Made by a program: the position numbers and the translations under genes
Origin: Ananas comosus
Lineage: Eukaryota > Streptophyta > Magnoliopsida > Poales > Bromeliaceae
Assembly (NCBI RefSeq): GCF_001540865.1
Contig: NW_017893386.1
Coordinates: 25,603 to 89,602, forward strand
Direction: 5' to 3'
Length of the DNA: 64,000 nucleotides
Notes under the pieces: model-generated
What the model was told of the DNA's origin: nothing
Seen by the model: the letters and a program-made list of their open reading frames with translations, nothing else
The model's database searches: none
Shown here: in pieces, positions 1 through 64,000 of the stretch
Layout: each line of letters opens with the position of its first letter
How positions within the stretch are numbered: the first letter of the stretch is position 1

Positions 1-1318
1 AATAAGCCGACCTATAATGAGAACTGCGAGGTTAGGGGCATATCCAGTGATCAAGCCACCGGTAATGTATAGTGCAGAAGCTGCTATCAGCTCCATTCTT
101 CTTCCTACAGCAAGTCCAAGGAATTAAAGTTAAAACTCTGAGGCAGCAAATCTGCCACTTTAAACTTCAGAGGGATAAATTCAAAAATTAAAACTTTTGG
201 GGAAAAAACCGCCATTTTAAAACTTTCCAGGAGTTTTTATGAATTATCCCCCAACAAAAAACAAAAAAAAAAAGAAGCCCAAAAGGAATTTAGATATAGT
301 ACCTAGAAAATCAGCAATGGGATAAGCAATGATAGAGCCAGCAAGAGCTCCATACAGGGAACCGCTCACCTAAATTGAGCACAAATAGAACTGTAGCAGA
401 TCAACAATTGAGCTCATTTGAGATCGAACAAGGACTAATAATTCAGGGGGAAAAAATACAATGAATCCGAAGAATTACCACAAGACCAAGCTGTACGGCC
501 GAGAGATTGAACCAATTGGTACCACTCAGATCAGCAGACTGAAAAGCAAAATTGGACATCGCAATGAGTAGAAGCTCCTCCATGAAGGCGATCGACGACG
601 ACGATGATGAAGAGGACAAAGAAAATGGTGGTGCTGATGACGACGACGACGATGATGAATAAACTCACCTGCAAAGAGATGGAAGCACCGGATGTGGCCC
701 CAATATCGTACCCAAAAAGGAGTCCCCCCAACGCCGGGAACAAAAACCTGAACAAAATTAGCCATCCAAAAGAAACTTTACAAAATCGTTCCGATGATCA
801 TAATCCGACACTCAATACCACATCCACACACACACAAATCTTACGGGAGAAGCACGGAGGGCCAATTGAAGCTCTCCTGCCGATCCGCGGCATCTCCAGC
901 GGTATCAGGAGGAGGAGAATGCGACGAGTATTCGCCTTGCGCTTGAGATCGAACCTAAGCTTCAGGAATCAAAAAGAGATGAGCGCGCGCGCGCGCGCGA
1001 GAAAGAGAGTCTCGGAGAATCGAGTAATGGAACTGGAGATTAGAGATTAGGGTACCCGGAGGCGAGGAGCGGAGGAGGAGGAGGAGGAGGAGGGGAGGAG
1101 AGGGGCAGCTTGGGAAATTTGGAAAGAGGAGGACTCCATTTTCGCCGTCTTCGTCGTCGTCGTCGTCGGCGGCGGCGGCGGAGGGAGGTGGCGGAAATGG
1201 CGGCGGCGAGCGGTAGGAAGGAAAAGGTTGGGAGAGGGAAGAGAGAGACGGAGGGTCGGTGGCGTTTTGAGGGAGAGGGAGAGGGCGAGGAGGGGAGGAG
1301 GAGACGAAGGCTCGCCAT
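1..1318 (-). CDS. Plastidic D-xylose/sugar-proton symporter-like MFS transporter, 5' part
   Basis: Five exons of a major-facilitator sugar transporter read on the minus strand: 845-954, 669-747, 479-538, 303-369 and 1-104, all with GT-AG borders and matching phases. They encode in order an SFNWPSVLLP linker, the FLFPALGGLLFGYD first membrane helix, GATSGASISLQ, the VSGSLYGALAGS helix, and an FLGRRMELI loop (the MFS D/G-R-R motif) followed by another helix. This order matches the chloroplast-type D-xylose-proton symporter-like family, which has about 12 membrane helices and moves sugar with protons, probably across the plastid envelope. The first exon is probably the Ser/Pro/Arg-rich ORF from the ATG at 1318, which looks like a transit peptide. 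However, the only good donor I see (near 1056) gives the wrong phase for the 954 acceptor, so exon 1 is unresolved. The remaining two thirds of the protein lie left of the window. Confidence 0.82.
593..657. repeat. ACG/ATG trinucleotide microsatellite in a transporter intron
   Basis: Runs of GACGACGAC and GATGATGAA units flank a short AT spacer. The stretch lies wholly inside the intron between transporter exons 479-538 and 669-747. Confidence 0.7.
1074..1182. repeat. GGA and GTC/GGC trinucleotide runs in transporter exon 1
   Basis: GGAGGAGGA repeats (about 1074-1098) and GTCGTCGTCGGCGGCGGC repeats (about 1150-1182) lie in the putative transit-peptide exon. In the proposed frame they encode poly-Pro/Leu and poly-Arg. 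Length changes or sequencing slips here could explain why the exon 1 phase does not join cleanly. A (GC)n run also sits at 982-1001 in intron 1. Confidence 0.6.
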
Positions 1319-1380
1319 TGGTTTAAGCTTTTTTGTTTTGTTTTTTTGTTCACTCTCTCTCTCTTCCTCTTTTTTATATT

Positions 1381-1388
1381 TATTTATA
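1381..1388 (-). promoter_or_regulatory. Putative TATA box of the sugar transporter gene
   Basis: TATAAATA on the minus strand, about 63 bp upstream of the proposed ATG at 1318. Position and sequence fit a plant core promoter, but the region is AT-rich, so chance occurrence is possible. Confidence 0.4.
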
Positions 1389-1914
1389 AAATTGTATTAA
1401 AATAAAAAAAAAGTCACGTTTGTTGACTCCAGTGCACGGAGAGAAATTTGTGCGGACGAGCTCCATACACCAGGGCACGGATATTGTAGCCTGCGCTGAA
1501 CCGGTTGCGCCACGTCATTCCGTGAACCGCACTGTCCTCGTGAATTAGTAGATTTGAGGCCTCGGCCTTTTAAAATTCAAAATATAAAAAATTATTACAA
1601 TTTACAAAATATTATTTACTCGATAATTTATACATGGTAAGAATGACATATATGCAACGATATTTTCATCAGAATTATTCTTTCATATTTCAGTATTTAT
1701 CATCAATTTATTTTAACTTTTAAATTAGTATAAAAAAATTTAAATTTTTTAAAACTCTAACAATAATGAAAAACTATCTGAATAATATATATTTCCATTA
1801 AGCATGATTTTCTCTAGAAATGTCTTTTATCATGAAATTTACTGTTCATATAATTTTATATCAATTTAAAAATTTCGACAGTTATCTTATTTTATATAAA
1901 AAATTTTACATAAT

Positions 1915-2092
1915 TTTTTTTTTTTTTCAAGGGAAACCTCCTACTAGTTGCACGCTACCCGCTTCGTTTATTTCATTTAGAAATAAACTTAGCTAGAAAT
2001 GTGAATCAACTAAAATTCGAACTTGGGACCTCGGGTATCAATCACCAAGCCGTTTACCACATGCTCTAGGACGGTCGGTAAGACAATGCCAC
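1915..2092 (-). mobile_element. tRNA-derived SINE, copy 1
   Basis: Minus orientation: poly-T head, then the reverse of the family tail (GCTACCCGCTTCGTTTATTT, AATAAACTTAGCT), then a B-box-like AAATTCGAAC-TTGG core, GGTATCAATCACCAAG, and CTAGGACGGTCGG at the 5' end. It is close to full length (about 175 bp). Family membership rests on alignment by eye with copies at 8.7, 9.6, 30.5 and 31.5 kb. Confidence 0.75.
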
Positions 2093-3200
2093 AGTTAGTA
2101 GGCAATTCTTCTCCTGTGTGCACTTTAAAGGATCGGTCCAAAGATGACGTGGTAGACTAAGTCCAAGGAATAGTAAGAGCATAATTGTTACTGTGGCAAA
2201 CTACCTAATTTTTGGCAGGTTTTAATTGATTTTTGCATAAAAAGCCAAAAATTTCTGAAAAAAGACACATGGTTTATTAGTAAAATTAATATTTATAATA
2301 TACAGCGAATTTTGTAATCTTTGTCCAGTGAGTAATGAAAATAACTTTTTAAATCTTAATTAATTCTCTTAATTGTAGTTTACTTGGTGTTCTCTGTTTC
2401 TACACTTTTTTTTTTTTTACTTTGTTAAACATTTAATTAAATTTTAAATTTTATAGTGATTCATAAATTGTTAATAAATGATAGAACGCCATGAATATTA
2501 AGTTTCTTGCTAATTATATTATGGAGTACCAATAAAGTGATACCATTTCTGTGACTACTGATCAGATTCAGTGAATCTCGTTAACTTAAGTCAGTAAATA
2601 ATTATCAGATTTAATAAAATATTTATTAATATTAAAATCAACTATGTGAATGCTACTATTATAATTATTATTCAACGGCCTATAAAGCCCATGGGCCTTG
2701 ACATTTTGAGGAGCTTCAAATTTAAATTGTAATATGAATTTACGCCACGGAATTTGGGTTTCCTCGGCCCATAAGTAATACCAATTTGGGCCTGAATTTT
2801 TTTTTTTTTTGGCTTGAGTATATTCAAAAACCTAAATTTTAAAACGTAAAAAATAACTATTTAAACACTGCACACAAAATTTAAATAAAATGAGAAGCTC
2901 TCCACTGAATATCACTTTATAATTTTTACATATTTCTTCTTCCTGATTTATTCAAAATTTGTTAACAATCACTTCGAAGTTTATTTCTCGTCATAGAAAC
3001 CATAAACTCCGGGAAATCACAAGCTTTCCATTTAAATATAAATCACTCTAATTACAGTTCTACACATCAACTAATTTTTTAGGACTCTTTTAATATGAAT
3101 TAATGATAGATAAAAATGATAATTTCGAATCCGTTTGGATATTGTATAAAATATACTAATATTATTCGATATAAATATTATTTGAAAAGTGCTTTTAGAG

Positions 3201-3680
3201 CAGGGTTGCTGTGTGCTCAGGAGCAGGAAGGCCTCCGTGCTCCTGAGCCGTTTTCGATGATGGAGTTTTCAAATCGACGATCGGTTCCGTTAAACTTGAT
3301 CTAGCGTATTTGAAATTTCTAGAAAATAATTTTTGCGATTTTTCGATATCATTTACTTAGCAATCGAATGGATTCAAAATCAATAATTTTTAACGGCTGA
3401 AAATAAAAATTCTAAAAAGTGATGATATAGCACTAAAATTTTTTATCAGAAATATTGATCTTGTTGTAGATAGTATAAAAAATTTTGTATCAAAATTTCA
3501 TCTGATTTGAATACTTCTACACCGTTAAACTTGAAAACGGCAGATATCAATCATTAAAAATTATGGATTTTGAATTCTTTCGATCACTAGGTAAATGATA
3601 TCAAAAAATTATAAAAATTATTTTTTAGAAACTTCAAATGCGCTAGATTAAGTCTAACGGAGCCGATCGTCGATTCGAAA
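3201..3680. mobile_element. Fold-back MITE, right hairpin missing
   Basis: The left end carries its own hairpin (CTCAGGAGCA paired with TGCTCCTGAG, around 3216-3246) followed by CGTTTTCGATGATGGAG and the family block ATCGACGATCGG-TTCCGTTAAACTTGATCTA. The inverted counterpart (AAGTCTAACGGAGCCGATCGTCGATT) is present near 3648-3674. The expected right terminal hairpin is replaced by unrelated AT-rich DNA, so the element is truncated. Internal halves are imperfect inverted repeats of each other. Confidence 0.75.
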
Positions 3681-4465
3681 ATTTGATTTATTTTTATTTA
3701 TTATCAAGTGATCAATAGGTACGGCCATGTAGGCCATATATGGAGATGATAAAGCCAAACGTTGCATTGGAACAACCGCAAAGTATTTAGATGGAAACAA
3801 ATAAAATTATTATTATTTTTTCTTTAAAATAATTTTATTATTTTTGGAAGGTTATTAAAATCCAAATTATATATAATACAAACAAAACAATCATTCAAAG
3901 GTAAAATTGCTTGAAGTCCCTCTCAACCGTGGTCCTTTTTGAAATGACCTCTCAACTACATTCTTTTTGTTTGACATAATTTTTTTCAATTCTTTTTTTG
4001 AACTTCATTATTTTTAGCCGATCATAATAAAGATTATGTTATATTTAATGTAAAACATAATTAACAACATTTTTTTACATTAAACAGGACACTACAATTT
4101 AAATTTAAAAAAAAATACAAAAAAAAATTATTATAGTGAAAGAACCAATGGGGGTTCTCAATAAATATGAAGTTTTTTTAGAACGCAGCTCATGCATGCA
4201 TGTATGTACGTGTTTAGCAGAGAGTGGGTAGGGAATAAACGGCCGTAGCTGTTGCTTAGAGTGGTGCGTTTTGAAGAAGCCCCACTAATTCAAGCGTGGT
4301 TGTAATACAAAACTGCATGTGAACTTCTACTTATAAAAGCTAGCACAGGAGAGAAAGAAAGAAAGGAAAAAAAGGAAAAAGAAAAAGAAAAGGAGTTTGT
4401 AGGTAAAAGTGCATGCTTCTGAGAAAAGCAAGTGTTGGCTTAAATGGGCCAGTATCCTGCCATGT

Positions 4466-4575
4466 GGCGGGAGGCCATGTGAGCCGAGTCATGTTCGAAA
4501 TGGCGTAAGGCTGGGTTGGGCCGAGTCATGTTCGAAATGGCATGAGGCCAGGTGGGCTGAGTCACAATCGAAACC
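4466..4575. repeat. Three tandem ~37-bp repeats with GAGTCA cores
   Basis: Three consecutive units begin AGGCC/AGGCT and contain GCCGAGTCATGTTCGAAATGG (third unit: GCTGAGTCACAATCGAAA). They lie 120-230 bp upstream of the ATG of reductase copy 1, between a TATA-like box at 4331 and the start codon. Copy 2 lacks an obvious equivalent. A promoter or leader role is inference only. Confidence 0.6.
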
Positions 4576-4694
4576 CGTGGGTGCTGTTTCTGTACGCTTT
4601 AAGTGAATTGGTTGCGTATTTCTAACAGCTCGAGCTTTTGGGATTAATGATTAGCGTCAACGATCCGACAGCAAGATCTAGAGAGAGAGAGGGG

Positions 4695-7441
<2,747 letters not shown>

Positions 7442-8200
7442 TGTCCTCCCTAGCAGGTTTATGAAGCTGCAGAAACTTTTATTTAGGTGTTGAAACTTGG
7501 AACTAAGCTTCAGATATGTAGAAGCTCTAAGCATAGTTATGGAATTGGATGTGTTGCGTTTAGGTTCATTTCAAATGTGTGGTGTGCGTGTATTTTACAA
7601 AGTGTTGTTACACATATTGTTTGGTGCTTGGTTACATTCTCGAATAAATTGCTATTTGTGATATGATGATCCACTTAAACTTTCATAGTGCGTTTTGATT
7701 GAATTTATAATAGTAAGTTCGCACAAGATTTAACTATTGACAAATAAATATTGAAATAATTAATTATATACTTTTCAAAAATTTTGAAATATTTTATATA
7801 TTTTATTTTTTAATTTAAAACATATCGCTCGAATATTTTTTTGTTATTTAAAAATAATTCTGCTGTTAATACTCGTTAAGTCTTTTCGAATTAAATTAGG
7901 ATTAAATTTCTACCAAAAATTAAAAAAAAATCAAAATACCTTTTTTGTTCCTAACTCAAAAACAAATACGAAATATTAGTGACATTAGAAGAATATATTT
8001 ATAAGAACAAAAGGTCAAAATACCTTTTTTTTGTCCCTAACTTAAAAACAAATAAAAAAAATTAATAATGACAAAAAAAATATATATTTGAAAGACCAAA
8101 ATAGTAATTTTATAAAAATAACGGCTGTTCTTAATCGTTTACTAACATAATCTAATTTTACAGATATATTTGAAAGAACTTAAAAAGATTAAAAAAAAAA
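7442..8200 (+). repeat. Duplicated 3' flank, unit 1 (pairs with 11884-12630)
   Basis: The sequence downstream of copy 1 matches that downstream of copy 2 nearly base for base at first (GCAGAAACTTTTATTTAGGT, GAACTAAGCTTCAGATATG) and then with small indels to about 8200. It holds the AATAAA poly(A) signal at 7643-7648. This fixes the right edge of the tandem duplication about 750 bp past the stop codon. Confidence 0.8.
7643..7648 (+). terminator. AATAAA polyadenylation signal, reductase copy 1
   Basis: AATAAA 202 bp after the stop codon, conserved at the equivalent position in copy 2 (12087). Confidence 0.5.
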
Positions 8201-8577
8201 AAAATTGGCGAAATAGTTAACACACGAGCCGCTTCATTTATTAAAAAAATAAACTAAGCTATAGGGGTGAGTCAACACAGATCCCTATGGGATAAAAAAG
8301 TATATATATATATATTTTATATTAACTTTTTATATGTGATAAATAAAAAATTTTGAAAATTTTAAAAGATACGTAAGCAATTGCCTCATAATCACATAAA
8401 TAATAATAAAATATATAACATGGGATCGATGTGACTACGTATTGTTGTGTGAAAAAGTCATAAATAAAGTGATTGTTGTGATCAAATCAGTCACTCAAAA
8501 ACTGTCAAAGTACATTTTTCTCTTGCTGCCCTAGCATATACTATGTAGAAGTTCAGCATAACATTTGACCATCATTG

Positions 8578-8740
8578 CCGACCGTTTCTAAAACAAATGA
8601 CAAAAAATGAGGTATGTAGTTCGTATCTGAGATCCAAATTTGAATACTAGTTGATTCATATTTCCAGCTAAGTTTATTTCTAAATAAAATAAACGAAGCG
8701 GGTAGCATGTTATTTATCTCTCTCAAAAAAAAAAAAACAG
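8578..8740 (+). mobile_element. SINE copy 4
   Basis: GACCGTTTCTAAAACAAATGACAAA, AATTTGAATACTAGTTGATT, CCAGCTAAGTTTATTTCTAA, ATAAACGAAGCGGGTAGCAT, then a poly-A tail. Full-length arrangement with an intact 3' tail. Confidence 0.75.
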
Positions 8741-8754
8741 TTAACCATCATTAC

Positions 8755-8912
8755 GGACCGTCTCTATTGCAAGTGGTAAAAGATTTGATAGTTGATACCC
8801 GAGATTTCGAGTACGAATCCCAATTAATTCACATTTTAAACTAAGTTTATTTCTAAATAAAATAAACGAAACAAGTAGCATACAAACTATCTCTCTCTAA
8901 AAAAAAAAAAAA
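8755..8912 (+). mobile_element. SINE copy 5, full length
   Basis: Starts GACCGTCTCTATTGCAAGTGG (A-box-like), continues TTGATACCCGAGATTTCGAG, has a B-box-like GTACGAATCCC, then AAACTAAGTTTATTTCTAA, AATAAACGAAACAAGTAGCA and a 15-base poly-A tail. It lies immediately after copy 4 in the same orientation. Confidence 0.8.
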
Positions 8913-9569
8913 ACATTTGACCATCGTTATTGCATCATCTATGGAGAAGCAGGATCGATCTCCACCGTTGGATCCAATTAATTTATTTTTTCGCATGACA
9001 TTCTTTCATATTTTAATTTTTTTAATAAAAAATAGTATATTATCTATTAATTTCATTTATTAAATAAATAAATTTAACCTACAAAATATAGAGATAGCTG
9101 AGGCCTCAAGAAGACTTCGTGCATTCCACACGTAAGTGCCCATGAAAAATAAATATTAAATTACTATTAACTTTGTTAAATTTAATAATTTTAATTACTT
9201 TAATTGAATAAAAATAAAATAACTAGAACCAGTAGTTAATAGTAGTGTTAAATTTAATTATATTTCTAATTTATAAAGTATAACAATTTAAATAGAAGAA
9301 AAGTTGTTCGTGTGCCGGCTGAAAAATTATATAGTCAAGAGCCTATTTTGAAACGGCACATAGTTTAAGGGTGTTCGCAGTGAATTTGAATTTGTTAATC
9401 TTAATTAAATAGAAATTAAATTTTGGAAAAAAAAAAACAAAAAAAAAATTTGATATTGCTGGTAGAGTTTTAACACCTTTCTTGTTGGATTTGAACTTGA
9501 AATGTCAAGTATCAACCATCAAATTCTTTATCACTTGCGCTAAGGATAGTCGCTTACGTCTCTCTTGTT

Positions 9570-9735
9570 CTTTTTTTTTTTTTTTGAGAGAGAGATAGGT
9601 AGCATGCTATCTGCTTTGTTTATTTTATTTAGAAATAAACTTAGCTGAAAATATGAATCAATTAGGATTCGAACTTGAAACCTCATATACTAACTATCAA
9701 ATCTTTTGCCACTTGTTTTAGTGAGTTTTAGTGAC
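9570..9735 (-). mobile_element. SINE copy 6
   Basis: Minus orientation: 16-base poly-T, GAGAGATAGGTAGCATGCTATCTGCTTTG, AGAAATAAACTTAGCTG, AATTAGGATTCGAACTTG, and TTTTGCCACTTG at the tRNA-like end. Confidence 0.75.
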
Positions 9736-9875
9736 GGTGAGTTACGTCTCTCTTGTTCGTATGTGTTTATAAGAGAGCAGCGAGAGGATATGTGGCCGTC
9801 CATTAATTCGTGCTTTTCTAAGAAGCCCTGCTTTATTGTGAGAAAAAGCGCTTTTCAAAAGAGATAGAGCTACCT

Positions 9876-9881
<6 letters not shown>

Positions 9882-9925
<44 letters not shown>
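9882..9925. repeat. (AG)n microsatellite abutting the ATG of reductase copy 2
   Basis: About 22 uninterrupted AG units run straight into the start codons at 9925/9928, so it is in the 5' leader. It is absent from copy 1, which has only a short GAGAGAGAG run. Confidence 0.85.
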
Positions 9926-9927
<2 letters not shown>

Positions 9928-9929
<2 letters not shown>

Positions 9930-11883
9930 GGATTGTAGTAAGAGAGGAGAGAGATGGTCTCTTGCTGGAGCAACGGCTCTGGTCACGGGAGGCACCAAAG
10001 GGATTGGGTATAATACTACAATTCACATCAATTCTCACTGTTCATATCTTTTCTTTTTTTCGAAGTTCTAAACCAGCACTTAATTAGATCACATAAGTAA
10101 CTTTATTTGTATGCTATAGGTTAATTTACATTTTGTTTATTTGTTCTGAATTGAAAATTTTATTCAGGCATGCCGTTGTTGAAGAGTTAGCAGGATTTGG
10201 TGCGACAGTACATGTATGTGGTAGAAACGAAGTAGATCTCCAAAATTGCTTGAAGAGATGGGATGAGATGAAACTGAAAGTCACTGGATCAGTGTGTGAT
10301 GTCTCTTCAAGAAGCGAAAGAGAGAAGCTGATGGAGAGGGTTCAATCCATTTTCCATGGAAAGCTCAACATCCTTGTAAGCGATATAAAACTATCTCATG
10401 TGTATATTTTACGTAATACTGAAAGACTATAGATTGATTTATGAAGAAGTTAATTAATGATATGTAGTTTCTAATCATTTCACCAATTGCATCTACTAAT
10501 AGACGTATAAATTTTACAGAACACTGAAAACAGATAACAATAATAATATTGGTGGAATTGGAAATAAAAAAAATTATAAATTAGAAGAAACTTAGATTTA
10601 TATTAGCCTTTTTCGCTTGCTTCTAAAACAACTTCTCTCGGTTTGAGAAGAAGAAGCATCAAATTTGATGCTTGGAGTTTTTAGCGACACTATTTGAGCC
10701 GTGCTAATCTAGCTTTTAGGCTTCTCTCAGCTTGATAGGTAAAAGCTAGCAAGTAGGTAGCTAGTCAAAAATAGCTTTTAGGCTTCAAAAGCAGAGTCTC
10801 CTATTTGAACTATTTGAGCCATGCTGATCTAGCTGTAAATATAAAACAACAAGATCTCGAACTTAGGATTTCGAATACCAGTCTTCATGTCTTCTCTGTA
10901 CTGGTTATTCTATACAAAAGTTATTACGAGAAAATTAATGAAAATGTTACTACGGGCGGAAAACATTAGGAAGCAAAGTGAAATCGAGCCATACACTAGG
11001 GACCTATACAAAGGTTTTCTTCCATCAAAAGTCCATGTTCAACTATATATATAAGGAGAAATATGATACATAAATCAAGACATTTTCAACAACTCAATAG
11101 CTGTTATTTGTCTTCAAATACCCTTCTAATTTTTAACAATTATAGGATCCCATTAATTCAAATTTGTTTTGGTTCTTTTTTTTAGGTTAACAACACAGGG
11201 ACAGCCCATACTAAGCCAACTACAGAGTACACAGCTGAGGACTACTCTTTTTTGATGGCCACAAACTTTGAATCTGCTTTCCATTTAAGCCAATTAGCCC
11301 ACCCCCTCCTTAAGGCATCAGGGAGGGGTAATATTGTCTTTGTATCCTCCATTGCAGGAGTTATAGGGTTCCCTGCTCTCACCATTTACGCCGCCACAAA
11401 AGGTACAAATTTTGAATTCAAATCATGTTTAAATAAATTTTGATAGTTTGATATTCGAAATGTTGTTATTGTCTCTGTGCTTTTCCTTCCCGATCAGGTG
11501 CCATGAATCAAGTCACGAAGAATCTGGCCTGCGAGTGGGCGGTCGACGACATACGCGTAAACTGCGTCGCTCCAGGGCCAATCAAAACTCCACTCATGAA
11601 ACCAGTTACGTTTTCGGACCTTGTTCTTTTATACAAATTAATAATAGTAATAACTTACATGTTATGTTACTCGCTAAGATGATTCTCCTTTTTGTTATGC
11701 TTACAGCTGCTTGACAATGAGGAGCTCACAGCAAAAGAAGCTGCTCGGGCTCCGCTCGCACGAATCGGCGAGCCGGAGGAGGTGGCTGCAATGGTGGCTT
11801 TTCTTTGCATGCCGGCCGCGTCGTACACCACCGGCCAAGTCATCTGCGTCGACGGCGGCCGCACAATCAACGGTGCTTCCTAG
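9928..11883 (+). CDS. Tropinone reductase-like short-chain dehydrogenase, tandem copy 2
   Basis: Five exons, 9928-10007, 10168-10375, 11186-11402, 11498-11604 and 11707-11883, give 262 residues with consistent phases; an ATG three bases earlier (9925) is in frame. Motifs: TGGTKGIG (20-27), catalytic Ser151, Tyr164 and Lys168, KTPLMKPLLDNEEL, and the C-terminal [12 protein letters not shown]. The family NNAG motif reads NNTG (Thr100), an unusual change in a structural loop near the cofactor. Exon lengths equal those of copy 1 except exon 4, which is 9 bp longer and keeps the normal reading. This is the better candidate for a functional enzyme; the substrate is unknown. Compared with copy 1, introns 1 and 2 are shorter because copy 1 introns carry SINE and MITE insertions. 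Confidence 0.87.
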
Positions 11884-12630
11884 TGTCCTCCCTACAGGTT
11901 TGTAGAAGCTGCAGAAACTTTTATTTAGGTGTTGAAACTTGGAACTAAGCTTCAGATATGTAGAAGCTCTAAGCATAGTTATGGAATTGGATGTGTTGCG
12001 TTTAGGTTCATTTCAAATGTGTGGTGTGCTTGTATTTTACAGGTGTGTTGTATAACATGTATTGTTTGGTGCTGGTTACATTCTCGAATAAATTGCTATT
12101 TGTGATATGATGATCCACTTAAACTTTCATAGTGCGTTTTGATTGAGTTTATAATTGTAAGTTCTCACAAGATTTAACTGTCGATAAATAAATATTGAAA
12201 TAATTACTTATATATACTTTTCAAAAATTTCGAAATATCTTATATATATATTTTTTTTTAATTTAAAATATATTGCTCATATATTTTTCTGTTATTTAAA
12301 AATAACTCTGCTGACAGTTCTCGTTAAGTTTTTTTGGATTAAATTAAGATTAAATTTCTACCAAAATTAAAAAGAAGTCAAAATACTTTTTTTGTTCCTA
12401 ACTTAAGAACAAATACGAAATATTAATGGCGGTAGAAGGATATATTTGAAAGAATAAAAAGTCAAAATACTTCTTTTGCCCCTAACTTAAGGACTGCAAA
12501 TAAAAAAAGTTGATGACGGCAAAAAAATATATTTGAAAAGGCAAAATAATAATTTTACAGAAATAACAGCTGTTCCTAACAGTTTGCTAACATAATTTAA
12601 TTTTATAGATATATTTGAAAGAACTTGAAA
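11884..12630 (+). repeat. Duplicated 3' flank, unit 2 (pairs with 7442-8200)
   Basis: Homologous to 7442-8200, including the AATAAA at 12087-12092. Homology stops at TTTGAAAGAACTTGAAAATAT, where a MITE (12646) is inserted in this copy only. Confidence 0.8.
12087..12092 (+). terminator. AATAAA polyadenylation signal, reductase copy 2
   Basis: AATAAA 204 bp after the stop codon, at the same relative position as in copy 1. Confidence 0.5.
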
Positions 12631-12645
12631 ATATATATATACAGT

Positions 12646-13180
12646 GGGCTGGTATGCTTATGGAAGCACGGAGCCCTCCGTGCTTTCAAGTTGTTTTCGA
12701 TATTCGGACTTTCGAATCGACGATCGGCTCCGTTAGAGTTGATCTAGAGTATTTGAAATACCTAGAAAATAAATTTTGTGATTTTTCGATATCATTTGCC
12801 TAGTGATCGAAGGGCCTCAAAATCAATAATTTTAATGGCCGTGATGAGCCGGTTGCAAGTTTAACGGTGTAGAAATATCCAAATCACATGAAATTTTGAT
12901 AGAAAATTCTTTATACCATATAAAACAAGATCAATAAGTTTGATCTAAAATTTTAACGTCATATTATCATATTTTGTAAGATTTTTATTTTCAGTCGTTG
13001 ATTTTGAGCCACTTCGATCACTAGGCAAATGATATCGAAAAATCGCAAAATTTATTTTCTAAATACTTCAAATACCCTAGATCAAGTCTAATGGAGCCGA
13101 TCGTCGATTCGAAAGTCCGAACATCGAAAACAAAGTGGAAGCACGGAGCGCTCCGTACTTCCATAAGCATCGCTACCGCC
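12646..13180. mobile_element. Fold-back MITE, array element A
   Basis: Left end GGCTGGTATGCTTATGG, with a hairpin GAAGCACGGAG / CTCCGTGCTTTC. Then comes the shared block TCGAATCGACGATCGGCTCC and its inverted copy GGAGCCGATCGTCGATTCGA near 13095. Right end GGAAGCACGGAG / CTCCGTACTTCC, then CCATAAGCAT-CGCTACCGCC. Nearly the whole element folds back on itself. Confidence 0.8.
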
Positions 13181-13401
13181 ACTTCTCTCTCTCTCTCTCT
13201 CTCTATACTATATTATTTAGGAGAGAGAGATGAGACTGGGCCTGGGACCGCTTCGAGCTTGAGAGAGCTATATTATATACTACTACTATATTATATATAT
13301 AATAATATAGCCTCTTCTCTCTCTCTCTCCTCTCTCCTATATATATATATAGTTAGGAGAGAGAGGACTCAGCGTCTTAGAGAGAGAGAGAGAGAGAGCT
13401 A
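13181..13401. repeat. CT/GA and TA microsatellite cluster between MITEs
   Basis: (CT)n at about 13184-13203, (TA)n-rich 13268-13307, CT runs 13312-13337, (TA)n 13338-13351 and (AG)n 13378-13398. No coding potential. CT and GA tracts alternate and could form hairpins. Confidence 0.7.
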
Positions 13402-13934
13402 GGCTGGTATACTATCGGTAGCACGGAGGCCTCCGTGCTACTAAGTTGTTTTCAATGATGCGGCTTTCAAATCGACGATCGGCTCCGTTAGACTTGATCT
13501 ACACTATTTAAAAGTATTTGGAAACTAAATTTCATAATTTTTCGACATTATTTGGCTAGTGATCAAAAGGTCTCAAAATTGATAATTTTAATGGTAGATT
13601 TGATGCTTTTGTGAATTTAACGGTGTAAAACAATCCAAATTTGATGAAATTTTTATAGAAAATTTTTTTCACTACTTAGAGTAAGATCAGTATCTCTGAT
13701 CTTAAATTCAAGTCTTTTATCATCACTTTTTATGAAATTTTTATTTTCAGTCGTTAATTTTTAGACTACTCGTTTTGATAGGTAATTGATGCCGAAAAAA
13801 GTATGAAATTTAGTTTCCAAATACTTTGAATAGTGTAGATCAAGTCTAACGGAACCGATCGTCGATTTGGAAGCCGCATCACTGAAAACAACTTGGTAGC
13901 ACGGAGGCCTCCGTGCTACCGATAGTATACCAGC
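13402..13934. mobile_element. Fold-back MITE, array element B, best preserved
   Basis: Left end GGCTGGTATACTATCG, right end CGATAGTATACCAGC. Just inside each end lies the palindrome GTAGCACGGAGGCCTCCGTGCTAC, complete at both termini. Next inside are TTGTTTTCAATGATGCGGCTT on the left and its inverse on the right, then the CGACGATCGGCTCCGTTAGA block and its inverse. 533 bp. No transposase is encoded. The target duplication is unclear (cta versus tta). Confidence 0.85.
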
Positions 13935-13965
13935 TTAGCTCTATAGAGCTATACAGAAGAGAGAA

Positions 13966-13974
<9 letters not shown>

Positions 13975-13998
<24 letters not shown>
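13975..13998. repeat. (GA)n microsatellite
   Basis: GAGAGA run between MITE elements B and C, similar to the run in front of element B. Confidence 0.7.
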
Positions 13999-14000
<2 letters not shown>

Positions 14001-14533
14001 GGCTACTATACTCTTATGAGTATTGGGCCCTTCGTACTCATAAGTTGTTTTCGATGATGGAGCTTCCGAATCGACGATCCACTTCGTTAAATATGATCTA
14101 GAGTATTTGAAACTTTTAGAAAATAAATTTCGTAATTTTTCGAAATCATAATAAAGTCCATCAAGCGGGCATAAAATGAACTATCAAAATCGAACGACGT
14201 CCTAAAAATGGATGATCGGATCCTTCAATTTAAGATCGGAGTTATTGATCTTTATCTAGGTAGTGAATAGAATTTTCTATCAAAATTTCAACCAATTCCG
14301 ATTCATTTACACCGTTAAACTAGCAAGTATCCCATAACGGTTGTTAAAAATTGTCAATTTTGTGAGTTTTTGATCGTAAGGCAAATGATGTCAAAAAATT
14401 ATGAAAATTAATTTCTAGAAGTTTTAAATGCTCTAGATAATGTTTAACAGTGTGGATCGTCGATTTGGAAGCTCTATCATCGAAAACAACTTATGAGTAC
14501 AAGGGCGATCATACTTATAAGAGTATAGTAGCC
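14001..14533. mobile_element. Fold-back MITE, array element C
   Basis: Left end GGCTACTATACTC with hairpin TTATGAGTA / TACTCATAA; right end ACTTATGAGTAC / GATCATACTTATAAGAGTATAGTAGCC. Inner blocks CGACGATCCACTTCGTTAAA and inverse AACAGTGTGGATCGTCGATT correspond to those of elements A and B but have diverged. The terminal stem is the TTATGAGTA type shared with the intronic MITE at 6355, not the GCACGGAG type. Confidence 0.8.
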
Positions 14534-14534
14534 G

Positions 14535-14848
14535 ACTCTAATAAATATATATTATTATACTAGTAATATATATTATATATAATATAATAATATATATATT
14601 AGTATATATATATATATACTATAACAAAATTTCTACTATTTAATAATATAGCGCCAACCAAAATTGTAAAGAGACCTATATTTTATAAAATTTAATTATT
14701 AGATTAAGATTCTAATTTTTTTTTTTTAACTTTCATTCAGGTAATAGAGCTATAATGTTTACATGTGTTTGGCAAGCTAGCTCATTATTCGTGGCTCGGT
14801 TATTAAACGACTGAATACCAGCTATTTTTCATCTCAATATGCTCAACT
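14535..14848. other. TA-rich microsatellite and unassigned spacer
   Basis: 14538-14620 is dominated by TATA dinucleotides. The remainder up to the copia element is AT-rich with no recognised gene or repeat. Confidence 0.5.
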
Positions 14849-15566
14849 TGTTTTAAAATGCGGAACGGCGAAAAATAGATCCAGAAAATAATTTAATGCA
14901 AGAAAAGAAAAGATAAGCGGAAAGAACACACCGATATTTACGTGGTTCGGCCAACGGCCTACGTCCACGGGCGAAGACGGAGCAAATAATTTATTAATGT
15001 CAAAAAGGCGGAGTACAAAGAAGATCTCTCAAAGAACCAAAATTTAATTAGATCGAAAACGCCGAAATCCGCATCCTACAAGCGACTCCAAATAAGATAG
15101 CTCGGCTCACCATAGATGATGTGCGGCTCCTTTTTTGATGCCTCGGAATAGCAACAATATGCCTGTCGCCTTAATTAATTAGCATGTGCAGGCCGCGACT
15201 CCTTCACCTTAATTAATTAGCATGTAACGGGCCGCGGCTCCTTCACCAGAATGTTGACTTAATTAATTAGACTTGAGTCTAATTAACAATGCGGCATCAT
15301 TAGAGCTTGCCTCTAATTAGAGCATGGACCACTAACAACTGAATTAATTTTGCATGGCTCTTAATTGGGTCGCGGCTTCATTAACTTGGCCGTAGCATGT
15401 ATATATAATACATGTCTCCTAATTAGAGTCTAATTCTAATTAGATTAGAATTACACTCCTAATTATAATCCATATATGCCAAATTAAATCTAAATAATAT
15501 CTAATCCCAATTAGATTAGGATTTATCCTCAATTTAGATAACTACAAATCTAAACCAAATATAACA
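14849..15566 (-). repeat. 3' LTR of the copia element
   Basis: 718 bp, about 83 bp longer than the 5' LTR. The extra length lies in a segment with repeated TTAATTAATTAGCATGT plus CGCGGCTCCTTCACC units (about 15170-15250), which the 5' LTR lacks. Both share ACACCGATATTTACGTGGTT and the TGTTATATTTGG start. The indels show the insertion is not very recent. Confidence 0.88.
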
Positions 15567-15700
15567 ATCTCCACCTTGGTTTAATTTGTAGTTTAGCTGC
15601 CGCTATGTCGAGATCGCCACAAAACTTCACCTTGAATTTAATTCGCCTTAATGCTCCTTAACGCTCTGTGTTCCGTCTTCTCCAAACGCCCCATAGGGTC

Positions 15701-18700
15701 TCAAGTGCTGCCAACTGCCACCAAGTCCAAACAATGTTTGAACTTGGCAATAGTAAGGGACTTAGTAAGCATATCCGCCGGATTGTCCTCAGTACCAATT
15801 TTCTTAACTGTCAACGTGCGTTTCCCAATCACATCCCGAACAAAGTGAAACTTTACATCGATGTGCTTTGTCCTCTCATGAAACATTTGATCTTTAGACA
15901 AATGAATAGCACTTTGACTGTCCGAATAAACAACCGTCGGATCCCAATAAGAAGAAAGCTCTCCAAATAAGCCTCTTAGCCACATAGCTTCCTTCACACC
16001 CTCTGTCATAGCAATATATTCCGCCTCCGTCGTAGACAAGGCGACAATAGGTTGTAGTGAAGCTTTCCAACTAACTGCACATCCGCCAATAGAGAATACA
16101 TAACCTGAAAGTGATCTCCTCCTATCCAAATCACCTGCAAAGTCCGAATCAACATATCCAACCACACTATCCTTACACCTCCCAAACTCTAAACAAGTGT
16201 TAGTGGTACCTCGTAAGTATCTCAAAATCCACTTAACAGCCTGCCAATGAGCCTTACCAGGATTGGTCATATACCTGCTAACCATGCTCACTGCGTAGGA
16301 GATGTCCGGCCGTGTGCAAACCATGGCGTACATTATGCTCCCGACAGCACTGGAATAGGGAACATGTGACATGTACTCCCGCTCATCATCAGACTGCGGT
16401 GATAACTCGGCGGAAAGTCTGAAATGCGCCGCAAAAGGAGTGCTCACTGGTTTTGCGTCTGTCATCCCAAAACGCTTTAAAATCTTCTCTATATATTTCT
16501 CCTGTGTCAAATGCAGTAGTCCTGACTTATTGTCCCTCTTAATTTCCATACCAAGGATTTTCTTAGCAGCACCTAGATCTTTCATCCCAAACTCACCCTT
16601 AAGTAAAGCCTTCAATTTATTTATCTCAACTATGTCGCTGGAAGCAATTAACATATCATCGACATAGAGCAACAAATATATGAAAGATCCCTTATCAAGC
16701 TTTCTAAAATATACGCAACTGTCACGTTTGCTTCTGGAATATCCGTGACCTGTCATGAAGGAGTCGAACCGCTTATACCATTGTCGAGGAGACTGTTTTA
16801 AGCCATAAAGCGATTTCTTTAACAGGCAAACATGGTCCTCCTTCCCTTCAACAATGAATCCCTCCGGCTGTTTCATATAAATTTGCTCCTCAAGTTCTCC
16901 ATGCAGAAAAGCTGTCTTAACATCAAGCTGCTCAAGATACAGGTCATTCATGGCTACTAACGATAAAAGAATACGAATAGAAGTATGCTTTACGACGGGT
17001 GAGAAAATATCATTAAAGTCCACACCTTCTACCTGACTGTAGCCCTTAGCAACTAAACGAGCTTTATACCTTGTATCTTCCACGCCAGGGATTCCGTCCT
17101 TTTTCTTGAAGACCCACTTACAGCCGACAATTTTCTTGCCTGTAGGCGGTTTTACCAACTCCCATGTGCGATTCTTATGGAGAGACTCCATCTCCTCATT
17201 CATCGCCATCAACCACTCTGCAGAACTGGCACCCGAAATAGCTTGATTATATGTGGAAGGTTCACCTTCTTCTTCTGTATCTTGTGCCACTGAAAGAGCG
17301 TACGCAACCATATCTTCATAACCATATCTCTGCGGTGGTTTAATCTGTCTCCTCGCTCTGCCTGTAGCAATGCTCTGCCTCTCAACTTGTGGGGTTTCAG
17401 TTACTGAGATGTCTGTCGACTGAACTTGTTCTGACTGAGAAGAATCCTGTGACTGAACTATACCATCGGTCTCTACCTCCACCTGCTTGCTAGCACTCGG
17501 GGTCTCATTAGAAGAATTACGGTTAGGATATAACATAGCAGATTCATCAAATGTGACATCCCTACTAATAATTAATTTAGACGATTCAGGATACCACAAT
17601 CTATATCCCTTAACCCCCGATGCATAACCAATAAAAATGCACTTTTTAGCCCTAGGTTCTAACTTGCCTTCATTAACATGAACATAAGCAGGACAACCAA
17701 ATATTCGCAAATTAGAATAATCAGAAGGGCTACCAGACCATACCTCCTCCGGAGTTTTGCAATCAAGTGCTGAATGTGGAGATCGATTCACTAGATAGCA
17801 TGCCGTAGAGATCGCCTCTGCCGAGAAACTCTTAGCTAAGCCAGCATTAGAGAGCATAGAACGGGCCCTCTCCAAAAGAGTTCTATTCATCCGTTCGGCC
17901 ACCCCGTTCTGCTGTGGAGTATGCCTAACTGTTTTATGTCGAACGATCCCTTCCTTTTTGCAGAATTCTTCAAACTCTGACGAACAGAATTCCAAACCGT
18001 TGTCGGTCCTTAATCTCTTGATCTTCTTTTCAGTTTGCTTTTCAATCACGACCTTCCACTGCTTGAAATAATTGAACACCTCATCCTTACTTTTCAGAAA
18101 GAACGCCCACACTTTACGAGAATAGTCGTCAATAAAAGTCAATATATATCTAGCACCACCATGAGTAGGAGTACGAGAAGGTCCCCAAAGATCAGAATGG
18201 ATGTAGTCCAGAGTACCTTTTGTTCGGTGAACTGCGGCCTTAAAGCTGACTCTCTTTTGTTTGCCAAGAACACAATGCTCGCAGAAGTCCAACTTTTCTA
18301 AACTCTGACTACCAAGTAAACCTCTCTCGTCCAACTTCATCATACCATATTCACTCATATGGCCCAGTCGCATATGCCATAATCTGGTGCTATCCGAATC
18401 TGACTTAGAAGAAGAAGTCACTGCTGCTGAACCTGTCACAGTGGAACCCTGTAGAACATATAACATGTCGGACAATTTGGCCTTCATCACTACAAGATTC
18501 CCTTTAGCGACCTTCATTAATCCATCAGCTGAAGAATACTTAAAGCCTTTAGTATCAAGTGTACCCAATGAGATCAGATTTTTTCTCATATCCGGAACAT
18601 GCCGAACCTCAGATATAGTCCTCACTACTCCATCGAACATTCGTACCCGAATAGTGCCAATTCCAATAACTGTGCACTTAGAGTGATTTCCCATCAATAC

Positions 18701-19558
18701 ATCTCCACCTTTAATAGGCATGTACGTCGAGAACCATTCTCTATGTGTACAGATATGAAAAGAACATGCGGAGTCCATAAGCCACTCATCCTGTCTGCGT
18801 GTCTTATCCGTAACTGTAAAGACGATATCATTTTTATCTGATTCTCCTGCTGCAACACTTGCTTCTGCTTCAGCATTGATATTTTTCTGACTTTGATTTT
18901 TATCACCGTTATTCTTCCGCTGCTCTTTATTTTTCAACTTGAAACAATCAGCTTTTATGTGACCCTTCTTCTTACAATAACCACAAATCAGATTTCTGTG
19001 CTTTGACTTTGATCTAGATGTACCTCTATTACCGGAACCCTTCTCCCGAGACCTCCCTCTAGCGACCAAACCTTGTCCTGAAGCTCCACCTGTCTCGTTG
19101 CTTATCTGCATGTCAATTCTCTCTTTTGAAAGTAAAGAGGATTTAACATCATCGAGACATAGAGTATCTCGTCCAAACAAGAAAGTCTCACGAAAATTCT
19201 TATAAGAGGGCGGTAGAGAACATAATAATAAAATGGCTTCATCTTCCTCCTCGATTTTAACATCTATCGAGCGGAGATCCATAATAATAGAATTAAATTC
19301 ATCTAAATGCGACTTAATAGAGGTACCTTCCGCCATGCGCAACATGAAGAGACGTTGCTTCAAATATAACTTGTTGGTGAGAGACTTCGTCATATAGAGA
19401 GACTCCAATTTAAGCCAAAGCCCTGCAGCGGTCTTTTCATTCAAGACCTCGCGCAATACCTCATCGGATAAACATAATTGTATTGCCGTAAGAGCTTTAT
19501 CATCAATCTCCTCCTTCTGCTCTGCTGTTAACGAATCGGGCATCTTTTCTTTTCCCAA
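15701..19558 (-). CDS. Copia gag-pol polyprotein, long open frame lacking the intact gag N terminus
   Basis: 1285 codons open. Domains by residue: gag UBN2-type (about 15-150), zinc knuckle CGYCKKKGHIKADC (about 192-205), aspartic protease with MDSACSFH (about 262-268), GAG-pre-integrase LWHMRLGHM and CEHC (zinc-binding HHCC), integrase core with HSDLWGP, RTDNGLEF and the PQQNGVAER glutamate, reverse transcriptase from CKWVFKKK to YVDDMLIA (catalytic YVDD), and RNase H with VDSDFAGD, TEAEY and SDSQSA. It would produce the polyprotein that replicates the element in cytoplasmic particles. The natural start is the ATG at 19667, but a TAA at 19578-19580 and an extra base near 19558 separate it from the long frame; the older fragment at 21.1 kb lacks the extra base. 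Hence it is probably non-autonomous. Confidence 0.92.
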   Translation of the reverse strand: MGKEKMPDSLTAEQKEEIDDKALTAIQLCLSDEVLREVLNEKTAAGLWLKLESLYMTKSLTNKLYLKQRLFMLRMAEGTSIKSHLDEFNSIIMDLRSIDVKIEEEDEAILLLCSLPPSYKNFRETFLFGRDTLCLDDVKSSLLSKERIDMQISNETGGASGQGLVARGRSREKGSGNRGTSRSKSKHRNLICGYCKKKGHIKADCFKLKNKEQRKNNGDKNQSQKNINAEAEASVAAGESDKNDIVFTVTDKTRRQDEWLMDSACSFHICTHREWFSTYMPIKGGDVLMGNHSKCTVIGIGTIRVRMFDGVVRTISEVRHVPDMRKNLISLGTLDTKGFKYSSADGLMKVAKGNLVVMKAKLSDMLYVLQGSTVTGSAAVTSSSKSDSDSTRLWHMRLGHMSEYGMMKLDERGLLGSQSLEKLDFCEHCVLGKQKRVSFKAAVHRTKGTLDYIHSDLWGPSRTPTHGGARYILTFIDDYSRKVWAFFLKSKDEVFNYFKQWKVVIEKQTEKKIKRLRTDNGLEFCSSEFEEFCKKEGIVRHKTVRHTPQQNGVAERMNRTLLERARSMLSNAGLAKSFSAEAISTACYLVNRSPHSALDCKTPEEVWSGSPSDYSNLRIFGCPAYVHVNEGKLEPRAKKCIFIGYASGVKGYRLWYPESSKLIISRDVTFDESAMLYPNRNSSNETPSASKQVEVETDGIVQSQDSSQSEQVQSTDISVTETPQVERQSIATGRARRQIKPPQRYGYEDMVAYALSVAQDTEEEGEPSTYNQAISGASSAEWLMAMNEEMESLHKNRTWELVKPPTGKKIVGCKWVFKKKDGIPGVEDTRYKARLVAKGYSQVEGVDFNDIFSPVVKHTSIRILLSLVAMNDLYLEQLDVKTAFLHGELEEQIYMKQPEGFIVEGKEDHVCLLKKSLYGLKQSPRQWYKRFDSFMTGHGYSRSKRDSCVYFRKLDKGSFIYLLLYVDDMLIASSDIVEINKLKALLKGEFGMKDLGAAKKILGMEIKRDNKSGLLHLTQEKYIEKILKRFGMTDAKPVSTPFAAHFRLSAELSPQSDDEREYMSHVPYSSAVGSIMYAMVCTRPDISYAVSMVSRYMTNPGKAHWQAVKWILRYLRGTTNTCLEFGRCKDSVVGYVDSDFAGDLDRRRSLSGYVFSIGGCAVSWKASLQPIVALSTTEAEYIAMTEGVKEAMWLRGLFGELSSYWDPTVVYSDSQSAIHLSKDQMFHERTKHIDVKFHFVRDVIGKRTLTVKKIGTEDNPADMLTKSLTIAKFKHCLDLVAVGST

Positions 19559-19694
19559 ACAGTGCCTTCTGCAATCCTTACTGCGTCAATACAGCACGCA
19601 TCTTAACTTGCCATAATGCGAAACTGTTTGTCCTGTCAAATTTCTGAATCTCGAACTTCGTCGTCATCTTAATCCTCAAAGGGAATAGAAAGTC

Positions 19695-19707
19695 TCTAAT
19701 ACTAGTT
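19695..19707 (-). promoter_or_regulatory. Degenerate primer binding site (initiator tRNA-Met type)
   Basis: Reads TAGTATTAGAGAC on the minus strand, next to the 5' LTR. The usual copia site is TGGTATCAGAGC, so it has decayed at three positions. The older fragment keeps TGGTATCAAAGCC at 21280-21292. Confidence 0.65.
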
Positions 19708-20342
19708 TGTTAAAATTGGAACGGCAAAAAATAGATCTAGAAAATAATTTAATGCAGGAAACGAAAAGAAAAGAAAAGAGGAAAGAGCACACCGATATTT
19801 ACGTGGTTCGGCCAACGGCCTACGTCCACGGGTGAAGACGGAGAAAATACTTTATTAATATCGAAAAGGCGGAGTACAAAAAAGATATCTCGAAAGACCA
19901 AAGCTTAATTAGATCCGAAAACGCCACAACAATCAACTCAGAAAGAAGGACTTCTCTTAACCCGTACGGACTCCAAAGTGGCGTTAATTAGAGTCGCCGT
20001 GGATCCTCACCGTACGGAACATGAATAGCTTGGTTTAATTAATTAGACTTGGGTCTAATTAACATTGCGGCATCATTAGACCTTGCCTCTAATTAAAGCA
20101 CAGACCACACCACCAAGAATTAATTTTGCATGGCTCTTAATTGGGTCGCGGCGTTATTAACTTGGCCGTAGTATGTATATATAATACATGTCTCCTAACT
20201 AGAGTCTAATTCTAATTATATTAGAATTACATTCCTAATTATAATTCATTTATGCCAAATTAAATCTAAATTATATCCAATTCTAAATAGATTAGGATTT
20301 AACTCCAATTTAGATAACTACAAATCTAAACCAAATATAACA
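19708..20342 (-). repeat. 5' LTR of the copia element
   Basis: 635 bp from TGTTATATTTGG (20342) to the TG at 19708. It matches the 3' LTR across TCTAGAAAATAATTTAATGC and GGTTCGGCCAACGGCCTACG, with substitutions and indels between. Confidence 0.88.
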
Positions 20343-21942
20343 AAGACAAGATTATTGCCATCTAAATTCCTCCTACCACAACACTTGCTTTTGCTCGAAT
20401 ATTAATTCTTTTTTTATCTTGATTCTTTTCGCTGTTATTCTTTCGCTAATTTTATTTTTTAACTTAAAGCAATTAGTTTTTATGTGATCTTTCTTCTTAC
20501 AACCGCAAATCAGATTTTTATATTTTGACTTTGATCTATATGTACTTTTGTTACTAAAACCCTTCTCTCGAGACCTCCCTCTAGCGACCAAACTTTCTGC
20601 TGAAGCACCACCTGTCTCGTGCTTATCTGCATATCGAGACATGGAGTATCTTGTTCAAATAAGAAGTTATCACGAAAATTTTTATAAGAGGAGGATAAAG
20701 AACATAATAATAAAAGAGTTTCATCCTCTTCCTTTATTTTGGCACTTATCGAGCGAAGATTCATAACAATAAAATTAAATTCATCTAAATGCAACTTAAT
20801 AGATGTATCTTTTATTATGCGTAATATGAAGAGACGTTACTTCAAATATAATTTGTTGGTGAGAGATTTTTTTATGTATAAAGACTCCAATTTAAGCCAC
20901 AATCCTATAACGGTCTTTTCATCCAATACCTCATGCAATACCTTATTGGATAAATATAATTATATTGCCATAAAAGATTTGGCATCAATCTCGTTCTTCT
21001 GCTCCGGCGTTAATGAATCAGGCATCTTTTCTTTTCCCAATAGTGTCACCTCATTGGATAAATATAATTATATTACCGTAAGAGTTTTGTCATCAATCTC
21101 CTCCTTCTGCTCCGATGTTAATGAATCGGGCATTTTTTCTTTTTCCAACAGTGCCTTCTGTAATCCTTACTATATTAGTATAGCACGCATCTTGGCTTGC
21201 TATAATGCAAAACTGTTGGCCTGTCAAAGTTTTGAATTTCGAACTTCATCGTTATCTTAATCCTCAAGTGAATAGAAAAGGCTTTGATACCAGTTTATTA
21301 AAATCAAAACAGCGAAAAATAAATTTAGAAAAATATTTAATGTAGAAAAAGAAAAAAAAAAGAGCACATTGAGATTTATATAGTTCGATCACCCGCCTAC
21401 ATCCATGGTTTAAGACGAAGCAAATAATGTGGAAGGTGGAGCACAAAAATATAGTCTTTAAAAAGAGCAAAATTCTAATTAGATTGAAAACGCCACAATC
21501 CCCGTCCATACAAGCAACTTCAAAATCGCTCGGCTCTCACCAATGCACACCACGCCGGTGTTACCACGCATATACGGATTACGGACACAAGAATCATCTC
21601 TTGCGTTGCTCAAGCGCGCACAGCTTGCCTCAATTATGCTTGCCCCTTTTAATTAGAGTTCCAGTTGAGAGGCTCTGCTGTCTCTCACCTGCATGGCTTA
21701 ATTAGAGCTTAATAAGGCATCGCTTCATGGCTTCATTAATTTAGCCATAGCAATATATATATATATATATATATAATACATATATATATAGGCCATAAAC
21801 ACAAGTCTAATTCTAATTGAATTAGAATTAAACTCCTATTTATAATTCATATAGCCCAAATTAATTTAAATTACATTTTATTCTAATTAGGCTAGAATTT
21901 AACTTCAATTTAGATAACTATAAATCTAAATCCAATATAACA
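20343..21942 (-). mobile_element. Older truncated copia copy: gag fragment plus 5' LTR
   Basis: Same family, same orientation, directly abutting the intact element. The LTR is 21296-21942 (starts TGTTATATTGG, ends TA instead of CA), the primer site is at 21280-21292, then a heavily mutated gag runs to about 20373, ending just after the zinc knuckle (one cysteine spacing lost: ICGCKKKDHIKTNC). Within gag, 20942-21152 holds a tandem duplication of about 110 bp (TCATTGGATAAATATAATTA repeated). The rest of pol is absent on both sides of the younger element, so nested insertion alone does not explain the junction. Confidence 0.85.
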
Positions 21943-22305
21943 TATATTTTAGAGAAATTTATCTGTCACTGAATATCTTTATACCAAGCTGTACGAAATT
22001 AACGCTTTTATTACCTTACAAATTAAGAACACTTATACAATATTACCTCGATCACATACAACAATTATTTTATAGTAGACTCGCACACACTCATGCCCAC
22101 ATTATTTTATGATAGACCGGCACACACACATACACACCTGAAGTTGCAAGTGACTGGCACACCAACCCTCCTCTAAATCTCTCCATACTCTGAACTCTCT
22201 ATATATGCTACTATTGCTTAACACTGCGGCTTAGTGTGAGGACCTCACACCAATTTGTAGGCATCCAGTGTCTGCTCGGAGTGACTTAAGCTAAATTGGA
22301 CACAA
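21943..22305. other. 3' flank of DUF247 gene A, duplicated at 37020-37410
   Basis: GAAATTTATCTGTCACTGAA, CTCGCACACACTCATG, CCTGAAGTTGCAAGTGACTGG and GTGAGGACCTCACACCAATTT are matched in order in the 3' flank of gene B. The perfect palindrome GTGAGGACCTCAC is conserved in both (22236-22248 and 37337-37349). Probably 3' UTR. Confidence 0.7.
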
Positions 22306-23898
22306 CTAATTCCCAGGATGATAGTAAGGGTAGATAGTGTAGACAGTTTGGAGGATGGTGAGAATAAGAAGGACAGCTGCTGCGAACAAAGAAAGGATGG
22401 CCCATGGATTGCTGAAATAGTCCCTCACCAGCTTCGCCCTCCACGAGGGCCAAGGCGAACTGCAGTACTTCCTCACGCCCCGGAACAGTTCGACGAGGTA
22501 GTGGTTCTCGGGATCCAGGGTGGCGCAGTCGGCGAGCTGGTTGAAGAAGGCCGCCAGGTCCTCGTCGCTCGCCAGATTGTTCTCCAGGATTCCGAGCTTG
22601 TGGAGTATCGCCACATCTTCCCGCGTGTTGATGAGGCAGTCCATGAACACCGCGTAGCTCGTCATGTAAGCCTCCTTCGGCTTGCACCTGCTGCACTGCT
22701 CGAAGGCCACGAGGTTCGAGAACCGAGGTAGGGTGGAGGGCTCCACAGAAAGGAAAGGGATCTCGAGCACGCCATTGTGAAATGCTACATCTAGGAAGGC
22801 ACTAAGACGCCTCTGATTCTGATTCTGACTCTGATTCTGATTCTCCTCCTCCTCCTTCTTCTCCTTCTTCTTCTCCTCCTCCTCCTCCTTCTTCCTGTCC
22901 TTCTTCTTCTTCGTCGTCTTCTTCTTAATTGTCACTCCGGCCTCCACGAGCTCGGTAGCGGATGGAATCGTCCTTGGAAATCTTTTCTTAGCCGGCTCCT
23001 GTGACCTGCAATTCTTCAATCGGATACAAGAAAGCAGCAAGGTGATACAAGAGGGGAGCAGGGCGAAGATCCTACACGGCCATAACCATTTGAGAATAGT
23101 ACCGCGGATGGTCCTGCCCGTCGGGTTAGTTTGTGGTTTCGTGACATAGCAGTGGTAGTAGAGATGCAACAAGTGACCAAAATCTTTGGCTTCGCGGGGC
23201 ACACGTAGGGGGTGATCGTGATTGCCTTGCACTTCCTTGTCTGTGCTCTCTATATCTTCCTCCGGGCTCTCGAGGTTTATGCTCTCGAGGAACTTTACAA
23301 GAAGCTCCATCAGAGTTGAAGGTATCTCGCTGTCCAAGGTGGGCGTGACGAGTTCGAACAACTCGTCGAGCACGAAGAGGGGGATTTGGTTCTCGAGCAA
23401 GAGCAAATCGTCGCGAATGAGCGGCAAGCTCCAATCCGCAGCGAACAAGTCGTCCTTGTTCCCTTGGTACCACTTGATGAGGAACTCTAGGATGAAGCAC
23501 CCGTCGAGAAGCAGGATCTCCACGAACTTCTTGGCGTTGAGCTTGACAGGTTCGAAGTAGCACCGCCGCGCCTTTGGCTCCAACTCCCTGATCTTGGCTT
23601 TGTAGTAATTGATGCGGCTGTCGCCGCTGCGAGAGCGGAATGACTGGAGGTAACGTTGTTTAAGCCACTCCGTCTCCCGAAGGGAGGGCTCGTCACGGCA
23701 ACCGTAGGGGCCGATGGCGACCATTCGGGGCTCGTACAGCTCCTTGTTGCGCTCCCGGATGAGGGCCGGGACGCGGAAGAACGTGAACTTCTTATCCGCG
23801 GCCGTCAGCTCATCGCTTGAGGGGCGTTGTATATGCCTGGCCAGTACCAGGGACTGGGGAATATCTATTCTCGCTTCTTCCAATCCTTCCATCGTCAA
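22306..23898 (-). CDS. DUF247 (UPF0481) membrane-anchored protein, gene A
   Basis: Intronless, 530 codons (ATGs at 23898 and 23892; the second aligns with gene B). Plant-specific DUF247 architecture: N-terminal FRVPALIRERNKELYEP and MVAIGPYG, LLLDGCFILEFLIKW, LIRDDLLLLENQIPLFVLDELF, HLLHLYYHCYV, IPSATELVEAGV, FLDVAFHNGVLEIPFLSVEP, NLVAFEQCSRC, and a C-terminal membrane helix (about 500-522) before YPYYHPGN. Molecular function is unknown; in grasses, members of this family are linked to self-incompatibility loci, and that knowledge is not evidence of such a role here. Two oddities: a hydrophobic insert absent from gene B (about 265-295, ILKWLWPCRIFALLPSCITL) and a Lys/Glu/Asn/Gln low-complexity tract (about 325-365). 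Length is normal for the family. Confidence 0.9.
   Translation of the reverse strand: MTMEGLEEARIDIPQSLVLARHIQRPSSDELTAADKKFTFFRVPALIRERNKELYEPRMVAIGPYGCRDEPSLRETEWLKQRYLQSFRSRSGDSRINYYKAKIRELEPKARRCYFEPVKLNAKKFVEILLLDGCFILEFLIKWYQGNKDDLFAADWSLPLIRDDLLLLENQIPLFVLDELFELVTPTLDSEIPSTLMELLVKFLESINLESPEEDIESTDKEVQGNHDHPLRVPREAKDFGHLLHLYYHCYVTKPQTNPTGRTIRGTILKWLWPCRIFALLPSCITLLLSCIRLKNCRSQEPAKKRFPRTIPSATELVEAGVTIKKKTTKKKKDRKKEEEEEKKKEKKEEEENQNQSQNQNQRRLSAFLDVAFHNGVLEIPFLSVEPSTLPRFSNLVAFEQCSRCKPKEAYMTSYAVFMDCLINTREDVAILHKLGILENNLASDEDLAAFFNQLADCATLDPENHYLVELFRGVRKYCSSPWPSWRAKLVRDYFSNPWAILSLFAAAVLLILTILQTVYTIYPYYHPGN
22826..22926. repeat. CTT/CTC trinucleotide microsatellite inside DUF247 gene A
   Basis: Encodes the poly-Lys/poly-Glu tract on the minus strand. 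Gene B has a shorter (CTT)n run at the equivalent place (about 37943-37975), so length is evolving by slippage. Confidence 0.85.
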
Positions 23899-23977
23899 CT
23901 TATTGCAGAGTTTCTCAAACGCTCACGAATTAATTGGTGCACAAAAAATAGGTGGGAAGAGTTTTCCTCCCTCGGCT

Positions 23978-23985
23978 TATTTATA
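23978..23985 (-). promoter_or_regulatory. TATA box of DUF247 gene A
   Basis: TATAAATA on the minus strand, 80 bp upstream of the ATG at 23898. The surrounding stretch is conserved upstream of gene B (39166-39173), which supports a real core promoter. Confidence 0.65.
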
Positions 23986-24045
23986 ACCGCAGACGCAGAA
24001 GAGCTCCCTGGATTGGGACAGAAATTATTAGGAGACTTGGATTTT

Positions 24046-24145
24046 TTTTTTTTTTTGAGAAATAAATAGAAAGCTATCTGTTTCATTTATTAAGTAAAAT
24101 GAATTGAGCGTACAGAGATAGAAGCAACTTAGGTCTCCCGTAGAT
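24046..24145 (-). mobile_element. 5'-truncated LINE 3' tail
   Basis: Poly-T, GAGAAATAAATAGAAAGCTA, CATTTATTAAGTAAAATGAATTGAGCG, GAAGCAACTTAGGTCTCCCG. It matches the 3' end of the LINE at 41207 (GAAATAGGTAGCTCGCTACC, CATTCATTAAGTAAAATAAACTGAG, GAAGCAGCTTAGGCTTCCG). It lies in the upstream region of DUF247 gene A and is absent from the corresponding region of gene B. Confidence 0.75.
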
Positions 24146-24400
24146 TTGAAATTCAAAGTGTATATTTGAGCCCGTGGAATATATCGCGATTTGGGCGTTA
24201 GATTTCACATCTCGAGTAAAAATTTAATATATATTTAAAAATCACAAAAAAAAAAATTAAATAGTTTTTTAGATAAATTTTTAGTTTCATAACTTAGTAT
24301 CGAATTAATTTTCAAACTCTTAATTTTAAAATTTTTAAAATTCTTAATTATTTTATGTTAGATAAATTTATTTAATTTTTAATGCTAATCTTTTTCTTCT

Positions 24401-24556
24401 TTTTTTTTTTTGAGAAAAAGGTGATATATTACCCATTTCATTTATTTTTTTGAAAATAAACTCATACCAAATTGTGAAGCAATTAGGTTTCAAACTTAAA
24501 ACTTTAGTTACCAACCACCAAATCTGTTGTCACTTACACTAGAGACGGTTGGTCAT
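24401..24556 (-). mobile_element. SINE copy 7
   Basis: Poly-T, GAGAAAAAGGTGATATATTACCC, AAAATAAACTCA, AATTAGGTTTCAAACTT, CCAACCACCAAATCTG, and CTAGAGACGGTTGGTC at the tRNA-like end. Confidence 0.65.
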
Positions 24557-24599
24557 TGGTGGATTTATATAAAAATTATTTTTTATCTAAAGATCAAAA

Positions 24600-24768
24600 G
24601 TCTGCATAATTATTTGTCATTAAGACGATTGTTGACTCAATGGCATGCAGAAGAAGACCTCTCAACAAGTCATTCGGCACGAGTTCTTTTTAGGTTCTAA
24701 ATTTGCCACTTGTTTCAATTTAAATGATTAAATTTTCGTTGTAGATAAGGCATCTTTTTCTTCGCTCT
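24600..24768. repeat. Left piece of the DUF247 upstream-flank repeat
   Basis: GACGATTGTTGACTCAATGGCATGCAGAAG, CCTCTCAACAAGTCATTC and TTGTAGATAAGGCATCTTTTTC match units at 31190-31260, 39500-40430, 49620-50170 and 51540-51720. Its continuation (GGCTGCTCCCTCTGTGAT) resumes at about 30190, on the other side of the gypsy element. Confidence 0.6.
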
Positions 24769-24769
24769 T

Positions 24770-25402
24770 GTGGATAGGACATTTAGGTTCTATATGCAAG
24801 ATGCGTTTCTCAAGTTTCACCGCTTGAAACAAGAGAATCGCTCTGTTGAGGAATACTCGGAGGAGTTTGATCATCTTATGATGCGGTGCGGTATTTACGA
24901 ACCGGAGGAGCAAACCATCGCTCGTTACCTCGGTGGGCTTCGTCGTGAGATTTTCGACATCGTCGACCTTCAGCCTTATTGGACATACAACGACGTCTAC
25001 AAGCTTGCGATTAAAGCGGAGAGATAGCTCAAGGGAAAGGAGGTGCGTCGAGCATCAAGTGCCAGTGGTAATCGATCCATAGCCCGTGAGAACACTCCCA
25101 ACCGGGGGAGTACTTCTCAAACTTCTAAGTCCATATCCCAAAAGTCTCATCTGAAGCAAGATGCGGTGAGTACTTCTAATTATCCTAGTTCTTCGAATTC
25201 CAACCCGCGACGGTGCTACAAATGTCAAGGCTTCGGACACATTGCCTTCGAATGCCCAAATAGAAGAATTGTTACTCTGTTGGACGAGATACCTGATGAA
25301 GAGGAATGTCTTGAAACTACATCACCCGTGTATGATGAAGAAGTGGAAGGGGAAGATGAAGTCACTTATGGTGATGGAGGAGAGGCTCTTGTCATTCGAT
25401 GA
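24770..25402 (+). pseudogene. Gypsy gag fragment with zinc knuckle
   Basis: Capsid segment with MQDAFLKFHRLKQENRSVEE and YLGGLRREIFDIVDL, then an in-frame TAG at 25025-25027, then a Ser-rich linker and the nucleocapsid knuckle CYKCQGFGHIAFEC (about 25213-25254), then an acidic stretch ending at a TGA (25400-25402). The N-terminal part of gag is missing. Confidence 0.85.
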
Positions 25403-26173
25403 GCCTTAAGCGCTACACCTGTCAAGGAAGATGATTGGCTTCGCAACAATATTTTTCACACACGGTGCACTTCCCATGGCAAGGTATGTAATGTTATTAT
25501 AGATGAGGGTAGTTGTGAAAATGTAGTTTCTACTACTATGGTAGAGAAGCTACAGCTTCCTATAGAGAAACATCCCCAACCATATAAACTCTCTTGGCTT
25601 AAGAAAGAAAATGATCTGAAAGTGGAGAAAAGATACTTAGTTGACTTCTCTATTGGTAAAAATTATAAGGATGAAGTGTGGTGTGATGTCATCCCTATGG
25701 ATGCATGTCACTTACTTCTTGGACGTCCATGGCAGTTTGATAGAAAAGTCATACATGATGGTTTTAAGAATACTTATTCCTTCACTAAGGATGGCACTAA
25801 AATCACACTAGGCCCTTCCAAACCTGAGTATTTATCCAAATTTTCTACAGAAGAGGATAAAATCTTATGTTCTAAATCATTATTTCTTAAGGAGTTGTCA
25901 AAATCCTCCGAGGCCTATGCTTTACTCCTTGTAGAGGAAAATAAAATAGAGAATACGATACCTCCTATCATCGTACCCCTTATTCATGAGTTTAAAGATG
26001 TAATTCCGGAGGAGATTCCACCTGGTCTTCCACCTATGCGGGAGATCCAACATTGCATTGATCTTGTGGCGAGCGCCGCTATCCCCAATAAGGCAGCATA
26101 TCGAATGAATCCGAAGGAGAATGAAGAGCTACAACGACAAGTTGAAGATCTTATTCGAAAGGACTTAGCATGA
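25403..26173 (+). pseudogene. Gypsy protease and pol linker
   Basis: Contains the protease region NVIIDEGSCENVVS, where the family normally has a glycine after the aspartate, so the active site itself looks damaged. It is followed by DACHLLLGRPWQFDR and IPPIIVPLIHEFKDVIPEEI, the usual lead-in to reverse transcriptase. It ends at a TGA (26171-26173) just before the RT domain. Confidence 0.8.
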
Positions 26174-26179
26174 GAAAGT

Positions 26180-27415
26180 ATGGGCCCCTGTGCAGTGTCG
26201 ACGCTACTAGTGCCAAAGAAGGATAAATCTTGGCGCATGTGTGTGGATAGTAGAGCGGTTAACAAAATCACTATTAAGTACCGCTTTTCTATTCCACGTC
26301 TCGACGATCTTCTTGACCAACTTCATGGTGCCTCAGTCTTCTCAAAAATTGATCTAAGAAGTGGCTATCATCAAATCCGTATGCGCCCTCGTGATGAATG
26401 GAAAACGGCTTTCAAGACGCGTGACGGTCTCTACGAATGGATGGTCATGCCATTTGGCTTTTCAAATGCTCCAAGCACTTTTATGCGACTCATGAATCAT
26501 GTATTCAAACCCTTTATTGGTAAGTTTCTTGTTGTTTACTTTGACGATATTTTGATCTACAGTAAAAGCATTGAGGAGCATATAACACATCTTCGACAAG
26601 TATTCCAAATTCTACGGGAGCAAAAGCTATACGCCAATTTAAAGAAATGCAACTTTGTGACAAATAGCCTAGTCTTTTTGGGCTATGTTGTCTCGGCCGA
26701 AGGTATCAAGATGGATCCAGCGAAGGTTGAGGCCATTGTTTCGTGGCCCGAACCTACTTCACTTCAGGACATTCGAAGCTTTCATGGCCTTGCTTCTTTC
26801 TACCGGCGCTTCATCAAAGGGTTTAGCACTATCATAACCCCCATCACTGATTGCTTGAAAGGAGGATCTTTCAAATGGACGAATAATGCAAAGAAGAGTT
26901 TTGAGCTTCTGAAAACAAGGATGATAGAAGCTCCCCTCCTTACAATCCCCGACTTTGACAAAGTGTTCGAAGTGGAGTGCGATGCCTCAAATGTGGGAAT
27001 CGGTGCGGTACTTAGCCAAGAAGGTAAACCTCTTGCTTTCTTCAGTGAAAAGTTGAATAATTCCTGATAAAATTATTCTACCTATGACAAAGAGTTTTAT
27101 GCTATCGTTCGAGCTTTGGAGCATTGGCGCCACTATCTTATTTCTAAGGAGTTTATTCTCTTTTCTGATCATGAGGCCTTAAAGTATATTCATGGCCAAC
27201 ACAAACTCAATAGAAGGCATGCTAAATGGATAGAATTTTTACAAGCTTATACTTTTCACATTAAACACAAGGCGGGTAAGCAAAACCAAGTGGCAGATGC
27301 CTTGAGCCGAAGACATACTTTACTTTCAGCCATGCAAGTGCAAGTTCTAGGCTTCGAGGTGCTCAAGGAGCTCTACGAGGATGATTCGTATTTTGGCAAG
27401 GTATGGAAAGATTAA
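26180..27415 (+). pseudogene. Gypsy reverse transcriptase and RNase H
   Basis: RT motifs: [45 protein letters not shown], and catalytic YFDD at about 26540. Then the RNase H region: [19 protein letters not shown], two adjacent stops (TGATAA at 27065-27070), then [28 protein letters not shown] and [16 protein letters not shown]. The frame ends with a TAA near 27413. Confidence 0.87.
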
Positions 27416-28454
27416 TTGTTCAAATGGATCTCACAATAAATTTATTCTGCACGATGGCTATCTTTTCAAAGGCAATCTTTTATGTATTCCTCAATGTTCT
27501 CTATGTTATTTCATTATTAAAGAAGCCCATGAAGGAGGACTTAGCGGTCACTTTGGAAGAGACAAGACGGTAGCCCTGTTACAAGAGCATTTTTATTGGC
27601 CACACCTATATAAAAATATTTCTAACTATATTGCAAGATGCAAAACTTGTTATATTGCTAAGAGCCATGTTCAAAATACTGGCCTCTACACTCCATTGCC
27701 AGTTCCTAATGCGCCATGGGAGGATGTGAGTCTTGACTTCGTTTTGGGTCTACCGCGGACTCAACGGCACAAGGACTCTATTATGGTGGTCGTTGATCGA
27801 TTCTCCAAAATGGCACATTTCGTTCCATGCACGAAGACGATGGATGCTACTCACATCGCTGACCTCTACTTCCGGGAGATCGTTAAGCACCATGACATTC
27901 CAAAAACGATCACTTCTGACAGAGATCCAAAATTTGTTAGTCATTTTTGGCGTACTTTATGGAGAAAGTTGGGCATTACCCTCCAATTTAGCTCTTCTCA
28001 TCATCTCCAAACCGATGGTCAAACGGAGGTTGTCAACCGAAGCTTGGATAATCTTCTACGAAGTTTGGTAGGCAAGAATATTCGGCAATGGGATCTAGTT
28101 TTGCCGCAAGCTGAATTTGCCTACAACCGTTCATCTAGTCAAACAACCGGTGCAAGTCCATTCCAGGTAGTTTATGGTCGCAATCCCATTAGCCCGCTTG
28201 ACCTCTCTCCCCTCTCTACTACTTATTTTTTAGCAGTGATGCTGATGAACAAGCCAAGCACATTAAGCAATTGCATGAGCAAGTTCGAGCTCGCATCATT
28301 AAGCACAATGAGAAGTATCAAAAGGCGGCCAACAGACATCGCAAACCAGCGACCTTCAAAGAAGGAGATCTAGTGTGGGTGCATCTTCGTAAAGAGTGCT
28401 TTCCACAAGGACGACATGGCAAGCTTAAACCAAGAGCAGATGGACCATTCAAAG
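27416..28454 (+). pseudogene. Gypsy integrase, frameshifted
   Basis: It continues in another frame: zinc-binding region (EAHEGGLSGHFGRDKT, YIARCKTCYIAK), core with SLDFVLGLPRT, TSDRDPKFVSHFWR and QTDGQTEVVNRSL. A second frameshift lies near 28220-28270. Then EKYQKAANRHRKPATFKEGD and GRHGKLKPRADGPFK follow. The remaining C terminus lies beyond the hAT insertion at 29421-29582. Confidence 0.87.
28447..28454 (+). repeat. Target site duplication of the hAT-like element, left copy
   Basis: ATTCAAAG, repeated exactly at 29421-29428. Eight-base duplications are characteristic of the hAT superfamily. Confidence 0.9.
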
Positions 28455-29420
28455 CTTAGTTAGTTAATTCGCGATTAATACGCGAATTATTGGCGTATTT
28501 TTTAAGATACGAATTAAACGGTGGTTTTCGTATTTTTTCGAAAAGTACGAAAAAAATCGCGATTTTTTCATCAAAAAAAATTATTCGCGAATTAGTCGCG
28601 ATTCGCGAATAATTCGCCCAAAAATTCGGCGATCGCGGTCGCGTCGTCGCCGCTCTCGTTGCCGCTCGCGTTGAGGGGAAGGGATTGTCATGGTGCTACC
28701 ATGACCTGAGTGGGAAGCGTAGGAGTAGGATAAGGTGAAGGAACCAGAGGAAGACAAGAGAAGATCCATGGCAAAGAGGAGTAATGACGGCGGCGAGTTT
28801 TGTGAAGAAGAAGAAGCTTGTTCGGGTTTTGGGTTCGCGCTCCCTCACTGTAGCGTTACCGGATCCGCATCCAAGGGGTGAACTATGGAAATGCCCTGTT
28901 CGGGTCTTGGGTTCGCACTTCCTCTCTGTAGCTTCTCCAGACCGGATCCGCATCCGAGGCGGAGGCGGATTCAGTTCACTCACAGGCCAGTCCAGGCGTA
29001 GAACCCAGCCCGACACGTCGTCGCCGCTCTTTTTATATATTATTTTATTTTTATATAAAAATATTTATATAATATTTTATTTATAAATTTTTCATTATTT
29101 ATTAATATTTTAAATATATAAATTTTATGTATTATTAATATATTTTTATTATTAATATATGAATATATTTAATCTATATATAAAAATTATAATAATAATA
29201 TATATAGTATATTAATTATTATATATTTATTATATAGCCGAATTTTTGATGCCGAATTTTTAATTGGTAGACGTATAATATCCGTATAAATCACGTATCC
29301 GAATAATTATCGAATCCGATTTTTAACCGTATTTTTCAATGAATTTAAAAATTAAAAGACGAATTTTATCCGAATTATACCCGTACCGAATTTTTGCCGA
29401 ATCCGAATTAACTAACTATG
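28455..29420. mobile_element. Non-autonomous hAT-like transposon (966 bp) inside the gypsy integrase
   Basis: Terminal inverted repeats CTTAGTTAGTTAATTCG (left) and, reversed, CATAGTTAGTTAATTCG (right), flanked by the perfect 8-bp duplication ATTCAAAG. Removing it restores the gypsy frame through the junction. Subterminal regions are dense in CGCGAATT-like motifs on the left and CCGAATTTTT motifs on the right, as expected for transposase binding. No transposase is seen. The core (about 28625-29030) is GC-rich, gene-like and contains a direct repeat of about 70 bp (28816-28876 and 28893-28958: GTTCGGGT-TTGGGTTCGC and CGGATCCGCATCC); it may be captured host DNA. Confidence 0.88.
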
Positions 29421-29610
29421 ATTCAAAGTGCTTAAGAGGATTGAAGAGAATGCCTATAAGATTGAGTTGCCCGGTGACTACAATGTTTCGGCGACTTTCA
29501 ATATTGCAGATCTTTCACCGTATTATGAAGACAACCCACATGCTGAACTTGAGGACAAGTTCTTTTCAACCGGGGGAGAATGACACCGTTCCTGAAGTTG
29601 ATGGATGAAG
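29421..29610 (+). pseudogene. Gypsy integrase C terminus and polypurine tract
   Basis: Resumes the integrase tail: IEENAYKIELPGDYNVSATF, NIADLSPYYEDN, ending FFSTGGE. CCGGGGGAGAATGA at about 29570-29583 looks like the polypurine tract, so the 3' LTR should start just after. Confidence 0.8.
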
Positions 29611-30015
29611 CCATTAATCACTTAATAAATGTTCGTTTTGAAATAAGTGTATCCCTTTGTTTTTCTATAATTGTCTTTTCGTTTTCTTAAAAATGAGTTA
29701 TGATAGTCTAGATTTGTGTGTCTTTTAGTATTTCTAAAAGTACCTTTTAATTTTTCTATAAAATTAAAGAGTGCATTAATGTGTAGAGAAGATGAAAGGT
29801 CATTTGAGAGCTTATAAATATGTAATAATTTTATAATGAAAAAAAGTCAAGTTGAGTTGAAGTTTCTACTTTTATTTGTGAAGAATGATTTCTTCTTGCT
29901 CCTATCTCCTAGGTGGATTTCTTATGAGAGAAGAGTGTTGCTCAACCATTGTGTTGGTGAATTCCGCATAGTGGTGAATATTTATCGTCTTATATTTGTC
30001 CTATCTCCGCATCCC
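29583..30015 (+). repeat. Probable gypsy 3' LTR
   Basis: Placed by position after the polypurine tract. Without a 5' LTR the boundaries cannot be proven. A CCCCTCTAAGTGCCGGCGTCA stretch near 30013-30030 may mark the end. Confidence 0.5.
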
Positions 30016-30443
30016 CTCTAAGTGCCGGCGTCATAATTGATGATCCAAAGAAATGTGAATAAATCTCTACGAATCGGAAAAGGACGTGCGAGAAGAAAAA
30101 GAAATATGATTGGCTTTTAGGAAAAAGTTTTTATGGGATTCAATCTACGCGCGTACCTGCTGCATCCGTCATGAATGATGCATCTTTTTTATTCACTTTT
30201 GGCTGCTCCCTCTGTGATTGATAGCCACATTTGGCAATAGAAATTTCCAAGTTTGATTAAACAGAGTTGACAAGAAGATAATGTATATCTAATATTAGAG
30301 ATATATTTTTTAAAATTAGCTCCATCTTACAAGGAAGCACTTGAGAATAAATCTGATTTTATTTCTCCTTCAATAAGTTATAGCCTAGTTCTTAAAGAGG
30401 AGGCAATTAATAGCAGTAAGATTTCGCGGAATACTGATCGTCC

Positions 30444-30590
30444 CTAGCATAAATGACAAAGAGCTTGATGGTTGATATCTGAGGTCTCAAATTTGAATCC
30501 TAATTGATTCACATTTTCAGCTAAATTTATTTCTAAATGAAATAAACGAAACGGGTAACATGCTATCTTTCTCTCAAATAAAACAAAAAA
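30444..30590 (+). mobile_element. SINE copy 8
   Basis: CCCTAGCATAAATGACAAAG, TTGATATCTGAGGTCTCAAA, TTTGAATCCTAATTGATTCA, CAGCTAAATTTATTTCTAAA, ATAAACGAAACGGGTAACAT, CTCTCAAATAAAAC. Near full length. Confidence 0.75.
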
Positions 30591-30754
30591 AGATTTTGGA
30601 GAATCTGCGTCTATTTAATCAAGTGAAGCGTAATTTTGACTAAAACAATTAACCTATATTACATAGTAAGTGCCTAAATTAATGCAAATATTATTGTAGT
30701 TGTTTATTCTATTATTGTCAAACTACTTTATTTTTTTGAAAGAACTTAATTTTT

Positions 30755-30906
30755 TTTTTGGTTAAAAGAGAAAGATATACTACCAACTTAATTTATTGAT
30801 TCTTTTTTTTTAAAAAAAAAAGCTTAATATGTGAAACAACTAAGATTCAAACTTAAAACCTAAGATATCAACTCTTCAGCTTTTTGCCACTCGCGCTAGA
30901 AACGGT
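30755..30906 (-). mobile_element. SINE copy 9
   Basis: Poly-T, AAGAGAAAGATATACTACCA, AAGCTTAATATGTGAAACAAC, AGATTCAAACTTAAAACC, TTTTTGCCACTCGCGCTAGA, AACGGTCAG. More diverged than the others. Confidence 0.65.
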
Positions 30907-31427
30907 CAGTTTTCTGAATTAAAAGTTGTTGAAGAGTGCTAGATAATGTCCATATATTTGCTGCTATAAGTCTTTCAAAATATTGCCTACAGTTAAAAAA
31001 ATAAAAAAAGCCTTTCAAAATTTTGACTTTTGATTGATTTACACATATAGTTTGATGTGGTTTACAAGTACAACAGTAAATAAAAAATATGAAAATAATG
31101 TTGTATATACGTATATATATTTTTTGAGAAAAAAAATAGCATGCTAATCTCTCCATTCATAATAATGTTGTAAATTTTCCATGTGTTTAGTCTAAATTGG
31201 TTAAATTTTGATTGTAGATAAGGCATCTTTTTTTTTTTTTTTGCTTTTGGCTGCTTCTTCTGTGATAGAAAAATTTGATAATAAAAATAATCTGATAAGG
31301 TTAAAACCAGTTGAAAAACATAGTGTATGACGCGTAAAAGAGATACATGTATCTATATTATTTTAATAATTATGAGTTTGAAAGATAGGTCACCTATATT
31401 TGTACTATTCTAATAATTGTGAGTTGC

Positions 31428-31572
31428 AAGTGGCAAAGGACTTGGTGGTTGATACCCGAGACCTAAGTTCGAATCGTAATTGATTCACATTAATTTCCAG
31501 CTAAGTTTATTTCTAAATGAAATAAACGAAGCGGGTAGCGTGCTATCTATCTCTCAAAAAAAATAAAAATAA
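31428..31572 (+). mobile_element. SINE copy 10
   Basis: GCAAGTGGCAAAGGACTTGG (A-box-like), TTGATACCCGAGACCTAAG, GTTCGAATCGTAATTGATTC (B-box-like), CCAGCTAAGTTTATTTCTAA, ATAAACGAAGCGGGTAGCGT, then an A-rich tail. One of the best preserved copies. Confidence 0.8.
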
Positions 31573-32329
31573 AAATTGTGAGTTGCATCAGTCAGCTCTT
31601 TCTTATTTTATCAAGAAGAAATCCGAATAGTTTGATTTTTTTTAGATTTGAGAGCGTTTTCTACATTTCATCCATCAATCCACCCTAACATCTATTATCT
31701 CATCATCTTATATGTTAAGTAAATTTAAAAATTTAAATATAAAAAAGTTTATATTTAGAAATTCATATATTTAAGTGTACATAATTTTAAATTAAATTTA
31801 GTTTTTATAAATTAAAATTATGTAACGTATAAATTTAAAGAACCAAAAATTAAAAATACTAAATTTACCTAATTTTAACTTTTAATTATTAAATCACAAT
31901 ATTGAAAATTTATATGTTATTAAATTAAATTTATAATTTTTTAAAATTCAATGCAATTTACTATAAATTGATACATTTAAAATACTTTAACATTCTTAAA
32001 TTTATTTATTTATTTTTAACAATCTAAAAATCTAGCGGTAGCTGATAAGAGATTTTTATGGACAAGGTGGAAAACACTGGTGCATTTTTTAAAGAAATAA
32101 TTTTATGAATATTCTCCTTACATACTATAATATCACTAATATGCTCATAAATTTAATAATATCATGCATGTCCTTTTAAATAATCACGAAGTTCCCGATA
32201 CCCCTAATGATTTTTTTTTTTTTCCAAAATAACCGTCATAGTTAAAAAATATCTATTTTCTTCTTATTTATGATATCATTAATGTCCCTTAAATTTTTTT
32301 ATCTTGTGATATTCAAAATTTTCCAAAAA

Positions 32330-32790
32330 TACTCTCTAAACTTTTTACTAATACTTTTTATCGCCACGCATACAACATAAGTCACACGAACACTTTTACA
32401 AATAAATAGTTTAAAAATTAAGTTTTTAAAAAAGGTCCTGTCCATTAATTTATCAATATTCAATCTAGTTACTCCAAAAAGTATTCACTTTTTTTTGTTA
32501 AAAAAAAAAATCTAATTGTGAAACAAGCGAAAATTACTTATTGAGCTAGAAAACTTTTTTCCGAAATTTTTTGGTCTGAACCAGACACCCCCTAAATATG
32601 TTTACAAAATTAAAAGAAAAATCCCATCGATTAATTCAAGTAGACCTTAACTTTGAGAGCTTATGTTTTGTATCTTGCACTGTGGAAATTAAAGAATGAA
32701 AATTTTGAGTCAATATAAAGTCCTTATTCTAAGTATATAAGTCATTCTGAATCCATCCAATTAATTAAGTCCTCTCGGAGAGAGAGAGAT
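32330..32790 (+). repeat. Direct duplication, member 1 (pairs with 35975-36335)
   Basis: AATACTTTTTATCGCCACGC, ACACTTTTACAAATAAATAG, GACCTTAACTTTGAGAGCTT, TTTGTATCTTGCACTGTGGA and ATTCTGAATCCATCCAATTA appear in the same order and spacing in member 2. It is part of a wider duplication of the DUF247 neighbourhood. Confidence 0.8.
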
Positions 32791-33721
32791 TAATTCCTCC
32801 CCCAGCTTGATTAGATTTCGACACAACTTGAGGATGAAGAGATCTATACGCAAATCGTACATTCAACAGCCAATCAAGCTATGCCTCCAAATCCGACAAT
32901 CTGCCAGATCCGATTTAGGATAGAGTTTGCAAGAAGCAATCAGTTAAGACTATGCCACACCATTATTGGAGTCTCATGCATGTTGTTACACTTTTCATTA
33001 TAGATACATTTCGAAACATTCTTAATACTGAATTAATTGATATTCATGTTGACGTATGTGCATTTTCTCGCAATAGGATAGTAAAAATCTACGACATGCA
33101 CGTGTTCTTCCATTATCAGTACATTTGAAAAACCCCTCCTTACAGATAAAAGGTTTGGAGGAATTATGAAAGGAAAAGGTTCCAACCCAGTGAAAACAAA
33201 AGAAGACAACGTCGTACGGATACATAGACCACCATGAAAAGGCAGAGAGAAAAGGCGACACCTCACTTTCCAGGACACGTGGTTCCGGGCCCAATGTCGG
33301 AAAAGGAAGATGCATGTGAATGGAAAAGATCACAATCTTATTCTGGAGTCGGTACAATGTAAGATGGACACTCAGGTCCAATTAGTATCCATAAATATTT
33401 TATTTAATATATTTATTTAATAAACTCAAAAAATATATATATTTGATAAGTAAAGAAAGCATTTAAATATTTAGAATAAAATATTATATTCGATATTTAA
33501 GTCATTTTTTAGAATAAGATGAATCATCTCGTAGATAAAATATATCATTATACTAAATCATGAATTGTAATACTTTTTAAGAAGTCAAAATCAAAACTTT
33601 TATTTATAATCATACGAAAATTATTTATATCAAATAAAATAATATTTGAATAACTTATTGGAACATCAAAATAAGAGCTTACCATTTTCCATCTCACATT
33701 TGCTTACTATTCTTCTTAAGT

Positions 33722-33750
33722 GCTCTCTCTCTCTCTCTCTCTCTCTCTCT
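33722..33750. repeat. (CT)n microsatellite
   Basis: Fourteen CT units without interruption. Confidence 0.9.
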
Positions 33751-34033
33751 ATGTCTATAAATCCCCCCTCTTCTCACTATTTCCTCTCTATCTCTATCCC
33801 TTGGGGTTGCTGTGGTCTGTGATAGTGGACTCACTGAAGCCATCAATAAATTTAATAAAACCCTCAGTTTCTTTAAACTAAACTTAAATCCAAAAGATTG
33901 AAAGGCAAAGGGGTCACCTTGAAAATTTTGAAGGTAACACAGCCATTTGAAAATGGCTTGTCATTGAGGGGATCTCCATACAATTTCTTTTTTTTATCTT
34001 TATTTACAGGTGAATATGTATGCAACCTTTTGT

Positions 34034-34043
34034 AATATGATAC
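34034..34043. repeat. Target site duplication of the LINE fragment, left copy
   Basis: AATATGATAC directly before the poly-T start of the LINE, repeated at 35456-35465 past its 5' end. The wider context ATGCAACCTTTT also occurs on both sides. Confidence 0.55.
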
Positions 34044-35400
34044 TTTTTCTTTTTTTTTTTTTTGATTAAACAGGGGTTCGCCTGTTTGGTAGGGGGATAC
34101 AAGCAGAGGGGACAAAGGGAGGCTTGTTCAGAGGAGAACGAGCAGAGTACAAGAGATTGAGTGGGAGAAACAAATTAGTCTATCTATGTTGATCGCACAA
34201 GTTTCCAAACTCGTCCACGATCTGTTGGTTGGTTACCTCCTCCACAAGTACATCCAAAGCTTGACTAAGCAGGTGACGGTCTTGCCCAGTTCTTCGCTAG
34301 AAGTGCGGCGATTAGTAAAGATTCTTGAGTTTCGCTCTTTCCATATTTCTCAGCAAGCTGCCACAAAGCATAAGTCAAACCAAGATTTTGCAGCTCCCGA
34401 CAACACGTTCCTGCAACTCATCCATCTCATGGGAATGTCTCCGACTGCTGTCTGCAGTAAAGCGGTGATGTTCTGTAACCCTGAAAGTATCGCGTTCCAC
34501 GTAGCTCGCGCGTAAGGACACCCAAAAAGTAAATGATTCTGGTTTTCCTCATTGCTCAAGCACATCACACAAATTAAGGGACCCTGCCACCCACGTTTGG
34601 TTAACAAGTCCGCCGTCAAAATCCTGTTTCTCGCTGCCAGCCACATAAAGATTTTGATCCTGAGTGGCGCTTTTAGCTTCCAAAGGTGAGGCAAGCTGCA
34701 GTCCGATACTCCGCAAAAGGCGAGGAAATCGTAGGCGCTTCCGGTTGAGAAATGGTCACTTGAGTTCCATCTCCAAATGACTGAGTCTTCCAGTTCAGCA
34801 TTGAAGGAGGTAGTGGATACCAGGGCCGCTAGGTGGTGGAGTTCGTCCTGCTGCGGCCGGCTAAGTGAGGAACTGAATCCTAGCGAGGTACTTCCGGCAA
34901 AACGTCGAAACCATCATTTGACGGAGATCTGTTTCTGCGTCGTTATGCAATACAGGTTGGGAAATTGTTTTCGCAGGGGTAACTCACCATGCCATCTGGA
35001 ATTCCACATAGAAGTTAGCCTGCCATTGCCGAGTGAGAGATTGACAGAGGTTGTGAAAGGTGCCGCTGTAGAAAGGATCGCTTTCCAAACAGGAGAACCC
35101 CCAGCTGGTTTAGAGAGGTCTGTCCGAGGCGGCCGATGTTTAGAGTGTTTCTGTCGAAGAAGCTGTACCCAGGGGAGTGAAGGTGAATTGAAGAACTTCC
35201 AAAGGCCCTTCATTAGGAGTGCTGCATTCATGTGGCGAATATTTCGGATACCAAGACCCCCATGCGTCTTTGGGCGACACACGTTCTCCCATCTAACGAG
35301 ACAGTGAAACCCGCTCACGAGCTTCTCTCCTCTCCAAAAGAAGCCTCCGCGAATTTTGTCGATGGCCTTCGTGACCCAAACTGGGAGCAAAAAAGCAGAG
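34044..35400 (-). mobile_element. 5'-truncated LINE fragment (reverse transcriptase C-terminal region)
   Basis: Minus strand: poly-A tail (poly-T at 34047-34063), then two broken frames. 34914-35390 reads KAIDKIRGGFFWRGE, NVCRPKTHGGLGIRNIRHMN and ILSTAAPFTTSVNLSLGNGR; 34350-34694 reads LWKLKAPLRIKIFMWLAARN, CVMCLSNEENQNHLLFGCPY, the zinc-binding domain after plant LINE reverse transcriptases. Endonuclease and RT catalytic core are absent. It is a different subfamily from the LINE at 41.2 kb. Confidence 0.85.
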
Positions 35401-35612
35401 CAGAAATAGATAGGAATGCTCGATAGAGAAGAGTTGAGAAAAAAAGCAGAGCAGAAATATGATACATTTTGAGTTTACTATGCAACCTTTTAATTTATTT
35501 AATTTGAAAAACTGCTAGATAGAAAAAAAGCAGAGCAGAAATATGATGGGAAAAAAGCAATTTGACCCAATCTGCTAGATACGAAAAAAGCAGAGCAGAA
35601 ATATGATACATT
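35388..35612. repeat. Four copies of AAAAAAGCAGAGCAGAAATA at the LINE 5' junction
   Basis: Copies start at about 35388, 35438, 35523 and 35583; the last three continue with TGAT. Two are preceded by TCTGCTAGATA or CTGCTAGATA. Spacing is irregular (50, 85 and 60 bp), so this is not a simple tandem array. Confidence 0.75.
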
Positions 35613-37019
35613 TTGATTCAACTAAACCTTTAAAATTTTGAGTTTACTATGCAACCTTTTAATTCCTTTAATTTGAAAATTTTAATGACTCTTTCATTTT
35701 AAAATTTTTAAAATATTATTTATTTTTATGGGTCTAATTAGTATTTTTTTTAATATAATTTATATAACTATAATTTTATTAAAATACAAAATGGACCTAA
35801 AATTTGTACTTATATCAGATGAATTAAAGGCTGTATATTAAAATTAAACTTTTAGAAGATTGAATAGTTAAATTAAAACAGAATAAAATTTGGACTAGTC
35901 CTATATATTTTTTTATCTCATTTAAATTGGCCTACTTTTAAGCAACATCTTGAAAGTAGGTCAATTTAAAATTACTCCCTAAACTTTTCACCAATACTTT
36001 TTATCGTCACAGCAGGCGTCACAATGTCAGACGTCACAATGTCACATGGACACTTTTACAGATAAATAGTTTAAAATTTTACAAAAATATCCTTTCTGTT
36101 TATCAAAATTCAATCTACTCACTCCAAAAATATGTTTGGAAAATCAAAAGAAAAATTCCACCCATTATCTCGAGTACACCTTAACTTTGAGAGCTTTGTT
36201 TTGTATCTTGCACTGTGGAAATTAAAGAATGAAAATTTTTGAGTCAACTTAAAATCGTTGTTCTAAGTATATATAAGTAATTCTGAATCCATCCAATTAA
36301 TTAAACCCTCTTGGAGAGAGAAATTATTGTCTGCACCTGGTGTACTCGTGTATCTCATACGCTGCACTCTATATTTGACAGTTATTAGTAATTAAAAATT
36401 AAATAAAATCTGGAACTTTAAAAATATCTACTTAATTTATTGGTTGACCAAAATGCTCTTTGTTCATTTGAAAAAATTTCTTCAAATATTCCTTATCCTC
36501 TAGAGTTCACTAATGAGATTGGAGTTTTAGATGGCTATTCTTGAAATTGAAAAATAAATTGAAAAATTTTGAATAATAGTAAAAAGTCTATTAGCAAAGG
36601 TCCCTTTAAATATATTTGCTATTATTAGACAATTTCGTTAAAATTTGATTAGTTGAGAGACACCATATTAGCAATGTGACTGCTGCAATCTAAACTTTTT
36701 CCTCACATACCTAATTTGATAATGTTGTGATTAAAAATGATATTTTTATACTATGAAAACTTTCAAAAAATTCAAAATCACATAAGTTTGCTTTTTCACA
36801 CTATAATATTGTGGTTACAAGTGCCATATATCATAGAAGTAAGTAGCCACATTAAGAAACTGAGGATAATAATTTTTCACAGAGACAACTTTGTATTGGC
36901 AAAATGGTCATTTCACATGTTCACCATTAAAAATCTAACGAGAGATCAAACGGTAGGAACAAACATAAACGTATTAGAAGTTTTAGATGGATATACTTAC
37001 AAATTATAAAACTTTTTAA
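35613..37019. other. AT-rich spacer, no gene seen
   Basis: Contains member 2 of the direct duplication (35975-36335) and otherwise unassigned AT-rich DNA. A CGTCACAATGTCA segment is repeated in tandem at about 36012-36042. Confidence 0.55.
35975..36335 (+). repeat. Direct duplication, member 2 (pairs with 32330-32790)
   Basis: Same ordered blocks as member 1, ending TTCTGAATCCATCCAATTAATTAA followed by TTGGAGAGAGA. Shorter by small deletions. Confidence 0.8.
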
Positions 37020-37414
37020 AAAATAAATCTAATCACTTAAACTTTTATAGAAATTTATCTATCACTAAATATCTTTGTAGCAAGCCATGCGAAATTATTG
37101 CTTTTATTAACATACGAAGAACATTTGCACAATTCTTCACATTCAACTATTATTTTAGTAGGCTCGCACACACTCACATCCAAATTATCTCATGGTACAC
37201 TGGAACACACTCACACACACCCGAAGTTGCAATTAAATGACTGGCACACCAACTCTATACTAAAACTATCCGCGCGCGCTCACACTTAATTTCCACGCTA
37301 CTACGTACTACTCGATCCACACGGTGTCTTGGTGTGTGAGGACCTCACACCAATTTGTAGGCATCCATCCAACGTCTGTTCGGACTGACTTAAAGCTTAG
37401 TCGGACACAACTAA
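37020..37414. other. 3' flank of DUF247 gene B, homologous to 21943-22305
   Basis: AGAAATTTATCTATCACTAA, GGCTCGCACACACTCACATC, CCCGAAGTTGCAATT and GTGAGGACCTCAC correspond in order to the 3' flank of gene A. Probably 3' UTR. Confidence 0.7.
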
Positions 37415-37945
37415 TTAATTCCCAGGATGATAGTAAGAGCAGATGGTGTAGACGGTTTGGAGGATGGTGAGAATAAGAAGGACAGCTGCTGCGATCAAAG
37501 AAATGATGGCCCATGGATTGCTGAAATAGTCCCTCACCAGCTTCGCCCTCCACTTGGGCCAACGGGAATCGCAGTACTTCCTCACGTCCCGGAAGAGTTC
37601 GGCGAGGTAGTGGTCATCGTAATCCATGTAGGCCAAGTCGGAGAGCTGGTTGAAGAAGACCGCCAGTTCCTCGTCGCTCGCCAGATTGTTCTCCAGGATT
37701 CCGCGCTGGTGGAGTACCGCCACATCCTCCCGCTTGTCTATGAGGCAGTTCATGAACATCGCGTAGCTCGTCATGTAAGCCTTATCACCCTTGCACCCGC
37801 CGCACTGCTCGAAGGCCACGAGGTTTGAGAACCGAGTTAGGGTGGAGGGCTCCACCGAGAGGAAAGGGATCTCGAGCACGCCGTCCTCAAATGCTACATC
37901 TAAGAAGGCACTAAGACGCTTCTCATGAGTCTCATTCTCATTCTT

Positions 37946-37976
<31 letters not shown>

Positions 37977-39073
37977 ATTGTCACTCCGGCGTCCAGGAGC
38001 TCGGTAGCAGATGGAATCGTCCTCGGTTTTGGATCAGTTCGCAGTTTCGAGCGAGTTTGTGGTGCCGTGACATAGCACTCGTAGTAGAGATGCAATAAGT
38101 GATGAAAGTTTTCCGCTTCCCATTTCTGGGGCTCTTTTGTTTCTTCCTCGGGTTTCTTCGTTTCTTGCTCGGGGCTCCAAAAATGGGAAGCAAGCCAAAA
38201 ATGGGAAGCAAGCCAACAAGTGCCGCAATTAGCTTTCTTCCCTTTTTTGGAGCTCTTTGTTTCTTCCTCGGGGCTCTCGACGCTCATGCGTGTCAGGTAG
38301 TCTACAAGAAGCTCCATCAGAGAATAACGTACACTGCTGCCCAAGGTGGACTTGAGGCGTTCGAACAACTTGTCAAGCACACGGAGGGGGATTTGGTTCT
38401 CAAGCAAGAGCAAATCATCGTGAACCAACGACGAGCTCCATTTCGAAGTGAAAATGCTGTCACCAAACCCTACCTTCCACTTGATGAGGAACTCGAGGAT
38501 GAAGCACCCGTCGAGAAGCAGCATCTCTGCAAACTCAACGGGGTTGAGCTCGACCCGCTCGAAGTAGCACCCCTGCACCTCCGGCACCAATTCCTGGATC
38601 TCGGCTACGTAGTCCTCGATGGTGCTGTAATTGCGAGGAGGGAATTCCTCCTGGATCTCGGCTACGCCGTCCTCGCTGGTGCGCGTGCTGCAGTTGCGAG
38701 GGAGGACTGCCTCCTGGATCTCGGCTACGCCGTCCTCGCTGGTGCTGATGCTCCTGCGAGAGAGGATCTCGGCTAAGCGGTCCTCGATGCTGATGATGCT
38801 CCTGCGAGAGAGGAATTCCTGGAGGTAACGCCATTTAAGCCACTCCGCCGCCCGGAGGGAGGGATCGTTGTTGCGGCGGCCGTAGGGGCCGATTGCGACC
38901 GTTTGGGGCTCGTACAGGTGCTTGTTGCGCTGCCGGATGAGGGCCGGCGCGCGGAAGATGGTGCACTTATCCGAGGCCACCGACTCCTTCCTTAAAACAC
39001 TGAGTTTCCCCCGGGCGGAGCTCAGCAGGGGCTCGCGAATATCTATTGTTAATTCACCTTCCACTCCTTCCAT
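37415..39073 (-). CDS. DUF247 (UPF0481) membrane-anchored protein, gene B
   Basis: Intronless, 552 codons from the ATG at 39073 (an in-frame ATG at 39103 exists, but 39073 aligns with gene A MEGLEE/MEGVEG). Family landmarks: FRAPALIRQRNKHLYEP, TVAIGPYG, LLLDGCFILEFLIKW, LVHDDLLLLENQIPLRVLDKLF, LLHLYYECYV, FLDVAFEDGVLEIPFLSVEP, NLVAFEQCGGC, and the C-terminal helix before the same YYHPGN end as gene A. Between the N-terminal block and the conserved core it has four imperfect copies of an SRRS-IS-EDGVAEIQE unit (about residues 85-155) where gene A has none. A shorter repeat (LASHFW twice) precedes a Glu/Lys/Pro-rich stretch. Paralogue of gene A with shared flanks; molecular function unknown. 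Confidence 0.9.
38585..38835. repeat. Four imperfect in-frame tandem repeats inside DUF247 gene B
   Basis: CCTGGATCTCGGCTACG occurs at about 38595, 38650 and 38711, with a shortened copy (AGGATCTCGGCTAAGCG) near 38762. Unit length is about 54-63 bp, each a multiple of three, so the frame is kept. Confidence 0.85.
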
Positions 39074-39165
39074 CGTTATCTTTTTTATTGCAAAGTTTCT
39101 CACACTCCGGCGAATTTATTGGTGCCGAAAAAAATTGGGTGGAAAGAGGTTTCCTCATCCGGCTT

Positions 39166-39173
39166 AATTTATA
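39166..39173 (-). promoter_or_regulatory. TATA box of DUF247 gene B
   Basis: TATAAATT on the minus strand, 93 bp upstream of the ATG at 39073, in a block conserved with gene A. Confidence 0.65.
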
Positions 39174-39489
39174 GCTGCAGCCGGATAGCTCCCTGAACAG
39201 AGAAAATTTATTGTATCATATTTGCACTACATCAGCAATAATAAGTTAATCATAAATTTTATTTTAAAAAAAAATTTAATAAAAATATTTTTTTTATAAT
39301 CACGATGTGATGGATTAATTCAAAAAAAATTTATTTGATTTATTAGAGACACGACTTAACCAATTTATCCGGTGTATTCTAAAATTTTTCCGCTGGATCG
39401 GACAAAAATTACTTGGAGACTGGAAATCCGGATTTATACATTTTGACTCAGCCGGAGCCGCCGCTATTTGGACGTGGGATTTCACATCT

Positions 39490-40430
39490 CAACTTACATT
39501 TTTTTTCTTTGCTCTTGATTGCTTTTTCTGTGATAGCAATATTTGATAATAGAAATAATCCGATATGACTAAAATCAGTTGAAGAATATCTTGTATCACG
39601 CATAAAAATTAAATATACCTATATTAATTTGCACTATTTTAATAATTGTGATTTTGAGAGGTAGTTCACCTACATTTGTACTATTTTAATAAATGTGTGT
39701 TGTAGAGTGATCAGCCATTTTTTGTTCCGTGGAGAAAAAATCAGAACAATTTTGATATTTTTTTAAAAAATTTTTAGATTTGAGAGCGTTTTGCACATTT
39801 CACTTATCTATATATCCATCCTATCACCTATTATCTCCTCATCTTATTTGTAGTAGTCAACACCACATCGTTATTGTGCCATCGTAGTTCTCATAAGTAA
39901 TTGGCACATAAAAAAAAATTTTGATAAAAACATACAAAGCTTATATCATTTTAAATCAGTTATTTGATCTTTAAAAATTTTAATTTTACTATCTAATCTA
40001 TCAGTCTGTTTGATATAAATTAGCAAATAATATTTTAACTTCAAAATTTTAACCTCATTATTTACTTTAATAAATTTATAATTATGAGAATTGTATAAAG
40101 TATATATATTATCTAAATCTGTTAGAATTAACGATGTATTCATATTTTAGAATCAAAATGCTGTTGATCGACTCAAAACAAATTAACAATATTAAATAGC
40201 GAAATTAAAATTTTGAAAGATGAAATAGGCAATTCAAAATATTTTATAAGTTAGAAAAATTTTATAAGTTTTTGTCTAGAAAAAAAATTAAAGAAAAATG
40301 TCTCCCTATAAGAACCTTGTTATGGGACAACTAATAATATAGGATGGTTACATTCTGAAAACGATAGCTGACTCCTCGGCGCATGGAAGACATCTCAACA
40401 AGTCCGTTTGGCAAATTTGCTTTTTTTTTA
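39490..40430. repeat. DUF247 upstream-flank repeat, gene B copy
   Basis: TTGCTTTTTCTGTGATAGCA, ACTAAAATCAGTTGAAGAAT, GAGAGGTAGTTCACCTACAT, CAGAACAATTTTGAT, TTGTAGTAGTCAACACCACA, AGAACCTTGTTATG, GATAGCTGACTCCTCGGCGC and CCGTTTGGCAAATTTG recur in order at 51720-52680 and, in part, at 48890-49700, 50160-50560 and 24600-24768. Since this copy lies upstream of an intact gene, the others mark lost or deleted gene copies. Confidence 0.75.
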
Positions 40431-41186
40431 TAAAAGAAGTAAGGGTAATTAGGATAAAGGAAATGGGACCCTGCTGATTTATTTTATGGATAAATGCTTC
40501 GTCTACCCAAAATTTGTCCCTCAATTTTTTTTTTATTTACCTTTATTTGTTTTTTTTTTGGGACGGATTGGAAGGCAATCCAACTAGAGCGTCTTTTAAT
40601 TCTCCAGTTATATTATTTTTGTATATTGTAATGCGTTGACAGTAATAATGCATCAGTTTTAATTAACTCATATATGCAATTAATATGCTATATAAATTTA
40701 TTATAGTACTGTAGTAGCACTTTAAGATACGGTGGTTTTTTTATTTTTTATTTTTTATTTTTTGTAGATGGTATGGAAAAATATTTTTGAATGCTGTTCG
40801 TAAGTCACCTGGATTAGGCGGCCTACTTTCAACGACTTCAAAATTTTTTTTGCCGAAGTCAAAAAAGTAGATTTTAGTTATAATCCACTTCACGGGTTCA
40901 CTTTTCAAAAGTTACTTAAATGTTTACTTTTATAATCCAAACAACCGAACTAATCCCACTTCGCCAAAATATCACTTTTATTGTTTTACTTAGGGGCAAC
41001 CAAACATGCCCTTATTGAAACTAATACATTTTGTACTATACTTCATAACTTATAAAAATAAAACAAAATATTTTTTATTTCCTACCTACAAATGGATTTT
41101 AAATAAGACTTATAACTTACAACTTTATCAGAATTAAGGGTATATTTGTTTTGGTCGAAGTGGAGTTAATTGAAATGGCTGAATTT
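40431..41186. other. AT-rich spacer, no gene seen
   Basis: Contains a GGGGCAACCAAACATGCCC stretch near 40992-41011 of a kind often seen at hAT-type MITE ends, but no matching opposite terminus was found. Confidence 0.4.
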
Positions 41187-41404
41187 TCTTTTTTTTTTCT
41201 TTTTTCTTTTTTTTTTTTGAGAAATAGGTAGCTCGCTACCTGCTTCATTCATTAAGTAAAATAAACTGAGTATATAAGTTGGAAGCAGCTTAGGCTTCCG
41301 AAAAAGCAGCAAAAAGCTAAAAATAAAGCGGAAAAGATAAAGAAGGAGAAGAAGTCAAGATAACAAGAGGGATTGGAACATAGGAAGGAAGTATAGAAGG
41401 GGCA

Positions 41405-42022
41405 TCAAAGCATAGTAGTCCAATTGTTGATCAGTAGTTTGACACTATCAAGAGACCGGGTAACGTTGGGCGGCTTTCCTCTGAAAACAGAGTTGTTTCT
41501 ATCCGTCCAGATTACCCACCAAGTCGCTGCCAGGAGAATCAAGCGTTGTTTTCTCGACGAGTCAACAGGGATTTCAGTAGATGTAGCCCAGAGACTTCGA
41601 GCGTCACCTGTGCTGATGTCGGTTGCGGCCGGCCCTCCCACACTTAGGAGAATATACCGAAAGTAAACACAGTCGTTGAAAAGGTGGTCGCAGCTTTCTG
41701 TGAGTACTGCGCAGAAAGCACAGTTCTGGTCAACGTGCATGCCTCGGATAAGCAATCTGTCAGCAGTGCGTAATCTCTTTCGTAGGAGCAGTCAAATGAA
41801 GACTTTAATTTTAACGGGTATTTTCAGGTTCCAGATGTACTGATTCGTCGGCACACGCAGGCCAGCGTCCGTGATGAACTGGTAAAGGAATTTGACAGTA
41901 AAAAGTCGGTTGGAGGTCCATCGCCATTTGGTCAAGTCCGGTCTGACGCTTGGGCAACTGCTTCGAACCATGTCTTTAAGCATCGATAGCTGTCTGCGGC
42001 TTTCAGTAGAGAGAGCGGCCAT
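41405..42022 (-). pseudogene. LINE C-terminal zinc-binding domain
   Basis: Two frames: KWRWTSNRLFTVKFLYQFI and IWNLKIPVKIKVFI (41792-42022), then DQNCAFCAVLTESCDHLFND (41405-41755), the Cys/His region following plant LINE RT. Only the part beyond 42076 is repeated in the visible right arm. Confidence 0.8.
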
Positions 42023-42160
42023 GGAACCACGACAGATGAAGCGCCATCTCCAACCGTCTTGATTTCAGCATTGAGAGATCCAGACTTCCTTATTCTTGAT
42101 GTTCGAGAAGATGACCGAAAATAGGGTACGAAGAGGGGTTTCTCCAAGCCAGATGTCAGA

Positions 42161-43622
42161 TCACATCCTGATATTCCTTCCGTCGCCGAGCTCATAGGTT
42201 ACTCCGCAAGAAAACACATCTCGACAACACAGCACGCTCTTCCACCACTGCGAATAGGGGGTAAAGGCTCTATCCTCAAGCAGTGGCTTTCGCCTAACGT
42301 AGTAGAGGGACCTAATGAGATTACACCAAAGGAGGTCTGAACTGGTAAAGAAACGCCACCACCATTTAGTTATGAGGGCCAGATTCATGAATTTTAAGTC
42401 TAAGATTCTAAGTCCACCTTCTCTTTTGCTTTTGCAAACAGATTTCCAGTTGATGAGGTAAGCGCCACCGGTGATCTTGGAGCACCCCTTCCAGAAGAAG
42501 GCTTTTCTTAGGCCCTCTATCCGATTAAGCACCCATTGTGGCGCTTTAAAAATGGAAAAGTAGAATAGTGGTAGGTTGGTGAGAACCGAGTTAACGAGCG
42601 TGAGTCTTCCCCCTAATGAGAGAAGTTTAGCTTTCCAGCCTTCGATTCTTGCCTCGACCCGATTGATAACCACGGCCCAATCTTCTTTACGAAGTTGTTT
42701 ATTGTGGAGTGGTAGGCCTAGATATCGGAAAGGTAACCGTCCGACTTGGCATCCTAAAATGTTCGCGAGTCTTGCAGCCTTACGAGGGTTGGGCCCAAGT
42801 AGTACAGTTCCGATTTCTCCTTATTGATCCTAAGGCCGAAGGCCCATTCGAACATATTCCAGAGAAACAGTAGGTTATGCATAAAACGTTTTCTAGGTTC
42901 GCAGAAGAAGATTGTGTCGTCAGCGTATTGTAAGAGCACTGTTTGGCAGTCATCGGATGGTCCAATGCCGTGTAGCAGGTTGTTTTCCCTTGCGGTATCA
43001 GTCAGTCTGGCTAGACAGTTGGCCACCAATAAGAAGAGGTACGGAGGGAGGGGGTCTCCCTGCCGGAGCCCTTTCCTAGCTTTCAACCACGGGGTCGGGA
43101 CATCGTTCACTAGAATGCCAACTTTGGCATTGCAGATACATTGCTCGATCCACGCCCACCATTTATCACTAAAGCCTAGCCATTGCAATATGCATTTTAG
43201 GAAAGACCATCTGACGTTGTCGAAAGCTTTCTCGAAGTCAACCTTGATGCATGTGCATTTCCTGCCATATTTAGAGCACCAGTTTATGAGTTCACTTGCA
43301 GTGACGAAAGAGTCTGTCAACAGTCTGTCTTTGAGGAAGGTCGATTGCGTTGGGGAGATAATGGACGGTAGCTTAAGAGCTAGTCTGTTAGCCAAAACCT
43401 TAGAGATAATTTTCTGAATTCCATTGATCAGGCTTATGGGTCGAAAGTCCTTAGCCTTGCGCGCGCCCTCCTTTTCGGGATGAGGCACACGAAGGAATAG
43501 TCTGTCGGGCTTGTGAATAGTGTGCCATCGTGGAGCTCAGAGAAGACCTTGAAGATATCATCCTTGACCACATCCCAGAAGGTTTGGAAGAAGAGCAGTG
43601 GAAAGCCGTCCGGCCCGGGCAC
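42161..43622 (-). pseudogene. LINE reverse transcriptase, frameshifted
   Basis: 43434-43622 has PGPDGFPLLFFQTFWD; a frameshift near 43480 leads into 42754-43488 with DFRPISLINGIQKIISKVLA, CIKVDFEKAFDNVRW, GLRQGDPLPPYLFLLV and catalytic YADD (about 42925). A stop then separates 42161-42673 (VEARIEGWKAKLLSLGGRLT, KAFFWKGCSKITGGAYLINW). All the changes that break the frame are shared with the right arm. Confidence 0.88.
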
Positions 43623-44366
43623 CTCATCGCTACCTAGTTGAAAGGTGGCAGTCTTGACCTCCTCGAGAGTAAATGGTGCCGTCAGGCAGTCGGGATCAAG
43701 TAGTCTATTGGAGTGGTAAAGACCACTCCAGTCACCGAAAGACGAAGGACCGTTTACTTAGTTCCTAAACATTCGCTTAAAAGATTGGTAGAAGTGCGAT
43801 CTTATAAGCTCGTCGTTGGTTATCAGATGGCCGTTATCATTCTCGATGGCAACAATAGTGTTGGAGCGTTTTCGACCATTGGCAATAGAATGGAAGAACT
43901 TTGTGTTTCCATCACCTTCCTTGAGCCAGTGCTGTTTAGCCCTAGATTTTCATAGGATTTCTTCCTCCTCTAGAATTAGTAGGAGGTGTGACTTGAGTTT
44001 TGCCTGCTTCTCCAAGGTTTCCTTGGGCAGATCGTGCACTTCCTCTAGTTGGTCAATAGCTTGGAGTTCTGCTTGTAATTGATTTTTGACTTTGGTGATA
44101 CTGTGGAAGTGGGTCTTGCACCATTCTTTTATCCGGGCTCTGCAGTGTCGAAGTTTAGTCGAGATAGATAGGATGGCTGAATTCTGACCGGCAGTTTCGT
44201 TCCATCAAAAAGGGACATTGGAAGTAAAGTCCTCCCTAGTGAGCCAGACCTTTTCAAAACGAAACCTTCGTGGGACCGGTGGCAGTCCAGTTGTAAGCAC
44301 TATCGGGCTATGGTCAGAAGTGACCTTGGGGAAAGCTTTGACCTTGCTAAAGGGGAAAGATTGGTC

Positions 44367-44894
44367 TCATTCCGTCGAGATGAGAAACCTATCGAGCTTG
44401 GCCAAGGTGGGGCATTGTTGCATGTTGGACCAAGTGTATTTTTGATTAGACAACGGCAAGTCCAATACCGCGAGACTATTGATGAGATCAGAGAACATGG
44501 TCATGGCTTTGGAGCTCCAAGGCTTTCCTTTTCTTTCAGTTTGGTTCTTGGTGAAATTGAAATCTCTGCAAATTACCCAATTAGAAGAGCAGGTAGTGCT
44601 GAGGGAGAGGAGTTCGGAGCAAAACTCATCTTTGCCGACCCAAGTTGGAGGTCCGTAGACGTTCGTGATAAAGAAGGGTTTCCCACTCACAAGGTGAGTC
44701 AGGTAAAGAGTTAGCGAGTACTTACGCGCTAAAACCACATCGCACAAGAAGAATCTAGAACTCCAACAAGTAATTAAACCCCCAGAAGCCGCGGATGCGG
44801 GAACAAAAGGACACCTGTCGAAACTAGAGCCGCAACAAGAGCGGAGGAAAGACTGAGACACATAATCAACTTTGGATTCTTGGATACAAACCAC
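44367..44894 (-). pseudogene. LINE APE-like endonuclease domain
   Basis: VCIQESKVDYV, ITNVYGPPTW, ICRDFNF (normally GDFN; the glycine is Arg), and TWSNMQQCPTLAKLDRFLIS, ending at a TGA. The domain nicks target DNA to prime reverse transcription in active elements. Identical in sequence to the right-arm copy at 61182-61709. Confidence 0.87.
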
Positions 44895-45049
44895 AGAGCA
44901 GTAGTAATTAGAGATAATCGACCTAACACAACGATGCTTAGCCGGGTCGTTAAGACCGCGAACATTCTAACTCAAAATATTAAACATCAAAAGAGCGACA
45001 CACACAAAAGAGGACAACGTAAACACCAAGAGGGGCAGGGGGCTACGCG

Positions 45050-45337
45050 CTACGCACCCGCGCGTATGAACCTACGGAGCTCCGAGGCTTCGGCATCAGA
45101 GAGATCCACCCCGCACAGTAGACTCTTCGACTTGATTCTCTTCCTAGTCAGCTTGCACGCCTTAGTCCCAGGTCCCGGAGGCACGCCCTCGAGTAATCTG
45201 GCCTTCCTGCGCATAGCCCTGCAAAGAGTAGAGTCTGATTGCACGTTCAGGAGCCGCGTGCTAGATCTGAGCATACCCGAGGTGTCAAGGGAGGTAGGCA
45301 CAGCGTCCGCCTTCGAAGAATGAGAGTTTATAGGCAT
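45050..45337 (-). pseudogene. LINE upstream ORF segment
   Basis: 95 codons rich in Arg/Lys: RSSTRLLNVQSDSTLCRAMR, RKRIKSKSLLCGVDLSDAEA. It resembles the basic segment that precedes the endonuclease in plant LINEs. No longer ORF1 is present, so the element is 5'-truncated. Confidence 0.65.
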
Positions 45338-48300
45338 TCAAACAAAACCAGAGTTTGTAGGCATTCAAACGAAATCGAGGGAATAGCATTTCGTGCAGCC
45401 TACACGGTTCATACCTGTGAATCCGTTTAGCAATAAATTCAAGTATGGTACGAACTCGCAAGCACGAAGTCGAACCCCGTAGTAGAGTAAGGATATATCT
45501 AAGCTTAGTAGAGTAAGGATCAGCACGAATGTTTTGTTTTGTTTTATAAAACATTCGCTAGGATATATCTAAGCTTAGTAGTAGAGTAAGGATCAGCACT
45601 AATTACTAGAATGAGATGGATAAAGTATACATACAAAAATTTCTAGAAAAAGACCCCAAACACAGATTTTTCTTAAAGCTAATAATTATTTATACTACCA
45701 TATTGAATTGTGCTACCTAAACACTCGCCAGGGAAACATTGGGTACATTTTGGCGTCCGCATAACTATTTTACTAATATTTATGATGGATTAATTATTGT
45801 TGGACAATGACGATAAGGGGCGGCTTGGAACTGTATGCTGTAGGCCACGGGTGTATTTTGATTTATATATTTAAAAAAAAATTAAAAACTAAAACTATAT
45901 GGAATTTGCTCAAATTACAATTGATGGTCTAAATTTTTTTAAAAGAGGAACAAAAATAGCTTATTGATATAAAGTAGATCGATTTTTTTTTTTTTTTTTT
46001 TTTTTTGTGTAGCTCTAAAAAAAAAAAGAGAAAATTTTACTGCTTGAGAATTCACTTTGTTATCCTCTATAATTGGTTTTAATTTATCAAAAATAAAATC
46101 TCTTGAAAAAAAATTTATCAAGAATAAAGATGAAGCCAAAATTGGCTAAGCGATTCAACAAATATTGATAAAACTTCTGTAAGGAACTCCAAATGACACA
46201 ATATTGGAAGCGCCCTCAATTTGCTAGTACCTGTTAGTTTTATCTTCATCTAATAATTCATTAGATTTTTTTTTTAATATTCAAATTCAAAAGAAATTAA
46301 ATTTTAGAAAAAAAATTTATAACATTTGAACAAATATAAAAATGATATATGGCGATGAATTAAGACTACTTAGCGAGACGCATGTTATTGGGAGCTGCCA
46401 CTGAAGTGTTTTTCTAATAATTAATACTCTTTGATAAAGGGGTTCCCACGTGGACACGGGACCCGTCCTTCATTGAACAGTCCTCATAAATTTTGCCAGC
46501 CAAATCAACAAGAATATCACAAATCTTTTGTCAAATTAGTCATAGTTTATTAGCAAAACTAGTTAGCTAAATACATTAAAAAAAAAAAAAAAAACAAACT
46601 GACCGTCTCCTATAAATTACGATTCAAATGTTTATGTAACCAATTTAAGTTTTGAAACACAAATGATAAAAGTATAATTTCTATAGGATTTTGATAAAAT
46701 TTTTTTTTAAAACAAAAATTTGATGGAGGAAAAATAGGAGAAAATTACATCATTGCCATCGCCTTGTAATTGACACTTGGAGAGGCATTAGAGCAAATCC
46801 TTATCAGGGGGTTCGCCTATCAGTTTTTGCCCACCTGTTAGTTTTAAATTCTAACGGTGAAATTTTATTACACGGTTTTTAGGGTTAGTTACACATGTGC
46901 AAACCTTTTAGTTTGCACGTGTCTACTCAATAACTATTTTATAATATATAACCATTTGTATTTAAAACCATTCAATTTAAAGAAATAAAGAGGTCAAATT
47001 CGAATCGAGTAGAGAATTTAGCAAATACTCGATCTAACGAATTTATAATAAGTGGACCGGGTCAGAGCAGGATCGGAGCGAAAGGGTTACAATTGGATCC
47101 CAAACCTGGCCCCGTAAGGGGAAAGAATAATGTTTCCATCCAATTTATGCTGACCCAATCCTTTTTTATTTTTACATATTTATTTTTTTTTCCAAGTTCG
47201 ATGATAAAAGTTTTAGAGAACTTGGCTTAATTTATCCAAAAATGTGTATCGAGTTTTGGGTGATTAAATATGATACTTTTCTATCTTATATAAATAAGTA
47301 TAATATGTAGCGTTACATTGTACGCACAACTATTTGAATCATGTCAAATTTGGGCCGAGCATATGTTGATCCAACTAAGGCCGTAAATAATTTTATATTT
47401 TAAATAGTAGTTGGGTCTCTTTTGGGGGCCGAAAAGTATGATCCAATTCTGGTTATGGTTTGAATCAGCCTAGTGGCCCAATAGGCCTCGTGCAGTGTAT
47501 AGATCTCAGTGCCGAGTTCACCAATATTATATTAATAATATAGGTTATTTTCAAATACTCCTCAACTTTTATTTTTTTGGATGAGACTCCTTTAACTTTT
47601 TTAATGCTTTGTAATTGAATAATTGAACTATTCAAGTTACTTTAGTTGAAAATTGCATTAAAATTCATAGTTCTATTAATAATGATCGTTAATTAGTTTA
47701 GCTTTATTTGCTATTAAGAGGTTTAAATTGTTAAATTTGATGAAATCTTCAATTTTTCTTTTTAAACGAAAATTACTAAGTTCTGAAATATTGAAAGTTA
47801 AAGGGGTCTGATTTGAAAAGTTTAATGCTGAGACGGCCATTTCAATATGGCTTAGCTTATAGCTGAGGAGGTCTCTATATATTTTTACCTTTATTTTTAG
47901 GTGAATAAAATAAAATAATTATTCTTCTCTAAAAGCTTTGGTTTTGGAGCCAAGCAACTTGAAATCTGCTAATATGCAAGGTAATACATTGGCTACATGT
48001 TAATTAATAGGCAACACAAAATCTGCTAGTTTGAAACGGTCCCCTCAACATTTATTTCTTTGATTAAAACCGTTAACTTTTTGATATTTGTAAATTCATC
48101 AATTTTGATTCAAGGGAAACTTGAAGATTTTATCAAATTCATCAGTAATTTTATAAAATTTGATGACTTCAATTATTATTTAGTAAAATTAAGTTAGATA
48201 AATTAACAATTAATAGCTAATAAAGTCATCAAATTTAGATGAGAGTAAGAATGCAAACAAGGGAAATTAAAAGTTGAGGGGGACTCACTTCAAAAAATAA

Positions 48301-48740
48301 AAGCTGATAGGCCAATTTTAGTGATGTAAAAATATATAGAATGTACTTGAATAACTTTGGCTTTTTTAAAAGAAATTTAGCTGTCCAACCATTTAAAGTT
48401 TTAATTTTGGCACACAACATTTCAACTTATTTGATTTGAGCTCTTTAATAATTTTTTTGGAAAAAATATATAGATACGTTGTTTATTATTTTAATAAAAT
48501 TGTAGGAGAATAAATTAAGCAAAAATGTGCTAATCATGTACATAAAAATAAACGACATATTTAAATTTGTAAGCATAAAAATAATTAAGCAGCTCAAAAT
48601 AAATAATTTAAAAGATGAGATAATATAGAATTAATATTTTTAAATATTAGACGGGTGAATCGACATGGCGCGTTGAACTTTGGAGAAAGACCAAGAGATA
48701 GACGAGGGGGGGGTGCCCTCCATACATTTTTGACCTAAGA
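45336..48740. other. Gene-free spacer DNA in the left arm (mirror 57333-60740)
   Basis: AT-rich, with long A and T homopolymers near 45983-46030, no coding exon found. GTGCAAACCTTTTAGTTTGCACGTG at about 46906-46930 is a short hairpin containing a CACGTG G-box. Confidence 0.6.
45478..45605. repeat. Direct repeat with intervening hairpin (mirror 60471-60598)
   Basis: AGGATATATCTAAGCTTAGT and AGAGTAAGGATCAGCAC occur twice (about 45489-45528 and 45561-45598). Between them CGAATGTTTT pairs with AAAACATTCG around TTTGTTTTAT (45528-45557). Confidence 0.75.
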
Positions 48741-48748
48741 AATGAAAA

Positions 48749-48890
48749 CTACTTATTAGGGTAGACGGTGAAGAAGGTTTGTACGATGGTGAAAAAAAGA
48801 GCGGCGACTGCTCCCAAGAAAGAAAGGAAGGACCATCGGTTGCCGAAATAGTCCCTCACCAGCGTCACCCTCAACTTGGGCCAAGGGGAA
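48749..48890 (-). pseudogene. DUF247 C-terminal remnant, left arm
   Basis: 46 codons plus stop: SPWPKLRVTLVRDYFGNRWS, FLSFLGAVAALFFTIVQTFF, ending TVYPNK. It matches the C-terminal helix of genes A and B (SPWPSWRAKLVRDYFSNPWA). The rest of the gene is missing: at 48890 the remnant joins directly to DUF247 upstream-flank repeat (ATCATGCGTAAAAGTGATAT), so a deletion fused the 3' end to the promoter side. Confidence 0.87.
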
Positions 48891-51800
48891 ATCATGCGTA
48901 AAAGTGATATCTGTATTTGTACTATTTTAATATTTGTGAGTTTGAGAGGTAGGTCACCTACATCGATACTATTTTAATAAATGCGTGTTGTATAGTCAGC
49001 CCTGTCTTGTTTCGTCGAGAAGAAATCAGAACAGGTTTGATTTTTTTAAAAAAATATTTAGGTTTGAGAGTGTTTTGCACATTTCACCTGTCTATCCATC
49101 CTATCATCTATTATCTTCTCATCTTATTTGTAGTAGTCAACGCCATATGGTGCCGTCATCTTATCATATGTAACTGGCACATAAAAAAGTTGATAAAAAC
49201 ATACAAAGCTTATATTGTTTTAAATCAATTATTTAATTTTTAAAAATTTTAATTTTATTATCTAATTTTTCAATTTGTTTGATTTAAATTAGCCAATAAT
49301 ATTTTAACTTCAAAATTAAAATTTATTATTTAATTTAATAAATTTATAGTTGCGAAAATTATATAAAATACACTACTTAAATCTATTAAAATTATTGATG
49401 TATTCATATTTTAAAATTAAAATATCGTCGATTGACTCAAACAAATCAATATTATTAAATAGAGAAATTAAAATTTTGAAAAATGGAATAGGCAATTCAA
49501 AATATTTTGCAGTTTAGAAAATTTATATAAACTTTTTTCTAAAAAAATTAAGAAAAATGTCTCCTTACAAGAACCTTGTTATTGCTCAATCCTTTTGTTA
49601 ACAGCGATCGGGACAACTAATAATATCGGATGGTTACATCCTGAAAAAGATCGCTGACTCCTCGGCGCATCGAAGACCTCTCAACGACACCGTTTGGTAG
49701 GTTTGTTTTAGAAATATTTAAAAGGCTACGTTACAAAAGAACACTTTTATAAGTACTTTTTTTACTTTTCCTTCCTAACGTTTAAAAAACTGTATTTTAC
49801 TGCCTCAATATTTTAGGTTGTTACATTTAACCTCCTTTTCCGTCAGCCTTCTATTTTTTATAATTTATATAAAAAGTAATTTGCAAAGAAATAAAAATAT
49901 ATTAAAAATTAATTTTTTTCTTATAGAAGAAATAAGGATAATTAGGTTATTTTGTTCATCTCATTAACGCCGTATTCTTTTGAAAATATTTCTGAAATTT
50001 TAAGGGGGTAAAATATGGATTTTTTTAAAGTTAATAAGGAAAAGTGGAAAAACAAATATTTATAAGGAGGTTTTAGCCGAATTTTTTGGGTTCTAACATT
50101 TTCATCTGTTTCACCCTAAATTGATTAAATTTTGATTGTAGATAAGGCTTCTTTTTTTCTTTTTGCTATTAGTTGCTTCCTCTGTGATAGTAACGTTTGA
50201 TAATAGAAATAACCCGGTATAACTAAAACCAATTGAAGAATTAATACCGTGTATCACACATAAAAAAGACACCTATATTTATTCTATATAAATAATTGTG
50301 AGTTCGAAAGATAGGTCACCTAGCTACATCTATACTATTTTAATAATTGTGAGTTTGAGCTGTAGGCTATCTATATCTATATTAATTTAATAATTGTGAG
50401 TTTGAGAGATAGATTAGTCGGCCCTTTTTTGTTCTGTCGAGAATAAATCCCAATCGTTTGATTTTTAAGATTTAAGACCTGTTTGTATATTTCATCTATT
50501 TATCCACTCTATCATCTATTATTATCTCCTCATCTTATATGTAAGTCAATTTTAAAAATTAAATATTAAATAGTTTTAAATTTTTAAATTCATTTATTTA
50601 AATTTGTGTTGTAGGGAATTAATTCCTCCCTTAGCTTAATTAGGATCCGCGTAGGAGGAAAAATTCTAGAATGCAACGGATATATTAGTGACGTGGCGTA
50701 ACAAACCAATCAAATTAATCCTTTTAAGAATATATGTCCCATCATGATTGTAAAAAAATATTTGTATTATACTTTTGTTTGAAAAGAAGGAATGTGATTG
50801 GCTTGTTATTGATGACGTGGTGCAAGTGTGACAGTGTAGAATTTCTCGCGTAGGAGAGCTCCCAACATCCGGTCTAGGTTTCGATGGGCGCGGAGTCAAC
50901 GATCGTTTTCGGTCTTTACTACATAATCCAAGGGGCCGTTCTCACAATCAATGTCACAATGTGATTCACATACTTTTGTCTCTGTTGCGTCATTAATTTG
51001 TTATTATTCTAGTAATCAACACCTCGTCACGCCATTGTCATCCTCGTACATAATCCGCACACAAAAAATAGATTAAAACATATAAAATTTACGCCATTTT
51101 TGATTCGATTATTTATTTTTTTAAAATTTTAATTTTATTATTTAATTTTTTAGTTTGTTTGATTTGAATTAGCCAATAATATTTTAATTTCAAAATTTAA
51201 GTTTATTTTTAATTTAATAAATTTATAGTTGTGATAATTGTACATTTGTATAAAGTATACTGGCTAGCTAAATTTATTGAGATAAATAACATATTCATAT
51301 TTTAAAATTAAGATATCATTAGTTGACTCAAATCAAACAAATTAAAAAGTTTAGATAATGAAATTAAAATTTGAAAGGTTGGATAAGCAATTCAAAATAT
51401 TTTATAGTTTAGATAAATTTTATATAATTTTATCTTAAAAATATTAAAGAATAATGTCTCCTTGCAAGAAACCTTGTTATTGCTCCTTTTGTCCATAGCG
51501 ATTGGGACAGCTATTAATATAGGATGGTTACATACTTGTATCCCGAAAAAGATTGCTGACTCCTTGGCGCATCGAAGATCTCTCAACTAATCCTTTTGGT
51601 GGGTCCATTTTAAAAATACTTAGAAAGTCAAATTCTTTTTGGTTCGAAACTTTTCACCGGTTTCATTCTAAATTGATTAAATTTTGGTGGTAGATAAGGC
51701 ATTTTTTTCTTTGCTTTTGATTGCTGTGATAGTAATATTTGATAGTAGAAATAATTCGATATGACTAAAACCAGTTGAAGAATATCTTGTATCACGCGTA

Positions 51801-52680
51801 AAAGAGATATCTATATTTGTACTATTTTAATAATTGTGAGTTTGAGAGGTAGGTCATCTACATCTGTACTATTTTAATAAATATGCGTTGTAGAGCGATC
51901 AGCCCTTTTTTGATCTGTCGAGAAAAAATCATAACAGTTTTGAAGTTTTTTTTTTTATTTTTTATTTTAGATTTGAGAGCGTTTTGCACATTTCACCTAT
52001 CTATTCACCTTATCATCTATTATCTTCTCATCTTATTTGTAGTAGTCAACACCACATGGTACCATCGTCGTCTTCATAAGTAATTGGCACATAAAAAAAT
52101 TGCTAAAAACATACAAAGGTTATATCATTTTAAATCAGTTATTTAATCTTTAAAAATTTTAATTTTACTATTCAATCTTTCAGTTTATTTGATTTAAGTT
52201 AGCCAATAATACTTTAACTTCAAAACTTTAAGTTTATTTTTTAATTTAATAAATTTATAATTGTGTGAATTGTATAAAATTATCTAAATCTATTAGAATT
52301 AACGTTGTATTCATATTTTAAAATTCAAGTGCTGTTGATCGACTCAAAACAAACTAACAATATTAAATAGCGAAATTAAAATTTTGAAAGATGGAATCGG
52401 CAATTCAAAATATTTTATAGTTTAGAAAAATTATATTAGTTTTTGTCTAGAAAAAAATTGAAGAAAAATGTCTCCCGACAAGAACCTTGTTATTGCTCCT
52501 TTTGTCGACAGCAATGGGGACAACTAAAAATATAGGATGGTTACAACCTGAAAAAGATCGCAGACTCCGAGTAATATAGGATGGTTGCATTCCGAAAATG
52601 ATAGCTGACTCCTCGGCACATGGAAGACCTCTCAACATGTCCGTTTGGCAAATTTGTTTTAGAAATACTTAAAAGGCTTT
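48891..52680. repeat. Tandem DUF247 upstream-flank units, left arm
   Basis: At least three partial units: 48891-49700, 50100-50560 and 51650-52680. Each has blocks such as GAGAGGTAGGTCACCTACAT, TTGTAGTAGTCAACGCC, AGAACCTTGTTATTGCTC and GATCGCTGACTCCTCGGCGC. 50590-51060 is separate, containing GTGACGTGGCGTAACAAACC and TGATGACGTGGTGCAAGTG. No intact gene remains. Confidence 0.65.
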
Positions 52681-52869
52681 ACAGAATTTTTTTTATTTTA
52701 TAAATAGCTATTTTTTTTACTTCTTCTCTTTAATTTTCAAAAAGTTGTATTTTATAGTCTCAACATTTCAAGTTGTTGTATTTAGCTTTCTTCCGTCAGG
52801 GTTACATCATTATTATGTCAATTTCTTATAATTTATATTGAAAATAACCTTCAAAATGATAAAAATATA

Positions 52870-53203
52870 AAAGAAATATAAACAAATAATAACAAAAAAA
52901 AAAGAATGGAAAATGAAATAAAAAAAAAAAAAAAAACCGAAGACTCAAGTCGACAATACTATTGATTCACATTTACTAGCTTTTTATTCTAAATATCCTC
53001 TCAAAACTACAACGGAGGAAATATAAAATATAAAAATAGCATAAACTAGTATAACAAGATAAACAAAATTTTTTTATTTTTAATTAATATAAAATATGAT
53101 CATAATATAATAAATAAAAAATAATAATTCAGAAAAATAATAAAAAAAGAAAAAAAAATAATACTATCATAAAATTTCTACAAGAAAAAAAAATAACTTT
53201 TAA
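52870..53203. other. Palindrome spacer (334 bp)
   Basis: Not palindromic and extremely A-rich. About 52940-53000 resembles a decayed SINE 3' half (ATTGATTCACATTTACTAGCTTTTTATTCTAAAT). The right end (about 53160-53203, read on the minus strand: TTAAAAGTTATTTTTTTTTC, TTGTAG) matches the sequence that follows the same motif in the paralogous unit at 49905-49930. The right arm therefore runs naturally into the spacer, and the true joint is at 52869/52870. Confidence 0.8.
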
Positions 53204-53392
53204 TATATTTTTATCATTTTGAAGGTTATTTTCAATATAAATTATAAGAAATTGACATAATAATGATGTAACCCTGACGGAAGAAAGCTAAATACAACAA
53301 CTTGAAATGTTGAGACTATAAAATACAACTTTTTGAAAATTAAAGAGAAGAAGTAAAAAAAATAGCTATTTATAAAATAAAAAAAATTCTGT

Positions 53393-56300
53393 AAAGCCTT
53401 TTAAGTATTTCTAAAACAAATTTGCCAAACGGACATGTTGAGAGGTCTTCCATGTGCCGAGGAGTCAGCTATCATTTTCGGAATGCAACCATCCTATATT
53501 ACTCGGAGTCTGCGATCTTTTTCAGGTTGTAACCATCCTATATTTTTAGTTGTCCCCATTGCTGTCGACAAAAGGAGCAATAACAAGGTTCTTGTCGGGA
53601 GACATTTTTCTTCAATTTTTTTCTAGACAAAAACTAATATAATTTTTCTAAACTATAAAATATTTTGAATTGCCGATTCCATCTTTCAAAATTTTAATTT
53701 CGCTATTTAATATTGTTAGTTTGTTTTGAGTCGATCAACAGCACTTGAATTTTAAAATATGAATACAACGTTAATTCTAATAGATTTAGATAATTTTATA
53801 CAATTCACACAATTATAAATTTATTAAATTAAAAAATAAACTTAAAGTTTTGAAGTTAAAGTATTATTGGCTAACTTAAATCAAATAAACTGAAAGATTG
53901 AATAGTAAAATTAAAATTTTTAAAGATTAAATAACTGATTTAAAATGATATAACCTTTGTATGTTTTTAGCAATTTTTTTATGTGCCAATTACTTATGAA
54001 GACGACGATGGTACCATGTGGTGTTGACTACTACAAATAAGATGAGAAGATAATAGATGATAAGGTGAATAGATAGGTGAAATGTGCAAAACGCTCTCAA
54101 ATCTAAAATAAAAAATAAAAAAAAAAACTTCAAAACTGTTATGATTTTTTCTCGACAGATCAAAAAAGGGCTGATCGCTCTACAACGCATATTTATTAAA
54201 ATAGTACAGATGTAGATGACCTACCTCTCAAACTCACAATTATTAAAATAGTACAAATATAGATATCTCTTTTACGCGTGATACAAGATATTCTTCAACT
54301 GGTTTTAGTCATATCGAATTATTTCTACTATCAAATATTACTATCACAGCAATCAAAAGCAAAGAAAAAAATGCCTTATCTACCACCAAAATTTAATCAA
54401 TTTAGAATGAAACCGGTGAAAAGTTTCGAACCAAAAAGAATTTGACTTTCTAAGTATTTTTAAAATGGACCCACCAAAAGGATTAGTTGAGAGATCTTCG
54501 ATGCGCCAAGGAGTCAGCAATCTTTTTCGGGATACAAGTATGTAACCATCCTATATTAATAGCTGTCCCAATCGCTATGGACAAAAGGAGCAATAACAAG
54601 GTTTCTTGCAAGGAGACATTATTCTTTAATATTTTTAAGATAAAATTATATAAAATTTATCTAAACTATAAAATATTTTGAATTGCTTATCCAACCTTTC
54701 AAATTTTAATTTCATTATCTAAACTTTTTAATTTGTTTGATTTGAGTCAACTAATGATATCTTAATTTTAAAATATGAATATGTTATTTATCTCAATAAA
54801 TTTAGCTAGCCAGTATACTTTATACAAATGTACAATTATCACAACTATAAATTTATTAAATTAAAAATAAACTTAAATTTTGAAATTAAAATATTATTGG
54901 CTAATTCAAATCAAACAAACTAAAAAATTAAATAATAAAATTAAAATTTTAAAAAAATAAATAATCGAATCAAAAATGGCGTAAATTTTATATGTTTTAA
55001 TCTATTTTTTGTGTGCGGATTATGTACGAGGATGACAATGGCGTGACGAGGTGTTGATTACTAGAATAATAACAAATTAATGACGCAACAGAGACAAAAG
55101 TATGTGAATCACATTGTGACATTGATTGTGAGAACGGCCCCTTGGATTATGTAGTAAAGACCGAAAACGATCGTTGACTCCGCGCCCATCGAAACCTAGA
55201 CCGGATGTTGGGAGCTCTCCTACGCGAGAAATTCTACACTGTCACACTTGCACCACGTCATCAATAACAAGCCAATCACATTCCTTCTTTTCAAACAAAA
55301 GTATAATACAAATATTTTTTTACAATCATGATGGGACATATATTCTTAAAAGGATTAATTTGATTGGTTTGTTACGCCACGTCACTAATATATCCGTTGC
55401 ATTCTAGAATTTTTCCTCCTACGCGGATCCTAATTAAGCTAAGGGAGGAATTAATTCCCTACAACACAAATTTAAATAAATGAATTTAAAAATTTAAAAC
55501 TATTTAATATTTAATTTTTAAAATTGACTTACATATAAGATGAGGAGATAATAATAGATGATAGAGTGGATAAATAGATGAAATATACAAACAGGTCTTA
55601 AATCTTAAAAATCAAACGATTGGGATTTATTCTCGACAGAACAAAAAAGGGCCGACTAATCTATCTCTCAAACTCACAATTATTAAATTAATATAGATAT
55701 AGATAGCCTACAGCTCAAACTCACAATTATTAAAATAGTATAGATGTAGCTAGGTGACCTATCTTTCGAACTCACAATTATTTATATAGAATAAATATAG
55801 GTGTCTTTTTTATGTGTGATACACGGTATTAATTCTTCAATTGGTTTTAGTTATACCGGGTTATTTCTATTATCAAACGTTACTATCACAGAGGAAGCAA
55901 CTAATAGCAAAAAGAAAAAAAGAAGCCTTATCTACAATCAAAATTTAATCAATTTAGGGTGAAACAGATGAAAATGTTAGAACCCAAAAAATTCGGCTAA
56001 AACCTCCTTATAAATATTTGTTTTTCCACTTTTCCTTATTAACTTTAAAAAAATCCATATTTTACCCCCTTAAAATTTCAGAAATATTTTCAAAAGAATA
56101 CGGCGTTAATGAGATGAACAAAATAACCTAATTATCCTTATTTCTTCTATAAGAAAAAAATTAATTTTTAATATATTTTTATTTCTTTGCAAATTACTTT
56201 TTATATAAATTATAAAAAATAGAAGGCTGACGGAAAAGGAGGTTAAATGTAACAACCTAAAATATTGAGGCAGTAAAATACAGTTTTTTAAACGTTAGGA

Positions 56301-57182
56301 AGGAAAAGTAAAAAAAGTACTTATAAAAGTGTTCTTTTGTAACGTAGCCTTTTAAATATTTCTAAAACAAACCTACCAAACGGTGTCGTTGAGAGGTCTT
56401 CGATGCGCCGAGGAGTCAGCGATCTTTTTCAGGATGTAACCATCCGATATTATTAGTTGTCCCGATCGCTGTTAACAAAAGGATTGAGCAATAACAAGGT
56501 TCTTGTAAGGAGACATTTTTCTTAATTTTTTTAGAAAAAAGTTTATATAAATTTTCTAAACTGCAAAATATTTTGAATTGCCTATTCCATTTTTCAAAAT
56601 TTTAATTTCTCTATTTAATAATATTGATTTGTTTGAGTCAATCGACGATATTTTAATTTTAAAATATGAATACATCAATAATTTTAATAGATTTAAGTAG
56701 TGTATTTTATATAATTTTCGCAACTATAAATTTATTAAATTAAATAATAAATTTTAATTTTGAAGTTAAAATATTATTGGCTAATTTAAATCAAACAAAT
56801 TGAAAAATTAGATAATAAAATTAAAATTTTTAAAAATTAAATAATTGATTTAAAACAATATAAGCTTTGTATGTTTTTATCAACTTTTTTATGTGCCAGT
56901 TACATATGATAAGATGACGGCACCATATGGCGTTGACTACTACAAATAAGATGAGAAGATAATAGATGATAGGATGGATAGACAGGTGAAATGTGCAAAA
57001 CACTCTCAAACCTAAATATTTTTTTAAAAAAATCAAACCTGTTCTGATTTCTTCTCGACGAAACAAGACAGGGCTGACTATACAACACGCATTTATTAAA
57101 ATAGTATCGATGTAGGTGACCTACCTCTCAAACTCACAAATATTAAAATAGTACAAATACAGATATCACTTTTACGCATGAT
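53393..57182. repeat. Tandem DUF247 upstream-flank units, right arm
   Basis: Mirror image of 48891-52680. I found no difference from the left arm in this part by comparing translated frames and spot-checked sequence. Confidence 0.65.
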
Positions 57183-57324
57183 TTCCCCTTGGCCCAAGTT
57201 GAGGGTGACGCTGGTGAGGGACTATTTCGGCAACCGATGGTCCTTCCTTTCTTTCTTGGGAGCAGTCGCCGCTCTTTTTTTCACCATCGTACAAACCTTC
57301 TTCACCGTCTACCCTAATAAGTAG
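57183..57324 (+). pseudogene. DUF247 C-terminal remnant, right arm
   Basis: Same 46-codon remnant as 48749-48890, on the plus strand, ending at TAG 57322-57324. The same deletion junction is present. Confidence 0.87.
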
Positions 57325-60300
57325 TTTTCATTTCTTAGGTCAAAAATGTATGGAGGGCACCCCCCCCTCGTCTATCTCTTGGTCTTTCTCCAAAGTTCAA
57401 CGCGCCATGTCGATTCACCCGTCTAATATTTAAAAATATTAATTCTATATTATCTCATCTTTTAAATTATTTATTTTGAGCTGCTTAATTATTTTTATGC
57501 TTACAAATTTAAATATGTCGTTTATTTTTATGTACATGATTAGCACATTTTTGCTTAATTTATTCTCCTACAATTTTATTAAAATAATAAACAACGTATC
57601 TATATATTTTTTCCAAAAAAATTATTAAAGAGCTCAAATCAAATAAGTTGAAATGTTGTGTGCCAAAATTAAAACTTTAAATGGTTGGACAGCTAAATTT
57701 CTTTTAAAAAAGCCAAAGTTATTCAAGTACATTCTATATATTTTTACATCACTAAAATTGGCCTATCAGCTTTTATTTTTTGAAGTGAGTCCCCCTCAAC
57801 TTTTAATTTCCCTTGTTTGCATTCTTACTCTCATCTAAATTTGATGACTTTATTAGCTATTAATTGTTAATTTATCTAACTTAATTTTACTAAATAATAA
57901 TTGAAGTCATCAAATTTTATAAAATTACTGATGAATTTGATAAAATCTTCAAGTTTCCCTTGAATCAAAATTGATGAATTTACAAATATCAAAAAGTTAA
58001 CGGTTTTAATCAAAGAAATAAATGTTGAGGGGACCGTTTCAAACTAGCAGATTTTGTGTTGCCTATTAATTAACATGTAGCCAATGTATTACCTTGCATA
58101 TTAGCAGATTTCAAGTTGCTTGGCTCCAAAACCAAAGCTTTTAGAGAAGAATAATTATTTTATTTTATTCACCTAAAAATAAAGGTAAAAATATATAGAG
58201 ACCTCCTCAGCTATAAGCTAAGCCATATTGAAATGGCCGTCTCAGCATTAAACTTTTCAAATCAGACCCCTTTAACTTTCAATATTTCAGAACTTAGTAA
58301 TTTTCGTTTAAAAAGAAAAATTGAAGATTTCATCAAATTTAACAATTTAAACCTCTTAATAGCAAATAAAGCTAAACTAATTAACGATCATTATTAATAG
58401 AACTATGAATTTTAATGCAATTTTCAACTAAAGTAACTTGAATAGTTCAATTATTCAATTACAAAGCATTAAAAAAGTTAAAGGAGTCTCATCCAAAAAA
58501 ATAAAAGTTGAGGAGTATTTGAAAATAACCTATATTATTAATATAATATTGGTGAACTCGGCACTGAGATCTATACACTGCACGAGGCCTATTGGGCCAC
58601 TAGGCTGATTCAAACCATAACCAGAATTGGATCATACTTTTCGGCCCCCAAAAGAGACCCAACTACTATTTAAAATATAAAATTATTTACGGCCTTAGTT
58701 GGATCAACATATGCTCGGCCCAAATTTGACATGATTCAAATAGTTGTGCGTACAATGTAACGCTACATATTATACTTATTTATATAAGATAGAAAAGTAT
58801 CATATTTAATCACCCAAAACTCGATACACATTTTTGGATAAATTAAGCCAAGTTCTCTAAAACTTTTATCATCGAACTTGGAAAAAAAAATAAATATGTA
58901 AAAATAAAAAAGGATTGGGTCAGCATAAATTGGATGGAAACATTATTCTTTCCCCTTACGGGGCCAGGTTTGGGATCCAATTGTAACCCTTTCGCTCCGA
59001 TCCTGCTCTGACCCGGTCCACTTATTATAAATTCGTTAGATCGAGTATTTGCTAAATTCTCTACTCGATTCGAATTTGACCTCTTTATTTCTTTAAATTG
59101 AATGGTTTTAAATACAAATGGTTATATATTATAAAATAGTTATTGAGTAGACACGTGCAAACTAAAAGGTTTGCACATGTGTAACTAACCCTAAAAACCG
59201 TGTAATAAAATTTCACCGTTAGAATTTAAAACTAACAGGTGGGCAAAAACTGATAGGCGAACCCCCTGATAAGGATTTGCTCTAATGCCTCTCCAAGTGT
59301 CAATTACAAGGCGATGGCAATGATGTAATTTTCTCCTATTTTTCCTCCATCAAATTTTTGTTTTAAAAAAAAATTTTATCAAAATCCTATAGAAATTATA
59401 CTTTTATCATTTGTGTTTCAAAACTTAAATTGGTTACATAAACATTTGAATCGTAATTTATAGGAGACGGTCAGTTTGTTTTTTTTTTTTTTTTTAATGT
59501 ATTTAGCTAACTAGTTTTGCTAATAAACTATGACTAATTTGACAAAAGATTTGTGATATTCTTGTTGATTTGGCTGGCAAAATTTATGAGGACTGTTCAA
59601 TGAAGGACGGGTCCCGTGTCCACGTGGGAACCCCTTTATCAAAGAGTATTAATTATTAGAAAAACACTTCAGTGGCAGCTCCCAATAACATGCGTCTCGC
59701 TAAGTAGTCTTAATTCATCGCCATATATCATTTTTATATTTGTTCAAATGTTATAAATTTTTTTTCTAAAATTTAATTTCTTTTGAATTTGAATATTAAA
59801 AAAAAAATCTAATGAATTATTAGATGAAGATAAAACTAACAGGTACTAGCAAATTGAGGGCGCTTCCAATATTGTGTCATTTGGAGTTCCTTACAGAAGT
59901 TTTATCAATATTTGTTGAATCGCTTAGCCAATTTTGGCTTCATCTTTATTCTTGATAAATTTTTTTTCAAGAGATTTTATTTTTGATAAATTAAAACCAA
60001 TTATAGAGGATAACAAAGTGAATTCTCAAGCAGTAAAATTTTCTCTTTTTTTTTTTTGAGAGCTACACAAAAAAAAAAAAAAAAAAAAAAAAATCGATCT
60101 ACTTTATATCAATAAGCTATTTTTGTTCCTCTTTTAAAAAAATTTAGACCATCAATTGTAATTTGAGCAAATTCCATATAGTTTTAGTTTTTAATTTTTT
60201 TTTAAATATATAAATCAAAATACACCCGTGGCCTACAGCATACAGTTCCAAGCCGCCCCTTATCGTCATTGTCCAACAATAATTAATCCATCATAAATAT

Positions 60301-60740
60301 TAGTAAAATAGTTATGCGGACGCCAAAATGTACCCAATGTTTCCCTGGCGAGTGTTTAGGTAGCACAATTCAATATGGTAGTATAAATAATTATTAGCTT
60401 TAAGAAAAATCTGTGTTTGGGGTCTTTTTCTAGAAATTTTTGTATGTATACTTTATCCATCTCATTCTAGTAATTAGTGCTGATCCTTACTCTACTACTA
60501 AGCTTAGATATATCCTAGCGAATGTTTTATAAAACAAAACAAAACATTCGTGCTGATCCTTACTCTACTAAGCTTAGATATATCCTTACTCTACTACGGG
60601 GTTCGACTTCGTGCTTGCGAGTTCGTACCATACTTGAATTTATTGCTAAACGGATTCACAGGTATGAACCGTGTAGGCTGCACGAAATGCTATTCCCTCG
60701 ATTTCGTTTGAATGCCTACAAACTCTGGTTTTGTTTGAAT
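57325..60740. other. Gene-free spacer DNA in the right arm
   Basis: Mirror of 45336-48748. Homopolymers near 60050-60093 differ in length from the left arm (poly-A of 25 against 24, poly-T of 12 against 11, plus a local GAGAG difference), giving the net 3-bp shift. Confidence 0.6.
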
Positions 60741-63700
60741 GCCTATAAACTCTCATTCTTCGAAGGCGGACGCTGTGCCTACCTCCCTTGACACCTCGGG
60801 TATGCTCAGATCTAGCACGCGGCTCCTGAACGTGCAATCAGACTCTACTCTTTGCAGGGCTATGCGCAGGAAGGCCAGATTACTCGAGGGCGTGCCTCCG
60901 GGACCTGGGACTAAGGCGTGCAAGCTGACTAGGAAGAGAATCAAGTCGAAGAGTCTACTGTGCGGGGTGGATCTCTCTGATGCCGAAGCCTCGGAGCTCC
61001 GTAGGTTCATACGCGCGGGTGCGTAGCGCGTAGCCCCCGGCCCCTCTTGGTGTTTACGTTGTCCTCTTTTGTGTGTGTCGCTCTTTTGATGTTTAATATT
61101 TTGAGTTAGAATGTTCGCGGTCTTAACGACCCAGCTAAGCATCGTTGTGTTAGGTCGATTATCTCTAATTACTACTGCTCCGTGGTTTGTATCCAAGAAT
61201 CCAAAGTTGATTATGTGTCTCAGTCTTTCCTCCGCTCTTGTTGCGGCTCTAGTTTCGACAGGTGTCCTTTTGTTCCCGCATCCGCGGCTTCTGGGGGTTT
61301 AATTACTTGTTGGAGTTCTAGATTCTTCTTGTGCGATGTGGTTTTAGCGCGTAAGTACTCGCTAACTCTTTACCTGACTCACCTTGTGAGTGGGAAACCC
61401 TTCTTTATCACGAACGTCTACGGACCTCCAACTTGGGTCGGCAAAGATGAGTTTTGCTCCGAACTCCTCTCCCTCAGCACTACCTGCTCTTCTAATTGGG
61501 TAATTTGCAGAGATTTCAATTTCACCAAGAACCAAACTGAAAGAAAAGGAAAGCCTTGGAGCTCCAAAGCCATGACCATGTTCTCTGATCTCATCAATAG
61601 TCTCGCGGTATTGGACTTGCCGTTGTCTAATCAAAAATACACTTGGTCCAACATGCAACAATGCCCCACCTTGGCCAAGCTCGATAGGTTTCTCATCTCG
61701 ACGGAATGAGACCAATCTTTCCCCTTTAGCAAGGTCAAAGCTTTCCCCAAGGTCACTTCTGACCATAGCCCGATAGTGCTTACAACTGGACTGCCACCGG
61801 TCCCACGAAGGTTTCGTTTTGAAAAGGTCTGGCTCACTAGGGAGGACTTTACTTCCAATGTCCCTTTTTGATGGAACGAAACTGCCGGTCGGAATTCAGC
61901 CATCCTATCTATCTCGACTAAACTTCGACACTGCAGAGCCCGGATAAAAGAATGGTGCAAGACCCACTTCCACAGTATCACCAAAGTCAAAAATCAATTA
62001 CAAGCAGAACTCCAAGCTATTGACCAACTAGAGGAAGTGCACGATCTGCCCAAGGAAACCTTGGAGAAGCAGGCAAAACTCAAGTCACACCTCCTACTAA
62101 TTCTAGAGGAGGAAGAAATCCTATGAAAATCTAGGGCTAAACAGCACTGGCTCAAGGAAGGTGATGGAAACACAAAGTTCTTCCATTCTATTGCCAATGG
62201 TCGAAAACGCTCCAACACTATTGTTGCCATCGAGAATGATAACGGCCATCTGATAACCAACGACGAGCTTATAAGATCGCACTTCTACCAATCTTTTAAG
62301 CGAATGTTTAGGAACTAAGTAAACGGTCCTTCGTCTTTCGGTGACTGGAGTGGTCTTTACCACTCCAATAGACTACTCGATCCCGACTGCCTGACGGCAC
62401 CATTTACTCTCGAGGAGGTCAAGACTGCCACCTTTCAACTAGGTAGCGATGAGGTGCCCGGGCCGGACGGCTTTCCACTGCTCTTCTTCCAAACCTTCTG
62501 GGATGTGGTCAAGGATGATATCTTCAAGGTCTTCTCTGAGCTCCACGATGGCACACTATTCACAAGCCCGACAGACTATTCCTTCGTGTGCCTCATCCCG
62601 AAAAGGAGGGCGCGCGCAAGGCTAAGGACTTTCGACCCATAAGCCTGATCAATGGAATTCAGAAAATTATCTCTAAGGTTTTGGCTAACAGACTAGCTCT
62701 TAAGCTACCGTCCATTATCTCCCCAACGCAATCGACCTTCCTCAAAGACAGACTGTTGACAGACTCTTTCGTCACTGCAAGTGAACTCATAAACTGGTGC
62801 TCTAAATATGGCAGGAAATGCACATGCATCAAGGTTGACTTCGAGAAAGCTTTCGACAACGTCAGATGGTCTTTCCTAAAATGCATATTGCAATGGCTAG
62901 GCTTTAGTGATAAATGGTGGGCGTGGATCGAGCAATGTATCTGCAATGCCAAAGTTGGCATTCTAGTGAACGATGTCCCGACCCCGTGGTTGAAAGCTAG
63001 GAAAGGGCTCCGGCAGGGAGACCCCCTCCCTCCGTACCTCTTCTTATTGGTGGCCAACTGTCTAGCCAGACTGACTGATACCGCAAGGGAAAACAACCTG
63101 CTACACGGCATTGGACCATCCGATGACTGCCAAACAGTGCTCTTACAATACGCTGACGACACAATCTTCTTCTGCGAACCTAGAAAACGTTTTATGCATA
63201 ACCTACTGTTTCTCTGGAATATGTTCGAATGGGCCTTCGGCCTTAGGATCAATAAGGAGAAATCGAAACTGTACTACTTGGGCCCAACCCTCGTAAGGCT
63301 GCAAGACTCGCGAACATTTTAGGATGCCAAGTCGGACGGTTACCTTTCCGATATCTAGGCCTACCACTCCACAATAAACAACTTCGTAAAGAAGATTGGG
63401 CTGTGGTTATCAATCGGGTCGAGGCAAGAATCGAAGGCTGGAAAGCTAAACTTCTCTCATTAGGGGGAAGACTCACGCTCGTTAACTCGGTTCTCACCAA
63501 CCTACCACTATTCTACTTTTCCATTTTTAAAGCGCCACAATGGGTGCTTAATCGGATAGAGGGCCTAAGAAAAGCCTTCTTCTGGAAGGGGTGCTCCAAG
63601 ATCACCGGTGGCGCTTACCTCATCAACTGGAAATCTGTTTGCAAAAGCAAAAGAGAAGGTGGACTTAGAATCTTAGACTTAAAATTCATGAATCTGGCCC

Positions 63701-64000
63701 TCATAACTAAATGGTGGTGGCGTTTCTTTACCAGTTCAGACCTCCTTTGGTGTAATCTCATTAGGTCCCTCTACTACGTTAGGCGAAAGCCACTGCTTGA
63801 GGATAGAGCCTTTACCCCCTATTCGCAGTGGTGGAAGAGCGTGCTGTGTTGTCGAGATGTGTTTTCTTGCGGAGTAACCTATGAGCTCGGCGACGGAAGG
63901 AATATCAGGATGTGATCTGACATCTGGCTTGGAGAAACCCCTCTTCGTACCCTATTTTCGGTCATCTTCTCGAACATCAAGAATAAGGAAGTCTGGATCT
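60741..64000 (+). mobile_element. LINE, right palindrome arm, cut by the window end
   Basis: Same dead LINE on the plus strand: upstream ORF piece 60739-61026, endonuclease 61182-61709, RT 62454-63322 (YADD near 63150), RT thumb 63403-63915. It shares all frameshifts and stops of the left copy, so it was inactive before the duplication. Confidence 0.9.

Follow-up and report, generated by a model that had tools for sequence, protein, structure and literature searches.

This study examines a 64,000-nucleotide stretch of pineapple DNA (the window), whose last 21.9 kb form a near-perfect palindrome. Our analysis indicates that, as biology, this palindrome is most likely not a real feature, and that it was very probably made during sequencing or assembly. 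A misjoin is favoured because the second arm runs exactly to the end of the contig, because the spacer between the arms has a polarity that points to a new junction on one side, and because a homologous locus on C7 carries no palindrome; the odds rest on the first two of these. Between the two readings that the original prediction left side by side, the assembly fold-back is thus the one we favour, and the young inverted duplication has become the weaker.

A blastn comparison of the window with itself reveals an inverted repeat in which positions 53204-64000 match 52869-42076 on the minus strand at 99.907% identity over 10,797 columns. This result and an explicit alignment confirm the arm borders and the 334-bp spacer as they were originally predicted. 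The parts of the structure are as follows:

41189-45342, minus strand: insertion with a frame-broken relic of a plant LINE (non-LTR) element, recognised from its absence in C7, an RVT_1 match and its reading frames.
42076-52869, plus strand: left arm of the palindrome, 10,794 bp, continuous with 42 kb to its left; the LINE insertion spans position 42076.
52870-53203, no strand: A-rich spacer of 334 bp, the reverse complement of which would be the native continuation of the arm.
53204-64000, minus strand: right arm, 10,797 bp, reverse complement of the left; its final base is the last base of contig C2901.

The total of 21.9 kb is the full assembled extent of the palindrome, as the contig stops at 64000, and its length excludes an origin by chance. 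The spacer consists of 194 A, 86 T, 32 C and 22 G (16% GC). In the explicit alignment the arms differ by seven substitutions, at 42674, 42810, 43698, 44185, 44895, 44943 and 45037 in left-arm coordinates, and by two small indels, a T-run longer by one base and a 2-base CA difference. The net length change of 3 bp therefore stands as first described, while the earlier count of six substitutions falls one short. All nine differences lie within the outer 3.9 kb (42674-46017), and the inner 6,852 bp of the arms are identical. A single-strand fold of the palindrome centre only repeats the pairing of the arms. Neither RNA families at gathering threshold nor tRNAs were detected in the 64-kb window, and a sigma-70 scan of the centre was set aside as having no meaning for plant DNA.

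The first line of evidence comes from the position of the palindrome in its contig. The window corresponds to positions 25603-89602 of C2901 (NW_017893386.1), which has 89,602 bases, so that position 64000 is the contig's last base and the duplicated arm reaches the contig end. The structure had been discussed as if it lay in a plant chromosome, but the sequence is in fact an 89.6-kb contig, one of 3,128 in the host assembly that we searched (381,958,007 bp). The F153 pineapple assembly is described as 381.9 Mb in 3,133 scaffolds (PMC6139296) and as built from Illumina, Moleculo and PacBio data and 9,400 BACs (PMC6022998); we take F153 to be the host cultivar in the heterozygosity comparisons below. 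In the later F153 v7 assembly, chimeric sequence has been reported in chromosome 25 (PMC8774480). At the other side of the palindrome, the left-arm border at 42076 falls inside the LINE insertion, which crosses into the left flank. This position is no natural border and is merely the counterpart of the contig end.

The second line of evidence concerns which side of the palindrome centre is native. The inner end of the arm has a paralogue in a repeat at 49621-49945, whose alignment to the arm extends into the spacer when this is reverse-complemented but breaks off within about 12 bases when it is taken as written. In anchored extensions over 150 bases, the score of this paralogue against the reverse-complemented spacer was reached by 0/300 dinucleotide shuffles and 1/300 random anchors, as against 125/300 shuffles and 91/300 random anchors for the spacer as written. 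Over the first 40 bases past the arm end, the anchored comparison of the paralogue with the reverse complement was matched by none of 500 dinucleotide shuffles and none of 500 random anchors, and the same 40-base comparison at the C7 locus by 3/500 shuffles and 1/500 random anchors. The spacer as written behaved like shuffled sequence in the 40-base comparisons (288/500 and 149/500). Without anchoring, a 150-base comparison at C7 gave no significant result, with 55/500 mononucleotide shuffles reaching the score. Homologous loci thus match one side of the centre only at two sites, the paralogue and C7. Since both continue into the reverse complement of the spacer, the junction 53203/53204 is native and the junction 52869/52870 new, and the spacer and right arm are one native piece of 11,131 bp (11.1 kb). 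Turned the right way round, this piece would lie over the left arm and lengthen it by 334 bp. Two further features follow from this reading:

52869-52870, no strand: probable false (novel) join; the homologues at window position 49902 and at C7:13526490 run into the reverse complement of the spacer and not into the spacer.
52870-64000, minus strand: probable redundant piece of 11,131 bp, joined flipped, as suggested by the contig end and the spacer polarity.

However, a genuine inverted duplication would show the same spacer polarity and could also end a contig, which we count against the misjoin.

The third line of evidence is the homologous locus on C7, with collinear matches to the window at 39.2-40.7, 41.0-41.2, 45.3-47.4, 50.9-51.1, 51.4-51.6 and 51.8-52.9 kb. 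Within it, the 16 kb at C7:13517000-13533000 track the arm in pieces at 45.5-47.4, 50.9-51.1, 51.4-51.6 and 51.8-52.9 kb, and blastn finds in them no inverted repeat beyond one of 164 bp at 83% identity. The matching pieces are only about 69-95% identical to the window, and the C7 locus may be a paralogue. Searches of the host assembly with 42600-45100, 46100-48700 and 50300-53203 returned both C2901 arms and no third full-length match of at least 99% identity among the matches listed. Among the matches listed, the spacer occurs in full only in C2901, and the left flank (39200-42075) has no second copy above 94% identity, the latter being a lower bound. These searches were lossy and their match counts are lower bounds: the query 47200-50300 returned not even its own two places in C2901 (39 of 3,017 candidates scored) and is given no weight, and the arm stretches 42076-42599, 45101-46099 and 48701-50299 lie outside the informative searches.

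Taken in this order, the observations suggest how the palindrome could have arisen. In the native locus, the left flank would be followed by the arm and then by the reverse-complemented spacer and the sequence beyond. A first contig (window 1-52869) would have halted at the arm end, just ahead of a T-rich tract, while a redundant 11,131-bp piece of the same locus (window 52870-64000) reached 334 bp further. This piece, which was due to be merged over the left arm and to extend it, would instead have been attached end to end and flipped. The geometry, the contig end, the native side of the spacer and the lack of a palindrome at the C7 locus are observed. That the assembly rather than the plant created the join is our inference, as is the nature of the second piece as some kind of read or subassembly. 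Both inner ends of the pieces sit in A/T-rich low-complexity sequence, where short-read contigs often stop. The window contains no N, hence there is none at the join 52869/52870, a point that speaks against the misjoin. As a control, we searched the terminal 10 kb of eight neighbouring contigs (89.4-91.4 kb) for inverted repeats, and among the three longest hits of each contig none had an identity of at least 99%; five of the eight contigs gave no match and three gave matches 75-89% identical, one of these three (L064) ending in satellite-like repeats. Arms longer than 5 kb would be invisible in such 10-kb stretches, three of which hold 50, 1,615 and 2,602 N. The control therefore gives no sign of general terminal fold-backs among neighbouring contigs, which is also counted against the misjoin.

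Examination of the arms reveals pieces of repeats and of a gene family, and no complete gene was seen among the frames examined. The LINE relic has an RVT_1 match at 42754-43536 (E=4.8e-28) and carries putative endonuclease-like and zf-RVT-like parts, named from their appearance rather than from a family match. Its insertion is T-rich at the left end (41188-41219), where the poly(A) tail of a minus-strand element is expected, and C7 lacks it, as window 41012-41188 and the sequence from 45343 onward meet at about C7:13516832. Of 389 candidates, 40 were scored; among the matches listed, the closest full-length copy of the LINE at another place has about 85% identity, and one partial copy reaches 88% over 868 bp. 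The inner part of the arm contains two further features:

48758-48889, minus strand: C-terminal fragment of a DUF247 gene, 44 aa, a pseudogene, found by tblastn with P0007 (E=9e-12) and mirrored at 57184-57315.
48891-52612, plus strand: degenerate tandem copies of a DUF247 upstream-flank repeat, at about 48.9-49.7, 50.07-50.55, 51.0-51.6 and 51.7-52.6 kb.

The C7 counterpart of the fragment is a longer DUF247-like stretch (C7:13521206-13522711). A related copy of the flank repeat lies at 39.5-40.4 kb, and elsewhere the tandem repeat of the arms is found upstream of a full DUF247 gene. A DUF247 protein is encoded at 22306-23922, its closest matches being pineapple proteins, the best 95% identical over 97% of the query. 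The arms also carry a high-copy element of about 190 bp.

All seven arm substitutions lie inside the LINE insertion, and they are the main point that the misjoin reading leaves partly unexplained. Six are at CG and one at CCG, and six of the seven are transitions, which gives them the look of natural variants and counts against the misjoin; judged from this sequence context, they are probably not random errors. The original remark that the substitutions speak against the plain copying of a single read is reasonable. In the misjoin reading, they would distinguish two nearly identical versions of the same haplotype, the candidate sources being changes in reads, in clones or during amplification, or an allelic stretch of low divergence. 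Reads from other assembled LINE copies are an implausible source, since the nearest listed copies are only 85-88% identical, and mis-polishing by such reads is unlikely for the same reason. Our first reading of the substitutions, a decay of methyl-cytosine split evenly between the arms, was not supported by five LINE relatives, taken from 42 further matches listed and 83.7-85.6% identical to the left arm. The relatives carry the left arm's non-CG base at 43698 (5/5), 44185 (5/5) and 44895 (3/4, the fourth having T) and the right arm's non-CG base at 42674 (3/4). They have C as in the left arm at 42810 (4/4), C as in the right arm at 45037 (4/4) and, at 44943, a G that matches neither arm (4/4). 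Nor do we claim a gradient of gene conversion toward the centre: the outer clustering of the seven substitutions has p ~0.0009 by length alone, but p ~0.015-0.018 once CG or CG+CHG targets are counted, the outer part being richer in GC.

It was also originally raised as a possibility that the assembler had placed two allelic haplotypes head to head. The high heterozygosity of pineapple and the natural look of the arm variants agree with such a join, yet the number of variants fits poorly. The haplotypes of F153 differ by 1.54% SNPs and 0.35% indels in the figures given by PMC6139296, so that 10.8 kb should hold about 166 SNPs and 38 indels, while the arms show seven substitutions and two indels; the arm divergence of 7/10,794 (0.065%) is therefore far from the genome-wide SNP level of 1.54%. 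Even the least diverse MD2 chromosome, at 1.1%, predicts 119. Only a locally near-homozygous stretch would rescue this explanation, which we regard as rather improbable, and two near-identical versions of one haplotype are the more likely source of the two pieces unless the stretch is unusually homozygous. A fold-back molecule of the library, arising from an overlooked hairpin adapter or from a read that folded back by self-priming or ligation, and assembled unchanged, has a still poorer chance. Such reads make up about 0.55-0.6% of Nanopore genomic libraries and one example read has about 2 kb between its segments, but virtually none are reported for PacBio HiFi in the same study (PMC12870357). 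A missed adapter yields no unpaired native spacer of 334 bp, and the copy of one molecule should not bear seven CG-linked substitutions. Both explanations are sub-versions of the artefact reading, and their probabilities overlap with the one we give to it.

What remains to be weighed against an artefact is a real young inverted duplication, with a contig that stops inside the right arm where the assembler could go no further. It could have formed by head-to-head fusion of two broken copies, for example sister chromatids of which one broke at the arm end and the other 334 bp beyond, or by a broken strand folding back and priming synthesis. It predicts the observed polarity and accommodates CG-linked substitutions that look natural. 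The centre lies next to the DUF247-flank tandem array, plausibly a break-prone site, and foldback inverted duplications after double-strand breaks have been documented in yeast (PMC10622511). The divergence of 7/10,794 would correspond to about 25,000-130,000 years at 1.3e-8 to 2.5e-9 per site and year, rates as in PMC6022998 and PMC7023750. However, the right arm ends at the contig end to the base, the left flank (39200-42075) shows no second copy above 94% among the matches listed as the mirror's continuation, and the C7 locus, with its pieces about 69-95% identical and possibly a paralogue, has no palindrome. Long inverted arms with a spacer as short as 334 bp are moreover expected to be unstable. 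On balance we consider a real duplication unlikely, and about as unlikely in its more specific form, in which a true and polymorphic inverted duplication with arms of at least 10.8 kb would have arisen about 25,000-130,000 years ago in the pineapple DUF247 cluster.

If the palindrome is an artefact, it is mainly a warning that contigs of this assembly can end in a redundant piece in flipped orientation, so that one locus is present twice and a palindrome is simulated, and comparison of the spacer with homologous loci can reveal the native side of a suspicious centre without reads. If it is real, it would be a young large plant palindrome and a site for studying the origin of such structures and the silencing of neighbouring gene families; transcription across the centre would then give a long hairpin RNA that could silence the LINE family and DUF247 upstream flanks in trans.

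The structure resembles misjoined redundant contigs and fold-back artefacts in having an inverted copy of a locus at a contig end with native sequence on one side only, and differs from them in its seven substitutions and a join without Ns. Real long plant palindromes do have a precedent in the W sex region of the willow Salix purpurea, where the inverted arms are similarly long and alike (20 kb, more than 99% identical on average) and the spacer is put at 2.6 kb in the running text and at 3,586 bp in a table (PMC7023750). The willow arms, as described in that paper, contain genes and show signs of gene conversion, whereas the pineapple arms showed no complete gene and belong to a structure whose very existence is doubtful. 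The foldback inverted duplications of yeast likewise surround a short non-duplicated centre, but those described in PMC10622511 are rearrangements recovered in living clones, while the pineapple structure is known from one contig alone. Maize Mu killer is also an inverted duplication containing transposable-element sequence; read-through transcription is proposed to turn it into a hairpin RNA (PMC3440606), whereas in the pineapple structure both the LINE and the DUF247 fragment are directed away from the centre.

Contig C7 of the assembly, which carries a homologous locus, lacks the insertion at 41189-45342 with its frame-broken LINE relic, and both flanks of the insertion join there at a single place, at about C7:13516832. 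So the insertion either arrived after the window and C7 loci diverged or was cleanly lost from C7. Two further features lie in the window:

15701-19585, minus strand, Copia-type polyprotein, 1,294 codons open as it stands
50652-50849, element of about 190 bp, with a mirror copy in the right arm

For the first of these, a relative at 93-95% lies at C7:13.5294-13.5330 Mb. The element of about 190 bp has at least 33 further copies across the assembly among the matches listed, with 95-98% identity, and is perhaps a SINE or MITE.

The contig end at 64000 falls one base beyond a GATC site, a motif that occurs 31 times within the arm, and none of the eight other contig ends printed carries GATC in its last six bases. 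This could possibly be a cloning-site end; the observation is given no weight. At one control end, L064 (C2903:79404-89403), satellite-like repeats form the contig end at about 7709-9996, with inverted and direct matches of 77-85%.

Pineapple is a crop with self-incompatibility (PMC6139296). Members of a DUF247 (PF03140) gene cluster are found in pineapple as follows:

22306-23922, minus strand, cluster member
37415-39115, minus strand, cluster member
C7:13.504-13.527 Mb, part of the cluster on C7

DUF247 genes have been discussed in connection with the S and Z self-incompatibility loci of grasses.
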